Of a stretch of 64,000 nt of DNA, positions 1-64,000 are shown piece after piece (position 1 is the first letter of the stretch; the number at the start of each line of letters is the position of its first letter). The position numbers were made by a program, and so were the translations under genes. Below the pieces are notes generated by a model that searched no databases, was not told where the DNA came from, and saw only the letters and a program-made list of their open reading frames with translations. The stretch covers positions 28,904,405 through 28,968,404 of the forward strand of contig CM056743.1 of assembly GCA_029851415.1 (NCBI GenBank), written 5' to 3'. Origin of the DNA: Eretmocerus hayati (Eukaryota > Arthropoda > Insecta > Hymenoptera > Aphelinidae).

Positions 1-859
1 AGTTTCATGGCATTTCATTCATTAGGAACCGAGAGAAACTTGAAGGAAATTTTTGTGGGACAGAGCGCGCCCTCGCCTATTCCGATTTATTCCTCAATAA
101 CAGAACAGTTTTGGCCAATATCAGATAGTAGGGCGCCAGTGGATTGGAATTTCCTGTCGAATGAGCTCTCCTACGCCCGAAAGTTCTGAATCTAGCTCGC
201 AAAAAACTTGAACTAGTGTGAGCACCGAGCAGTATAACTTGCTCAGCTAAACAAAGAACTACGATTCTCTGGAGATATAGGATGAGTACCCGAGTGTGGA
301 ACAACTCATTCGATGGGAAATATCATGGTGTTTCACTTGCCATATTTCGTTTGGGTCGGAAATGTGAGGTTGGAGTACTTTGAGGCAAAAAATTGGTTCA
401 TAATCTCCCATCGCACGTGAGGTGCGATCAAAGCGCCATCTATCGGGCAAAATATCCAGATTCTCTCCGGACTTCAAAAGTTGGTTCAAGCATAACAATA
501 CCATGTGGCCTTTTTAATCATTAATATGGAATCCTTTCTTGAATAAATCACGCGTCAATTCGTCATTCATCGACAACCACAAACCACCCGATCAATTCTC
601 TACGTGCACTGTATCCATTCTACAAGAAACCTTAGCACTTTTCAGTACACACCACAGAACCAAGTCAGAAACCACAACAGTAGGTGGGCAAGGCGTTTGC
701 CGATAAACAGCCTTGCACTACACCTATATATAAACGATTGTGATAGCTCGCGCTTAACGGGGGTATAAAGCAGTCCTAACCTATAGAACTTGAAGATACA
801 CGCTACTAGTCATAGTATTTGTAATAGTGGTAGTGATGATGACGTTAGTGGTAGTGTAA

Positions 860-877
860 AAGAGAGAGAGAGAGAGA
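860..877. repeat. (AG)n microsatellite
   Basis: About nine AG units in a row. Confidence 0.9.
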
Positions 878-958
878 CCACGGGGGCGCGCTATATTATT
901 ATTAGACTCCCTTAAGTCTAAGAGCCTTAAATCTGCGATAAGTTATGGGCGAGCACTT

Positions 959-1023
959 TCCTTCGCTTCCTTCCTTCCTTTACATCCATCCATCCTTACT
1001 TCCTTCCTTTCCTTTCCTTCCTT
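959..1023. repeat. CTTC/CATC pyrimidine-rich tract
   Basis: Imperfect repeats of CTTC and CATC. They make a long low-complexity open frame on the plus strand that should not be read as a gene. Confidence 0.8.
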
Positions 1024-2128
1024 ACTTTATAACGTTCCATAGCATCATCTTACAGACCATCTCTCTCATTCTCTATAGCTCCTTTACCCGGACACTACCG
1101 AATAAGCTTTCCACCCCCATTGCCACCTTATATACGCCATTTCCCTATAATATCTTAGTCTCCGTGCTACTTGCAGCGCTAGATGCTCTGTACATATCTA
1201 TATAGTAAACCACCAAAGGTACGGGTACGGCCCTTTATCTCGCATACATTATGCGTCCCGCAAAGAGGTATTGCCGTCATCCTCTTGCTCTATATATACT
1301 ATGGGCCAAGACTCTCTGTGAGGTGTAAGGAATGTAATTGAAAATAACTGCGAGAAAACCGAATTTTGCGAGATGAGAGATATCGAGCTTAACCATGACG
1401 GAGAACCGTGGATTATCTCTGTGTGAGGTTATGGAAAGATTGGAGGGGTTGGGTTAGGTTATTGTTTTTTGTGAATAAGGCTTTATGATTGGTGGATGAA
1501 GGTGGGATGACATGATGGCTTTATTACGAGATAGCGATATTAATTTGAGGAATGGATTTGACTTGATCATTTGGGAGATTTCAAATACTTGGAGGAATAG
1601 GATCTGCAAAAACTTCCTCATTTGAACTCGATCGTGCTTGACAAAGTTGAGATTTTCTACAGAATCTTCACTTTGAAATTTTGGTATATTCTTCTCATGA
1701 TGCTATATACATCATTTATTTCAGTATCAATACTAGGGACATTTGATGACATTAGACATGGTTTTCGATTCTTCTTTGACATATTTTTGGGGTTCTTGAG
1801 GACAATATGTTCTGAGACAATCAGAGCAATGTAAGCTCTCTTGAATTCCGTGATCTGGTGGTCAAAAGACTCTCTAATTGTCTGTTTTCAAACCTTCTAA
1901 ATCAGAAAACTCATTTAATCGAGCATTTAATGAAGCATCAAAATATCAATATTCATATCCTGGTTCATAATGTAACGGGCCTTTTTACGATGTGAATGTC
2001 AACCCGAATGTTATATCAATTATGATATCACTACAATTTTTGCATGTACTGCTGTCCCACTGATCCCTTAAGAAAGTCTCCGCCTTGATGAGGTACAAAC
2101 CCCAGGAAAGTAAGCTGCACAGCTATGA

Positions 2129-2224
2129 CGGTCAGTTATTATTCGAGGTTTTCTGTCTTACTCGCACTCATAGGTTATGGTACGATTGCGAGTGAGATAA
2201 AATATCTCGAACGGTGACTGACCG
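2129..2224. repeat. Imperfect hairpin, about 45-nt arms
   Basis: The left arm, starting CGGTCAGT, and the reverse complement of the right arm, ending ACTGACCG, pair over about 45 nt with scattered mismatches. The loop is around ATAGGTTATGG. It is sized like a small MITE or a precursor hairpin. Confidence 0.6.
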
Positions 2225-2282
2225 CTATCCCCAGTGCAGTTCAGCTTCTTGGCGAGTTTACACTTCCCAGAAACCTGAATTG

Positions 2283-2393
2283 TAGTCACCATGACAGCCG
2301 ATAGAGATTCCTTGTCTCACTCGTACTCGTATCATAACCTATTATTGCAAGTGAGATGGAAGATCAATAAACGGTCTCTAGTCGCGATGACAA
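2283..2393. repeat. Second related hairpin
   Basis: The core around GTCTCACTCGTACTCGTA and ATAACCTATTATTGC resembles the 2129-2224 hairpin in opposite orientation. The arms pair less well. It is probably a diverged copy. Confidence 0.4.
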
Positions 2394-4326
2394 TAGTTAA
2401 CTTCAGATTTTTGAGGAATGTATCTGCTCCTGGGATCAGAAAGCTAAAATTTCAAAAGTGGACTGAGTCCGGAATTTTCAATCATCATATCTTCATGAAT
2501 CTTATATCATAACACTTCACAAAGCTCCTGCACAACTTTACAGCTGAATTGTTCCAACACAATGTACCGGCAAGTGGCGCTCGAGTAATTCTCTCAAAAC
2601 GACTTTATCTCGTTATCTTGCGATAAGCGCCCGGCGCTTCAAGCTTGTTGCTGCCTTTTATACACGCTAAACATTTTCATTCCTCTTTTTCGCGACAGTT
2701 TGCCAAAATAATGTGAGAAAGCATATACAAGTATATTATTACGGTTATACATCGGTAGAGCAGAGCACTTTTGTAGCGAGATTTGCGAGCATATCTCACG
2801 CGTAAACAAAGATGCTCCACGACATAAATTACGTGGCTTGCTGAATTAATAAAAGATTACACACTGGGTATCTACTAGGTATATACCGGGTTTTGCTTCA
2901 AGACGTGGCCCTTGAAAGATAAGGCAAGCATTCGCTTCAAATCTCTCTCACTCCCGCGAGAGAAGAACGCAGCTAAATCATCGGATATCTTACTCGTAAT
3001 ACATAATCCACCCTTCGAGCGTGCTTGCATTTATGGATCCAAGAGAGATTCCGGACAAAAAGAAAACTAGATACTTTATTTTGTCTTAATGTGAGATATG
3101 TCTTATGACTTCTAAGGCTATTGCAAGAGGCATTACTTTTTGACAGTTGTTCTATTCATTTCTCAAATTTTAGAACAGGCACAGGACTCGTGTACAACCT
3201 TCAAAGAAGCAATCTTATCAGGTCGTTATCGTATTATACTTCAATCGAATCAATGTAAATTCAACGCAAAGATTACTACATTTGAGACAATAACTCGCAT
3301 AGAAGAACCTAAGGGGATAGTGACGTATTCTTGATCTCAACAATTGTGCGGAAACCTCTGAAGCAATACTTGTACATTCTCCGGAAGAACACAGTTCTTT
3401 TGAAGTAGCTGAAATATCTTGTAGACTTATGAAAATTATGATTTTTTAGGAAATTCCTGTTGTACGCTCATATGGAAAGCTAAACTCTTGAAAAATAAGG
3501 AATATCAACCAAATCTAATGTATGAAATTCTCATTTCAAATAGAACGCCCCAGGTGAGAGTTGGAAAGTGGAATTCCATGTCGATTTCCCAACCTGGCTT
3601 CTTTAAACTAATATTACACTGCAGAAAATGTATCGGAAGTCACTTGTGGATTCTCATACGTGAACTGTTTACTGAATGAGAATCCCTTGTTTTGGGCATG
3701 CCTCACACAGGAATGTACAAAAACTGATTCCTGATCATGGTTTTTAGCTGGAGTCATCGCGAGATTCTCTCATGATAACCGATTCAATTCTGATGAATCT
3801 GATGAGTAACGTTGGTGATTTCATTCTGGCTTTAAGAATGTGTTTGAGAAACTGAAGTTCATCTCAAGTGTACTTCAAGCTGTTGAATCCAAACCCATTT
3901 TTTCAAGCTACCATGCCCTTGTGTTAGGTAAGGTCCTAGCCCTTAACGCAGAAGGCCTATGGTTTCAAATATAGGCCGGCATCAATGTGAATTTTCATAA
4001 AAGCCTATTTGGTAGTTTCGGTGGTTGGAACTTCACCTAAAACTGTAGGCCCGCTGAATAACCTTAAAAAAAGAGTTGATATGGCACCTTTCCTGATTTC
4101 ATCATTCAAGAACTACACTTTACAGATTCTTTTCATTGTGTCGACATAAGGCCTTCCTGTCCAGAAGAATGGTTCTACAAATTAAATTTAGTAAAATCCA
4201 TGTTCCAGTTTTGGTATTAAAAATGCATATTCGTTGTTTTTTTTTGGCATCGTGCTCACTCTTCAAGATGATACTCTTGCATGCAAAACCTTGTTAATCC
4301 ATTCATGTGGTAAGCATTAATATGTC

Positions 4327-4361
4327 AGAGAAAGAGAGAGAGAGAAAGAGAGAGAGAGAGG
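4327..4361. repeat. (AG)n microsatellite
   Basis: GA-rich run of about 35 nt, broken by AAAG units. Confidence 0.9.
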
Positions 4362-4826
4362 GCGCGTCTTTGAAAGAAACAAATATATCTACAAAACCTA
4401 AAGTGTGATTTCTACATGGCTCATTTTGTACGACTATTTTTTTCTCTCGTATGTAGACGTAACAGAGGAATTCTAAACATTTATTTTTCGGGTAATAAAA
4501 TTGGGGTCAAAGTGCATTTTTCACATTTTTAATACCTCGACTTCAATTATCCCAATCAGTACGTGCTGAGTTTCCGCAACTTGGGTACATAATCTATTAT
4601 TTCGGACCGCTCCGAACGAACGCGGAATTTAAACTTTGAAGTCACAAAAAAGCCCAATATTACGAAAAATGTATTCCAACTCCAGTCGTTTCAGGTCAGA
4701 ATGATAAGGATAGAACGAGACTGCTTATTGGAAAATATTTTATTTCAAATATATTTTGGATAAATAATTCGTTGTTCAAAAAAATTTATTGTCAAAAAAT
4801 AACGACAAAGTCATCACTTTCATAGG

Positions 4827-7800
4827 TCAAGTGAGAGTTCCTACACTCGACATTACATTCTTTAGGTCAGAGTTGCTTAGATAATGAATTATTTCGTCAA
4901 TACATGAGGTGGGAAGTGATTTTCTCACTAAAGCAAATAAGGATTTTCTGGATGATTCCAATAGCAAATGCCTTCTCCCAGCATTTTTAATTTGTAACTT
5001 CAACAAGTAGCCATAAAGGGGGTATTTCGTACTTGAATGGAATGTTGTGACTAAGCACTGTGTATCGTAGTTCTTACAAAGGCGTATTATTTCATCGAGA
5101 CTTTTACTCAACAAGTCACGTAAAGTCGTGTGGGTATCGAATTTTATGGATGCCATCAATTCAATCTCCTCCTCACATTTTTTCACAAATGAAACTTTAT
5201 CAAAAGAATTACTTATTGTTTGTGGAACATTGTTGCAGAAGTACTCATTCATTTTAATTAGGCGGGATCCTAATACCTGAAGTTTAGCGACGTGTTTTAA
5301 AAGAGTTATAGCTATGTTTTGCCATCTTGGTAAATTGAAAGATTTGCAGTCTCGAAGGAAATACAGACAGGATTTACCAGTATAATCAACAATGTTTATA
5401 TCAGAACCACTTTCAAGGAGTGTCGTTATCTGTCTGTGATAAAAATTCAAATCCTTTGATTGTAGGTATTTTTCTTTGAGAATGTCTTCACAAAATTTAC
5501 GTAAAGGCGTTTGCCGGAATATATTCCGGGCATTAACATCAGCCCCATTGTTTATGAGAAAAAGTATTAAATCTGGATCCAAAGTTTGTGCGTAATGCAA
5601 TGGTGTTTGTAGTTGGTAATCTCGTGCATTAATATCAGCACCGTAGTCTAGAAAAAATTGCAATATTTCTTTTGTTGGCGCATTCCTATGCCCTTGTAAT
5701 AATAGCACATGAAGAGGTGTTTGATTTGCATCATTAAGACAATTGATGAGCTTCATCTTCAACTGCTTATCAGCAACATCATTAAATACATACTTTATGA
5801 CTGTGAGGAAACCCAGAGCGCATGCTATATGAAAGTGTGTTGGCTTGAACTCTGCAGTGAATCTCACAGAAGTATAAAAGAAGAGATTTTCACATTCGAT
5901 GATTGAATCATCATGCAGTGGCTGATGAGAGAATGCACACTCCAAAGGAGTTTCTCTATCTTCATTCATCAAGTTAGGATTGGCACCATTACTGAGTATC
6001 AATTTCGCCTGCTTAAAATGTCCAAATCGCATAGCAAGATGCAATGAAGTACTTTTATCAAGCTCTCGGTACCCTGGGAGTTGAACAATTTGGTGGATTT
6101 CATCTGGATGAAGACTCAAATGCGTGAGCAATTCTTGTGAATTTATATGACACATGATGCTGAATATATGTGTCAAAGAAAGTTTCTGATATTTGAAAGT
6201 GTTATTCGAGATACACTGTGCAGAGTGAATGGATAATAGCATTTTAGCTAAAACATTCTTCGAAGGAGCTGCATGCTCATCAACATTTAATTCATCAATG
6301 ATCATGTCAAAAGGACTTTGATCCAACCCATTTTTTAAAGAGACATCAGCTCCAGAGTTCAATAGGAGATTAATTACTCCCAACTGGTGATGTTTCACAG
6401 CAAAGTGTAATGGTGTAAAACCAGCCCAGAATGGGGATCCAAAGCTGACTTGAGCATTTACATCAGCTCCATTTGCTAAGAGGGTGTGAATTATCTCACT
6501 TTTGCTTGTTGTACATAACATGTGTAAAAGAGACAATCCCACTACATCGATGGCATTCGGAGAGAGATTCACTAACTTCCCCAGTAACAAACTAAATATT
6601 TCACCAGACTTCGATTCAAAAGCAATGTGAATGGGTGTTTTGCCATAGGCATCTTGAACCATCACATTTGCGCCTCTATCTAGAAGATACTTCACTGCTG
6701 CAAATGATTTACATCTCACAGCTAGGTCCAAAGATGTAAACCCATTCCATGTAGCCAAAAGAAAATCATCAGTGTGATTCATAGAACCCTCAGATATGAG
6801 TTTGACAATGCATTCTGTAACATCGTCACAGCGAGCTAGTCTCAACGGCCATGAAATTTTCCTATACTTCAAGCAATCTGTAAATCCATCATTTTCATTC
6901 ATCAAAATCAGATCGTAAATGAGTTCCTTTCTTGTCAAGAATGCACATTTCATCAGAAGAAGGAATTGCTGATCACGGAACAGAGTTGGTCTATTCAGTA
7001 AAAGTTTGATGACACTTGGACATTCATAGTAAGTAGCAAAGTGAATAGCTCCCCAACCCTCCCATGGTGCCTTTACCCTGCTGTGAATTGGTTCTGCCAT
7101 TTTCAAGAAATGTTCAACAATGGCTGGATCATCTCTTGTACATGCAATGTGATAGTGTGTGAGTCCTTGAGAATTAGCAGGATTTGAGAATACATACTTG
7201 TGGGCTGCCAAAATGAGATCAATGATCTGTTCATTCCTCAAGGAATTTGCAAGGTGGAGAGGTGTCATACCTTTTGCATCTTTTATTGTGATGTCAGCTC
7301 CACTATGCAGTAAAAACTCAACCACTTCTATACAGCCAAACAATACAGCACAGTGTAATGGTGTATAGCCTGAATAGAATAAAGAATCCTCTCTGACAGC
7401 TTCATTGATAATTTCTCCTTGATTCATCAATAGCAACTTCTTTACCAAACTGATTCTGTTCCTCATACAAGCGACATGCAAATGGCTAAACTTATGATGA
7501 TTCTGATAGTTCCTGACATCATATGTTAAGATGAGATCAACTATTGAGGTGTTTTCCATTCTGGCTGCCATAGTAAGTGGTGTGTCACCTTCGTAGCACT
7601 CAGCGCTAATGTTGGCACCTTTATCTAGTAAAATCTTTACCATTTCAGGGCTTCTTGAGATTACGGCTAAATGTAATGGTGTATGAACTGGATAAGGGGT
7701 TTTTAGATTCACTGGAGCACCACTATCAATGAGCAGTTGAACCAATGCCTTATTTCCATTTTGAACTGCATCTCGGAGCATGTAGTGATTCTTCAAATCA

Positions 7801-7853
7801 TACTGGCGGTGAGTCTCATTGAAAAAAGTGATAGGTTCTATTGGTAAAACCAT
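4827..7853 (-). CDS. Ankyrin-repeat protein with PRANC-like C-terminus (copy 1)
   Basis: A single uninterrupted frame of 1008 residues starting MVLPIEP. About 15 ankyrin-type units run from residue 30 to about 830, with cores such as TPLHLAV, TPLHCAVLFG, TPLHYAQ and frequent GADVNA. The last 100 residues lose the ankyrin pattern. They end in a block containing KYPLYGYLLKLQ, a leucine-rich helix, then LPTSCIDEIIHYLSNSDL, which resembles the F-box-like PRANC domain. PRANC-ankyrin proteins in poxviruses and Wolbachia are thought to bind SCF ubiquitin ligase through this tail; their presence in parasitoid wasps is attributed to lateral transfer. The role here is inferred: intracellular scaffold or ubiquitin-ligase adaptor. 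The lack of introns fits a transferred or retrocopied origin. It is nearly collinear with copy 2 at 11780-14833 in the same orientation. I see no frameshift, so it may be functional. Confidence 0.9.
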   Translation of the reverse strand: MVLPIEPITFFNETHRQYDLKNHYMLRDAVQNGNKALVQLLIDSGAPVNLKTPYPVHTPLHLAVISRSPEMVKILLDKGANISAECYEGDTPLTMAARMENTSIVDLILTYDVRNYQNHHKFSHLHVACMRNRISLVKKLLLMNQGEIINEAVREDSLFYSGYTPLHCAVLFGCIEVVEFLLHSGADITIKDAKGMTPLHLANSLRNEQIIDLILAAHKYVFSNPANSQGLTHYHIACTRDDPAIVEHFLKMAEPIHSRVKAPWEGWGAIHFATYYECPSVIKLLLNRPTLFRDQQFLLLMKCAFLTRKELIYDLILMNENDGFTDCLKYRKISWPLRLARCDDVTECIVKLISEGSMNHTDDFLLATWNGFTSLDLAVRCKSFAAVKYLLDRGANVMVQDAYGKTPIHIAFESKSGEIFSLLLGKLVNLSPNAIDVVGLSLLHMLCTTSKSEIIHTLLANGADVNAQVSFGSPFWAGFTPLHFAVKHHQLGVINLLLNSGADVSLKNGLDQSPFDMIIDELNVDEHAAPSKNVLAKMLLSIHSAQCISNNTFKYQKLSLTHIFSIMCHINSQELLTHLSLHPDEIHQIVQLPGYRELDKSTSLHLAMRFGHFKQAKLILSNGANPNLMNEDRETPLECAFSHQPLHDDSIIECENLFFYTSVRFTAEFKPTHFHIACALGFLTVIKYVFNDVADKQLKMKLINCLNDANQTPLHVLLLQGHRNAPTKEILQFFLDYGADINARDYQLQTPLHYAQTLDPDLILFLINNGADVNARNIFRQTPLRKFCEDILKEKYLQSKDLNFYHRQITTLLESGSDINIVDYTGKSCLYFLRDCKSFNLPRWQNIAITLLKHVAKLQVLGSRLIKMNEYFCNNVPQTISNSFDKVSFVKKCEEEIELMASIKFDTHTTLRDLLSKSLDEIIRLCKNYDTQCLVTTFHSSTKYPLYGYLLKLQIKNAGRRHLLLESSRKSLFALVRKSLPTSCIDEIIHYLSNSDLKNVMSSVGTLT

Positions 7854-8076
7854 CTTTCAAAAGTATTCAACTCTATAGCCTTGTAGAATTGTCTCTATTC
7901 TTGGACTTTCTTGGATACTCTCTGTCTCTTGAGAACAGACCTGATAGAGAATCGACAGGGACCTTGATTATTATCGAATGGATAGAGTTATCCAGTATCA
8001 TCAAGTAAACCAAAATCAGGGCTGAGTCCGGTATAAGTAATGAGCAGAAATTCAGTGCAATTATCCACTTACTCAC

Positions 8077-10434
8077 TAATATGTTTGGTTATCCTGAGCG
8101 TTATCTTCAATAAATGATAATCACACGAGTCAAACTCAAAAACTTGAATCAGGAATCAAGATTGCAGATGTTGAACCATGTCGAAACATAAATGGTGTTG
8201 TTAGATCATGAGCAATAATTATAATAGGTGCTTCATATTATGTACACGACCCCTATCCTGAACACTGATTTCCTGAAACAGTGCAGACCAACACCAACCA
8301 ACACGTGCAAACTGTGGAAACGAACGCGACATGCATGGCACGATAAGCGATTCGCAGACGACATAAGACGTATTTGGCGCCTTTTGATGTCCCGATTTGA
8401 ATCATGCGGTTCAATCGTTTCGGGGAAATGTATAGCATAAAACACATGACTAAAAGAACGTTACAAGTTGGAGGCGATAGCAAAAGGATAATTTCACTCA
8501 TTTACTAAGGTAAAGGTGCTTCTGGGCACATCAACAACTTGACAGCTTCGAACGTACGCGTACTTTAGCTCATTTCAAAGCATTGTTTCAAGACCTTCAA
8601 AATGAGCTAGAGTACGTCCATTGTCGACCAACTGGAATCGTGCTATCATTATTCCCCCAAAAAGTGATGTTTTTAGAGTTTACAAAATGATGTACCCGAC
8701 TTGCCCCCACTTGATATTTGACTCTGACCTAGCGATCAAACTGGAGTAATTCTGATAACAGCATTCGAAAAAACGTGAACTTGCTGTTCGCATGGAACTG
8801 CTGTTCGCACCAACTGGAAAAATCTATAAATGTACCGTGTATGTTACGGCAACCAAGAATTCAGAAAATATGACTTCTACAAATGATGTCATCGTGGCGG
8901 GATGGAAAGGAGGAAATATCAAAGATTCTCAAAATGTTGTTGTTTACTGATTGTCATAATATATGGAAAAATCTCATAATTTGGCTGATTTCGACTCAAC
9001 ACTCGTTCTGTCCATCAACGCTTTGGTTAGCATAAGTGTTTCGTATGAAATTTCCACAAATCTATTCAAGAGGTTGATCGATTGAAACACAGTTGGAATG
9101 GGAGGCGTACTATCTTTGCCTTAGATGGAGACAGGAGCACGAGTTTCTTGTTCACGTAAATTTCAATTTTTGACAACCCCACTCAGAACTTTTGGCACTG
9201 CGCTTAGCTTCTCATGTCCGATGCAATTGACCAATCATCTCGAAAATCCAGTGAATGATTGATTGGGTGTCCAAGAGCTATATGCTGTGCGCTCGCTTAT
9301 CAGTATGTAGGTGTGGTGACTTCGAGGGTGACTTTCTGTAATTCTGTAATTGGCCGTAACTTATTTTCAAATTTTTTCATCATAGTCACTCCAAATGATT
9401 AAGTGTGTGGTGCGATGGAAGATTTATGTCTCTCAAGATGGAATTCTGTTTCTTGAACTAAAATCTATAAATGTAGCGTAATAATAGAAGCATGTATCAC
9501 TAATCAAGGAAAATGCAAGATGAGACAAAAAATCTCGCTCTGCATAAATAATCTGTTTGGTGAAAGCGTTTTTAGCGTGGTACATGACACTGTCGGGTTC
9601 AAAGAGCTAGGTAAATAGGTGGTTCATCATTCATCATTCATCTATCTCTACTTCGACGCATAAACCTGGTGAGAGTTGCACGGTCAATCCTAAAACAAAC
9701 CTGCAAGCCAACGCGTGAGGCTTACGAAAATATATGACTTCGAAAATGAGGTCTTGAGCAGTTCAATATTTGTGTTTCGGGAAATAAAGACCACATGAAA
9801 ATACTCTAGAGCGCTCAGTCTAATTCACTCTCTTCCCATATTACATCCCAAAATTAAGGGTCTCAACGCCATACGTTCACTATGACAAAGCTGAAATGTA
9901 CAGGGTTTCTCAATTTTTCGCTAATACGATTCAAGTTCGGAGCTCCAATGTGAATGTGATTTTCCCAAACATTCCATAATCTTTCAAGTACTTAATAACT
10001 GAGAGATCAATTACAAAAATTTATTGAAGATGTGTATGCACCCACTTTGGAATTTTTTCAATGTCGCAGAGCCAAAAATCGTCCGAATCCTGAGATTTGT
10101 CATGTTTGCATACGGTTTTCATAACATGTATGGTTCTAGTTGTAACTGAAACCGAATAATGGAATAAATTTAGATTGAGATTGAAATATATGAAAAAACC
10201 TTCGTAATTTGGCGCATAGTTTAGGTCAAGTCGGCTGATTGTGAGATTTGGACCGAGAATTTGGCCGACTGCATTCAAAATGGTTACAGTATTATACATC
10301 GATCGAAGGTTCTTCACCCGCCAACTGGAACCTATTAGTGCAATCTAGTGAGAAGGAAATTAAAGAAGTCTAGAAGTTGCGTCGCTAAAGAATTTCGGTG
10401 CAGTGGATGAGACAAAATTCGCCAAGATACACCA
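8077..10434. other. Intergenic between the ankyrin genes
   Basis: No convincing gene. The short open frames at 8.2-8.5 kb occur on both strands at once, and the frame at 10.0-10.3 kb has no splice or homology support. A transposon fragment lies at 8557-8722; the rest is AT-rich unique sequence. Confidence 0.5.
8557..8722. repeat. Fragment of a foldback repeat family
   Basis: Contains AAAATGAGCTAGAGTACGTC, a CGACCAACTGGAA block and AAAAAGTGATG, all in the same order as in the 37104-38022 element. It ends with GTACCCGACTTGCCCCCA, resembling the terminus of the 17499-18303 element. No complete ends or target duplication are visible. Confidence 0.6.
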
Positions 10435-11372
10435 ATGGTCATTGTATACTCCTAAAAATGAAAAGTCTAAATTAGAAAATTTGATTTCTTCAGCCTCGTT
10501 GGTCTGAAATAACTGTTTTTAGTTCAGATCATTTTGTATAGTTTTTTCCAAGTATTTGAAAAACTCTTTCAAAACGTTTCTAGTATGGCTCCACAGATTT
10601 TCGTTAGATAATGTCAAATTTTCGGAAATTCGTAAAAATTGAGTCAAAACTGAATCCTCTGCAATTCAGACATGGGAAAAGATCAGAATAATCCAAAGAG
10701 CATCCTCGAGAGCATCTTAAATAAGTAGAGATCAAGAGCTTTAGAATGAGTTTGTCAGAAGTATTTTATATGTCATTTCTGGTGCGGCGAAAGACGGTTT
10801 CCTCAGGAAAAATTCCTATAGAGACAGGAGCCCCAGACTTTATGAACATTAAGGAAATCGGACGTACGGTGATATTACTGCAATTTCTCTCAAGTTTTCT
10901 CTTATTATTCGTGAAGAAAATCAAGAATAGCGAGATTATACCAGTTTGAATGAGTTTGAATCCTTCCTCGATTTTCCGCCGACTGGTCCATTTTTTGAGA
11001 GAAACTTTTCATCAGAAAAACTGTCATTTCTCAATCTAGAAACGACCTACAATAACTCTCAAAAAGGGATATTGAAGCTCTTTACTGTATTCTTAGACTT
11101 TCTTTGAATCATCTTGATCCATGGATCCATGTCTGACTTGCAGAGGTTTCAGTTTTGATCCAAGTTTTATAAAGTCCCCCAAGAATTCGAATTTACCTAG
11201 CAAAAATCTGATGTGCCGTACGAAAAAATAACGTCAAAGAGTCTTTGAAGTACTCAAAGAAAGCTATAAAATGAGATGAATTCAAATTGTTGTGGACCAT
11301 CGAGTCCAACGAAATCGAATTTTCTAATTTGGACTCTTAATTTTTGGGTATTCACAAACTTTTGACCTCTAG
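10435..11372. repeat. Diverged foldback element, about 0.94 kb
   Basis: The left arm (from GGTCATTGTATACTCC, then AAATTAGAAAATTTGATTTC) pairs with the reverse complement of the right arm (AATTAGAAAATTCGATTTC). A second block pairs inside it: GTCAAAACTGAATCCTCTGC on the left and the complement of a GCAGAGGTTTCAGTTTTGAT block on the right. The arms are several hundred bases long and clearly diverged, so this is an old copy. The short frame at 10746-10949 lies within it and is not supported as a gene. Confidence 0.65.
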
Positions 11373-11779
11373 CGTGGTTGGGAATTTCAGACACCGTAGA
11401 GGTTGAAAAGCATCAGCTTGACGGCGCCGCGCCTTTAATGTGCGCAATAGATTCGATTAAGCCTCATTTGCACAGCTTAGGACTCTTCATTCTCTGGATC
11501 AAGATTGACAAGAACTCAGAAACTCGAAAATTCATTGAGATTGACGGAATCAAACATTCTTTGGACAGCAGTCTTACCAGATGTGAAATCTCGGTTTTAA
11601 ACAATACCTGAAGTAAAAGAATAAGTCTTTGAGGTGCAATGGTTTTGGGTCAGAATGATGGAAATAAAATGAGATTGCTTCTTGGAGAATAAGTTATATT
11701 TGATAGAAAAGAGTTACAAAATGAAAGGATGGTCAGAGACGGAAGTTCTCTCATTTGGAAGGGAAATTAAATTTCGAAC

Positions 11780-14700
11780 TCACATTTCTACAGCTAATAT
11801 TATATTCCTTAGATCAAAATCGCTTAGATGATGAATTATTTCCTCAATACATAAGGCAGGAAGTGACCTTCCCAATAAAGCAACCAAGGATTTTCTTGAT
11901 GGTTCCAATAGTGAACATCTACTCTTACCACGCTCCATTTGCAATTTTAACAAGTAACCATAGATAGGATATTTAGTTCTTAAATCGCTGTTCGAAGTTA
12001 TGCTCTCTAGATCATGGTTGTTACAATAATATACCATTCGTTCAGGAGTTTTCAACAACACGTCAAATAATGTCGAGTGGTTATCCAATTTCACAGATGC
12101 CATCGAATTCTTCTCTTCTGCACACTGTCGCGCGAATGAAACTCTATCGAAAGAATCACTTGATGATTGCGGAATATTTTGACACAAGTAAATATTGATT
12201 GGGCTAGAGTGAAGTCCTAGACAATGCAATTTAGTGAATTGTTTGAGAAAGAGAACAACGATTTCTTTCCATCTTTGCTCATGAAGAGCTTTGCAGTCAC
12301 GAAAAAAATTCAAACAAGATCTACCCGTATAATCAACAATATTTATATCAGAACCATGTTCAAGAAGTATCGTTATTTGTTTGCAAAACCAACTCGAATT
12401 TTGTTGTTGTAAATGTTTTTCTGTGAAAATGGCTATACAAAATTTACGTAAAGGCGTTTCTTGGAATATATTCCGGGCATTAACGTCAGCCCCGTTTTTT
12501 ATTAGGAGAAGTAATAAATCTGGGTCCAAAGTTTGTGCGTAATGCAATGGTGTTTGTAACTGATAATCTCGTGCGTTGATATCTGCACCATTATCCAAAA
12601 AAGATTGGACTATTTCTTTCGTTGGTGCATTTCGATGCCCTTGTAATAATAGCACGTGAAGAGGTGTTTGATTTGCATCATTAAGACAATTGATAAACTT
12701 CTTCTTCAACTGTCTATCAGCAACATCATTCAACACAAACCTTATAACTGACAGGAAACCTAGAGCACACGCTATATGAAAATGAGTAGGCTTGAACTCT
12801 CTCGTGAATTTCACACACGTGTAAAAGAAGAGATTTTCACATTCGGCGATTGAATCATCATGCGGTGGATGATGAGAAAATGCGCACTCCAAAGGAGTTT
12901 CTCTATCATTATTGATCAAGTTAGGATTGGCACCATTACTAAGTAACAATTTTGCCTGTTGGAAATGTCCAAAACGCATAGAGAGATGCAATGGAGTGCT
13001 TTTATTAAACTCTTGGAACTCTGGAAGTTGAACGATTCCATTTATCTCATCTGGATGGAGACTCAGATGAGTCAGAAGCTCTCCAGAATTCAATTGACAA
13101 ATAATACTAAGTATATGTGTTGAGGGAAATTTCTGATATTTTAAACTTCCATCTGCAGTACTGGGAGCAGAGTGAATTGATAGGAGCATTTTAGCTAAAA
13201 CATTCTTAGAAGAAGTTGCATGCTCATCAACATTCAGTTCATCAATGATCATGTCAAAAGGACTTTTATCCAATCCATTTTTTAATGAGACATTACCTCC
13301 ATACTCCAATAGAAGAGTAATAACTTCCAACTGGTGGTATTTCACAGCAAAGTGTAACGCTGTGAAACCAGACCAAAATGGAGATCCAAAAGTAACTTGA
13401 GCATTCACATCAGCTCCATTTGTGATGAGATATTGAATCACCTTACATTTGTTCGTGGTACACAATATGTGTAGAAGAGAAAATCCTACATCATCAACAG
13501 CATTCCCAGGAACATTTTCGAACTTTTCCAATAATAAAGTAAATATTTCAGTGGACTTTGATTCAAAAGCAATGTGAATGGGTGTTTTGCCCAGGGTATC
13601 TTGCATCACAACATTTGCGTCATGATCTAAAAGATACTTTACTGCTGCTACAGATTTACAGCGTACAGCCAGAGCCAAAGATGGAAGACCATTCCATGTA
13701 GCTGAGAGGAAATCATCAGTATCATTCATATTACCCTCAGATCTGAGTTTTGCAAAGCACTCTGTGACATTTTCACAACGAGCTACTCTTAAAGGCCATG
13801 AAAGTCTCTTATACTTGAGGTAATGAGTGAAACTGAAATGTTCATTAGTCAATATGGCATAAATGGATTCTTTCTTGGTCAAAAATGCACATTTCAACAG
13901 AAGCAGGTATTGCTGATTGCGAAGAGAAGCTGGGGTTTCCATTAGAAGTTTGATGACATTTAGGCATTCATAGTACATGGCGAAATGTAACGCTCCCCAT
14001 CCCTCCCATGGCAACTTTACTTGGCAATAGACAGGGTCTGCCATTTTAACAAAATGTTCCACAATGGATGGATTATCTCTAGTACATGCAATATGATAGT
14101 GGGTAAGCCCTTGAGAATTAGCAGGATTTGAGAATACATATATGTGGGCTGCCAAAATGAGATCTATGATCGCTTCATTTCTCAAATGATCTGCAAGGTG
14201 AAGAGCTGTCATACCTTTTGCATCTTTTATTGTGATGTCAGCTCCACAATGCAGTAAAAACTCAACCACTTCTATACAGCCGAACAAAACAGCACAGTGT
14301 AGTGGTGTATATCCCGAGTAGAATAAAGAGTCCTCTTTAATAGCTTCGTTGATATGTTCTCCTTGGTTCAGCTGTAGCAACTTCTTCACTAAATTGAGAC
14401 TATTCCTCATGCAAGCTACATGCAAATGGCTGAACTTATCACGATTCTGATAGTTTTTAACATCATAAGATAAGATGAGATCAATCACTGAAGTATTTTC
14501 CATTCTAGCTGCCATAGTAAGTGGTGAGTCACCTTCATAGCACTCAGCACTAATATTAGCACCTTTGTCTAATAAGATTTCCACAAATTCACAATTCCTT
14601 GAGATAACCGCCAAATGTAATGGTGTATGAACTGGATGAGGAGTTTTTAGATTCACTGGAGCACCGCTTTCAATGAGAAGTTGAACCAAAGCCTTATTTC

Positions 14701-14833
14701 CACTCCGAATAGCATCTCGGAGCATGTAATGATTCTTTAAATCATATTGATGGTGAGTCTCATTGAGAAAAGTGATAGGGGGTATATAACTATGCGCCGA
14801 AAAAACTTTGTGCCGAAAAAATATCGATATCAT
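11780..14833 (-). CDS. Ankyrin-repeat protein with PRANC-like C-terminus (copy 2), 5' end replaced by a transposon terminus
   Basis: One frame of 1017 residues, a tandem paralogue of the 4827-7853 gene along its whole length, with about 15 ankyrin units and a PRANC-like tail (LPALCIEEIIHHLSDFDL). Homology to copy 1 begins only at PITFLNETHH. The 18 residues before it (MISIFF to SYIP) are encoded by the terminal inverted repeat of the 21-kb element, which interrupts the gene after codon 8. The original start (ATG GGT GTT TTA) is 21 kb away at 35837. The reading frame stays open across the junction, so a chimeric protein starting at 14833 is possible if a promoter is available. Otherwise the next in-frame ATG, in the conserved NHYMLRDAI, could be used. 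I see no stop or frameshift in the body. Function is as for copy 1; expression is uncertain. Confidence 0.85.
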   Translation of the reverse strand: MISIFFRHKVFSAHSYIPPITFLNETHHQYDLKNHYMLRDAIRSGNKALVQLLIESGAPVNLKTPHPVHTPLHLAVISRNCEFVEILLDKGANISAECYEGDSPLTMAARMENTSVIDLILSYDVKNYQNRDKFSHLHVACMRNSLNLVKKLLQLNQGEHINEAIKEDSLFYSGYTPLHCAVLFGCIEVVEFLLHCGADITIKDAKGMTALHLADHLRNEAIIDLILAAHIYVFSNPANSQGLTHYHIACTRDNPSIVEHFVKMADPVYCQVKLPWEGWGALHFAMYYECLNVIKLLMETPASLRNQQYLLLLKCAFLTKKESIYAILTNEHFSFTHYLKYKRLSWPLRVARCENVTECFAKLRSEGNMNDTDDFLSATWNGLPSLALAVRCKSVAAVKYLLDHDANVVMQDTLGKTPIHIAFESKSTEIFTLLLEKFENVPGNAVDDVGFSLLHILCTTNKCKVIQYLITNGADVNAQVTFGSPFWSGFTALHFAVKYHQLEVITLLLEYGGNVSLKNGLDKSPFDMIIDELNVDEHATSSKNVLAKMLLSIHSAPSTADGSLKYQKFPSTHILSIICQLNSGELLTHLSLHPDEINGIVQLPEFQEFNKSTPLHLSMRFGHFQQAKLLLSNGANPNLINNDRETPLECAFSHHPPHDDSIAECENLFFYTCVKFTREFKPTHFHIACALGFLSVIRFVLNDVADRQLKKKFINCLNDANQTPLHVLLLQGHRNAPTKEIVQSFLDNGADINARDYQLQTPLHYAQTLDPDLLLLLIKNGADVNARNIFQETPLRKFCIAIFTEKHLQQQNSSWFCKQITILLEHGSDINIVDYTGRSCLNFFRDCKALHEQRWKEIVVLFLKQFTKLHCLGLHSSPINIYLCQNIPQSSSDSFDRVSFARQCAEEKNSMASVKLDNHSTLFDVLLKTPERMVYYCNNHDLESITSNSDLRTKYPIYGYLLKLQMERGKSRCSLLEPSRKSLVALLGRSLPALCIEEIIHHLSDFDLRNIILAVEM
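14775..14779. repeat. Target-site duplication, left copy (ATAGG)
   Basis: ATAGG directly precedes the left terminal repeat and recurs at 35812-35816. Joining the two flanks with one ATAGG gives GTGATAGGTTCTATTGG, exactly the sequence of the uninterrupted paralogue at about 7831-7847. Confidence 0.85.
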
Positions 14834-14873
14834 AGTGAATGTGGCCGCGAGTCGCTTGAAGTTACGAAGTCAA
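14780..14873 (+). repeat. Left terminal inverted repeat of the 21-kb element
   Basis: About 94 bp; carries GCCGAAAAAA twice, followed by ATATCGATAT. The base changes at 14831-14834, compared with the right copy, create the CAT that serves as the ATG of the chimeric ankyrin frame on the minus strand. Confidence 0.85.
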
Positions 14874-15955
14874 AGTAACCTAGCCAGACGCATACAGAAC
14901 TGGCAATTCTTAACGCGAAAAGTTCAGTCTGTCCACGACAAGTAGCTGGAATGTGTTCTTCATCTGGAAGAAAACTCATGCAACTCGCAGTTATAATGAA
15001 CATGCGGTTAGATGTGAAAAAAGATGATTCTTGTTTAGAGATTCGGCGACGAATATTTCTTTGAGATTTCATTTCATGTAGATTTCTCGAATGAATCGTA
15101 TTTGTTGCTTATGTGTATGGAGCAAAACGATCTTTAAAACGACCTTGTTCTAAAATGTAACCAGTCAAATCAATTCTAAAGAGCAATTCTTTACATTCCC
15201 CTTGTTTAGTCCATTTTGATACATTTTTTATCACTCATCTAATAACTCAATGAAGAACACATTCTCTTGTGATGAAAACGCCTCGAAAGTCGGTAAATTG
15301 ACAAGGATAAGTGATAATTTTATGATATTTGGGGTGATCCGCTCGATCTTTTTTACACTTCGTAGTATTGAATTTGATCACTTAGATGTCAAGCCCGACT
15401 TTGCTGCTGAGGGATAGAAAAATTGCGAACATCTGGCTTTTATTGAGCGACAAAATTTGAGAATTCCGCTAATGAAATCGGCCTGAGCAAAGTTTACTCA
15501 ATTTTTTCATAGTTACTGAAAAGGATTGGGATAGAGGATCCGATGGGCTACCATGGGATGAGATTCGCACAACCGGATATATTTGTTGAGCGTTTTACGA
15601 TATGGGACATTTTTTCAATAAATTAGAACGAAGATTCAGAGGAATAATTTTTTGGTCCCTGCTGGGCGGAAATATGTTTTGAATCAATAAAACCTCCTAT
15701 TTTCTTATATTCATCAGTGAACATGAATGAAAGCTGTCGACAGTTCTCGAGCAAAAACAGACCCTAAATGACAGGGATGATGGAACTTTGCACAGTAGCA
15801 AAAGGGACACACTTGATGAACAATAATCATTCATTTAATTGTATATACTGTACATTATACATTGGCAAATATATTGGCAACAATATCACAACATTTTTAA
15901 TCAAAGAATAGAATAATTATAATCAACACAAAGTAGTCCTAGTCCACACTTATTC

Positions 15956-18900
15956 TTAAGTTAATCTTCTGCTTTTTACGGGGATGACGTAATCATCAAA
16001 ATTCTTAGGCTTTGGTGTCCTTTTACTCCTACCATTTCCTTCTTTCCTGCTATCTTGAGGTTGGAGAACACCTTTAGACGTACCTTTAGTCATTGGTGTG
16101 GCTTTTCGAGGATCTGCAAGAATTACTAATTTGTTAAACTGATAATACTGAATTACTTGGAATAGAGATATCCCTGGTTTGCTCAATCAATTCAGATGCC
16201 ATTGACTCAAAAATTCAGATAAGAGCTAAACTTATCAATCTCTTCTTGTGTGGACTCAAATCGGAATGGCTAAATGTCAAAACACGATCAGACCTGTATT
16301 TAATCTCCCGATCAAAGTGACATCTTTCCTATAAATGGTAGTTTTGCTTCGAGATGTAGTGACTATTTACGCTTGTATATTCAAACTAGAGGGTTGCTGG
16401 AATTCAAAGCATGAATCGTCGAGTTCCAATGACGAATATTTATATTCAAAGTCACGACGAAAATTCAATTGAAGCAGAGAAGTGGTATCTTGTCGCAAGA
16501 CTGGCGAAGTACTAAGAGTTGCTCAAAAGATAGCAAAAATGATGGCACTTTTGCCAGTATTACATGAATTGGTTTTACCATGTTGTATATTACGTTCACT
16601 TCATTTCTGTCTCAATGCAATCACGCAATATCCGTAAAAGTTCCAGATAAAATCAACCAATTATCTATATGTTGGATTTGAATGAAATCTTATCCACCGT
16701 GAAAGAGGCTTCATTTCCAATCAAAAATGAATCCAAAATCGAAAGTGAGTAGTTCCTCTCCACGTTACCACTGCTCGGATAAGTTACTTGAGACTCAAAT
16801 CATTCGATAATGCAATGAACGGAAAATATGTATGGTGTTATGAAATTTCTATCTAGAATCGATGGCAGATCAGAACAATAGTAGATTATGTACCCGAGTG
16901 CCGCAATCGCGGATTTCCATGACGAGTGCCTGCACAGGCTGGAGCCTACAGGCCTGCACCAACAGAGGCCCCCACCAAAGTGAACGACGGAAAAATGTTG
17001 ACTATCATTAGTCAAAAAAGGCACGCGTGCAAAATGTGGTCTTGAAAATATCTCTTTTGATAAATATTATGTTGACTTTGCACAATCTAGAAACAGAGTT
17101 AATTCTTCCACATTGGCCTCTATTCAAGTTTATTAGTCAGATTTTTAATGAAGTCAATGACTTTTTTACAAAATTTAAACAAACTGGAAACTGGAGTAGA
17201 GCTCAGAGTTCCAACGAAATAATTGGTTTATGCAATTTTTCGATGTTTGGGTGCTCGTAAAACTGCAAAAAATGGCATTTGCGCCTTGTTCATGGGTTTC
17301 CCGCTTCTAAGCGATTAATTTGTCTCTCGCCTGCGGCTCGGGCCGAAAACCAAATTTCTCAGAAGCGAGCTAGGACCTCATAAACATGGTGCAGAATATA
17401 CTGTTTCGTTAGTTCGAGTATACACGATGATACGAGTATACGTTTACAGTTTTTTTTGGATGACCGAAACTGAACATTTCTCTGAATATGGAATGAAATA
17501 AGGTAAGTGTACCCATCTTGCTTCTACATGCCAATCTCAGCCATGGATACTCGTAGACTTTCCCGATAATTTTTTTCTACATTTATTATTTTAAAAATGG
17601 TGCTTTGGATCGACTCCGAATCATTTCTGCGTTTCTTAGGGAATTTAAAGTGATTTTTACATTTTTCGTGTTTGCGCAGCTACGAATTCACTGAGGAAAT
17701 TGCGTTCAGTAAAATTCGCGGCAAATTTTTTAGATCCACCAATCTCAACGTAGTTTAGCACATCTGATTTCTTTTTTGAAGCCCTTCAAAACGTTCTTTA
17801 GAATTGCGAAACTCGGATCTGGAGCTATTTTATGAGCAAAATATGAAAATGCTTTGTGGAGCAAGAAGGCCAACATCATAGTGTACCCAACATGCCATCA
17901 CATGGTTATCTCGAAAGAGCATGTAGTTATGCCTTTTTTACCGCTCAGAATGTGTTCATCGCATCCAAATGGATCGAAAATAGTGGTTTGGAACGGCTTG
18001 AAGCTCCAAAGGTGGTTATACGGCGATGACAACGGATGGAAACAATTTCATGTAATTTATCGCTGATTTACATTGAGTTATATGATGGGGGCAAGTTGGG
18101 TATACAGTTTTGTAAACTCTTAAAAATCATTTTTCGGCAAAATTGAAACAGCTCGGCTCCAGCTCATTCAAATAAGACGCATCGTAGCTCATTTTGAAGG
18201 TCTTGAGACAAGCTTTACAATAAAATGAAGTGCGTTGAAAAATATTGAGATTGGCCAAGAGAAAATGCCTTAATGGGGGCAAGTTGGGTACACTTATCTT
18301 ATAAACCCATCAGTCGTCTTTATCACGGACGTTCTTATTCATAGAACGTGATCAGATGATGACGAGAATTCTGAAATTTGTGATTGATGTTATATCTGAT
18401 TCGAAAGACGACAAACTTATAATAGAATTTGAATCATAACCGTTTCTAACGTTTAGTTCGTGAAACGTGCACAGACATTGCGCGAGAACTTGATTCCACG
18501 CACAGTTTACCCGTAAATGTAAATCTGTGCGTGAAGTCATTTCCGCATTACTTCACGCAATGCGAATAATGAAGAGAAGTTAGATTTTTTTAGAACTCTG
18601 CTCACGAAATTGCAAAATAGTACATTTCGCACCGAGTTCATGAGGTTGTAGCTCGCTTCTGAACGATCGCTTTTCGACCCGAGCTGGAGGCGAGGGTTGA
18701 AATGATCGCTCGGAAGCGGCGAACCTCATGTGCAAGGTGCGAAAGTTATTTTTCGCAATTTTGTAGGCGGCCAAACATTTAAAAATTGCGAAAAAAAAAA
18801 TTTTCTGCGGAGATCCACGATTTTGCTGCAAGGTAAGCGCGTAGAGTTAAGATAGAAAGAATACATTTTCAATGCTTATGAAATTTTATGCAATATTATG

Positions 18901-21900
18901 CCAAAGTGAAGATGTTTCGAAGGTAACTAGAAATGTCCAATAATCAATGATGGTCAATTTTATTGCACGAAACCCTCAAATTTTGGAAACTTGACAAATT
19001 AGGAAAAACGCTCCCCTTACATAGGCCCTCACCAGCTTGCTGCCTACGAGCCCCACCCCAATTTAATCCGTCCCTGTTTGCAGCACTAGTCATGGGAAGC
19101 CGCGATTGCGACACGATGTGCATATGATTTTTTATGATGGCATAGACGCGCGCAATGTGCTTAATTGTAGCCCGGCGACCATAAATGATTTTTTCACCTA
19201 AAATATTGATTATTGAACAGATCGAGATATTTCTACACTCTAAGAACACCGAGAACTAATTCATGGTAACTCACTTTGAGTCTTAATGCATTTTGCGTCT
19301 AGATTTTTTTTTTCTAGCATCTTTTTGGTATGGCGAGTATTCTTCTGGGGTAAAACTGTTTTCAATGCTCCTTGTTCCTTCTCCTTAGTGCTGCAGTCTA
19401 CTTCACTGATTTCTCGAGTCGCCCCTGGAATCAACCAAGAGTTTGAAGCATAAACTAAATCAGACTGTATCGTTTAGGATTCTGGGACGTTATTGGCGCC
19501 AGTCTGTACTGTTCTGTATCATCATCCTAGCGTGATTTCACCAATAATCCATTTTCTCATAACTGCATATGTTTCATTTCAGAGAATTTCGCGATGTGAT
19601 TTTTGGAATATTTTCCGGGCCCTCCCTGGTGACAGCATTCCGTGAAATGCAAGTGTATGAAAGAAGAAATCGATTGAGATCGAGGATATATTGCCGTGAT
19701 TACGATATTCTCACAGTTCTTTCGATAGAAGAATTATTTCAGAAAAACAGTCAAACACTAGGTCAATAAAACCGAGCAGTAGGGGCTTGCCTTAAGATCC
19801 GCGTAGAAAATCTAGGTTGATTTAATGTGAGTTGTTATCTGGACCAAAATAACTTCAAAATGAAAAGTCACAGCGTTTCTCACCTTCCTGTCCCTTTTCT
19901 AACAGAATGTTATGAGTGGAAGAAGTTTCTCCTGACGAATTCAGTTCATTTTTTTCCGAGGCAGAGTAATTCATGGCTGTGGCATCTTCAATGGACTCTC
20001 CCTGCGATCCAAAGATCGAGTTAGATGAGTTTCTCTCTGAGGAATTCTCAATGAGTTCGTCTACCACTGGGGCATAGGATTGAATCAGATGCGATTCTTC
20101 TGTTCCATTTCGTTGACTTTGTTCCAACTCTACTCCTGAGTTTTCGTTGTCATAAGTCTCGAATAGGATGGCTGAAAAGAAAACAGTTCTCAATTAAATC
20201 AGCTCGATTGACTTCATTTAACCAATCATCCGTTGCGACCGTCTATTTGAGTACCTTCATCGACTTGTTCAAGCGTCTCGGAGAGGGTCTCATCATCTGT
20301 ACTGCACGTCGAGTCTGCGAAGTGTAAAATTCAAATCAGGTACTGAATTCTCAAGATATTGATGCGAAAAATCATAATCGAGATTATAAAATATTTGCAA
20401 ATTTTGCTGATAGCAGCCCAAAAAATCCGCGTTCCATTCGTTGTGGGTGCGTTGCAGCGTTTTGAAACCACTGCTATTGTGTTCTATAAGTCTAATTATG
20501 TAGGTAATGATTTTTCGGATATGTTTCTGGCATACTGCTACGAACTGCCACCGGAGCCATCAGTTCACGAATTAAGCAGAACCCGTTGAAATCGCTGTTT
20601 TCTTAGAAAAATACTTTCTCTGCGATTCGCGAAGCATTCTGACGTGTAAGAGAAGAATTCAAATCAGATTCCAATTCTACGTCAAAAAGTCATGAAAAAA
20701 ATCATATACGCGTATGGTGGACATTTCGGACCCAAAATTTTGGTGATCGAATACAAGGACGTAGAAAACTCAGAAAATCAGATACTCGCCAGACAAAAAA
20801 TTCACACAAAAGAATGTCAATAATGGTAGAAAAATTCATTCTAGAGTACCGCGAGGTGCACAAATCTACAAATGTGAAAAATCTTAGTTAGGGATTTTGG
20901 TGATGGAAAAAATCAACCTTGAAACCCAGATACACAATGAATCCACATATGCTGAATTGACTCACTTCTAACTACACATGTGATAATAATCAAGCTTCAC
21001 CACAGGTGATTAGAGAGACTTAATGCCCACAGTGTAACAAAAAACGAGGTTGGAAACATTCAACTACCTTTATTCTTCCAAAAGCTACTACCCATCGAAA
21101 GTGCCATAATTGTGGGCCTTTTGACGCAAATAACTATTCTTTCTCGTCAACAAAGTTTGTAGACAATACCAGAACTTCAGTCAGTGTATACCGAAGTATG
21201 TGAAAATCTCACTCAAAATACATCCACATCCATGCAGGGAATTTCGAGCTCCAGATTCAAGAAGGGAGCGAACGCAAAGGTGGGAAGAATGTGGATGATA
21301 TATTTCTCTTCCGGGAGCATTAGTCGTGACAAAGGGAAATCGTCCAAAAGTTTATGGTCGAGTTGCATCTTTGATTTTTCGATTTCGCTTCAACAGAAGG
21401 CTAAATATGGGTCTCAGTGCCGTAGGTACTAGAGAAATTTCTTCAGAATACTAGAAGAAATATTTTGCAGTTTTCATGTAATAGTGGAAGAAGAAATGTT
21501 CAAAGTTTTCTCCTAGACCTATCAAAAAAGTGTCAAGCAACTCGAGAAGGGCCATTCGAACATTCAATCACCTGCATCATCTTCATCTTGGATCATCAGC
21601 TTTTCTTTCTCGTACGGTGCATTGAATCTCTTCAGAGTGTTAGCCGCTTGTTCCAAGAAGTGCAGGGGAAGCAGACGATCGCCATTGGTTTTCCCAACAT
21701 CTTCCCATGCACGTCTGAGAAACTTCTCATTGAAGTCTGATACTGCATTCCTTGGTCTTTGATCGAAGCCTTGCTTCACCTGCTCCAGTTCTATGTGTTT
21801 CATCTGCTGAAATTCGAGCATCCGGGCTATGCAAACGGAGAGAAACGGTGATTATGAATCGCAGAATTTCGTCCAATGTCCTAAGTCCCATTCCTGTCGA

Positions 21901-24900
21901 TTATTCGAAATCAACTCATTCCATTACTTACTGAAGTAGGTCCATGTCGATGGTCTTCGATGTCCAAATATATGATTGAGATCTCTGTGATGAGTTTCGA
22001 TCGCATTGTTGACTTTGATGAATTCATCATAGCAACAAAACGTTGCAGGCTTCCGGATTTTTATCCAGTAGTTCTGTATATAATCTAACATTCCATTAAA
22101 GTGATTGCCAAACTCTTCTTTTACTTCATCTTTGAAAGCGAGGAAGGTCGGCTCGATGAGCTCTTCTGGCAGCAGGGCTAAAGCCATCAATTGTTTTATC
22201 ACCATGTACTTCTTAGGATCCTTAGTTGACATGGTTGGGTATGCGATACCTAGCCCCTCTGCATACCTCCATAAGCACTAGATAAATTTGCAAACTTACA
22301 TCCACAGTATCAACTTGACCAATATCGGTATAGTGTATAGATCGTCGAGATCCCCATCATGCATTATATCAACTACACGGCAAAGCCCGAGAATTAAATT
22401 TGGCCCTATTTTTGATAAGTGAGAAGAAAAACACTGAATTTGATACTGTCAAAATAAATTCATCGGTTATACGAGCCAATTCCATTTATCATTGCCAGGT
22501 AATAACTGACAATGATAAATGGAATTGGCTCGTATAACTGATGAATTATTGTAATAATATCAAATTTCTGCACGAGCGATAAATGCAAACGATCGATCCC
22601 TACTGTATCGATCAAAACTTTGATAAATACTCTGAATTCACTTTTAATGAAAAGAAAGTCGACATTTCAGGCTAGTGTAGCAGGAGATGAAATATAGAAT
22701 CAGATTCACGTTCAGCGACCCAAGGAGCTGATATACATGATTTTCATCGATTTTCCACATTTCGACTGATTTTGACCTTCAATATCTCGAATAACGATAA
22801 CCATCATCAGGAGGGTCTATTGAGAGTTTCGAATGGAATCCCCCTGTATCTCTTGGCAAACCATGTGAAATTCATCCCGAAATCATTTATTCCCTAGTAC
22901 GTAATACATGCTCTATCGAGGCCCAACTCAACTTTTCTGAGGTAGTGAAATCTGTGACTCATTCTAAGTTTTGAAACCTCACCTAGGATCATGATACAAA
23001 AACTTAGAATTTGACGTGGTTCTGATATGATAGTGGGAGTATGCTTCAAGACTCAGAGCTCAATGAATTCTATAATTGGAGCGAGATAGGCATTTCTCAA
23101 GAAATAATATCATGAAATTTTACCTGGCACCAGTGGAAAAAACATCCGATGATGACTGCTCCAAAAACTTCCTTTAAAGCATCTTGGAGGGCAATCTCGA
23201 AATCAACTAGACCCTTGCGTATTGTGACCTTGAGAGTGGTTTTCATTTCTCCGAACAAGGTTACGTAATACGGTTTAGCCTTGGAAGGCATGAGGGCCCA
23301 CGCATAAGCAAATGCCTGCAACGGATAGACATTTAATGATTATCATATTATCTATCATATCTCCCTAAATATCTCGTATTCAACTCAATTGAGCTCATGG
23401 CATTAGGAGATATCAATAGAATTTCACTGCGTGAGTCAGATTGAGAAAGTGGCGGTGTGGGTTGACGATTTGAGAAATAGCGAAAAACGTACCTGTGTGT
23501 AAAGCCGAACCATGAATGTCAAGAGTTGGTAGAGTCCTTTGATTTTGATTCTCGCTAAGTACGTGCAGTCAAAGTGGCCTATTTCTCCTTTTTTTGCATT
23601 CTTTGCCATCTCAATATCCCATATCAGCAACATAGATTCTTTCCCAGATCCAATCTTCTTACAATCAAATTTGACATTAGGCATCACTCCAGATGGATCT
23701 TCTCTAAGCAGATAGGATTTCCCTTCTTCCGTTGTGAGATAATCACATAGCTCTTCGAGAGTCTTTATCCCCCTACGTCCTGTTTTTTGTCGCTTCCTTC
23801 TGTGGGTATACATGCTTTTCCTGATATTTGGCATGAATGGCATAAACCTTGAGACCATAGTGTGCCTGCAGGAGGGATGACGATCTTCATTTCTCTTCAA
23901 TCCATATTGATGTGATCCATTTTGATATTGTATTTTTCAGAAATGATGGATCATGTCGTTTTTTACTGAATCAGCTTTTCACCCGGTATACTGTGTCGTA
24001 TGAAAATTTCAAGAGAGGCATTTCAAAATTCGTAGAAAATCTATCAATTCGTGTATCTAAAATATTTTTCCATGATTTTTGACTGATGAAAATCGACTTT
24101 GAAAAACCAAAGTAAATTTCCTTTTCACCTAAGAAGTTTCATTTCGAAGGTCCTCCATTCAGTCGTAAAAATTGCAGCGAGGTTTTGTTGAAAGATCCAT
24201 TATCCACGATTTTCTCATTCTACACGTTCCTATGCGACCTATCGCGTATTGAGACCCGATCTTCGCAGAGAAAACATTTCATACGGAGGGTTTTACGTAG
24301 ACACGGGACTGTGCACTAGCTCTACTTCTTGTCGCTTCATTCAAGTGTTGAAATCTATCCAAGAAACATGGAACAGCATGATTTTACCGTAAATTTTTGT
24401 AATATTTCCGGATATGTTATCAGATTCGGCTCCAGATATGAACGATGAACGCTATTCCCATTTTCATTAAAAGAGAGATCGATGTAGGTCACGTTTGAGA
24501 TGGAATCTGATAGCATATCTGGAAAATTCGCGAAATTTCACCTTGGAATTATGCCCTTTAGTAACATTCTGGGTAGATTTTAATATTGCTATATAGCCAA
24601 AAGAAGTATAACCGGTGCACAGTTCCGTGTCTCTGTAGGCGCCCATACATGACATGTTTCTCTCCAAAGCTTGATACTGGAAAAAGAAAGGTCGTGGCAA
24701 AAAAGCAGGTTTTGAATTGTTGTTTTTTTGTTGAAATAATGTTTTCTCGCGTCATCTGACCTGTTAAATACGATGGCAGTATCGTAAGAACGCTAAGATG
24801 CGTTCAAAATGAGTAGAAAGTGTGGTGTTTTAAATATCGTATTGTGGTAACGATACGCTATCATTCTATTGGTTTTACAGGCACGTGGGAGAAAGTACTT

Positions 24901-27900
24901 AAAATTTGACTCATCGTGGAGTCTTGAGCTTACCTAAAAAATTCTCGTAACGCGTTTTCTGGCACATGAGCTGACACCTACTGTACATTCGACACGACTA
25001 TTTTTTGGCTCTTGCAATTAATTTATCAAATAATCACAGCGAACGAGGACTGCCAAACGTTATTTCCGAGAAAAATCAGTGTTAGTTGATTGGAAAAAAT
25101 TTTTTTTAAGGTCTGAGGGCATAACGTGCTGTGAGATTACGTTCTACGTCGGTGAATTTACAAGGAAACCATATTTCACTGAGAGTCTCATTACGATCCA
25201 AAAAATGAGTTGACCAATTTTATTGTCTAAGAACATAAGGAGCGTCGGTTTTACGACTCAATGTTTGAGATTTAGAGTCATCCTGACGCGCGAGCGTAAG
25301 ATGTTTCACGGATTCGGTTTCTGCGTCGAAAAAATAAAAAAAAGACGGTCTGTTCTATGAGACGTTTGAACCTCAAACGTTTGTTGCTGAGTGTTATTAC
25401 TGTTGACGTAAGTTGAACTGGAATAATCTTGAATAATGGAGGGAAACCGAGAGGAAAACAATGCTGCACCACCCCGGTTTGGGTGTTTATGGCATGCTAT
25501 GCGAAATCGGGATATAGTCAGACGGATACCAGTAAGTACACTCTAGTACATGAAAATTTGTCATCTTCCATTCGTGGTGTGACGTAGAATTAACCTCTTC
25601 CTTCATAATATCACTGGCTCAAGCCGATCAATAAAATTCAATCTTTTGTAATTCCCGCCAGTGACGAATTCATTACTGGATCCCATCGATCGAGTAAAAT
25701 ATTAGTTAGATTCATGAAATTTTCAATTTTTTCAAAATTATTCGTAAATATTATCGTTTGTCGTGGAGTAGAAATCCGCGTCTAAAAGGCACGATTCATA
25801 TTTTGCAGCCAGCCTTTCAAGATTACTTGTTGCGGTTTTGGATGATTCCACAAAGGCCTCGAATTGAGCGTCCAAGAGGAGGGTAACAGCGAAGAATTCA
25901 TTGCTGAATATAATTATAATTTGGTTCAAACCTCGTTGATCAATGTGTAAAAAATATAAAAATAATTAAACCTGGTCAAGAATTAATGCAGATTTCTTAT
26001 TTTTCAAAACGAAGTATTGACCCTGATGTCATCAGTGTTATGCTATCATTTTATAAATGGAACAATTCAATCAGAACCTAAAAACTGAGATAGCAACTAC
26101 AGTGGTATGGAACTAAAATACATAATCTGTAACACTGGTCAAACTTGTTTGAGGTAGCAGTACACCGTGAGTTTGTTTACAACGAGTCAACTTAACCTAA
26201 TTGAGAATACGATGAGTTCGTCTACTCCCGTTGAGAATATGACGAAGGCTGCTGGTGAGTTCGCATCATTATTCTTAGGACTGATTCTGTAGAAATTGTT
26301 GCTGACTATCTAAACAATTATGATATTATCATCTGCTGCCACAAAATATTACCTATCTACTATGAATGGTGTTTGATAAACTCTACTGTTATCCGCATCG
26401 TCCAAATGTTTACTCTCCCTCGATTTTTTAAAGATAAACCGACGGTCGTTAGAATCTCGGCGATGTATCCAGATCGTGATCCAGATTCCCACTTCAACCA
26501 CATTCTCCCCGAAATCGTCGGTGAAACGAAACATTGTAACACGGACCACACAGCTTTGAAGACTGAAACTAATACCGTAAGTGTTTTCAGAAGTAATCCA
26601 ATTGAGATTCCGCTGAGTTTAATTGCACTGAGTACCAAATTTTTCACTCAAAATAAAATACCAAGAAACAGCTTCACAAATGTCTAAATTATGTCTGTTG
26701 AGTTATGTAAAAAATTTTCACGTGTGTCAAAATGTGTCGAGCTTCTTTGCATGTGAAAGAACTTGATGATAGCGTTGAAACGCGGACAGAATCATACGAG
26801 ATAATGGAAATAATGATAATGTTGAGATAAAGGTTCAGCAATAAATATTCGAGTGACACGAAACCAAAATATTAAATTTTGCACCGAGTCTATGAGGTTA
26901 TGTTATAGCTCGCTCCCGGCCTGAGCTGCTGGCGAGGGTTGAAATAGATGTTCGAGAGCGAGGGACCTCGCAACCTAGACGCGAATACTATGTTATGCAA
27001 TTTTGCAGGGAAAATATCGGAAAAATACATGAAAATATTATTCTAGAAGCTTCAACTACAACGTCCAGTTGGGAGTAGTGAATCGACGCCTGGGCAATCA
27101 AGAGTTTCCGGTGGTCCGACAAAGTATAAGAAACGAAATATCATGGATGAGTTGATGCCAAAATCTGTATCTAGATACTTAAGAAAGCGACTACCGCCGA
27201 AGGAGATGCCTCAGACGAACAAAAAGCCAAAATTAATCTCAAGTGATAGTGATAGTGATGAGGCCTTGCGTACTGATGAGCCTTCAACTGCATTCTAATA
27301 TATTATACTTGAAACAGGTTCTTTTGCATCACTACCAATATCAATGTGTTATTTTTCGAAAAAGTACAAGTTATTAATGATAATTCGTTATGTTGAAAAT
27401 GCTCATTTCGTGTAGTATGGGTAAGGCACTAGTTGCCGCCCACTACCCAATAGTCACCAACTTTGTTAATATTATTGCAATAAATGGGTATTTCCAATCC
27501 CGATATCGATGCCATTACGGTGAAATATCATACTCTAGCCTTTCATTGAAAGGAGCAATGCATTGAAATCCAAGAATAACGTCGCAAAATATTACTCGCG
27601 ACAATTTGATTTGGAAATTACTCAAAAAATCTGCTCCCAAAAATACACAAGAAAATTTGCTCAATGTACGATTGGTTCGCAAAATCATACCGTTTGTGTA
27701 GTATATGAACATGAGTATTCCACGCTGAAGCCAATCGCGGAAAGGGATGTTTTATGTTTTGAGTACTTTGCGCAGAGTTTGTGAACTATTATTCACAGTT
27801 TATCAACTTATATAGTTTGATATGAGATTAAAACCTATTTTTCACATCCTCATGATGACTCCGATCCTCGCCAGCGGCTTGGGCCGCAAACCCATCACGC

Positions 27901-30900
27901 GGACAAAAAAAGAGTTTTTACATCCTTGTATCAAAATGTACTGTTAGCGTCTTTGTTGCCACGTATGCTTCTCCAACACAGTGTGTTGGAGGTGAATGAG
28001 TCAATGACTATGCGGCTGATAGAATTGCGTGTGGTGACAACTAGATTGGTGGGAAGCCATTAACGATTTCACACTGGGCCATTTCGGAGCATTTCGACGA
28101 ATGCCTGCACCAGGGGGGTCTGGAAAAAATCCGCAAAAATTTTTTTCTGTTAGTACTACGTTAATATAGTACAAAAAAATTTTTTTTGGATTTTTTCGAA
28201 GGCCCCTGTGGGCCCTAGGGCCCATAAAAGGCCTATTTTTGGCCCCTTTTTAGCCTATCTTGGGAGAATCATATCTCCGACCTGGTTTAATTTTCTTCAA
28301 CGTACCTGGGCGCATTCTTCTCGTCAAGACTGATAGTTTCAAGAAAAAAATTGTCCGAGACCAAAAATTTAGCCTAGCAAATTCTGCAAGCTATTTACTA
28401 AAGGCAGATTTTAGCGATTTTTAGGCCTTCTTCCAAGTGATCTAGCTCCTACTAGACATGTGATAATTGACTTTTGCGGGTAGTCATTTTAAAGGTCTTG
28501 AAAAAACCTACAATTTGACCACCTGCAGAAGTCGATTATCATATTTTTTATAGGAGCTATAGCCGATACAAGTTGAGCAGTTTTGTAAAAACGCCAAACT
28601 TTGAGCTCAATTTAAAAAAAACACTTTTTTTGTTTCGAGGTCTAACCTATGAGAAAATGTTCTTAAAAGCCCCGACTATCAACCCCAAAAATAATCTGAG
28701 TGGGATATTCAATTCTCGAATGCCAACACAGGCATGGCTCGCATATGCTTCCATCTGAGTTGTTGTGCACCAATCTGGGTGGAATTACTCCCCAAAGTAC
28801 CCCCAAATATGTGTAAGAACTTCCGGAGGCGAGCCTCAAGCCAGAAGCGAGCTGGAGGTTCAATCCACCAGGTCGAAAATGGGCATTATTTCGTCTAATT
28901 TCGGGCAGTCGAGCGAGGGCTCGACTCCCCGTGTTTCTGCTCACAAACGAGACGTGTGACTAGAATGGGGATTCAAACATGTTTTTCCGACTCAAAATGA
29001 CCATCTAAACACGATCCCGAGGTCATTTCGTCCCTAGGATATCATCCAATCCTCAAACGGCGTTAAACTCTGTAATAACAGGTTTTGCGCCTCTACTGCA
29101 AAATGACGATGATTTAGGGCTGAATTGACCCCAGCATCGTGTTTAGATGGTCATTTTGAGTCGGAAAAACATGTTTGAATCCCCATTCTAGCCACTCGTC
29201 TCGTTTGTGAGCAGAAACACGGGGAATCGAGCCCTCGCTCGCCTGCCCGAAATTAGACGAAATAATGCCCATTTTCGACCTGATGGATTGAACCTCCAGC
29301 TCGCTTCTGGCTTGAGGCTCAGCTCCGGAAGTTCTTACACATATTTGGGGGTACTTTGGGGAGTAATTCCACCCAGATTGGTGCACAACAACTCAGATGG
29401 AAGCATATGCGAGCCATGCCTGTGTTGGCATTTTAAGCAAAAAGTCGAAAGAGGGTGTTTTAAATTGGCTGAATAAAATCGAGAATTGAATATCCCACTC
29501 AGATTATTATTGGGGTTGATAGTTGGGGCTTTTAAGAACATTTTCTCATAGGTTAGACCTCGAAACAAAAAAAAGTGTTTTTTTTTTAAATTGAGCTCAA
29601 AGTTTGGCGTTTTTACAAAACTGCTCAACTTGTATCGGCTATAGCTCCTATAAAAAATATGATAATCGACTTCTGCAGGTGGTCAAATTGTAGGGCTTTT
29701 CAAGACCTTTAAAATGACCACCTGCAAAAGTCGATTATCACATGTCTAGTAGGAGCTAGATCACTTGGAAGAAGGCCTAAAAATCGCTAAAATCCGCCTT
29801 TACTAAATAGCTTGCAGAATTTGCTAGGCTAAATTTTTGGTCTCGGACAATTTTTTTCTTGAAACTATCAGTCTTGACGAGAAGAATGCGCCCAGGTACG
29901 TTGAAGAAAATTAAATCAGGTCGGAGCTATGATTCTCCCAAGATAGGCTAAAAAGGGTCCAAAAATAGGCCTTTTATGGGCCCTAGGGCCCACGGGGGCC
30001 TTCGAAAAAATCCAAAAAAAATTTCTTTGTACTTTATTAACGTAGAACTAACAGAAAAAAATTTTTGCGGATTTTTTCCAGACCCCCCTGGTGCAGGCAT
30101 TCGTCGAAATGCTTCGAAATGGCCCCTATACAGTTGCTTGCTATTTCAGGGCGTTGTAAATGAAACTGATGAAAAATGACTCGAAATTTGCAAGATAGGT
30201 TTCTTGTGACTGATCATTAGACACCGAATCTTCGCGTAAATCACTTTGTGAATTACTCCCTGTTTGAAAAGGAGATATCTACGCGCGCATATTTTTCGAC
30301 GACTGCAATATTTCTACAGGAAAAACTGCCATAAAGTGATGTTGCATTCTGCATAGCATCCAAGCAATCTCATCTTGATTCGGGTGATTGATATAAAATT
30401 GGAAAAACTCACTGCAGTGCTATTCTTTGATAGATATCCTTGAGATAACCAGATTCGTTCTTCGCTGCCGCGCAAAGAGCTTCATGGAAGGCACGTCTTA
30501 ATTTCAAGTCTGTCACTGGTTTACAGTTTTCATGATGAGGCTTAAATCTCACTCTTCCATCCTGGTACTTTATCATCCGCCCGAGACAGCTAAAGGTGCC
30601 CGGCTTGTTTTTGCGCTTTTTTTTGATGCACGAAAGATACCTTGCGAAAATAACACGTTTGTTGATCGGAAATCGAATTCTGGATTGTTTGTAATTGATT
30701 TGGAGAATAATAGAAGGAAATGCAAGGGAGCGATGAGAATTTCTAAATTAGATAGATAATGACGTAATAGTTGCCTTGATCCAATGAGTCCCCGAGGAAT
30801 ATCACACGGTAGACTCAAAGGAACAGTTGTCATGAAATACGAAAAGTAGTCCGCGAATTATCTCTTTCACCTCAAATCAAGTTGCTTTAGAGTGATTTCT

Positions 30901-33900
30901 CGATGTTATCGTTAGCATTCCCGTAAACACAAGCCACTCACGGATATTGTCGGTACGTGCTGGTATGTCTGTTTCATTTTTTATGAAAGATTTTGTTAGA
31001 CTCACTGTGTATATTTCGGCGCTTTCGGTGGTCCGTCTGATTTGTACGCGTAACCATCATATATGTTCAGAGTAGATCCATACTTTTTACCAGCTACATA
31101 CGGAACACGGGTGGGTGCAGGATCTGCGTTGTTTGGAGATGAAGGTACTACATCAACCTGCCCTGTTCAAAAACAGGAGAAAGTCTAAAATGAGTGAAAA
31201 TCTAAGGATTCATCAAGTTTTGGAACACACTTTTTGGGATTGTTTCGAAAAACTCCGATATCACTCACATCGATTATACTTACTCTGATTTGTTGTCGTG
31301 GAACTTATTTGTTGTGCTGGATCAGCGGATGTCGATGGAGCGAGTGCTGTTGCGTGACATTCTTGGTCAATAACATCACGACACCTTGATGTTTCTGGTG
31401 GCTGGTTTGTGTTTGGATTTTTTTTCTTCCCAGCAAGTAAACGGAAGAATTTGAGTGGCTGGAGCGGTTTTTTGACTGATGATTCTCGTTGTAGTTGTAG
31501 ATTAGTTAACGTGCAACCTTTGCCTACAGAATCTGAAAATCAAAATGATTTGGTCGAGCAGACTACTACATGAACGATCTTCGATGGTTCTCTGTGTGGG
31601 CAGATTTGGTTAATTCTATTTGAAGGTGAAGTCCAATGTATGGATGGAATTTCAAGAGAACCATGCAGTTCTTCGAAAGCATTCGACGTTTCTTGCAACA
31701 TCCTATCATTCGAACATGCGATCTATCCTCAGTAAATTGCATTATTGTCGAATATCACTCATAAATAGCGGCTAAAAACGTGTACATTTTGATAGCCATC
31801 TGGATATCTACTGTTAGCGAGAGCAATTCCTATATGTAATAAAGAATTCAAAGTCTCGTCGATCTTGGAGGACGGTGGGGATTCAAATAAATTTCCAAAA
31901 ATGTATTGGAGGAAAAATGTCTGCTTCTTTCGCTACTCTAAAGCCACGATTGACGATTTTTGCGAGAAAGTTGGTAGCGTGCCAAATTTTTTAAGCAATT
32001 TCGCAATGCATCGCTGTCAATATATTTCTAATACTTGCAGATTTTGATTGTGAGAATTTTGTCACTCATAGACAGAAAAGCCAATATTTCTTGGTCACTC
32101 AAATTTCACAGTCCGAGAAATGATGTTGCAAATGCGAGGATCAGGTTTTGATTTGTGATTTATCGGAGACGATTGAAAAGGAGAGATCTGTGGAGATTGC
32201 CTGAATCTAGCGGAGCTCATGGTAGGACTACAGCGTCAGGGCAGCTAATCCGCGATTCTAACGCTGCTCTAATTTAGTAAGAACATCCAAAAGAGTCATT
32301 CTAGCTACAAGTGTGCGTGAATTTGAGTTTTTTCAACACTCCTGACACAGGCCCAAAGAGCTTTAGAATTAGACTCCTGGATTGATACATGAATTTCATT
32401 CCCGCGGGGAAGATAGCTTCTTGGTAAATGAGTGAGGTTTTCTTGGATTTGAAGTGAAGTGCAGAGCTCAAGATGAATTTTTTCTTCATTATACAATTCG
32501 AGATTTACTGAACAAGGACTTATTATTGACAATTCGTTGTGATATATTTCTGAAATCCTGTGATATAGAATGGGTCTTAGGAAGTCAAAACACATTAGAA
32601 AGATATATTTCGATCCATAATTAATGGTGAACATCAACGAGACCACAAAAATCTACTAAGACTCCGGGATAGGATGGAAATAATCTTGTAAGCACTAATT
32701 GTGAGATATTGAAGGAAAGAAGTTCGAATACGTTTTCGAAAGGCTATATATTGGTAATATCAAGCAATCCTCGATAAATGTGAACAATCATGTTGAACAT
32801 TCTTTCGGATCCGAAGCTCATAAGACAACTTTCTCAACGAACAATTTGAAGGGAAGTTCTGCGAATTTTGAGAGCCTTATAACGATGTATCTTTGCCGAT
32901 ACATCTTCCGTGCTTCTATTTTCATATGAAAATTCCGTCAACGTTTCGGTCGAAAGAAAATCCCGATTTCCCATGAGACTAGAGCTTTACATTTCTTGAG
33001 CTCAAATGATGTGAGCAATTCCTACGGAAACTAAAAACAGAGCTTTTTCTTGTAACTCTTGTATGAGAGAAGAAAGAGTCAATCTTGACAGGGCTACAAA
33101 ACGTGTCTGGATAGAAGGATTTTCATGAATGGCGATGAAACGATTCAGATGTAGTATTGATATTATCTAAATAATTTCTCATTTTCCCTCACCTTGGTTC
33201 CTCAGAGTACTGACGTCCCCCGGCGTCCTCGGTTGTTGAAGCCCAAGTGATTCTCCAGCATCTTCCGCAGAACTTTCGTCCTCGCGCCTTTTTCGCGGTT
33301 TGAAAAATTGGGTGATGGGGAGTTGTAGAAGTTTCTTCAAGGGTTTCACCAGTGTCTTCATTGGGTGGTGTGTTTGACTCGAAGAAGGCTGCTCGACGCG
33401 CCGAATGATCGGCAGCACATTGTCCTTTGGGTTCAAAGAGCTGCATTGCGCTATTCTTGGAACCTGATGTGACATGTTTCAATATTATAAGGATGGTTTT
33501 GATAGATTTCACAAAATATCATGAAGATTTTTCTGTATGAGAGGCATTTCATGAACTTCCAGAATCGGCATGTAACGCACATGCTTAAAATCAGTCAAAC
33601 GTTTGAAATTTTTTTGTATTGCCGTGGTCCAAGTAGGCTACGTACAGTTTTTGATTACATACATTGTTTTCCCTCTGACTTTGCATACATAGATCTCAAT
33701 ATCTTGTATTCGACAACCGCGCGAGAGAATAGTGGCAAAAGGCAAAAGTTGAGTTTTTCACTCATAAGTTATTGCAAAAGGTGAAAAACAGACTTTTTGA
33801 CCTGCTAAATTCGACATCACGCAATTTTCAAAGAAATGAGCTGGCAATTTAACGGAGTCAACTCAAGAGGACTCGGAGTCAAGATCAAGACGATATTAGA

Positions 33901-34748
33901 TAAAACTAGTGCTATAGTCGATCTTGCAATGACGATGTTCATTCTGACACATGAGGTGAGATTAAAACTCCCCAATTAATATGGCTAAATATTTCAGAGC
34001 AAATACCTTTTCTCCAAGGTCTACCCTTGCGCTACGTTTTCTCAAAACAACCTCATCATTAGATGACTTAGTTGAATTTTCAGCTCATTGCGTTGAAAAT
34101 GGGGTTCTTGAGAATTTCTTCAGATAAGGTCATTTTCTGCATTTTTTGGATTTTAGTCGTCTTTGAAATCTTTCATTTGACTTTGGCAATCATCTGAGTT
34201 CATTAGTCCATTACAAAGGTAACAAAAAGGCTACAAAAAGTTTCGAAGCCAAGATATTGATTATAGATATAGGTCACAGCATCAATTTTTCCACCTGGGT
34301 CGAATCGTGCCAGCTAACGGTCAATTACTTTCGAAAGGATTCTTATAATAATGAGTATTGAATTTTTGACATTTTCGACCTCTTGGACTCGATTCAAATG
34401 CGAATAATTGCATTGACAATTTGAGCCATTATCAATATTTTTATGAATTTTGTCTGAGTTGCGTGCAAAATGATCCGACCTTGAAACCATCAACGAACGT
34501 ATGTATTGTAGAGAAGGAAATCAGAAAAAAACCGCAAATAAGCGGGAAATAACTGGAATAACGAAAAATAATGGAACGAAAATAATTGACGAATTAATTG
34601 TGGATAAAATACGACTGAAATGTGAGCCGTGACAAGATACTTCAGTTACCTGTAATGAGCTGCTTTTGGAAGAAATTACTACGACGGGTCGCTTTAAAGG
34701 CACTGCCGCGTAACCGGAAGATGCTGGCGATCTGACAATTCCCTCCAT
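15956..34748 (-). CDS. FLYWCH-like / MULE transposase-class protein, 13 exons, 924 aa
   Basis: Exons (minus): 34748-34650, 33463-33193, 31532-31284, 31162-31006, 30589-30413, 23865-23493, 23315-23124, 22277-21932, 21826-21572, 20314-20255, 20171-19884, 19424-19275, 16113-15956. All twelve introns are GT-AG and phase-matched; the sum is 2775 nt with no internal stop. Residues 21-31 (PVVVISSKSSS) look like a SUMO-interacting motif. A basic patch near 95 holds KPRKRR. Residues 235-281 (NIYDGYAY, CLGRM, KPHHENC) resemble a FLYWCH zinc finger that lacks its central WxC. Residues 319-621 form a MULE DDE domain: D417 in HFDCTY, D480 in LVDFEIALQDALKEVF, the C-x2-H of GCFFHWCQ at 500-503, and E600 in NNAIETHH. 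The acidic Ser/Glu-rich tail ends in a basic segment, KPKNFDDYV. The intact triad fits an active transposase; the many introns and long tail also fit a domesticated nuclear factor. A microexon may be missing between exons 4 and 5. Confidence 0.85.
16899..17014 (+). repeat. Dispersed repeat, copy in inverse orientation to 18941-19114
   Basis: Shares CGCAATCGCGG, CCATGACGAGTGC and TTGACTATCATTAG-type blocks with the reverse complement of 18941-19114. It lies in the last intron of the MULE-type gene. It is a diverged transposon fragment of unknown class. Confidence 0.5.
17270..17395 (-). repeat. MITE-like repeat, 'GAGGT..AGCTCGC' family
   Basis: An inverse-orientation member of the family also seen at 18604-18763 and 26874-27005. 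It shares TATGAGGTCCTAGCTCGCTT (as the complement), a GGCGAG core and a CCCATGAACAAGG end. Each copy is itself an imperfect inverted repeat. Confidence 0.5.
17499..18303. mobile_element. Non-autonomous inverted-repeat element, about 0.8 kb
   Basis: The left end GGTAAGTGTACCCATCTTGC pairs with the right end, whose complement reads GATAAGTGTACCCAACTTGC. A second internal GGGGGCAAGTTGGGTA lies near 18087. It encodes no protein. ATAAG precedes both ends when read outward, but a clear target duplication could not be fixed. Confidence 0.6.
18604..18763 (+). repeat. MITE-like repeat, 'GAGGT..AGCTCGC' family
   Basis: An imperfect inverted repeat: AAATTGC and TTTCGCACCGAGTTCATGAGG on the left pair with the complement of GAACCTCATGTGCAAGGTGC and TTTCGCAATTT on the right. 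It is in intron 12 of the MULE-type gene. Confidence 0.6.
18941..19114 (-). repeat. Dispersed repeat, partner of 16899-17014
   Basis: Read on the minus strand it carries CGCAATCGCGGCTTCCCATG and TTGACCATCATTGATTA blocks matching 16899-17014. Confidence 0.5.
22437..22566. repeat. Near-perfect hairpin, about 58-nt arms, 14-nt loop
   Basis: The left arm 22437-22494 and right arm 22509-22566 are almost exact complements. The inner 35 nt, around ACGAGCCAATTCC, show only one mismatch; a few more lie outward. The loop is CCAGGTAATAACTGA or close. It lies in intron 7 of the MULE-type gene. It could be a recent palindromic MITE or a source of small RNA. Confidence 0.8.
25738..25929 (-). CDS. Possible terminal exon, unknown protein
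   Basis: An open frame of about 55 codons after a plausible acceptor (TTATATTCAG) that reads NEFFAVTLLLDAQFEAF, then an alanine/glutamate-rich helix, and stops after NDNIYE. It lies in intron 5 of the MULE-type gene on the same strand. No upstream exon was found. It could be an alternative 3' exon, a small nested gene or chance. Confidence 0.2.
   Translation of the reverse strand: MNQIIIIFSNEFFAVTLLLDAQFEAFVESSKTATSNLERLAAKYESCLLDADFYSTTNDNIYE
26212..27298 (+). CDS. Small nuclear-like protein nested in the intron of the MULE-type gene
   Basis: Three exons: 26212-26254, 26434-26576, 27047-27298; 438 nt, 145 residues. Phases match: phase 1 (CTG|GTGAGT; acceptor after a strong pyrimidine tract, TTTTTTAAAG), then phase 0 (ACC|GTAAGT; acceptor TTATTCTAG). 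The N-terminus is MSSSTPVENMTKA. The middle exon gives DKPTVVRISAMYPDRDPDSH. The C-terminal half is basic (KYKKRN, RYLRKRLPPKEM, NKKPK) followed by the acidic serine run SSDSDSDEA, as in nuclear or chromatin-linked proteins. I do not recognise the family. An AATAAA follows 180 nt after the stop. It lies antisense inside intron 5 of the transposase-class gene, within the 21-kb element, so it may be a second element gene or a captured host gene. Exon 2 could start further upstream; exon 3 is the firmest part. Confidence 0.6.
26874..27005 (+). repeat. MITE-like repeat, 'GAGGT..AGCTCGC' family
   Basis: Contains TTTTGCACCGAGTCTATGAGG, AGCTCGCTCCCGGCC, GGCGAGGGTTGAAATAGATG and GACCTCGCAACC. It is closest to the 18604-18763 copy and sits in the last intron of the nested plus-strand gene. 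Confidence 0.6.
27479..27484 (+). other. AATAAA polyadenylation signal
   Basis: The first AATAAA downstream of the stop codon of the nested plus-strand gene. Confidence 0.5.
28076..30126. mobile_element. 2-kb foldback element with about 0.95-kb arms
   Basis: The two arms are near-identical inverted copies. The outer ends are GGGCCATTTCGGAGCATTTC and the complement of GCTTCGAAATGGCCCC. The centre lies near 29.0-29.1 kb and the whole length pairs apart from this short spacer. The paired open frames seen in both arms are mirror images and not genes. It lies in intron 5 of the MULE-type gene. The flanking 8-mers (TTCACACT and TATACAGT) match at only five of eight positions, so the target duplication is unproven. 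The class is unknown, possibly a hAT-type foldback. Confidence 0.85.
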
Positions 34749-34755
34749 ATACGCC

Positions 34756-35525
34756 TCTAAGAAACTAGTATTTTCCCAGGGCTCAAAGTTGACAGCATCG
34801 TTCGCTCGGGGAAAGATCAGAACTCTTGGTCATTTCTTTGCATTTGGCGTTCAGGATTATATTCCTAGGAATAATTGATACAAAATCCATAATTACATGC
34901 ATATTTGAATAGATACAAGAATTCATAAATTGAGTCACTCTCATGTATAGATATATGCATCATAACCTCGCGCATGCGCAAATAGCCTTACGAGTTCAAA
35001 TTTGACGCGCGAAAGAACTGCTGGTACAGTCCAATAATTTCCCGAAAATAGAATTAGAATAATTATTCCCTGTAATTTCCTCACCTGATCAATGTAAATC
35101 GTGTTGTAGAAAGGCACGGCCGAGAGTGAAAAAAGATGCAAATGTTAGGGTATGTTACTCAAGCCAACCTCCAAATCAACAAGAATTGAAGTGCGCTGCC
35201 AATAACATGTCTGCATCGATCACATTCTCCGCACTTCCATGTCCTGTTTCGTTCTCGAAATTCCGTTATTCTGCTTTCGAAAAAATCACAAAGCGATGAA
35301 CAAGATCTTCATTGTATGCTTATAGAAAAAACGGTGAATATCTCGTCTTGACATGAACACAGAATAATGAACCTCAATTGCGCACTTTCATGAAGAATTC
35401 GCATGTATTGACTTTTTTCAGAAAAATGGAGAACATGAGCAATAACTTGTCAATTATGATCACGCATGACTATATTACTTCAAAATTTATGTTTGCCATC
35501 CAGAATCTGAATCGTTTCACTTACC
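34756..35525 (-). other. Possible 5'-leader intron of the MULE-type gene
   Basis: A strong donor (CAAG|GTAAGTG, last exon base 35525) lies 0.8 kb upstream, and a good acceptor (TTTCTTAG, first exon base 34756) lies eight bases before the ATG at 34748. This suggests a noncoding first exon starting near 35.6 kb, close to the right terminal repeat. The stretch between holds no coding signal; the short frame at 34941-35141 looks like chance. Confidence 0.4.
34969..34980. promoter_or_regulatory. NRF-1/ewg-type palindrome
   Basis: CGCGCATGCGCA, which read on the minus strand as TGCGCATGCGCG fits the NRF-1/erect-wing consensus YGCGCAYGCGCR. It is 220 bp upstream of the start codon of the MULE-type gene. 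Confidence 0.4.
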
Positions 35526-35717
35526 TTGAATAGCAAAGCTTGATTATATATTACGAGCCTCCAAGAGTTAACTGGTCGGGAATTCGACACTTTGGCACAA
35601 CCCGAAATACGTTACCTTATCTATCTAATCCATCTGATCAAAAAATCATTATATAGGTGAGCTAAATCTATCTGATATTCGCGGGACTCGAAAACGGTAT
35701 TGTATATACACAAAATC

Positions 35718-35811
35718 TTGACTTCATTACTTCAATCGACTCGCGGCCACATTCACCACAATATCGATATTTTTTCGGCACAAAGTTTTTTCGGCGCATA
35801 GTTATATACCC
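35718..35811 (-). repeat. Right terminal inverted repeat of the 21-kb element
   Basis: The reverse complement matches 14780-14873 at all of the first 51 positions and about 88 of 94 overall. It carries the same double GCCGAAAAAA. It lacks the CAT that gives the left copy its ATG. Confidence 0.85.
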
Positions 35812-35930
35812 ATAGGTTCTATTGGTAAAACACCCATCTTCCAAAAATCATCAGCTTTATAGTTTTATGAAAATCTTCATATCCTTGGAAATCTCTTATT
35901 TTTTGAAGGCAGGCCTGAATCAAAAATTTT
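35812..35930 (-). pseudogene. Stranded 5' end of the second ankyrin-PRANC gene
   Basis: 35837-35812 reads ATG GGT GTT TTA CCA ATA GAA CCT AT on the minus strand, the first eight codons and part of the ninth, matching MVLPIEPI of copy 1. The next 90 bases match the 5' flank of copy 1 (7854-7945), including TCTTCCAAAAATCAT and CTTTATAG equivalents. The first five bases (35812-35816, ATAGG) are the right copy of the target duplication. The original promoter of copy 2 therefore lies here, cut off from the body. Confidence 0.85.
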
Positions 35931-36503
35931 TTCTTGAAAAAAAATGAGTGCAGATTGCAACGTGGTTTCTAATATCCGTGTGGTATACTAGAAAGAATAG
36001 ACGGAAACCTCTACAAAAATTGAAAGAGAATACTCAGTTTGCTTACCAATATGATTATATCCTGATGGGATGGGGGGGGGGTTATACTTCAATAATAGAC
36101 AGACGATCACAACTTCACAACAGTCGGGACACAGACACAGGTCAACTCATCAAGGATATTATTTATACATACGAAATTTACAGATGAATTACCCAACTCA
36201 AGTCAATCGCAATAAGTATCCTTGCTATATCCCTGCCAAGTGTAGCAGACGACAGCATGGTTGACAACCTGGTTGTCTATGGTTGTGGTTGTCTATCTCT
36301 CTTCTATAACTCTTGCCAACTCCATTTCTCATCGTCTCATCTTTCTTATGTATTGGTATTATAATCTCTTTGGTTTTGGTCTCATCTCATCACATCAGTG
36401 AAACATACTTATACCTGCCGTACCTATGTTAAATTTGAAAATATCAAATCAAAATCAATTCATGTTCGGGCTGAGAGCGATGAAAGCGATTTCTCGAGTC
36501 CTG

Positions 36504-36808
36504 CCCTGCTGAAAAATAGTTCCGTGGGCCGTGGGTGGGACCCCATGAGATCCCGTGGAACTTCGTGGGACCTGCTCCCTAGGAAAATTTTCAATTTTGT
36601 TTTTTATGAAATTTGGCATTAGAGACGTGTAGCATACGAATTTGAACCATAACCGACCAAATTCAACCATTTTTGGAGGAGAAATAATCAAAATTTGTAT
36701 GCTGCACGTCTTCGAATGCCAAAATTCCCAAGTCTCAAGATCAAAAATTTTCCCAGGGCCAGGTCCCACAAAGTTCCATGGGGTCCCACGAAATTATTTT
36801 CAGCAAGG
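36504..36808. repeat. Foldback element, about 0.3 kb
   Basis: CCCTGCTGAAAAATAGTTCC on the left pairs with the complement of AATTATTTTCAGCAAGG on the right. Inside, GTGGGACC blocks and GCATACAAATT / AATTTGTATGC blocks also pair. No target duplication was found. Confidence 0.65.
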
Positions 36809-37103
36809 TGAAAAAGGATACTCAAGTCTACAACTAATAAATTTGTACATAATACAGTGTACGCAATAAAAGTTTGAATTTACAAAATTAATCAACAAAG
36901 CAAAATCTCAGCACCTCATCGACGGAGAAAAATTTTGACCGAGAGATTCCAAAATTGAGAACAAATTCTAAGAATTTTTCATATTATTAAGTCTGCTTTA
37001 AAATTTTCGAAAAAACACTTTGGTATTCCAGAAGTTGTTTCTATTGGCGACTACCGTTCCAAAAGATTGGTTTTGCATAGTCCTGTGCTCAGTATGTACA
37101 TAT

Positions 37104-38022
37104 TAGGGTGGGCCGAAAAAGGGCTTTTTTCGAAAATCGATACGCCCTAGCGTGGAAATGTTGTGTTTGTACATATAGATGTGAAAAAAATTTTGCGGGA
37201 CGCTGAGAAATGAGATCTTAGGCCCCAGCAAGAGCCATCAAGCTTTTATCAAAATTAACGCAGGCTTAAATGGGAATGTGCCTAATTCAGCACTCTTTTC
37301 TTCCTAACTTTGCTCGCATTTCTGGCGCATTCAAGCATTTTTCAACGTACTTTATCTCATTATAAAGCTTGTTCCAAAACCTACAAAATGAGTTAAAATA
37401 CGTCCAATTTCGACCAACCCCAGCCAATCTATCTCAATTTTTCCAAAAAGTGATCATTATTAAAAATTCCCAAAATAGGGCGATTCTCCCTTCAAACTTT
37501 GCATGTATTTCTGGTCTATCTGAACATTTTTCAACGTACTTTAACTCATTTTGTAGGTTTTGGAACAAGCTTCAAAATGAGCTAAAGTACGTTCGAAAAT
37601 GTTCCGATGCACCAGAAATACAAGCAAAGTTTGAAGGGAGAATCGCCCTATTTTCGGGATTTTCAATAATGATCACTTTTTGGGGAAATTGAGATAGATT
37701 GGCTTGGGTTAGTCGAAATTGGACGTACTTCAGCTCATTTTGTAGGTTTTGGAACAAGCTCTGAAATGAGCTGAAGTACGTTGAGAAATGCTTGGATGCG
37801 CTAGAAATGCGAGCAAAGTTAGGAAAAAAAAAGTGCCGAGTTAGGCACATTCCCATTTAAACCTGCATTAATTTTGATAAAAGCTTGATGGCTCTTGCTA
37901 AGACCTAAAATCTCATTTCTCAGCGTCCAGCAAAATTTTTTTCACGTCTATATGTACAAACACAACATTTCCACGCTAGGACGTATCGATTTTCGAAAAA
38001 AGCCCTTTTTCGGCCCACCCCA
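37104..38022. mobile_element. hAT-like non-autonomous foldback with 8-bp target duplication
   Basis: A 919-bp palindromic element. The ends are TAGGGTGGGCCG and, on the other strand, TGGGGTGGGCCG. GTACATAT occurs immediately outside both ends (37096-37103 and 38023-38030). The arms are about 450 bp and highly similar. An 8-bp duplication with a TAGGG-type terminus fits the hAT superfamily. Internal AAAATGAGCTAAAGTACGT motifs recur in inverted orientation and also occur at 8.6, 18.2 and 51.7 kb. It encodes no protein. Confidence 0.8.
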
Positions 38023-41000
38023 GTACATATACTAATAGGGGCGTATTTCAGAATATGTCATAGGATGACCGGGACAAACAGCCTCCAGATGAAAACCGAT
38101 GCGGTTTTTTGAAAATCTGACATGGACTCATACCGGTCTGATTCGGAGCCGAGCATATAAGGATCAATTGAAATTCATTTGAATTCGGCATTTCGCTCCA
38201 GAGTCACGATTTTTCCTCTGCACAGGTTTCTTCTGGAGTAAAAAAAACTGTGCCGTATATTAGAACTCATACCCAGCGTGTGTTCATATTACATATTAGC
38301 GATATTCTTAAATATCGTATTCTACCTTGCTCAAGCCCTAAAAAAAAGTCAAAATTTTATTCTTTGAGATCTGAGGGAGATGAGACGAGGGATACAGAAT
38401 CTGCTTGAATAATCCAGGCATTGGAGGATGCAACAAATACTGTTTATTGATCACAGGCCACGTGATTTGGAATTCTCATTATAGCCTCTCACAGCAATAC
38501 TTGAGATAAGACGTCTCATGAGTCCACGTGAGCAAACACCCCAAACTAGCAATATTAATTGGGCGTCCAAATTTAAGGTAGGGGAATGGGTTTGCTCTCT
38601 CGGGCTGGAGCTTTGATGTCACAAGCCCTTTAGCCATGCGGGCCACTCATCCATTGAGAGTCCGAATTATCTAATTGATACGCTAAGAGCAAGGAGTGTT
38701 TACAGACAGTCTCAATTCTTTTATTATTGGCAAAGGTTGATGCTCTTTTTAGTTTTTTCAGGAAAAGACTTTGGTTTGTATTTTGGGAAAAATTGGCAGC
38801 CTTTCATTGTAACAACAAAATTTTTTCTGGATCTTCCAACCACTGAGACTCATGGAGATTTGCTTCAACATTTGTCGGATCCTAATAGCTCGCTCATCAG
38901 TACAGACTTTAGTAATCCAGGGCTGATTTGAGCAGTTTCTAGAGATTACGAATGAGTCGAAGCTGATCAGAGGGAAGTGTCAATGTTTTTCCGTCTTCAG
39001 AGACTAATTCTACTACTTGTTTTAGTCGAAGAATCATATTTGCATACTTTTTTGTGAGTTATTATATCTCAGTCGGAACAAGGGAAATCATGCCGTTTCT
39101 TGACTGAGCTCAAATTAACAAAATAATGATTCCGATTTAGACTAGTCAATTGAAAAATTCATGTCTTGTTTCTCAATGGATGCTCGCTTTTGCAAATTTT
39201 GGCAAATATTCAGGGATACTTTGAGAGGTATTTGCACAAAATTTGATGTCATTGACGCGGATATGAGCTTGCGTGAGCAGCATCGATCAACTCAATTCGA
39301 AAAATACCATATGTTGACATTTTTCAATGCTCACGAAGGAAAAAAGAACGACGAAATACTCTTTGGCACAAATCTGGGTTCTTCGAGAATTTAATCGGAA
39401 AAAATCAGAAATCAAATCTCTTAGTTTTCTTACATTTAGTCCGGGAGTTTTCAATTTTACATAAAATTTCTCAACTCCAAATTGCTATGGCTCTTACTGA
39501 GAACACGATGAACTGCGTTTCCAAGGGTTAAAACGTGGGTCTCCCCAAGACCTATGAACCGACTACTAGTTGAAACCAGTTAGTACATCTTTTCCTGGGT
39601 TAAAAACCACACAAAACATTACTCAAAAAGCATTATAAACAAAAAAGATGAGCTCAAAATTTGAGTTGACCTGGCCTCGTCTGTGACCAGAATCATTAGA
39701 GATGATTTTCAAGGTCAAGAATATTATCCATGAATGTGATTAGACCAAAACGTACAGAGAACCATAACAATAATCTTGCAGCACTAGATCTCAATTCCCA
39801 AAAGAATACTATAACAAACTTCAAATCAAGGCTTCAACGTGGCTTCAACGCTAGTTGCAAGTACATCAACCTGACCCAGCAGGCGGTGCATCCGTCTACA
39901 AAGAGTATCAGCAGCGGGTTAAGTATGAGTTAAGTCCACTGGTACCTAATAGGAGTCTTGCACGAAAAGGAATGAGAAGAGACTGGGTGGCAAAGAGCTT
40001 CTTCTCGCACAGTTCTGTCTGAAGCTGCAGCGGCATCAGTCGACGGCAGGTGATCTATGGCAGGATTACCCGAGCCGCTATTTCTTCATAAAATTTCTCC
40101 GAAGAAGGCTTCTCTAGGGCTCCTACAACCACCCCCTTAAGACTCTTCTTACTCGATCTTGGGCATGCCACTGAGTCTTCTCGGCGTGATTTTTTTTCTT
40201 ATGCTCTGTAGATGCTGTCGAGTTCGCTAATTCGCGACGCTTCTGCGTCAGGTCTTCTTCATCTTTCGAATAATAAGGCTGTAGCTCCTGATGGAATTTC
40301 CTTGGCATCACGAAGGAGAGGGAAGATAGGTGGGTTGCTCTAGAGTGAGGTTTTGAAATAGCGTAGTATTGTGGTATATCTTGAAGCGATTCAAAGTGAA
40401 AACTTACCAATCTGACGGAGATCTTCACACATTCTCGTTTGCAACTCAATCAGTCTATTTGGTAGATAAGGGCTGAATTTGATAAAAGTTTGATTTGAGA
40501 TTTGATGTATCTGATGATTAGTTTTAGTTATTTTCATCCCGGCTCACAAGCTGGTTGAATTTTATAACGACTTAGTACCTGTAAATCGAATTTGCATGGA
40601 AGGAAAACTTTTAAAGTTTTTCAATGATAAAATACTGCAATAAACCCATGAGATTAACCTACTCTTAATGCGAAGATCAATGAGCTCTGCAGAATCTCAT
40701 TTATACGAAGACCTGATTGTATTCTCAAGGTATTGAGGAAAATATGAACTGTACTCTTTTCATTTTTCTTGTGTTTTCATTATAACCATACTTACATATC
40801 AACTCGTTTTCAAAAATTCTGCTCTGGCATCATTCACTAGACCTTCAACGAGGGAAAAGAAGGTTGGCCGATTGGCTGACCTAGTCGTTGACCTGTACCA
40901 CTGAATTTGCCTCTTCAAAGCCGATCTTTCGATCAACATGAGTAATTTTTTTGCGCACTGTGACCATGAACTTTTTACCAAATTTCGGCTTTTATGCTCA

Positions 41001-42750
41001 AAATGGCAACGCTCAGCTTTGGAATTTGCAACACAAATCATACAAAACAGCATCGACGATGCGCATAACCTCTAAACTTGAAATATCTGAGCTAGCACAG
41101 AGCGATTCTCTGTTGCAAGATATCCAGCTTCTTTCGTCGGGCTACAGTGGCATCCTGATCCCAACGTGAGGCTGTATCTTAATAACATTCATGAGCTCAG
41201 ATATACCTCGTAGATTTATTGCCTACCCAAGCCGCTCGACGAAGCGAATAGTGGTGGGGCTACGAGATTTCTCGCCTTTTCTCGCCCGCAGTGAATTGGC
41301 AGTGCCTCGCTATCTTGCCCACGACCGAGGAAGTCACGAAGTCTTGGGGTATTTAACCCTTTTGGCTTGCAGGGAGCAAAGATGGATTTTAATAATAAGG
41401 TGTGAACTCTTTTGCAAGCGAATTTTTTCTCAGGGTCTTGAAAGAATGAGTTGTTACTTCATCTTATTGGAGTTTAGGAGAAGCCTGAGATAAAGAGTAG
41501 TGTTCCAATTCATCAGAAATACTTGGATTTTGGAATGGCTCGTAAGGAGTGAACAGTTGCATAGAATGGTGTTACTGATGTTGTACTGGTCTCTGAAATT
41601 TATTTCAGATGAGATAAATGTAGCGAATTTAACCCATGCATGGATAATACAGACATCCGATGTTGGGATACTATGACATACAACTCAGTACAAGTTTGTT
41701 CAGCGGAGGTTTGATAATTTTCGAGACTGTATATTTGAATTTCTCCATTTTCATTCTTGTGAGTTGCCGAAATGACATCCCAGAAATATGAAGATATGTG
41801 AAGGTAATCATTCGACCAATGAACTATTTATATTCGGCAACAAATTACACGGCGATGGTGCTCGTTCAAAAGACTAAACAATCGAAAAACTGTTTATCAA
41901 GGTCGATCAAATTCTTCTAATGCTAAGCAAATGGTACACTGACTGTACATGTGGAACGCATAAGTGCCTGATCAGCAAACAGATCGGGTTTTATTGATAT
42001 CGTGTTGAAATGCATAAATAAGCCTTACAGCTGGTCCAAAGAACAGGTTCGCTCAAAAGTTCACGATGGGTGAACGTTTCAACACTCTAACCTCAAATAA
42101 CATTAAGTTGGGTTCTATCGTACAAGCGTCTTACAGAAATTTTGTAAACGAAACATTTTTAAAAGCAGGAAGGTACTAACTGTTTCATACCATGAATGTT
42201 TTTCTATTAATTTTTCCGAATATGTCAGCTGCTATAGAAAAGTTGCAAAATCTCGAAATTCCTCTCTCTCTTATTGCTTCTATTTACAATTTTGTTGCAA
42301 ACTAAGATACAAAAATTATGGGTAAAGCATCTTTCAGAGCGGAAAAATGCAATTTGTCGCTATCTTTTAATTATTCCTCACGCCTTGCTTGTGAGAACAT
42401 GCGAGGTTTTGAGATACCCAAGATAATAGTTTTTCATGATTTTTGAGGGCGTTCTCGGTGAAAAACCACGGTTTTAAGTATTTTGATATCTCATACGTTC
42501 TTACGCGCGGGACGTAAATTGTTATCACAAGATGGAATTCTTGCGGCTTTACAAGATGCCTTTCGCAGAACTATAGTATTTTTGTTTGCAATATAGAACC
42601 CGGTTTCTAGCTCTTTGAAGTTAGACTGTACGCAATGGAGCCGCGAGATTTTACCCTGAGGAAAATTTAAGATAGAATGATCATCTATTGGCTCTCAGGA
42701 TGATGACAATAATACTTGACATGAATATGAGCTCACAAATTATTGATTTA
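38023..42750. other. Intergenic
   Basis: No gene I can support. A reverse-transcriptase remnant lies at 40227-40320. Open frames at 39161-39394, 40799-41053 and 41191-41493 have neither splice partners nor recognisable motifs. Confidence 0.4.
40227..40320 (+). pseudogene. Non-LTR reverse-transcriptase remnant
   Basis: One frame reads GLLHLSNNKAVAPDGISLAS. The KA(x)APDGI block is the early motif of LINE-type reverse transcriptases. Upstream and downstream frames are broken, so only a fragment remains. The long minus-strand frame over the same bases is a shadow. Confidence 0.45.
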
Positions 42751-45685
42751 TTATTCTGATTCACCAGACTGATCATCAAGCAAGAAATTTTGACTGACTC
42801 TGCAGTCTGATTCTTGAAATCCACCACTCAAGCGATTAATTTCAGCAACAGTCGCACCAAGTTCACGAGATGAGTCTATCACTCGGTTACAAGCATTCTC
42901 ATATTCTGCCATTTGTATTCTCTGTATTTCTCTTAGTTGGGACAGAAAACGCCGTTGATGGTCTGAAATCAGGAAATTACATTCAGAGTGCGATAGTTGA
43001 AAACTTTTTACATCAATGAAATTCTGTCACAAGCCAGAATCTCACAAAATACTTACCTGCAAGATTTGGGTTATCTTGCATATAATTGATCAAATAAGCA
43101 GATAAAAAATCTTGATTCCTGGAGAGAAACTGTCTAGAATGGTCTAAATCTGAAAATTCTTCAGTTAGAATGTTATGCTGTTGTTCCAATCTTCTACGCA
43201 TAGCGGCACATGGCTCCAAATTTTCAGCTAAAACCAGATAAATAGGATAATTTTTATGCATACATAACCTCAAAGCTTCAATTTTTCATTGTATTTTTTT
43301 TTCATTCCGGTCACATGATATGAGAACTCAATGTTCTTGACTATTAGAGATACTTATTTGTAGTTATCCAGTTGGTCAATTGATTCTTTTGCGGGTGTAC
43401 CTTTGCTTTAGAGTTTTCGACTACCAAGTGGGACCCATGGAGTGCGTGTCACAAAGCTCACTAGACTTTTTTCACAGTCTTGCACCACCTAGAATATAAA
43501 GAATCCAGAGTAACTCCGTCAAGTGGGCCCTCTGTCCGAAGTTACGGCCTATGACATTAGCATTGCGCATATAGGCCCATATTAAAAAAGTGATATATAT
43601 AGATAAACTGACAATGCTAACATTTTTACTCATAGCTTTGAACAGGGAGCCCATTTGACGGAGTTACTCTGGATTCTTTATATTCTAGGTGGTACGAGAC
43701 TGTGAAAAAAATTTGGTGAGATTTGGTGACCCGCACTCCGTGGGTCCCCCTTGTAAGTATTCTAATCTACTGAAAAAGCAAACATAATGACACTATTGCA
43801 AATTCAGTAAGGCATGAGGATTTGCATGCAACTCGTCTTGGATCGACCGTTGCAGCGGTCGAAATGGTCATGGCCATGGCCATAAGACTAGAGAGTTTTT
43901 AATTATATTTAATAGAAGGAACCACTGAAAATATTGTATTTATCGACAGTAAAAATATTCCATACATACCCTGAGATGAAGATGATTGTCCTCTACTTGA
44001 TCCCGCTTCATGTGAAAGTCTCTCGTAATCATCTGATTCTTCTATAGTATTGGACTCAGAATGCATTGCACTGCTGCGCGACCCAATATCATTGTCAATT
44101 GTTGTGAGTTCCATGATTATTTTTGAAGTCAATCCTCCTGAAATTACATGACTGAATACAGTATAATCATCGTCAAATTTTGGATGAGAGAATTCCGATA
44201 CAAGAGCGAAAAATAAGTTTTACTCCCATGTATCGAGCTAAACTTTTCGATCAAATGTATATGCTCCGCCCCCCCCCCCCAACCCTCCGGCGGGGACTTC
44301 GCCCCCTGCACCCCCACCGGGGCTCCGCCCCTGGACCTTGCCCGCGCCCTACCCTCCTCGCGGTTCCCACGGTACATGACGCGGGAAACAACTTTCCGCA
44401 CCAATATCAAAAAGTATAGTAAGCAACACGGGCGCAACTTTTCCACTCTCGTTCTCGAAATTCTTGTGCGCAAAGTGAAACTTTGCGCACAGTTGTAACC
44501 TTGCGTGCGCAAACGTACTTTTGCGCGCAGCGCAAAACCCTTTGCTCACGTCGCAGAAGGGTGCGTCCACAAATGGAGCGCACGTGCTCCGTGCTCCTTC
44601 GCAGCACCGTCGCAGCTCTCGGCGCGCGCGCAGCTTCTACCACAGAGAAATTACGAATTTCTCTCATTACCGATCACTTTCAAAGTTATACAGAACTGAT
44701 GGGTGCTCCGGTTCTATATACTTTGAAACTTGTCGGTCACGATGGAAACTCGTAATTTTTCTGTAGTAGAAGCAGCGCGCGCCCCGAGAGCCGCGCGGGT
44801 ACTGCACGGGAGCACGGGGGGCACGCGCGCGCTCCATTTGTGGACGCACCCGAAGTTACAACTGTACGCAAAGTTCACTCTTGCGCACCCATTTCGGGAA
44901 CTTGTGCGTAAAAGTACTTTACTATTTCAGCACTGGGCTAGAGGTAGCTGCTGAAAACCAAGAATTTTTTTTGTTTTCCCGTTGCGCGTCAGAACCCGAT
45001 CTTCACCAATTGATAGCGAATCTGATAAAATGTTAACTGTACCGGAAACCCGTTATTCGAATGCGAACAGAAAGCTTTTACACCCTTATATCGAAATGTA
45101 CTATTCTGGTAATAAAGTTTTCAAGCTACAAAGATAACATTTAATTGGATAACTAAAATTTGCCTGTGGAAGGAGTTGAGGATGAAATATTCTTATTCCC
45201 AGAAGTTATGAATGACTAACTTATATTGTTGTTGATATTAGAATATTCTCGATGATCAATGATAAGAAAACGGTAGTGACGACCGTATCAATCGGTTGGT
45301 TGTATTGATCGTGTACATCGCATAATTATGAGTTGTATCCATGAACGTTCTTTGATTAGTCGTGGGTGGTTATGAGCAATAATTTCCATTAGGAAACTAT
45401 CATTCGATAGAAATCAAGTGTGATTTGAAATACGATGGCGAGTTACTGAAACATTATTCTTGGTCGGTGCGCGAAATTTTGATTTTTCCGCACATTTCTC
45501 CAGTTTTTCTGTATTCCAAAGTAAAAATCAAACAAAAATTGTAGTAAAAATGCTCCCATTGATTAAGAGACCATGCTCTACTCACCGTTTGTGGCAGGAC
45601 TAGTGAACTCACTGGGATCAACAGGTGACACGTGTGAGATACGATCCACCAAGTTATAGATGATCAAAAAAATTAGTATCTTCAT
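42751..45685 (-). CDS. Predicted secreted protein, 4 exons, 216 aa
   Basis: Exons (minus): 45685-45586, 44137-43970, 43227-43057, 42962-42751; 651 nt. All three introns are phase 1 with clean GT-AG borders (G|GTGAGT, G|GTATGT, G|GTAAGT). The N-terminus, MKILIFLIIYNLVDRISHVS, is a typical signal peptide with a hydrophobic core and probable cleavage near residue 18-22. The mature protein starts with a Ser/Glu/Asp-rich low-complexity part, then a mostly helical half (RRRLEQQHNILTEEFSDLDH, then QLREIQRIQMAEYENACNRV) with four cysteines in all, ending DDQSGESE. I do not recognise the family. If the host is a parasitoid, a venom or ovarian secreted protein is one possibility, but this is speculation. 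An alternative is that exon 1 is chance and the gene is a nuclear protein with an unseen 5' end. Introns 1 and 2 hold foldback elements. AATAAA overlaps the stop region. Confidence 0.7.
43425..43753. mobile_element. Foldback element, about 0.33 kb
   Basis: CAAGTGGGACCCATGGAGTG on the left pairs with the complement of CACTCCGTGGGTCCCCCTTG on the right. Inner arms around CCACCTAGAATATAAAGAAT and AACTCCGTCAAGTGGGC pair almost perfectly. TA occurs just outside both ends, consistent with but not proving a Tc1/mariner-type origin. It is in intron 2 of the secreted-protein gene. Confidence 0.75.
44265..44360. repeat. GC-rich tract with GGGGCTCCGCCCC-type units
   Basis: A C-run followed by units such as GGGGACTTCGCCCC and GGGGCTCCGCCCC. 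Composition is far above the AT-rich surroundings. Confidence 0.7.
44413..44926. repeat. GC-rich foldback element
   Basis: The centre is near 44690. GGGTGCGTCCACAAATGGAG on the left pairs with the complement of CTCCATTTGTGGACGCACCC on the right. The inner parts around AGAAATTACGA and GTAATTTTTCTGT also pair. CpG-rich arms produce several spurious open frames on both strands. It is in intron 1 of the secreted-protein gene. Confidence 0.75.
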
Positions 45686-47880
45686 TCCTGGAACTTACGA
45701 CTGGCAAAAAATGCCAAGTTTTTCATAACTATCCGATTTAATATTATGTTTGAGGAAGAACGATTGAGATTTTAGGTTCAATAACAATAGGAATCTCTCT
45801 TTGAACGAAAATGAACCGATTGAAACGAGAATTCTGTTGATTCACATTCTACTCATATCAGAAGGCAATGTGAGGTCGGTAAATTTCAAAAGATTGCAGA
45901 ATAAATCTTATGAGTTAGCCGTTTATTGAAGGATGCAATTGCGATTTCTGAACTCTGTATTCAGTACAGGAATGATTAATAGTCTCTGTGCTTAGATAAT
46001 TAATTTCATGGATAACCGTGCCTTTCGATATAACCGAGGATATAACCAAATAGATAAATCTTGAGATGAATACATGGATATAACTTAACGGACTTTATTA
46101 TAGTCAATGTTTGGCCAATATAATCTATAAGATTGAAAGAATTAAAACGAATCGGTATTATGACGAGTAGAAATGTGTATTCCAGATTGACATTGGCCTG
46201 TCTTGAAACCCAAAGTCTTTAGGCAGAAACGAACCAACTGAAATGATGCAAACTTTTTACTCACTTTATTCCACAAGCAATTCTTCAGATTTTACAAGTG
46301 ACAATAATCTCAATCTTACAAGTATCGCACACCAGTTTCCAGAAACAGTGAAGTCCTTCTCATCACTCAATTAGGACTGATATTCGTATATCAAGAGCAG
46401 GCCTGATCAAGAGAGTAGTCTTTCCGATGAGAACCTCTAGCAGATGGTAAAAATGGTTCAAACATATCTAATTGTAAACGTGCTTGTTTTTTTCTTTCGT
46501 TGTGTGTTCTGATGAGTTCCATGAACTCAATTGATTACTCACTCATGTAAGGCGCTCACTTTGTATCACTTCGCAACAATTAACTCAGGGAAATCGACGA
46601 ATCGTGAATTTTTTAAGTCTCACTGGTTTGAAACGTTACAATTACTATTAAGTATGTTCTCTGTATACCAAGCTCTTATTGCCCCAACTCGTGACTAGAA
46701 TTTTTTGAACAAATATCCATATTCAAAACAACTTTTGAATTGATACGCCAGCGGATACCGACTTCATCATGAAATACAAACAAGAGTATGATACTAGTTT
46801 GCTGTTCAGCCAAGATATGAAGGTAGAATGTTAAAACTCGGATCTTAAGTTTCCGAACAGGCGCAAATCCACGTAGAATCTTGTAGAATATGCGAAAAGG
46901 TCACTTTTTTGACCGGTCATGTAGAGCATCAGGTTCAGATTCCACTATATTGGATATTCATCGATATTATAGGGGTGTAGTCTTAGTTAATGGAGTTTTG
47001 TTTACATCACTGAAAAACCTCGTGAACTCAAACCCAATCAAAAACTCGAGACACGTTCGTATAATGACGAGTTATTTGTTACAATTTGAAAATCCTACCG
47101 AATGATGTTTGAAATTATTCTGGAAACACATAAATCTTAAATAGACTTCAAATACGATATGAAAGAGTCGAGTGAAACTCTAAATGATGTGTTGGACCCT
47201 GGAAAGCTTGAAGTATTGACATAGAAAAACGAAATTCAGCATATTGTCGATAGGTCCTGCAGAACCCACCGAGTGATGCAAGGTTAAAGACATCCATGCT
47301 TCTGGTAATTTTATAAAAATTTTCAGGCCATATTTGGAAAACATGGCTGCAACACGTTGTAGTTGATGATCAAATGCGTCCTTAGAAGAAGGAAGGAGTG
47401 AACCAGATAAGTTGATTTTCTATTAGACTCGTGATGAACGTCGATTAATGTGTTTTGTCATCCTCGTGACTCCAGTGATATTCTCCTCACCCAATCGGCT
47501 CCTTTTTTTTTCTTCAAACGGTACTGAGCGAATCATGATCGCGAATATAATTATGTGGCAGACACTTTTTTGAGATATCTTTTTTTCTTTTCTAATAATG
47601 ATTAATTCATCTTGTTTTTTCACAAAATCGGTGAGGGTTTGCCATATAGCCATCTCATACCTCCGAGTTCCTGAATTTAATTTTCAAATATGTCGAGAAT
47701 GTATTGTCAGAATGTTCATGTGAAATGGTGAAATCGTTACCACACTTCAAGACAACAAATGAGTAAAATAACAGACTTTGAACTTTGGCACGAAATTGGC
47801 TTATTGAATAATGGAGCATTTATTGCGACTAGTAAAGGAATCGAACAGCTCAGTAATGATTTTATCTTTGTTCCCAAATA
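45686..47880. other. Intergenic
   Basis: I see no gene or clear repeat. A minus-strand frame at 47423-47653 starting MAIWQTLTDFVKKQ is open but lacks any other support. Confidence 0.4.
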
Positions 47881-48975
47881 CAGTCCACCTCGGTTATAAC
47901 GACCTCGGCTATAACGAGAACTCGGTTATAACGAGCAAATTTTGGAATTTTGTTTGGCTGCCATAGTAAGTCAATGAAAAGAGCCTCGGTTGTAACAACC
48001 TCGGCTATAACGAGACTTCGGTTATAACGAGCGGAAATTTCTGAAAATTTAGATTTATACCTTGCTTATAGCGAGCAAACACGATCTCGATATCAAACTA
48101 TAGGTGCTTCTGAGCCTCAAAATTGAAAAGCAATGTATCAGTATAATTTCAAGTAGCAAAATGAGCGCAAGTTGAAGAAAAGTGTCCACTATACGTGATA
48201 AAGTTGACATTATAGAAGCATTTTGCAATAAGGACAGAAAAATGCTGAACTGTGCTAAATCTATGGCGTTGCTAGCTCAACTATTACCACCATCTGGAAA
48301 AATAAATACCAGATAAAGAATCAGACGAAGAGAGTTCGGATTATTCGATTTCAAACTCTGTCACTCGTTCAGACGCATCATCGGACTTAGAAACTTTGAA
48401 CACGCACATCAAATTTCTACCTCAGGAATGAGAATGTACACGATGAGTTTTTCTATCATTGCTTCAAATGGAAAAGCATGCTTCAATATCACAAATATCG
48501 AGCTAAAAAATCAACATTAATCTCTGACTTCATTTCAAAAGCTCTCTCGTAGTTCTATGACTTTCAACTCTTTAATGTTTCATTCTATTGTATTTTATTC
48601 TATTGATTTCATCTCATTGATTTCATTTCGCTTATCTCATTTCGTTTCATTCCATCTCAGTGTACTTGGAATGAAACGGGCACCAAAGCCTCACATCCAG
48701 AAATACTATGATGACCTATTGATTGTTTCATTTCTTATTTGTATGATGACCTATTCATATACAATCTCATTTGCAACAAATACTTGGAGAATATAGAAAT
48801 AAGTAGTGTATAGTTTTCATTTATAATAATTTCTATTCAGAATGCCATGTGATAACATTCAACAATAATTTTCCGAAGATCTGCAATCCTGAGCCAACCT
48901 CGGATATAACGAACATCGGTTATAACGAGCAAATTCCTCCAGTCCCTTGACGCTCGTTTCAACCGAGGTGGACTG
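47881..48975 (+). mobile_element. Pogo/Tigger-like element with internal deletion
   Basis: A 1095-bp element with TA on both sides. The ends are CAGTCCACCTCGGTTATAAC and its complement GACGCTCGTTTCAACCGAGG TGGACTG, with further TATAACGAG motifs inside each end, as in pogo-type elements. The interior keeps two transposase pieces only: an N-terminal-like DKVDIIEAFCNKDRKMLNCA resembling the pogo DNA-binding helix region, and an acidic C-terminal tail DKESDEESSDYSIS ending HIKFLPQE. The catalytic DDE core is gone, so it is non-autonomous. Confidence 0.85.
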
Positions 48976-49232
48976 TATCTGTCATGCTCGGAAATTCAAT
49001 TTTTGATGAAATTCGGAGAATTTCATGACTCATTGCGTGAGAATGCCAAATTTCACGAAAATTTTTATTATCTTCCAGGATCTGTCAGGAAGTACACTAC
49101 CATCCAAATGTTTAAGATCGCCTACAATTAATCCTCTAACCTTCTCAGCTCGATACTTCGAAGCTAGTTAATCGGAATGGACGCTCATTTCAAAGCTCCT
49201 TCCACGCTTTTTCAAATAAATGTATTAATGTA

Positions 49233-50036
49233 CTCCTTGCTCTATCTCGGCAGCTCTCTCTGAGCCATACCAGTTAGAAAAAGGCCATTTCTCACGATTT
49301 TACGTGAATCTTTGATGCCCTGCAGATTCTACGGAAATCGATTCATTGGAATAGGAATAACAAAATCTCCAAGTACTACTCAAGAGCTTTCAAATCCATT
49401 TTTGAAGATAATTATAGCTTGTTCCTGGTTCAAGTAGGTTTTTGTGAAGGAAGATTCCTCTCGCAAATTGGTCTCATCATTAGAAAATCAAGATAAACCT
49501 CATACTGAGAGGGGTGTTACAGTGCGGCCACATGAGCCAAAGAATTGACGGGAATGCCCATACCAGCTGTGAGATCGACAAGGACGCGCCACTTGGCACC
49601 ACTTCAATCTCCTTGTCGCATTCATGCATGGCTTATCGACGTTCGTGCCAGATGTTTTGCTCCATATAGCTACAGCCTAAGGACTAAACATGGTTTCTTT
49701 CATCAATTATGGTCACAAAATTCAGAGAAAGCAAGGTCATATCACCATGAGTCTCATTTCCACACAATTCCTAACTAGTGGGCCCCTTGGTCATGACGAA
49801 TCTTCTTCTACCAAAACAGTCATTACTCAGAACAGGGACGACCTAGAACAACTTTCCACAACGGATTTTTAAGCTATTGAATAGTACTTTGAGATTTCAT
49901 GACTTTTATCTCGATCACTGGGTCTCCGTAGGATATATGCCGGGGGATCAAAAAATTACGTAAAATCGTGAAAAATGGCCGTTTTCTAGCTGGTATGGCT
50001 CAAAGCTGCAGAGATAGAGCAAGGAATGCATGAAGG
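49233..50036. repeat. Inverted repeat, about 0.8 kb
   Basis: CTCCTTGCTCTATCTCGGCAG on the left pairs with the complement of GCAGAGATAGAGCAAGGA on the right. Both arms carry GAGCCATACCAG and CACGATTTTACGT. Pairing continues with interruptions for about 190 bases. It is nested in the Tc1-like element. Confidence 0.65.
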
Positions 50037-50901
50037 ACAGTCCGGAGAGAATTCAGATACTCCGCTCAATAGATGGCTCTTTGATTGGCCTATGCATGCG
50101 ATCGTATAACGCTAGTGGTTGTTTTTGACCACAGCATTTGACCCTTTCATTTTTGTCCGGGATAAATAATTCAGGCGAAGCATCATTAAATTTCCAATTG
50201 AATGAGTCATTCCCGAGGTCATTCCGCGTTGAAACATATGCATTCTTTCTCAAGAGGATCATAATTCTTTAATAGCTTACTAAGCGAGATATCCTGATCA
50301 ATGCTCACATTCGTTCACGTTTTTTGCGAACTAGATTTCGAATTCATGGACATGAAAGGGCTCATTCCAATGGAAGTTTCAATACACAGGCGGGATGCTA
50401 TCTGATTTTGGCTGGAAATGTTACGTTGTTGGGTAATGAGTAAGCACAGGTGAGGAACCGCCGCATTGGGCCATGTGCTGTCTTCCCGTTTTTCTCGGTC
50501 CCTGGTGAACAGACTGTTATGAGATCTTGTTTGGCTATATAGAGTGAGATTTGGGAGGCGGGATGCTATCTGGGCAATTCATTCAATACCAAGAAGAACG
50601 TATAAACAATAATTCCGCTCTCAGAATCATTGTGTGTAGCCGCAACCTAAAACTACGCGGGTGCGTGTCTGGTTGCGGTTCTGCAGGAACTCCGGATTGG
50701 CCTGCGACCCCGTTCTTTCTCAATTTTATTTTGGTCATGCGAACTGGACCCCCGCATTTCGGTGAAACCGCTCATAGTGTCCTAGACTCTTTTTCTATCT
50801 CATCATTCACATTCTTGGCGAAATAAACAGCCATGGAAGATTTTTTGGGGGAAATTTTCGAAGCAAGCCTGAGTAGGCAAACACTGAAAGATGAAAAATC
50901 G

Positions 50902-50923
50902 CGGGTTCCACCGGTGGAACCCG
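50902..50923. other. Perfect 22-bp palindrome
   Basis: Centred on CCACCGGTGG, extending to CGGGTT and AACCCG on either side. Confidence 0.85.
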
Positions 50924-51124
50924 TCGCAGCGAACGTGTTGAGAGGATGTCGGATATCGAAATTGTCTAGTTCACGAGCCATTCGATGAATTCTTGAGATG
51001 TAGTTATACAAATAAATAACGCTGATACTGTTTGGTCCATAGAATCAACATTACTTATTAAAATTGCGACATAACAAAAATTCGTCAAATCGTTTGTTAA
51101 TTCGACAATTTTGATAAGTATGCG

Positions 51125-51608
51125 AATGGCTGATTCTACGTAACGCGTTTCCGCGAGCGCTGACGCGATGCCAGCGCCACACGTCAGGAAAATTTTGCAA
51201 AGCCGGTACGACGGATCTTCAAAATTGTAGGAATAACTGAAGGCTTACCACTACTAATAAATAATTCTACACGCTTTGAACAGAAGGCTCTTATGCTTTC
51301 GTCCCCCACCTGCAACCTGGTTCATCGTAACCGGACTCATCAGCAGGGCTGGAGTTGCAGGTGGTGCCCTGAACGCTTGGCGATGAAGTACTTGTGCGCT
51401 CTTGTATACTAATCGAGGACTTTTGCCATCGATTACGGGAAAGGAGCTAGATCTGTCATCCATCTATTGCGCATGTGAGGTATTATATACCCCACAAAAT
51501 TAATTCTCCTTCAGCCAATCTCTGCCGTACCGACTCTGCAAACTTATTAGAAGTGGCGTTGGCATCGCGTCAGCGCTCGCGGAAACGCGTTATGTAGAAT
51601 CAGCCAAT
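51125..51608. repeat. MITE, about 0.48 kb, long terminal inverted repeats
   Basis: ATGGCTGATTCTACGTAACG on the left pairs with the complement of CGTTATGTAGAATCAGCCA on the right. Pairing continues through CGCGAGCGCTGACGCGATGCC for about 55 bp. The short minus-strand frame inside (51254-51463) is not supported as a gene. Confidence 0.75.
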
Positions 51609-53048
51609 AAGATAGGATTCCAACATCCTCTTAACACAATTGAGAGTTTGTAAAAAGAACTTCAAAATGAGCTGAGCTAAAGTCCGTTCCGATCAGCTAA
51701 CTCTGAGGTATCGAGTTGGGAAGGTTGAAAAATTATTCATCGGGTGATCTTAAACTTTTGACCGGTAGTGTAAAGTATGAAATGAAGGTTGCAGAGCGTA
51801 GTTCTACACATACTTGTGTCCATTCCAGCTTTGTTGCAGATTCTAGAACCAGCTTCCATCCCTTTGCATCAAAGCATACTCTTAAAACCAGAATGAGACA
51901 TTTTCTGCCTTGGAAACGTCACTGAGAGCGGAATTCAGTAGACAGCCCGTTGGAGCACGGTAGAAAGTACGCGGCTCTCTCGACCGAGCTGAGTTCGCTT
52001 TACTCGTCGTCTGCTCAGTAGCGTCTACGGGGTGCCGAGTATAATCACGCAGACGTGTATAACGCGTGGATTTGGGGCTGGATGCAATGAAAATACTCGC
52101 AAATCAGGATGCCAAGTTCAAGTTGATTTTGCGGGTGTTAATTACGATTCGCGAATATGCTGAAAGATTCGTGATATGTTGAAACCTCATTCATAGGAAC
52201 ACATAAAATTGTATCGAAGTACATTCATGTCGTCGTTGCTTTTGAATGTAGGTTATGGGCGTCAAGCCCTCCTTTGCGACGAGACGTCAAATCAATGTGA
52301 CTATTATATAGTGATTTACTTATCAATACGAATACAGCCCATATGACTCAAATTTGTAATTGATAAGTTTGTGCGTTTGCGTCAGATACAAAATTTTCAC
52401 GTTCTTTCTTCGCGCAAAAAATATTGAAGTCGTGTAATTCGCCAATTTTGTCTCGTAACCATTAATGCCAAAATTAGTTCAGATCTGATTGTTTTTGATC
52501 AGTAGTGAATGCAGTGATCGTGGCGGGGGTCAAATAAGGACAACGTCGAGTTGAGATTCATGGAATATAGAGAAAGTAACACTAGGATCGATGCTATGTT
52601 GATTTTGACAAATCTCGCGATTTAGGATCGGTCTTTTTTTCCATGGAACTGTTCAGATGCTGCTGTTAATTTTTGAGGAAATGCATGACTCACGGCAAAG
52701 GACTTGCTGCTAATATTCGCGAGGAGAAATACTAAGAATTCACAATTTTGGTGAATGTTTATCGGTGACCCATTTTCCATTTTTATTACATACCGATAGC
52801 TCACTCCACTCTCAACGACTTGTCGTTTTGAAAAATCTGAAACCGAATCGAAACATCTCCTACAAGAATTTAATTCATACAGCATGAGTGGGGGATAATC
52901 GCAGGATTTCGAAAGATGGGTGTTTTCGTGATGAGGTGAGATTACCAGGATACAATAAAAAGACATGTACTTGATACTGCATTATTTTATGTAGCTATTA
53001 GTTGTACATTTAGAACTCGCTTTCAATATTCATCATATACTTAGCTTC

Positions 53049-55142
53049 TTACAAAATATACTTTGGAACAACATACAGGCTATTGTCTGAGTTAAAATAA
53101 GGACAAGGGTGTACAAACGGTATATTTTTTACATCTTCTAAGATATGAGCATCACGGGCTACTACATGGTATGCATACCTTATTTCATCGAAATAGATGC
53201 AGGTATGGGGTTGCAGAAGCAAGAACACATTCTGCTCTACAATGACAATATCTTTTATCAGACCAAATCTCAGTGTATCACTGTCCCCCATCATCGTAAC
53301 AATCAATTTTCCTACATTGAATTCAATGCCCTTGTACGTAACACGATCTGTTGAGTGAATCGCAGTATTAGCTTGCAAATGACTAAAATAAGTGGCTCTC
53401 ACTCTTGCATCAATATCTTGTACAATTTCAACCTCAACAACTTTCGTGCACATATTGCCGGTGAGTTTTAGATGAGCAAGCCTGAGCTGATTTCTCAAAC
53501 TGATAGTATGTAAGAGATTGACTGAACTGCTAGTGGTTGTCGCAATAATTTTCAATTCTCTATGCTTAGCCTCGAGCCTCATTGCCCAGTAGTAGATAAG
53601 AGGCCCATATTTTTTCAACATTCGAATGATGTGAACTAGAGTATGGAATTTGAAATGAAGCTCGCCATATAGTGCAATATACGATGATAGAAATTCTGGG
53701 ATCAAGTATTCAAGTTTCATCAAATGGCCATGGACGATGCGTGGTGATAGTAAAATATCAATTATTTTTCTCAAGAGAATATACAAACTCCAAGCTTCAC
53801 TCGTTTCATTGGCCTCTTCGCCCATCTTATCCGCGACCAACAGACCAAAGTATCTAGAGAAATTTATCATCTCAGCAGCAGACATTTTCAATTTTCGTTT
53901 CGCAGTAAGATGGTTTTCTTTTATCAGAGGAATCGCATTAGAAATGTGAAGGGTATGAGAATTCAACCAGTCGATACGCTGATTCAAATAGTCCAAATCA
54001 AAACACCTGTCCTTATAAATCAGATCATAGCAAATATTTGCCAGAGTAGTATTTGCATAACCTTCAAAGCAGTCGTGCATAAGGTCTTCGCAAGTACAAT
54101 CAGTCACGTCCCAATCCTCTATCTTGTTGAAAGTACATTCTTCCACCACGCCTGTCTCAGAGGGAGACTTGAGTTGACAATCGGTTTTATAGTTTTCCCG
54201 AGTTCTCAACAACTCTGATTTCTCTCGAATCATCAATCTTATCTCATGAATAGTTGCCCTACAAATTCTGCATGGTCTCCCGGAGTTGAATGATGGATCA
54301 AAACCCAAATCTTCGTTAAGACCCTTATTGTCCCCGATTGGAAGACAGGGATGAAAATAAACTTTCAAGAGCTGATTGTTTACATGAATATTTAGCCCAT
54401 TTTTTTTCAAAGCATTCAATTCTGCAATCAATCGTGAAAATACTTGATCATTTCCGAACGTCTTTCTATCATTTGCAAAGAATAAATCAACAAGGAAAAT
54501 ACTGCTGAGTTTGGAAACAATGTGAGGTGGGAATCCGGGCAAGAACACGAAAACGTCACCCAAGTTTGTTTTTTCGGCGTGGGTCCCCATACCGTTTCCG
54601 GCTGTGAAATCATCGTGACCAAAAAAAATGGGAATAACAACGCGATCGCCGAAATCTTTCGATTTTTCTTTCCAATACTCAGCCTGCGTGAAATTCAGTA
54701 TCATATCATTTTCGTTTTTCAACTCATTTTGATATTCCATGAAAGCCTCGAAACAACCAGGTATTTCGAAGAATGTTTGCAGAGTCCATTGTAATGGTGA
54801 ATGGGATACTTGGGCGGTTCTATTCGACTTGTACAATTCGAATTTTACTGGCTCTACTAATAATTGTTCCTTCTTGTAAATATCAAATCTTTTCCTTTCA
54901 GTTTCGAATTTATTCAATGAGCTAGCTGCATTTTTGACTATATCTTTCATGACTGTTAAAGTTTCCGTATCAAGTTTTGCGCTATGTTCCATTTGTTGGA
55001 GTAAATAGTTAGCAAACTTATCGATAGTAAAATCTATTAAAGATTTAGTAACCGTCTGAACGACATTGCGAGGGATAACAAGAATATTGTACAAGGACAA
55101 AGTCAAGACTAGCATCTCTTGTTCTAAGTCTATGAGACCCAT
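53049..55142 (-). CDS. CMC/CACTA-like transposase-class protein
   Basis: A single frame of 697 residues with an ATG at 55142. Landmarks: HDDF near 176-179, GDNKGLNEDLGF at 270-281, CRIC at 291-294, LMHDCFEGY at 354-362, and a late conserved-looking block, WAMRLEAKHRELKII. This order (DD, GDNxGLN, CxxC, MHDxxEG, MRxEAKH) is that of a large family of animal transposon-encoded proteins that I associate from memory with EnSpm/CACTA-like elements; the subclass is less sure than the transposon origin. D177 or D178 and D271 are candidate catalytic acids. There is no frameshift, so it may be intact, or it may be the second half of a protein whose first half is the gene at 55267-56793, 124 bp upstream. 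Confidence 0.75.
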   Translation of the reverse strand: MGLIDLEQEMLVLTLSLYNILVIPRNVVQTVTKSLIDFTIDKFANYLLQQMEHSAKLDTETLTVMKDIVKNAASSLNKFETERKRFDIYKKEQLLVEPVKFELYKSNRTAQVSHSPLQWTLQTFFEIPGCFEAFMEYQNELKNENDMILNFTQAEYWKEKSKDFGDRVVIPIFFGHDDFTAGNGMGTHAEKTNLGDVFVFLPGFPPHIVSKLSSIFLVDLFFANDRKTFGNDQVFSRLIAELNALKKNGLNIHVNNQLLKVYFHPCLPIGDNKGLNEDLGFDPSFNSGRPCRICRATIHEIRLMIREKSELLRTRENYKTDCQLKSPSETGVVEECTFNKIEDWDVTDCTCEDLMHDCFEGYANTTLANICYDLIYKDRCFDLDYLNQRIDWLNSHTLHISNAIPLIKENHLTAKRKLKMSAAEMINFSRYFGLLVADKMGEEANETSEAWSLYILLRKIIDILLSPRIVHGHLMKLEYLIPEFLSSYIALYGELHFKFHTLVHIIRMLKKYGPLIYYWAMRLEAKHRELKIIATTTSSSVNLLHTISLRNQLRLAHLKLTGNMCTKVVEVEIVQDIDARVRATYFSHLQANTAIHSTDRVTYKGIEFNVGKLIVTMMGDSDTLRFGLIKDIVIVEQNVFLLLQPHTCIYFDEIRYAYHVVARDAHILEDVKNIPFVHPCPYFNSDNSLYVVPKYIL

Positions 55143-55266
55143 ATTGTATCGGGACTCGCTAAAATACTAGGACATCACTTTGGGATAAGCAACACTGGAA
55201 TCAATCGTACAGAACTAATAATAAAACTAGCTCAACTTGTTGTCAAATCATACTATCACAAACGTT

Positions 55267-56793
55267 TCATAGAGTTATCGGAATAATTATCGGATTACTC
55301 GATGAGTGAGTCTCAAGATTTTCAGAAGCCTGTGTCAACGAGGCATCCGTGTCAGGAGTTTCTGGTTGGGAGTGAATCAGACTAGTTTCTGCATCATTAT
55401 TAGCAGATTCAGACTGGTCGTCAATTTCGGTCACGGAGGCATCCGAATCTGGAGTTGGAGATTCTGCTATAACATTCTTACTATTCTTTAGTTTCAAGTC
55501 AATTTCATCTATAAATTTTCGAATGGCAGAACCACGCGTGATTTCATCCCAACCACTTTTGTAAATATAATAGTATAAGAATTTCCAAATAGGCCTACAT
55601 TCTACTGGAAAATCAAGTTTCAGTGCAGTTATTCCTTTATAGCATACATCAACAGCCTCCAACACCTTATTCGATTCGATCTTATAATCGATAAAATTGA
55701 CTGTTACAAAAAGCTCTACTTGCGTTTCATCATCAACTGAACTCTCAGTAGCAACTTGCTCTTTGTCATAGGTCTTACCTTCATCAGCGTAATCACCTAC
55801 TAAGGTGACGAAGGGGCCTATAGGACGTTTATTTTTGATGCTATCTTCCTTCCTCTTATTTTTGAACGCTTGGAATTCTAATGGATTTTTAGCATTATAG
55901 ACAAAACTGTCAGTTATATCTTGCAGACCTGAACCAAAAGTAGGAGTAGTATCGGACACGGGAGTCTCGACACGATGATTATGGGCTGAACGTTTTCTCT
56001 TCTGTCCTTTGGTGGCCTGTTTTTCTGCTGGACGTCTGACACCAAGCAGCTTGGGCAGGCTCAGAAGAGCTGCCAGATGATCTTGCCCTCTGGATTCCAA
56101 CAATTCCAACGATTCGTCGAACCTGTTTTTCTCCTTTGCAATTTCTATGATGAATGGAATAATGTTGTTGAATAGCCCTTGGAAATCGACCCCATTAGGA
56201 TTCGCTAGTCCGTAGTCAATGCACCACAGTTCATGACCATAAGCGAAGCTTAAAGGCGCATACAACTCATACTGAGTCGTCAAATCTTTGGCGGCCCCTC
56301 GAGCTAAAAATGTCGTTTTCCATAAGCGCAAAATGACGCCTTTAGGTTTATTCCCTTTACGGACGATGTCGAGATCAGTCTCTTGTTCTTGAGGCACCAA
56401 ATCTGGAAAACAAGTACCAGACTCAGCGAGAGCTGTGTAAGGATCGAGTCTATATTGCGCATCTTGGATAGCTTACCTTCACTTAACACATCCTCCTTGA
56501 GGATGATTCCAATTTTGATATAATTTCTTCTCTTGTTCAGATACTTTTCATAAAGACAACCACCAGCGTTTATTGCATTTTGGTTTTTAGTGGCTTTCTT
56601 ATGGGGGTAATAGAGAATGGCTGCGAAATCTTTTCTCTTCGATGCGAGAACCTCTGCAGGGTTCTGTGGATTCGATGATACAGCTTCGAGGGCTGGCTCT
56701 GGCTGATTCAAAGGAGCTGCAGAATCTTGGAGGTCAATGACGAAATAGTAAGCTGATTCGAAGCTGAGCTCTTCAAATCTTTCTTTCAATATC
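55267..56793 (-). CDS. Accessory protein of the CACTG element, at least two exons
   Basis: Exons 56793-56477 and 56402-55267 (minus), intron 74 nt, phase 1 (GAAG|GTAAGC; acceptor TTGTTTTCCAG). The first exon opens with ILKERFEELSFESAYYFV and has its own acceptor (GCATTGCAG), so an upstream exon is needed. The second holds GVILRLWKTTFLARGAAKDL, a basic nuclear-localisation-like KGQKRKRSAHNHR, a helical block with VLEAVDVCYKGITALKLDF, and an acidic Ser/Glu/Thr-rich tail. It resembles the partner protein often found beside the transposase at 53049-55142 in animal genomes; its function is unknown, perhaps DNA binding. The order and the 124-bp gap to the transposase frame suggest one transcription unit or one split protein. 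Confidence 0.65.
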
Positions 56794-57271
56794 CTGCAAT
56801 GCCATTGGAATAACATTTTTTTTAGAAGTATGATCAAACATTTTTTTGAGAGAGATTCTTTGATATAACCACGAGGGCTCAAGTTCATCGAATTGGAATT
56901 AGAAAATCGAACTCGAGAAAGATAGGAAGTGAGTAAGCAAGAGAAAAATTCAACTATGAAATATCTGTGGTGATTCGATTGAACAGTATTTTACGAGTTT
57001 AAGATGACGGGAATTCAAATAAACCTGGAAAGAAGCCTTAGGCAGTGTTTCCGGGAACTGTTTGATCAATCAAGAGTGATTAACTTCGGAGTTTGATGAA
57101 GGTATCTACCTGTAACATTTCGTGTACTCAAATTCATATTCGACTAACAAGCAGCATAGGAGTCTAAAATTGACAGTTCCCATATTCTGAAATTGCATCC
57201 TGATTTCAAATCCTCTGTGAGTTGTGTGCAACAATGCCTTGACATTAAGCCTACAAGCTGTTAAAAAAAAA

Positions 57272-57666
57272 TTATGGCAAAAAAATTATGAATAATGTAT
57301 CATATGGTGAACCATAACGTCCAAGACACATACGAATTATATTAACAATGCGTGACGAATTCTGCCGACTTAGATTTTCTTCATTTGAAGAATTGAAAGA
57401 TGAATCATCCGTAACGGTTTCATCAAGAAGTTCCAACTGTACATTTGATCTCATATTTGTGAGATCTTGAAGAGGAGAGCGACCTAATACAGTAGCTACA
57501 TTTGAGGAATCAGTTGAGCCAGCTACTGGAGTCTTGTTCGGATTTTTGAACGCTTCGAAACGTTTCTTGAACTTTCTATTGTAGCCACATTCCATCTTGG
57601 GATCGATCAAATTATCTATCATGCAATCATCTAGGTCATTGAACATTTCTTCGTCGATACCAGCCG
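57272..57666 (-). CDS. Probable upstream exon of the CACTG-element gene
   Basis: An open frame after an acceptor (GTAAACGCAG), about 130 codons: acidic GIDEEMFNDLDDCMIDNLID, a basic KFKKRFEAFKNPNK, SPLQDLTN, then an acidic serine-rich part to a stop. SPLQDLTN and EAFKNPNK resemble GLQDITD and QAFKNKRK in the neighbouring gene, hinting at a shared module. I could not fix its donor or how it joins 56793. The hydrophobic leader read upstream of 57666 is probably intron. Confidence 0.4.
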
Positions 57667-58716
57667 CTGCGTTTACAAGACATAGATATATTATTGCCAG
57701 TCCCAAAATCCAAACATTATTTTGCTCTTATTGGGGAGATGGTACAACCTCATTTTGGAGTCTGTAACAGGTAATCATGGTGGGAAGGAGATCTGGATTT
57801 ATATGAGTTTTGTAGATCTAAAAACGATGGCATGATCGGATTTCCAAAAAAAATGTTTTCGACCATATTCAGCATCAGGTTTGCGATTCCTTCGTCGGAA
57901 AATCAAACGCATACGACATTTCGTTCATAACCATGAAATGTACAGAAAAAAAAAAGTACAGACCGATCCATCTAATTCTGTGGAATAAATACAATTTATT
58001 CGGTGAAAAATTTGACTCATTACGCTAAAATACCTAAGAACTCGAAAAATATCAATTATTTCCGAAAGTCACAAGAATACTTTCTTGTCCAGAATGAAAA
58101 ATTACATCGGTGTGGTGAACAAGAAATCGCAAGGACCAAGAAAAAATATCACCGGAAAATCATATAATCATATTTGTCTAAATTTTCGAATGAGAGTTTT
58201 CGTTTTTTCATATTTTGTTCACAAATTCGGAGTAATTTTCATCCTCAACAAGAAATAATTCTCGCAACTTTTCGAAATAATCGATATTTCACGAGGTCTG
58301 AGACATTTAAGCAAGAAAATTCAGATTTTTGACCCGCACAAATGTATCCAGCTCCACAGTATTTGATGGATTAGATTGTAAATTTCTTTGGGGAGTACTT
58401 TCTGTGGTGATGAACAAAATGTCGTATGGATTTGGCATTCTGAAGAAGGGGATGCAAGCCAGAAGATAAATATGGTCGAAAAATTTTTGTTTGAAAAACC
58501 GACTATGCCATCGTGTCCAGATTAAGAAAATACATCTGAAAATCCAGATTCTCAGCCACCCCTCTTCCCCCCCCCCCCATGATTTTGTAGGCCAGCCTGT
58601 AAAATTAGAGTGTACCTTCCCCCTAATGAAGCAGGCAAGGAATATTTCAATTTGCAATCGCAATTTGGGAGCTGTTGTCTGAGGAGTTGAAAGATATTGA
58701 GGAATAGTGCCCTTCT

Positions 58717-58995
58717 TTGGAATCAAGGGGAGAAGAAATCCACCCTGCAAATGTATCTACACGTACATGCAAACGCGTCAAGAACATTCCTCTCAAGAAA
58801 TCTAAAGAAAAAAGAAATTCATGTTTCGCTCAAGTGAATGAACAACTCACTGTTAAACTTCTCTATATATTGTTGCAACTTCCAGGCATCCAATCTTTCT
58901 ACAACAAAGTTATCCATGATGGGGCCCTTTTCAATGAGATTGATGCAAAAGAGTGGTCTGTGTATCTGAAATTCAATTTATCAGCCTTCAATTGA
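58717..58995 (+). CDS. Small open frame inside the CACTG element, unknown
   Basis: 92 codons starting MESRGEEIHPANVS, basic at first (KRVKNIPLKKSKEKR), then LLYILLQLPGIQSFYNKVIH. It is on the opposite strand to the transposase cassette. There are no splice partners and no recognised domain. It may be an accessory gene or chance. Confidence 0.2.
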   Translation: MESRGEEIHPANVSTRTCKRVKNIPLKKSKEKRNSCFAQVNEQLTVKLLYILLQLPGIQSFYNKVIHDGALFNEIDAKEWSVYLKFNLSAFN

Positions 58996-60792
58996 ATGGT
59001 CTCGCTCGAATAGCTCAGTAAACATTTTCAAGAACAACCTGCTTAGTACAGTGTCAAGCGTTAGGAAACATTTTTACCATGTGTCATCTTATTGTGTGAA
59101 AGTGATATCAAATTTCAATTTCGACCAATGCAGGAATTGGTGCATCTATTCATTGATCACCACAGTGTCAACTAGAAAGAATTTTTTGTTTTGGAATTGA
59201 ACAGTATTTTGTCATTCAAACAACATGAATTTGCACGAATCTGAAATGTCCAGATCATGAATCTAGCCAGCAACTCAGAGTTCAATCTACAGGAAGCAGA
59301 ATCTTACAACTCTCCTAACAAACTATTAGAATTTTGTCACATCCACATTGATACAGTGCACAAACTTTACATGACAATTCTAGTATACAACCCAAGAAAC
59401 TATTCTTCTCATAGGGCAAGGACCATTGAACTTCATTTAAATCAGCGCAAACAAATTATTGAAAGTACTTCACCAGTATTACTCGTGCTCTAGGAGATAC
59501 CGACTGGATGTACATGCACATATAAATCTTAGCAACTTCCTTCCACAGACTTAATAATTACCAGTAAATACATGGAGTAGTTGAAGCATATTTGTTTTAA
59601 AAAGAGTTTGGACTAAAATATATCTTGTATAGAGTTTGAAAGTTTCCAAATTATTGACTGTCGCACAACATACCTGATTGCTTGTGAGTTGAGTCCACAG
59701 CTAGCATTTGATACTGAATGTCTGATATGGTTGAAAAATTACTCAAGAATAGGCAACTCAAGTTTGTCTTGGCCTCATGCAACTTCAATCACATTCTTGA
59801 CAGGAACGAGTGTCTGTTCAAGATTTCTTAATCGACCTGGAAAATTCAGGTGATGACTTAGGATCTATTACGTTGAGCAACCTTTAATTGGGTGATTCAG
59901 AGAATGAGTTCGCTTGAAAAGCCCCTTTAGAATTACAATTTGGCAGGGCACTACATGTAGAAGTTGCCATGGTTCATAGGGCATAAAAGAATTTCCAGCT
60001 CGTTAGAAGATGTAACAACATTTAGTTTGGGACGAACATCAAAGTTACTCAAATGAATTCAAGTGACTGACATGTACATCGGAGGGACTCATTTTAATTG
60101 TTATCATCACAACTCCAAGTACACGAAAAGGTGCACAGGACAGTAAGAAGGTAAATGTGAAAAGTTTCTCCAAAAAAAATCATATCACATTCCACCTCAA
60201 TAGCTAAACAGCCCTCTATGAACTAATGTGCACTAAGCAAAAGAAAAAAAGATAATATTCCATCTCAAGTTAAGAAAATTATTCTCATAGCGTTAGATAT
60301 TTTCGAATGAAGCAAATTCATTTATGCATGAGCATGATATATATCTTACCTGCAGATGCAGCAGCAGCACCGCAACTGTGCGTTCAGGAGGTTAGAAAGC
60401 CACTCCGAAACTCCCGTTTTTTTTCGTGGGATTGAATGAATGCTCTATTTTGGTTACGCTCTGCGCGATGATGCACATCCCATGCATTCTATCACCACGA
60501 TGATTCGTCTCAGAAAGCGATATTTTAGTTATAATAACGATGATAATTTGGATGAAAGATGCAAGCGTCAGAACGTGCTCGAGCCTGTAATACCGCGCAG
60601 CAGCAACTATATACTCGGCGTTTCGTAATAACTGCCGGCGGGCGATTAGTGCTGACGACTGCGCAGTGTCGAGTAGAGACAGACGAGCGTTTGGTAAAAT
60701 CTACTGGGTTTTGAGTTCGGAGAGCCGTGCTGCGCCCACGTAAATCGAGCCGCGCGAGCCGTCGTACTTTCTACCGAATTTCGCTCTCAGTG

Positions 60793-63670
60793 TATGCACC
60801 GGGTGGATACTAAATACCCACTCATACAGTTTCATCGACGGTGAAAGCCACTGTTTCTTTACATCTACTAGCTGCACATGCGAATCATAGATGTCATCAT
60901 ATTTGCGTATGAATCTCGTCCTGGCAACTTTCCAGGACCGAAACTACTCAATCTTAGACTACCCAAAGCCAAAAGCTTCTTGGAAGAGAGTTTGTGAGTC
61001 GAGCGAGGCAATACAGATTTATGTAAGAGAGTATTTAGCACTTGGGGCAGTTTGCTTTATCGCTTCGACCCATCCAGGGCCATCCTACTTGCTCCTTTAG
61101 GCAGCTTTACACCATGTCTCTGGCTTAGCCGTGTCCTTTTTTTCATTTTATTGGAGTTTGTGTAATCTGATTGTTGGAGCAAGGCTGATGAAATAGGTTT
61201 TGAAGATATGTAGGATGTAAAGTCAAATCTTCCCCCAGAATTTACTAAGTAATAACTTTACAGAATCCTGATGCAGCATTCAGAATCTTTAAGATGATTT
61301 CTTGGTACCAGAGTATGGTATAGTATATACCGAACATGCCTTCTAAGGCCATGTCGGAGTCGCGTGACGAAAACGCGGATCAACTTTACGCGATAGTTTT
61401 TTTTTATAAATTGAGACGGGGTTGCTCGCAAATGACTCGGAATTGCTCGAGGAATGAACCTCTGGTAAGATCTGTGAGGATAAACATCTCTCGCTCTTGA
61501 GAAAGAGCTTAATGAATTCTTATTGTGTGAAATGAATTCTGATTCTCAGAAAACGCAACCTGGCGCCTTAGATGAATTTTCAGGGAGATAGAAAAGTTTG
61601 TACTGACAAATCGTACCAGAGGTTCATTCCTGGAGCAATTACGAGTCATTTGCAACCACCTCCGTCTTAATTGATGAAAAAAATATTCCGTAAAATTGAT
61701 CCGGATTCTGCGCGAGACTCCGACATGGCCCACAGAACCAAGCTATCTTGAATTTCCCAAAAAATAGGTTTCTCGGGATTTTGTGAGGGTGCGTATTCAA
61801 CGTAACCCCACTGTGTATCATAGATCTGTGGTCCAACGAACAGAAAAATCCACGTGTTTCAGGAAAGTTTCGTAGAATCGCGGTATTTCCGCGTCACGAT
61901 ATTCGAATAAAATATTCCTGAGCTCTCTTCACAGCCTTTTTCACACACTTCTAAATGAGTTTGAAACTATCACACAAGTCCTCAAGAGGTGAGAGGAAAG
62001 TCCAAAGGGAAGTCAGAGAAGACAACTCTAGACAGGATGGGTACATTACTACGATTCAAGACTGATGCTCATATTTTGGGCATGAAATCGGAACAAATCC
62101 AAATCCTGCTACTTTGAAAAATGAATTTCAAGCTCTTCAGGAAATAAATCGAATGCGTTAGGCTATGTCAAGATTTATCCAATCAAACATTATTGTCACC
62201 ATTCTATGACTGAAAACAATTTCTTCGGCTCGCCATTACGAAAGGTACCAATACTCACATTTATGATCCTGGAAAATACAGCAATCATCTGGAGAGGATC
62301 AGAATTGTTTATTCCTCAACAATCTCGATTACCAAAAACAGAATTCAAATTCTATCCCGATCAACTAACCGAGCGTCAGCTGTGTAAGCTCGACCAACTC
62401 AAAACTTCTTCCCATATCACCAAACTCTCGTCAATTAGCCACTAAGATAATAACCCAGCTCACAAGCGCGCCTGAAACCAAGATGAACTTCTGTCCATAA
62501 TATACTCGAGGCTCGATTTCTTCCCATCTGGTAATGATCGAGCTTATTAGGGAATCTAACCCACTACATCTACATCACTATCCTCACGAATAGTACATAA
62601 CCTTACCAAAAGACGTCTAAAGACGAGCACATAAAGGAGATTCAGCCAAGTTGGTTCCTGTTCCTGGCTGCTGATACTATATCTACATCGAGAGCAATCT
62701 TAGACGCCTAAGCCCAGAGCCCACATAAATTATGTATCGTAAGATGCTGTAGATCCCGCGAGCACCTGCAGCCACAAGCTTCCAAAGCTTCTCAGCTTCT
62801 CTGTTCTCAAGATCCCTCTAAGGTATAGTTTTCCTACACAATGTAGAATCACCCTAAAATCAACCATTCAGACGTGCAAGTCAATCCGAAGCCACAAACC
62901 GCATGTGAGATCTATCATTGGTATTATATAGATGGAGGTGACGATCTGTGGTGAGAATCACTCGACGATTGATCAGATCTGGCTCTGTAACTTGGATTTG
63001 AATCTTCTTGCTCTCTGTGTTTCAATGTCTTGCAGGAACGAGGTATGAGGCAATGGGAGAGACGCTATTGAGCTTCTATTGTACAAAGATATTCACGAGT
63101 GATACTATGTTGAGATTGAGTTAGGTGGTAACATATTGAAGACAACCGAGATGAAACCTGAATCATCGAGATGGATGTTGAGGGTGACTATTTCAATCCG
63201 GTATCCTAGATCGCAGAAAATATCTATCAAAATTATGATATCATTAACTGTCGCTACCATAAACGTTGGGATTCTCAACTTTGATAGAAAAAGTATAACA
63301 CTTTTATGAAGAATTACAACAATGATGTTTTATAACTCGAAATAGACGCATCACTAGTAGACCGGGAGCTAGCTGACATTTTTTGGTAGTTATTCCTACC
63401 AGGACAGGTCATTAGCTAATAAGTCATTTGTGGTGCGGAGAGGACGACTATGCAGTGACAGACGGGTGAGCCGTTCCGTTTTTGTGCGATTAATAAACAA
63501 ACATGTCGGATAATTCGATATTTCAGAATCATTTTCTACAGAGTAATCCAACAATATTTCGTCGATTCAGTTGAAAAAAAGTCATCGCTGACTAGTTGGC
63601 ATACTCATTTGACGATTCCTAGTGCCTGCCATACTCGATCGAAAATGTCAAAATTTTCAAATATTTAGAA
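60793..63670. other. Intergenic
   Basis: No gene seen. One foldback element lies at 61347-61730. Frames at 60891-61100 and 62206-62445 are unsupported. Confidence 0.4.
61347..61730. repeat. Foldback element, about 0.38 kb
   Basis: GGCCATGTCGGAGTCGCG on the left pairs with the complement of CGCGAGACTCCGACATGGCC on the right. GCAAATGACTCG and GAATGAACCTCTGGTA blocks also pair. Short minus-strand frames here are by-products of the repeat. Confidence 0.75.
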
Positions 63671-64000
63671 TCTATTTCTACAGTATGGCACTTTGATATT
63701 CGGATAGATTATCGGAAAAAAATCCATCGAAAAAGCATCGCCATACTGATAGAGCGATTCTGAATCAATCAAAATCGCGATCAAAGTTGCGTAAAATGCA
63801 TCAAATTCTACTGCTCCGCTGCGCCATCTCTTGATCAACACTTGAGTCGCTTGGCCACGTGGAATTCCATGCATTTTACGCAACTTCGATCGCAGTTTTG
63901 CATGATTCGGAATCGCCCTATCAGTATGGCGATGCTTTTTCGATGGATTTTTTTCCGATAATCTATCCGAATATCAAAGAGCCATACTGTAGAAATAGAT
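63671..64000. repeat. Foldback element reaching the window end
   Basis: ATCTATTTCTACAGTATGGC on the left pairs with the last 20 bases of the window, and pairing continues inward past GATTATCGG, CCATCGAAAAAGCATCGCCA and GCGTAAAATGCAT. The centre is near 63835. The true right end may lie beyond the window. Confidence 0.8.

Follow-up and report, generated by a model that had tools for sequence, protein, structure and literature searches.

A 64,000-nucleotide stretch of the genome of Eretmocerus hayati, a chalcid parasitoid wasp, contains a giant element with two genes, many introns, a MULE transposase, and target duplications that are unusually short. The stretch analysed, called the window here, is C3:28904405-28968404 of a 692-Mb genome. 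We consider it very probable that the element is a DNA transposon, autonomous, present in few copies and about 21 kb long, with its own MULE-type DDE transposase and an accessory ORF2. E. hayati is a biocontrol agent against whiteflies, and its assembly was built from HiFi reads with a contig N50 of 7.96 Mb (PMC10482854).

Ends, target duplication and empty site

The features that delimit the element are as follows.

14780..35811, no strand: whole element, 21,032 bp, placed by the arms, the C1 copy, the genome end pattern and the flank alignment
14780..14873, + strand: left terminal inverted repeat, 94 nt
35718..35811, - strand: right terminal inverted repeat, 94 nt
14775..14779: left target-site duplication, ATAGG
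35812..35816: right target-site duplication, ATAGG
7831..7835: unoccupied target site, ATAGG, in the ankyrin paralogue, placed by the flank alignment
14788..14821, + strand: 16-bp repeat, 2.1 copies, within the left end, mirrored at 35770-35803

The initial annotation had placed inverted repeats of about 94 bp at 14780 and 35811, enclosing 21 kb, with ATAGG on both sides. The arms proved to be 94% complementary, with 88 of 94 positions matching as compared to at most 40 in shuffles of both arms (n = 2,000), and each arm directly adjoins an ATAGG on its outer side. Within the window, a 23-base stretch of the terminus was present only at these two ends when up to 3 mismatches were allowed, and in none of 100 shuffles. 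The 16-bp repeat is a candidate transposase site.

The insertion lies near the 5′ end of the open frame of the second ankyrin gene in the window. Aligned separately and unjoined, the left flank (11799-14779) matched positions 4852-7835 of the paralogue at 80% identity and the right flank (35812-35862) matched positions 7831-7878 at 82%. The two alignments overlap at 7831-7835, exactly 5 bp reading ATAGG, indicating that the empty site lies within the window and that the duplication is 5 bp, which upholds the earlier claim that the paralogue reveals the insertion site. The target had been described as an ankyrin-PRANC gene; the PRANC matches in the two flanking ankyrin genes (20.3 and 14.9 bits) are both below the Pfam cutoff of 25.8. 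No Rfam match was obtained at gathering thresholds across the whole window.

A low-copy family in the genome

The whole genome was searched with a 35-place terminus pattern, allowing at most 3 mismatches, using the reversed pattern as a control. The pattern gave 14 matches and the control none. Ten of the 14 ends form five pairs spanning 20.3-35.5 kb; of the other four, one is a duplicated end and three are unpaired.

Window element: 21,032 bp, duplication ATAGG (5 bp)
C1:82333482-82356608, the C1 copy: 23,127 bp, duplication CTTTTGA (7 bp)
C3:56032095-56067601, C3:560: 35,507 bp, duplication GGTAGAC (7 bp)
C2:70219601-70240601, the C2 element, subfamily B: 21,001 bp, duplication AAACTTTC (8 bp)
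C3:62744602-62764899, C3:627, subfamily B: 20,298 bp, duplication TTGGGAA (7 bp)
C1:98672644, C3:62881416 and C3:43087659: unpaired ends

Exact target duplications were present at all five pairs (5, 7, 7, 8, and 7 bp), the 5 bp of the window element being the outlier. A terminus search had been expected to return paired copies with 5-bp duplications; the pairs were found, but the other duplications measure 7, 7, 7, and 8 bp. The adverse outcome named beforehand, ends occurring only as solo MITEs, was not seen, as 10 of the 14 ends occur in pairs that enclose this set of genes, and the description of the element as giant and intron-rich holds in two subfamilies, with subfamily B also at 20-21 kb.

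The C3:560 element contains a 14.7-kb stretch without a counterpart in the window element, and its second right end lies 7,490 bp beyond the first with the same flank, the right end and flank being tandemly duplicated. The two subfamily-B copies (C2 and C3:627) agree over 110-111 bp at each end and share an internal stretch of 1,701 bp at 99% identity, in a comparison limited to the ends and that stretch. A nested repeat in a 10-kb stretch of subfamily B dominates the genome matches (38 of 3,400 candidates scored). The catalytic exon lies at a nearly equal distance from the left end in both subfamilies (23439 from 14780 in A, 70228389 from 70219601 in B). It is also present at C4:52996750 and C3:51400816, at 81-85% identity, with no end detected at either.

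No partner was found in 40 kb of sequence searched for each of the unpaired ends C1:98672644 and C3:62881416, where the best other matches were 16-17 bp. The flank of the unpaired end at C3:43087659 is a run of G. The genome pattern search, which more diverged ends would escape, returned no short derivatives with these ends. The low copy number, together with the lack of short derivatives, suggests either infrequent transposition or a failure to mobilize reduced copies.

Movement of the 21 kb and later insertions

The C1 copy, which lies on another chromosome and carries two further insertions, aligned with the whole window element in five blocks at 99.6-99.9% identity per aligned block. Over the 21,052 aligned bp, 33 substitutions and 3 gap openings were counted. 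Although the query extended about 500 bp into the flank on either side, the match stopped at the two terminal bases, and over 101 bp each C1 end is 100% identical to its counterpart in the window. Because the match ends at the termini and the C1 copy has its own 7-bp duplication, the comparison shows that the whole 21 kb moved as a single unit, as the initial annotation had inferred. An assembly join, the other outcome that was to count against the element, is argued against by the second copy ending at the same two bases and by the HiFi assembly with its contig N50 of 7.96 Mb.

28076..30125, no strand: nested palindromic segment, shared with the C1 copy but not with C3:560

Since this segment is present in the window and C1 elements and absent from C3:560, it probably travelled as a passenger insertion. 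A total of two stretches of the window element, one of 2.7 kb that includes the palindrome and one of 2.3 kb, are absent from C3:560, and on this comparison part of the 21 kb in the window is later insertion.

The transposase gene

The transposase gene was modeled on the minus strand as follows.

15956..33475, - strand: transposase gene, 12 coding exons, 917 aa
33193..33475, - strand: exon 1
31269..31532, - strand: exon 2
31006..31162, - strand: exon 3, first half of the zinc-finger-like region
30413..30640, - strand: exon 4, with a C-C-H-C pattern that resembles FLYWCH by eye only
23493..23865, - strand: exon 5, presumed first catalytic D, D410, codon 23570-23568
23124..23315, - strand: exon 6, presumed second catalytic D, D473, codon 23204-23202
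21932..22277, - strand: exon 7, presumed catalytic E, E593, codon 21998-21996
21572..21826, - strand: exon 8
20255..20314, - strand: exon 9
19884..20171, - strand: exon 10
19275..19424, - strand: exon 11
15956..16113, - strand: exon 12 with stop

The exons join in phase over 2,754 nt including the stop, with one terminal and no internal stop, and the coding part makes up 13% of the element. All 11 introns are GT-AG, the longest being 6,547 bp (23866-30412). An intact 13-exon MULE-class gene had been announced; the gene model is uninterrupted and of MULE type, with 12 coding exons obtained instead of 13. Several splice sites score low in rough matrices, and some junctions were set using the annotated C1 protein QAD02_020498 (P0001), so the model is not independent of P0001, which starts inside exon 5 and extends past exon 11 into the following intron. 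No counterpart was found in the window for the extra 5′ exon of protein P0002 (QAD02_013036, 689 aa), which maps to the C2 element.

The window protein matched the MULE domain (PF10551) at 26.1 bits, under the cutoff of 27.6, while the subfamily-B protein P0002 scored above it at 29.3. We take D410, D473, and E593 to be the DDE triad of the transposase. The columns of the second D and of the E are invariant in all five alignment rows, and the first D lines up across P0001, P0002, and P0005, P0003 being without that exon. No Pfam match to FLYWCH was obtained for the window transposase up to E = 1; a distant relative, P0006 (26%), has both MULE and FLYWCH (PF04500) in its precomputed annotation. 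A protein search returned five proteins, four from E. hayati and one from ENA (30% over 25% of the query), and an alignment-based search returned seven, adding P0006 and the E. hayati protein P0007, among the 7,992 candidates with the most shared words. None of those protein matches is a close relative from outside E. hayati. The structure predicted for P0002 from the 5-row alignment had a mean pLDDT of 36.5.

Selection was assessed as dN/dS between the window transposase and other copies with NG86, and with YN00 where computable. The ratio was 0.12 by NG86 against the C2 element (713 codons without exon 10, which was not found; dS near saturation at 2.2), 0.06 by NG86 and 0.09 by YN00 against C3:514 (271 codons), and 0.14 and 0.19 against C4:529 (111 codons, one stop left out). 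Values were higher against C1:986 (0.27 and 0.43; 264 codons, one stop), C3:628 (0.31 and 0.56; 227 codons), and C3:560 (0.41 and 0.61; 642 codons and one stop, with exons 7 and 8 undetected). The stops lie in exon 4 of C3:560, exon 3 of C1:986, and exon 5 of C4:529, and the C1 copy had too few changes for a ratio. The low values point to function maintained over most of the divergence, and by this measure the transposase is under purifying selection; the high ratio of C3:560 fits a decayed copy.

The antisense gene ORF2

A second gene lies antisense in the longest transposase intron.

25436..25531, + strand: ORF2 exon 1, antisense in transposase intron 23866-30412
27047..27298, + strand: ORF2 exon 2 with stop, completing a protein of 115 aa

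The nested antisense gene of the initial annotation is thus recovered as two exons with a GT-AG intron, encoding 115 aa inside the 6.5-kb transposase intron, and it is identical in the C1 copy. In C3:560, the exons are 78% and 82% identical, with a stop in exon 2; for the C2 element, the identity in the parts that align is 54% for exon 1 and 73% for exon 2. In the C2 element, the ORF2 exons flank transposase exons 1-3, an interleaving that differs from the window. Exon 2 is also present in C1:986, and its dN/dS was 0.23 against C2, 0.12 against C1:986, and 0.42 against C3:560 (44-56 codons).

A 78-aa ORF2 model, which is without part of the 115-aa protein, had as its sole match the E. hayati protein P0008 (QAD02_007746, 116 aa), a relative of ORF2, and with this model neither a relative outside E. 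hayati nor a Pfam match was found. P0007, the neighbor of P0008 by number, is the transposase fragment at C4:52996750. A first exon at 26213-26254 was dropped, as P0008 pointed to 25436-25531; the 26213 stretch is conserved in subfamily B too. The ORF2 protein is probably an accessory factor.

Alternative explanations and proposed mechanism

The chance enclosure of host DNA by two unrelated small inverted-end elements 21 kb apart would fit the three unpaired ends among the 14, but the duplication and the empty site join the outer flanks, five pairs with their own duplications hold the same gene content, and the pattern search revealed no short element bearing these ends. The C1 copy refutes this explanation, which we regard as extremely improbable. 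It is just as hard to credit that the C1 copy arose by segmental duplication of the chromosome rather than by transposition. Duplications do occur, as the tandem right end and flank of C3:560 attest, but the window-C1 homology stops at the terminal bases despite the flanks in the query and C1 has its own 7-bp duplication, by which this origin is refuted for C1. A Polinton/Maverick or an integrated virus has a vanishingly small chance of being the correct identification, even though the size is within the 15-25 kb of Polintons (PMC6431247). None of 73 ORFs matched Pfam at E ≤ 0.01, these being 73 of the 93 ORFs of at least 60 aa; of the other 20, six were scanned separately and five are exons in the scanned protein. 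No match to polymerase B, retroviral-type integrase, protease, or ATPase genes was found among the 84 of 93 such ORFs covered. Viral contigs gave no terminus match and no transposase relative, as none of the 132 stretches matching the peptide pattern encoded one. A Pack-MULE, made of host gene pieces without its own transposase, was rejected because a full transposase model is present.

Another transposase that shares these ends could also have moved the 21-kb unit in trans, the MULE gene being a passenger. This would accommodate the short and variable duplications, which misfit the 8-11 bp rule for MULEs (PMC6446971), and the genome does have other MULE-like loci, with 24-43% identity to exon 5. 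However, the transposase keeps its position in two diverged subfamilies and is, by its dN/dS values, under purifying selection, and no other gene with a known domain was present among the ORFs scanned. Mobilization in trans is, in our judgment, unlikely, and we infer instead that the move was driven by the element's own transposase along a cut-and-paste route.

The steps of this route are drawn from MULE biology. The 917-aa MULE-type transposase would recognize the ends of about 94 bp, possibly at the 16-bp repeat, and would pair them across 21 kb. The whole unit would then be inserted with a stagger of 5-8 bp, producing the short target duplication, and ORF2 may act as an accessory protein, as mudrB for maize MuDR. 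Of the features of a MULE, the PF10551 domain, the DDE triad (presumed residues), and terminal inverted repeats are present, but not the 8-11 bp duplication. Duplications are 8-11 bp in MULEs and 8-10 bp in Phantom (PMC6446971), and one of the five elements falls within each range. Because the duplications are mostly shorter than 8 bp, the element is filed as a variant with a MULE transposase and not as a standard MULE.

A plausible, if somewhat doubtful, extension is that the family forms a separate lineage of Polinton-sized MULEs that are giant by nature, with at least two subfamilies, no small derivatives, a dozen-exon transposase whose splicing perhaps limits it to some tissues, and an antisense protein that helps join ends 21 kb apart. 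If true, such elements would be overlooked where surveys need a one-hit catalytic domain and 5 kb of flank.

Comparison with known systems

Muta1 from Aedes aegypti is an insect MULE with a DDE triad and an N-terminal zinc-finger region, and the window element is alike in these respects (zinc finger by eye). Muta1 inserts without obvious target preference and produces duplications of 8 or 9 bp (PMC5225508). Its 504-aa transposase and 8-9 bp duplications differ from the 917 aa, 12 exons, and 21 kb of the window element and the 5-8 bp of the family, and in the Phantom/Muta group of MULEs, Phantom is listed with 8-10 bp (PMC6446971). Maize MuDR, with mudrA and mudrB, likewise combines a MULE transposase with a second gene; mudrB is apparently required for integration, and the biochemical role of the second MuDR gene is unknown (PMC6446971). 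ORF2 differs in lying antisense in a transposase intron, and it has no Pfam match (78-aa model).

A 2026 survey of arthropod MULEs that includes E. hayati gives a maximum length of 9,972 bp and terminal inverted repeats of 13-1193 bp, with Hymenoptera elements at 2,172-4,113 bp and repeats of 126-514 bp; most elements have a single ORF (PMC13359780). The window element is about twice as long as the longest MULE in the available portion of the survey, its 94-bp repeat is inside the survey range, and the transposase superfamily is the same. The survey required a tblastn hit spanning at least 80% of the catalytic domain and then extracted 5 kb of flank (PMC13359780). With a catalytic domain spread over three exons inside 21 kb, this element would probably be missed at both steps as the accessible text describes them, which points to a blind spot of MULE surveys. 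No description of a giant animal MULE was found in the titles and abstract openings searched.

Polintons/Mavericks are alike in their 15-25 kb and inverted ends, but none of their genes was found here. The enlarged En/Spm (CACTA) elements of the red alga Chondrus crispus reach 16-20 kb with 4-5 ORFs (PMC6431247); they are cut-and-paste elements near this size with extra genes, but belong to another superfamily, so that giant size alone has a precedent there. According to a review, DNA transposition becomes less effective above a cargo of about 6 kb, and the first Pack-MULEs were no longer than the full-length element of 7 kb (PMC6431247). The recent and intact movement of 21 kb in an animal, with later insertions aboard, shows that this size limit is not general for the MULE superfamily. 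The element is a natural system in which to study how ends 21 kb apart are paired by a transposase and what the second MULE gene does.

Structural variation within and around the element copies

The open frame of the ankyrin gene after the insertion spans 11780-14869 (-) and extends into the left end of the MULE-type element. An in-frame ATG is present on this extended frame at 14833-14831, within the element, and the left end could supply the ankyrin gene with a new start.

Palindromes, insertions and a repeat were found at the window copy, the C1 copy and the C2 element, which belongs to the second subfamily (B), and long open frames were found elsewhere in the window.

Features of the window and of the other copies
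28076-30125, inside the element: nested palindrome, 2 kb, arms of 559, 318 and 106 nt (94-97%)
37101-38025, close to the element on its right: second palindrome, near-perfect, arms of 459 nt (91%)
C1:82336561-82338064: 1.5-kb insertion in the C1 copy with inverted ends, not in the window copy
C1:82346816-82347402: 0.6-kb insertion in the C1 copy, not in the window copy
C2:70229789-70230319: repeat nested in the C2 element, 0.53 kb
53049-57727 (-): long open frames of 705, 401, 228 and 151 aa

The palindromic segment 28076-30125 is missing in the C3:560 copy, the right end of which is present twice together with its flank (C3:56067601 and 56075091, 7,490 bp apart). Either this region was duplicated in tandem or the second occurrence stems from the assembly. 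The 0.53-kb repeat has 95-98% identity at 38 scored genomic places and also matches its own reverse, more weakly.

Between the two exons of ORF2, the antisense gene inside a transposase intron, a short stretch with a strong splice donor is conserved in the window (26213-26254) and the C2 element (C2:70238310-70238364), and is perhaps an alternative first exon of ORF2.

Other mobile-element and MULE-like loci

The frames at 53049-57727 resemble pieces of a further mobile-element gene, and the 705- and 401-aa frames, the longest two, gave no Pfam match. Compared with transposase exon 5, which holds the presumed first catalytic D, the MULE-like loci at C1:93465317, C4:42175625 and C3:73734481 show 36-43% identity, and these loci possibly represent intermediate lineages.
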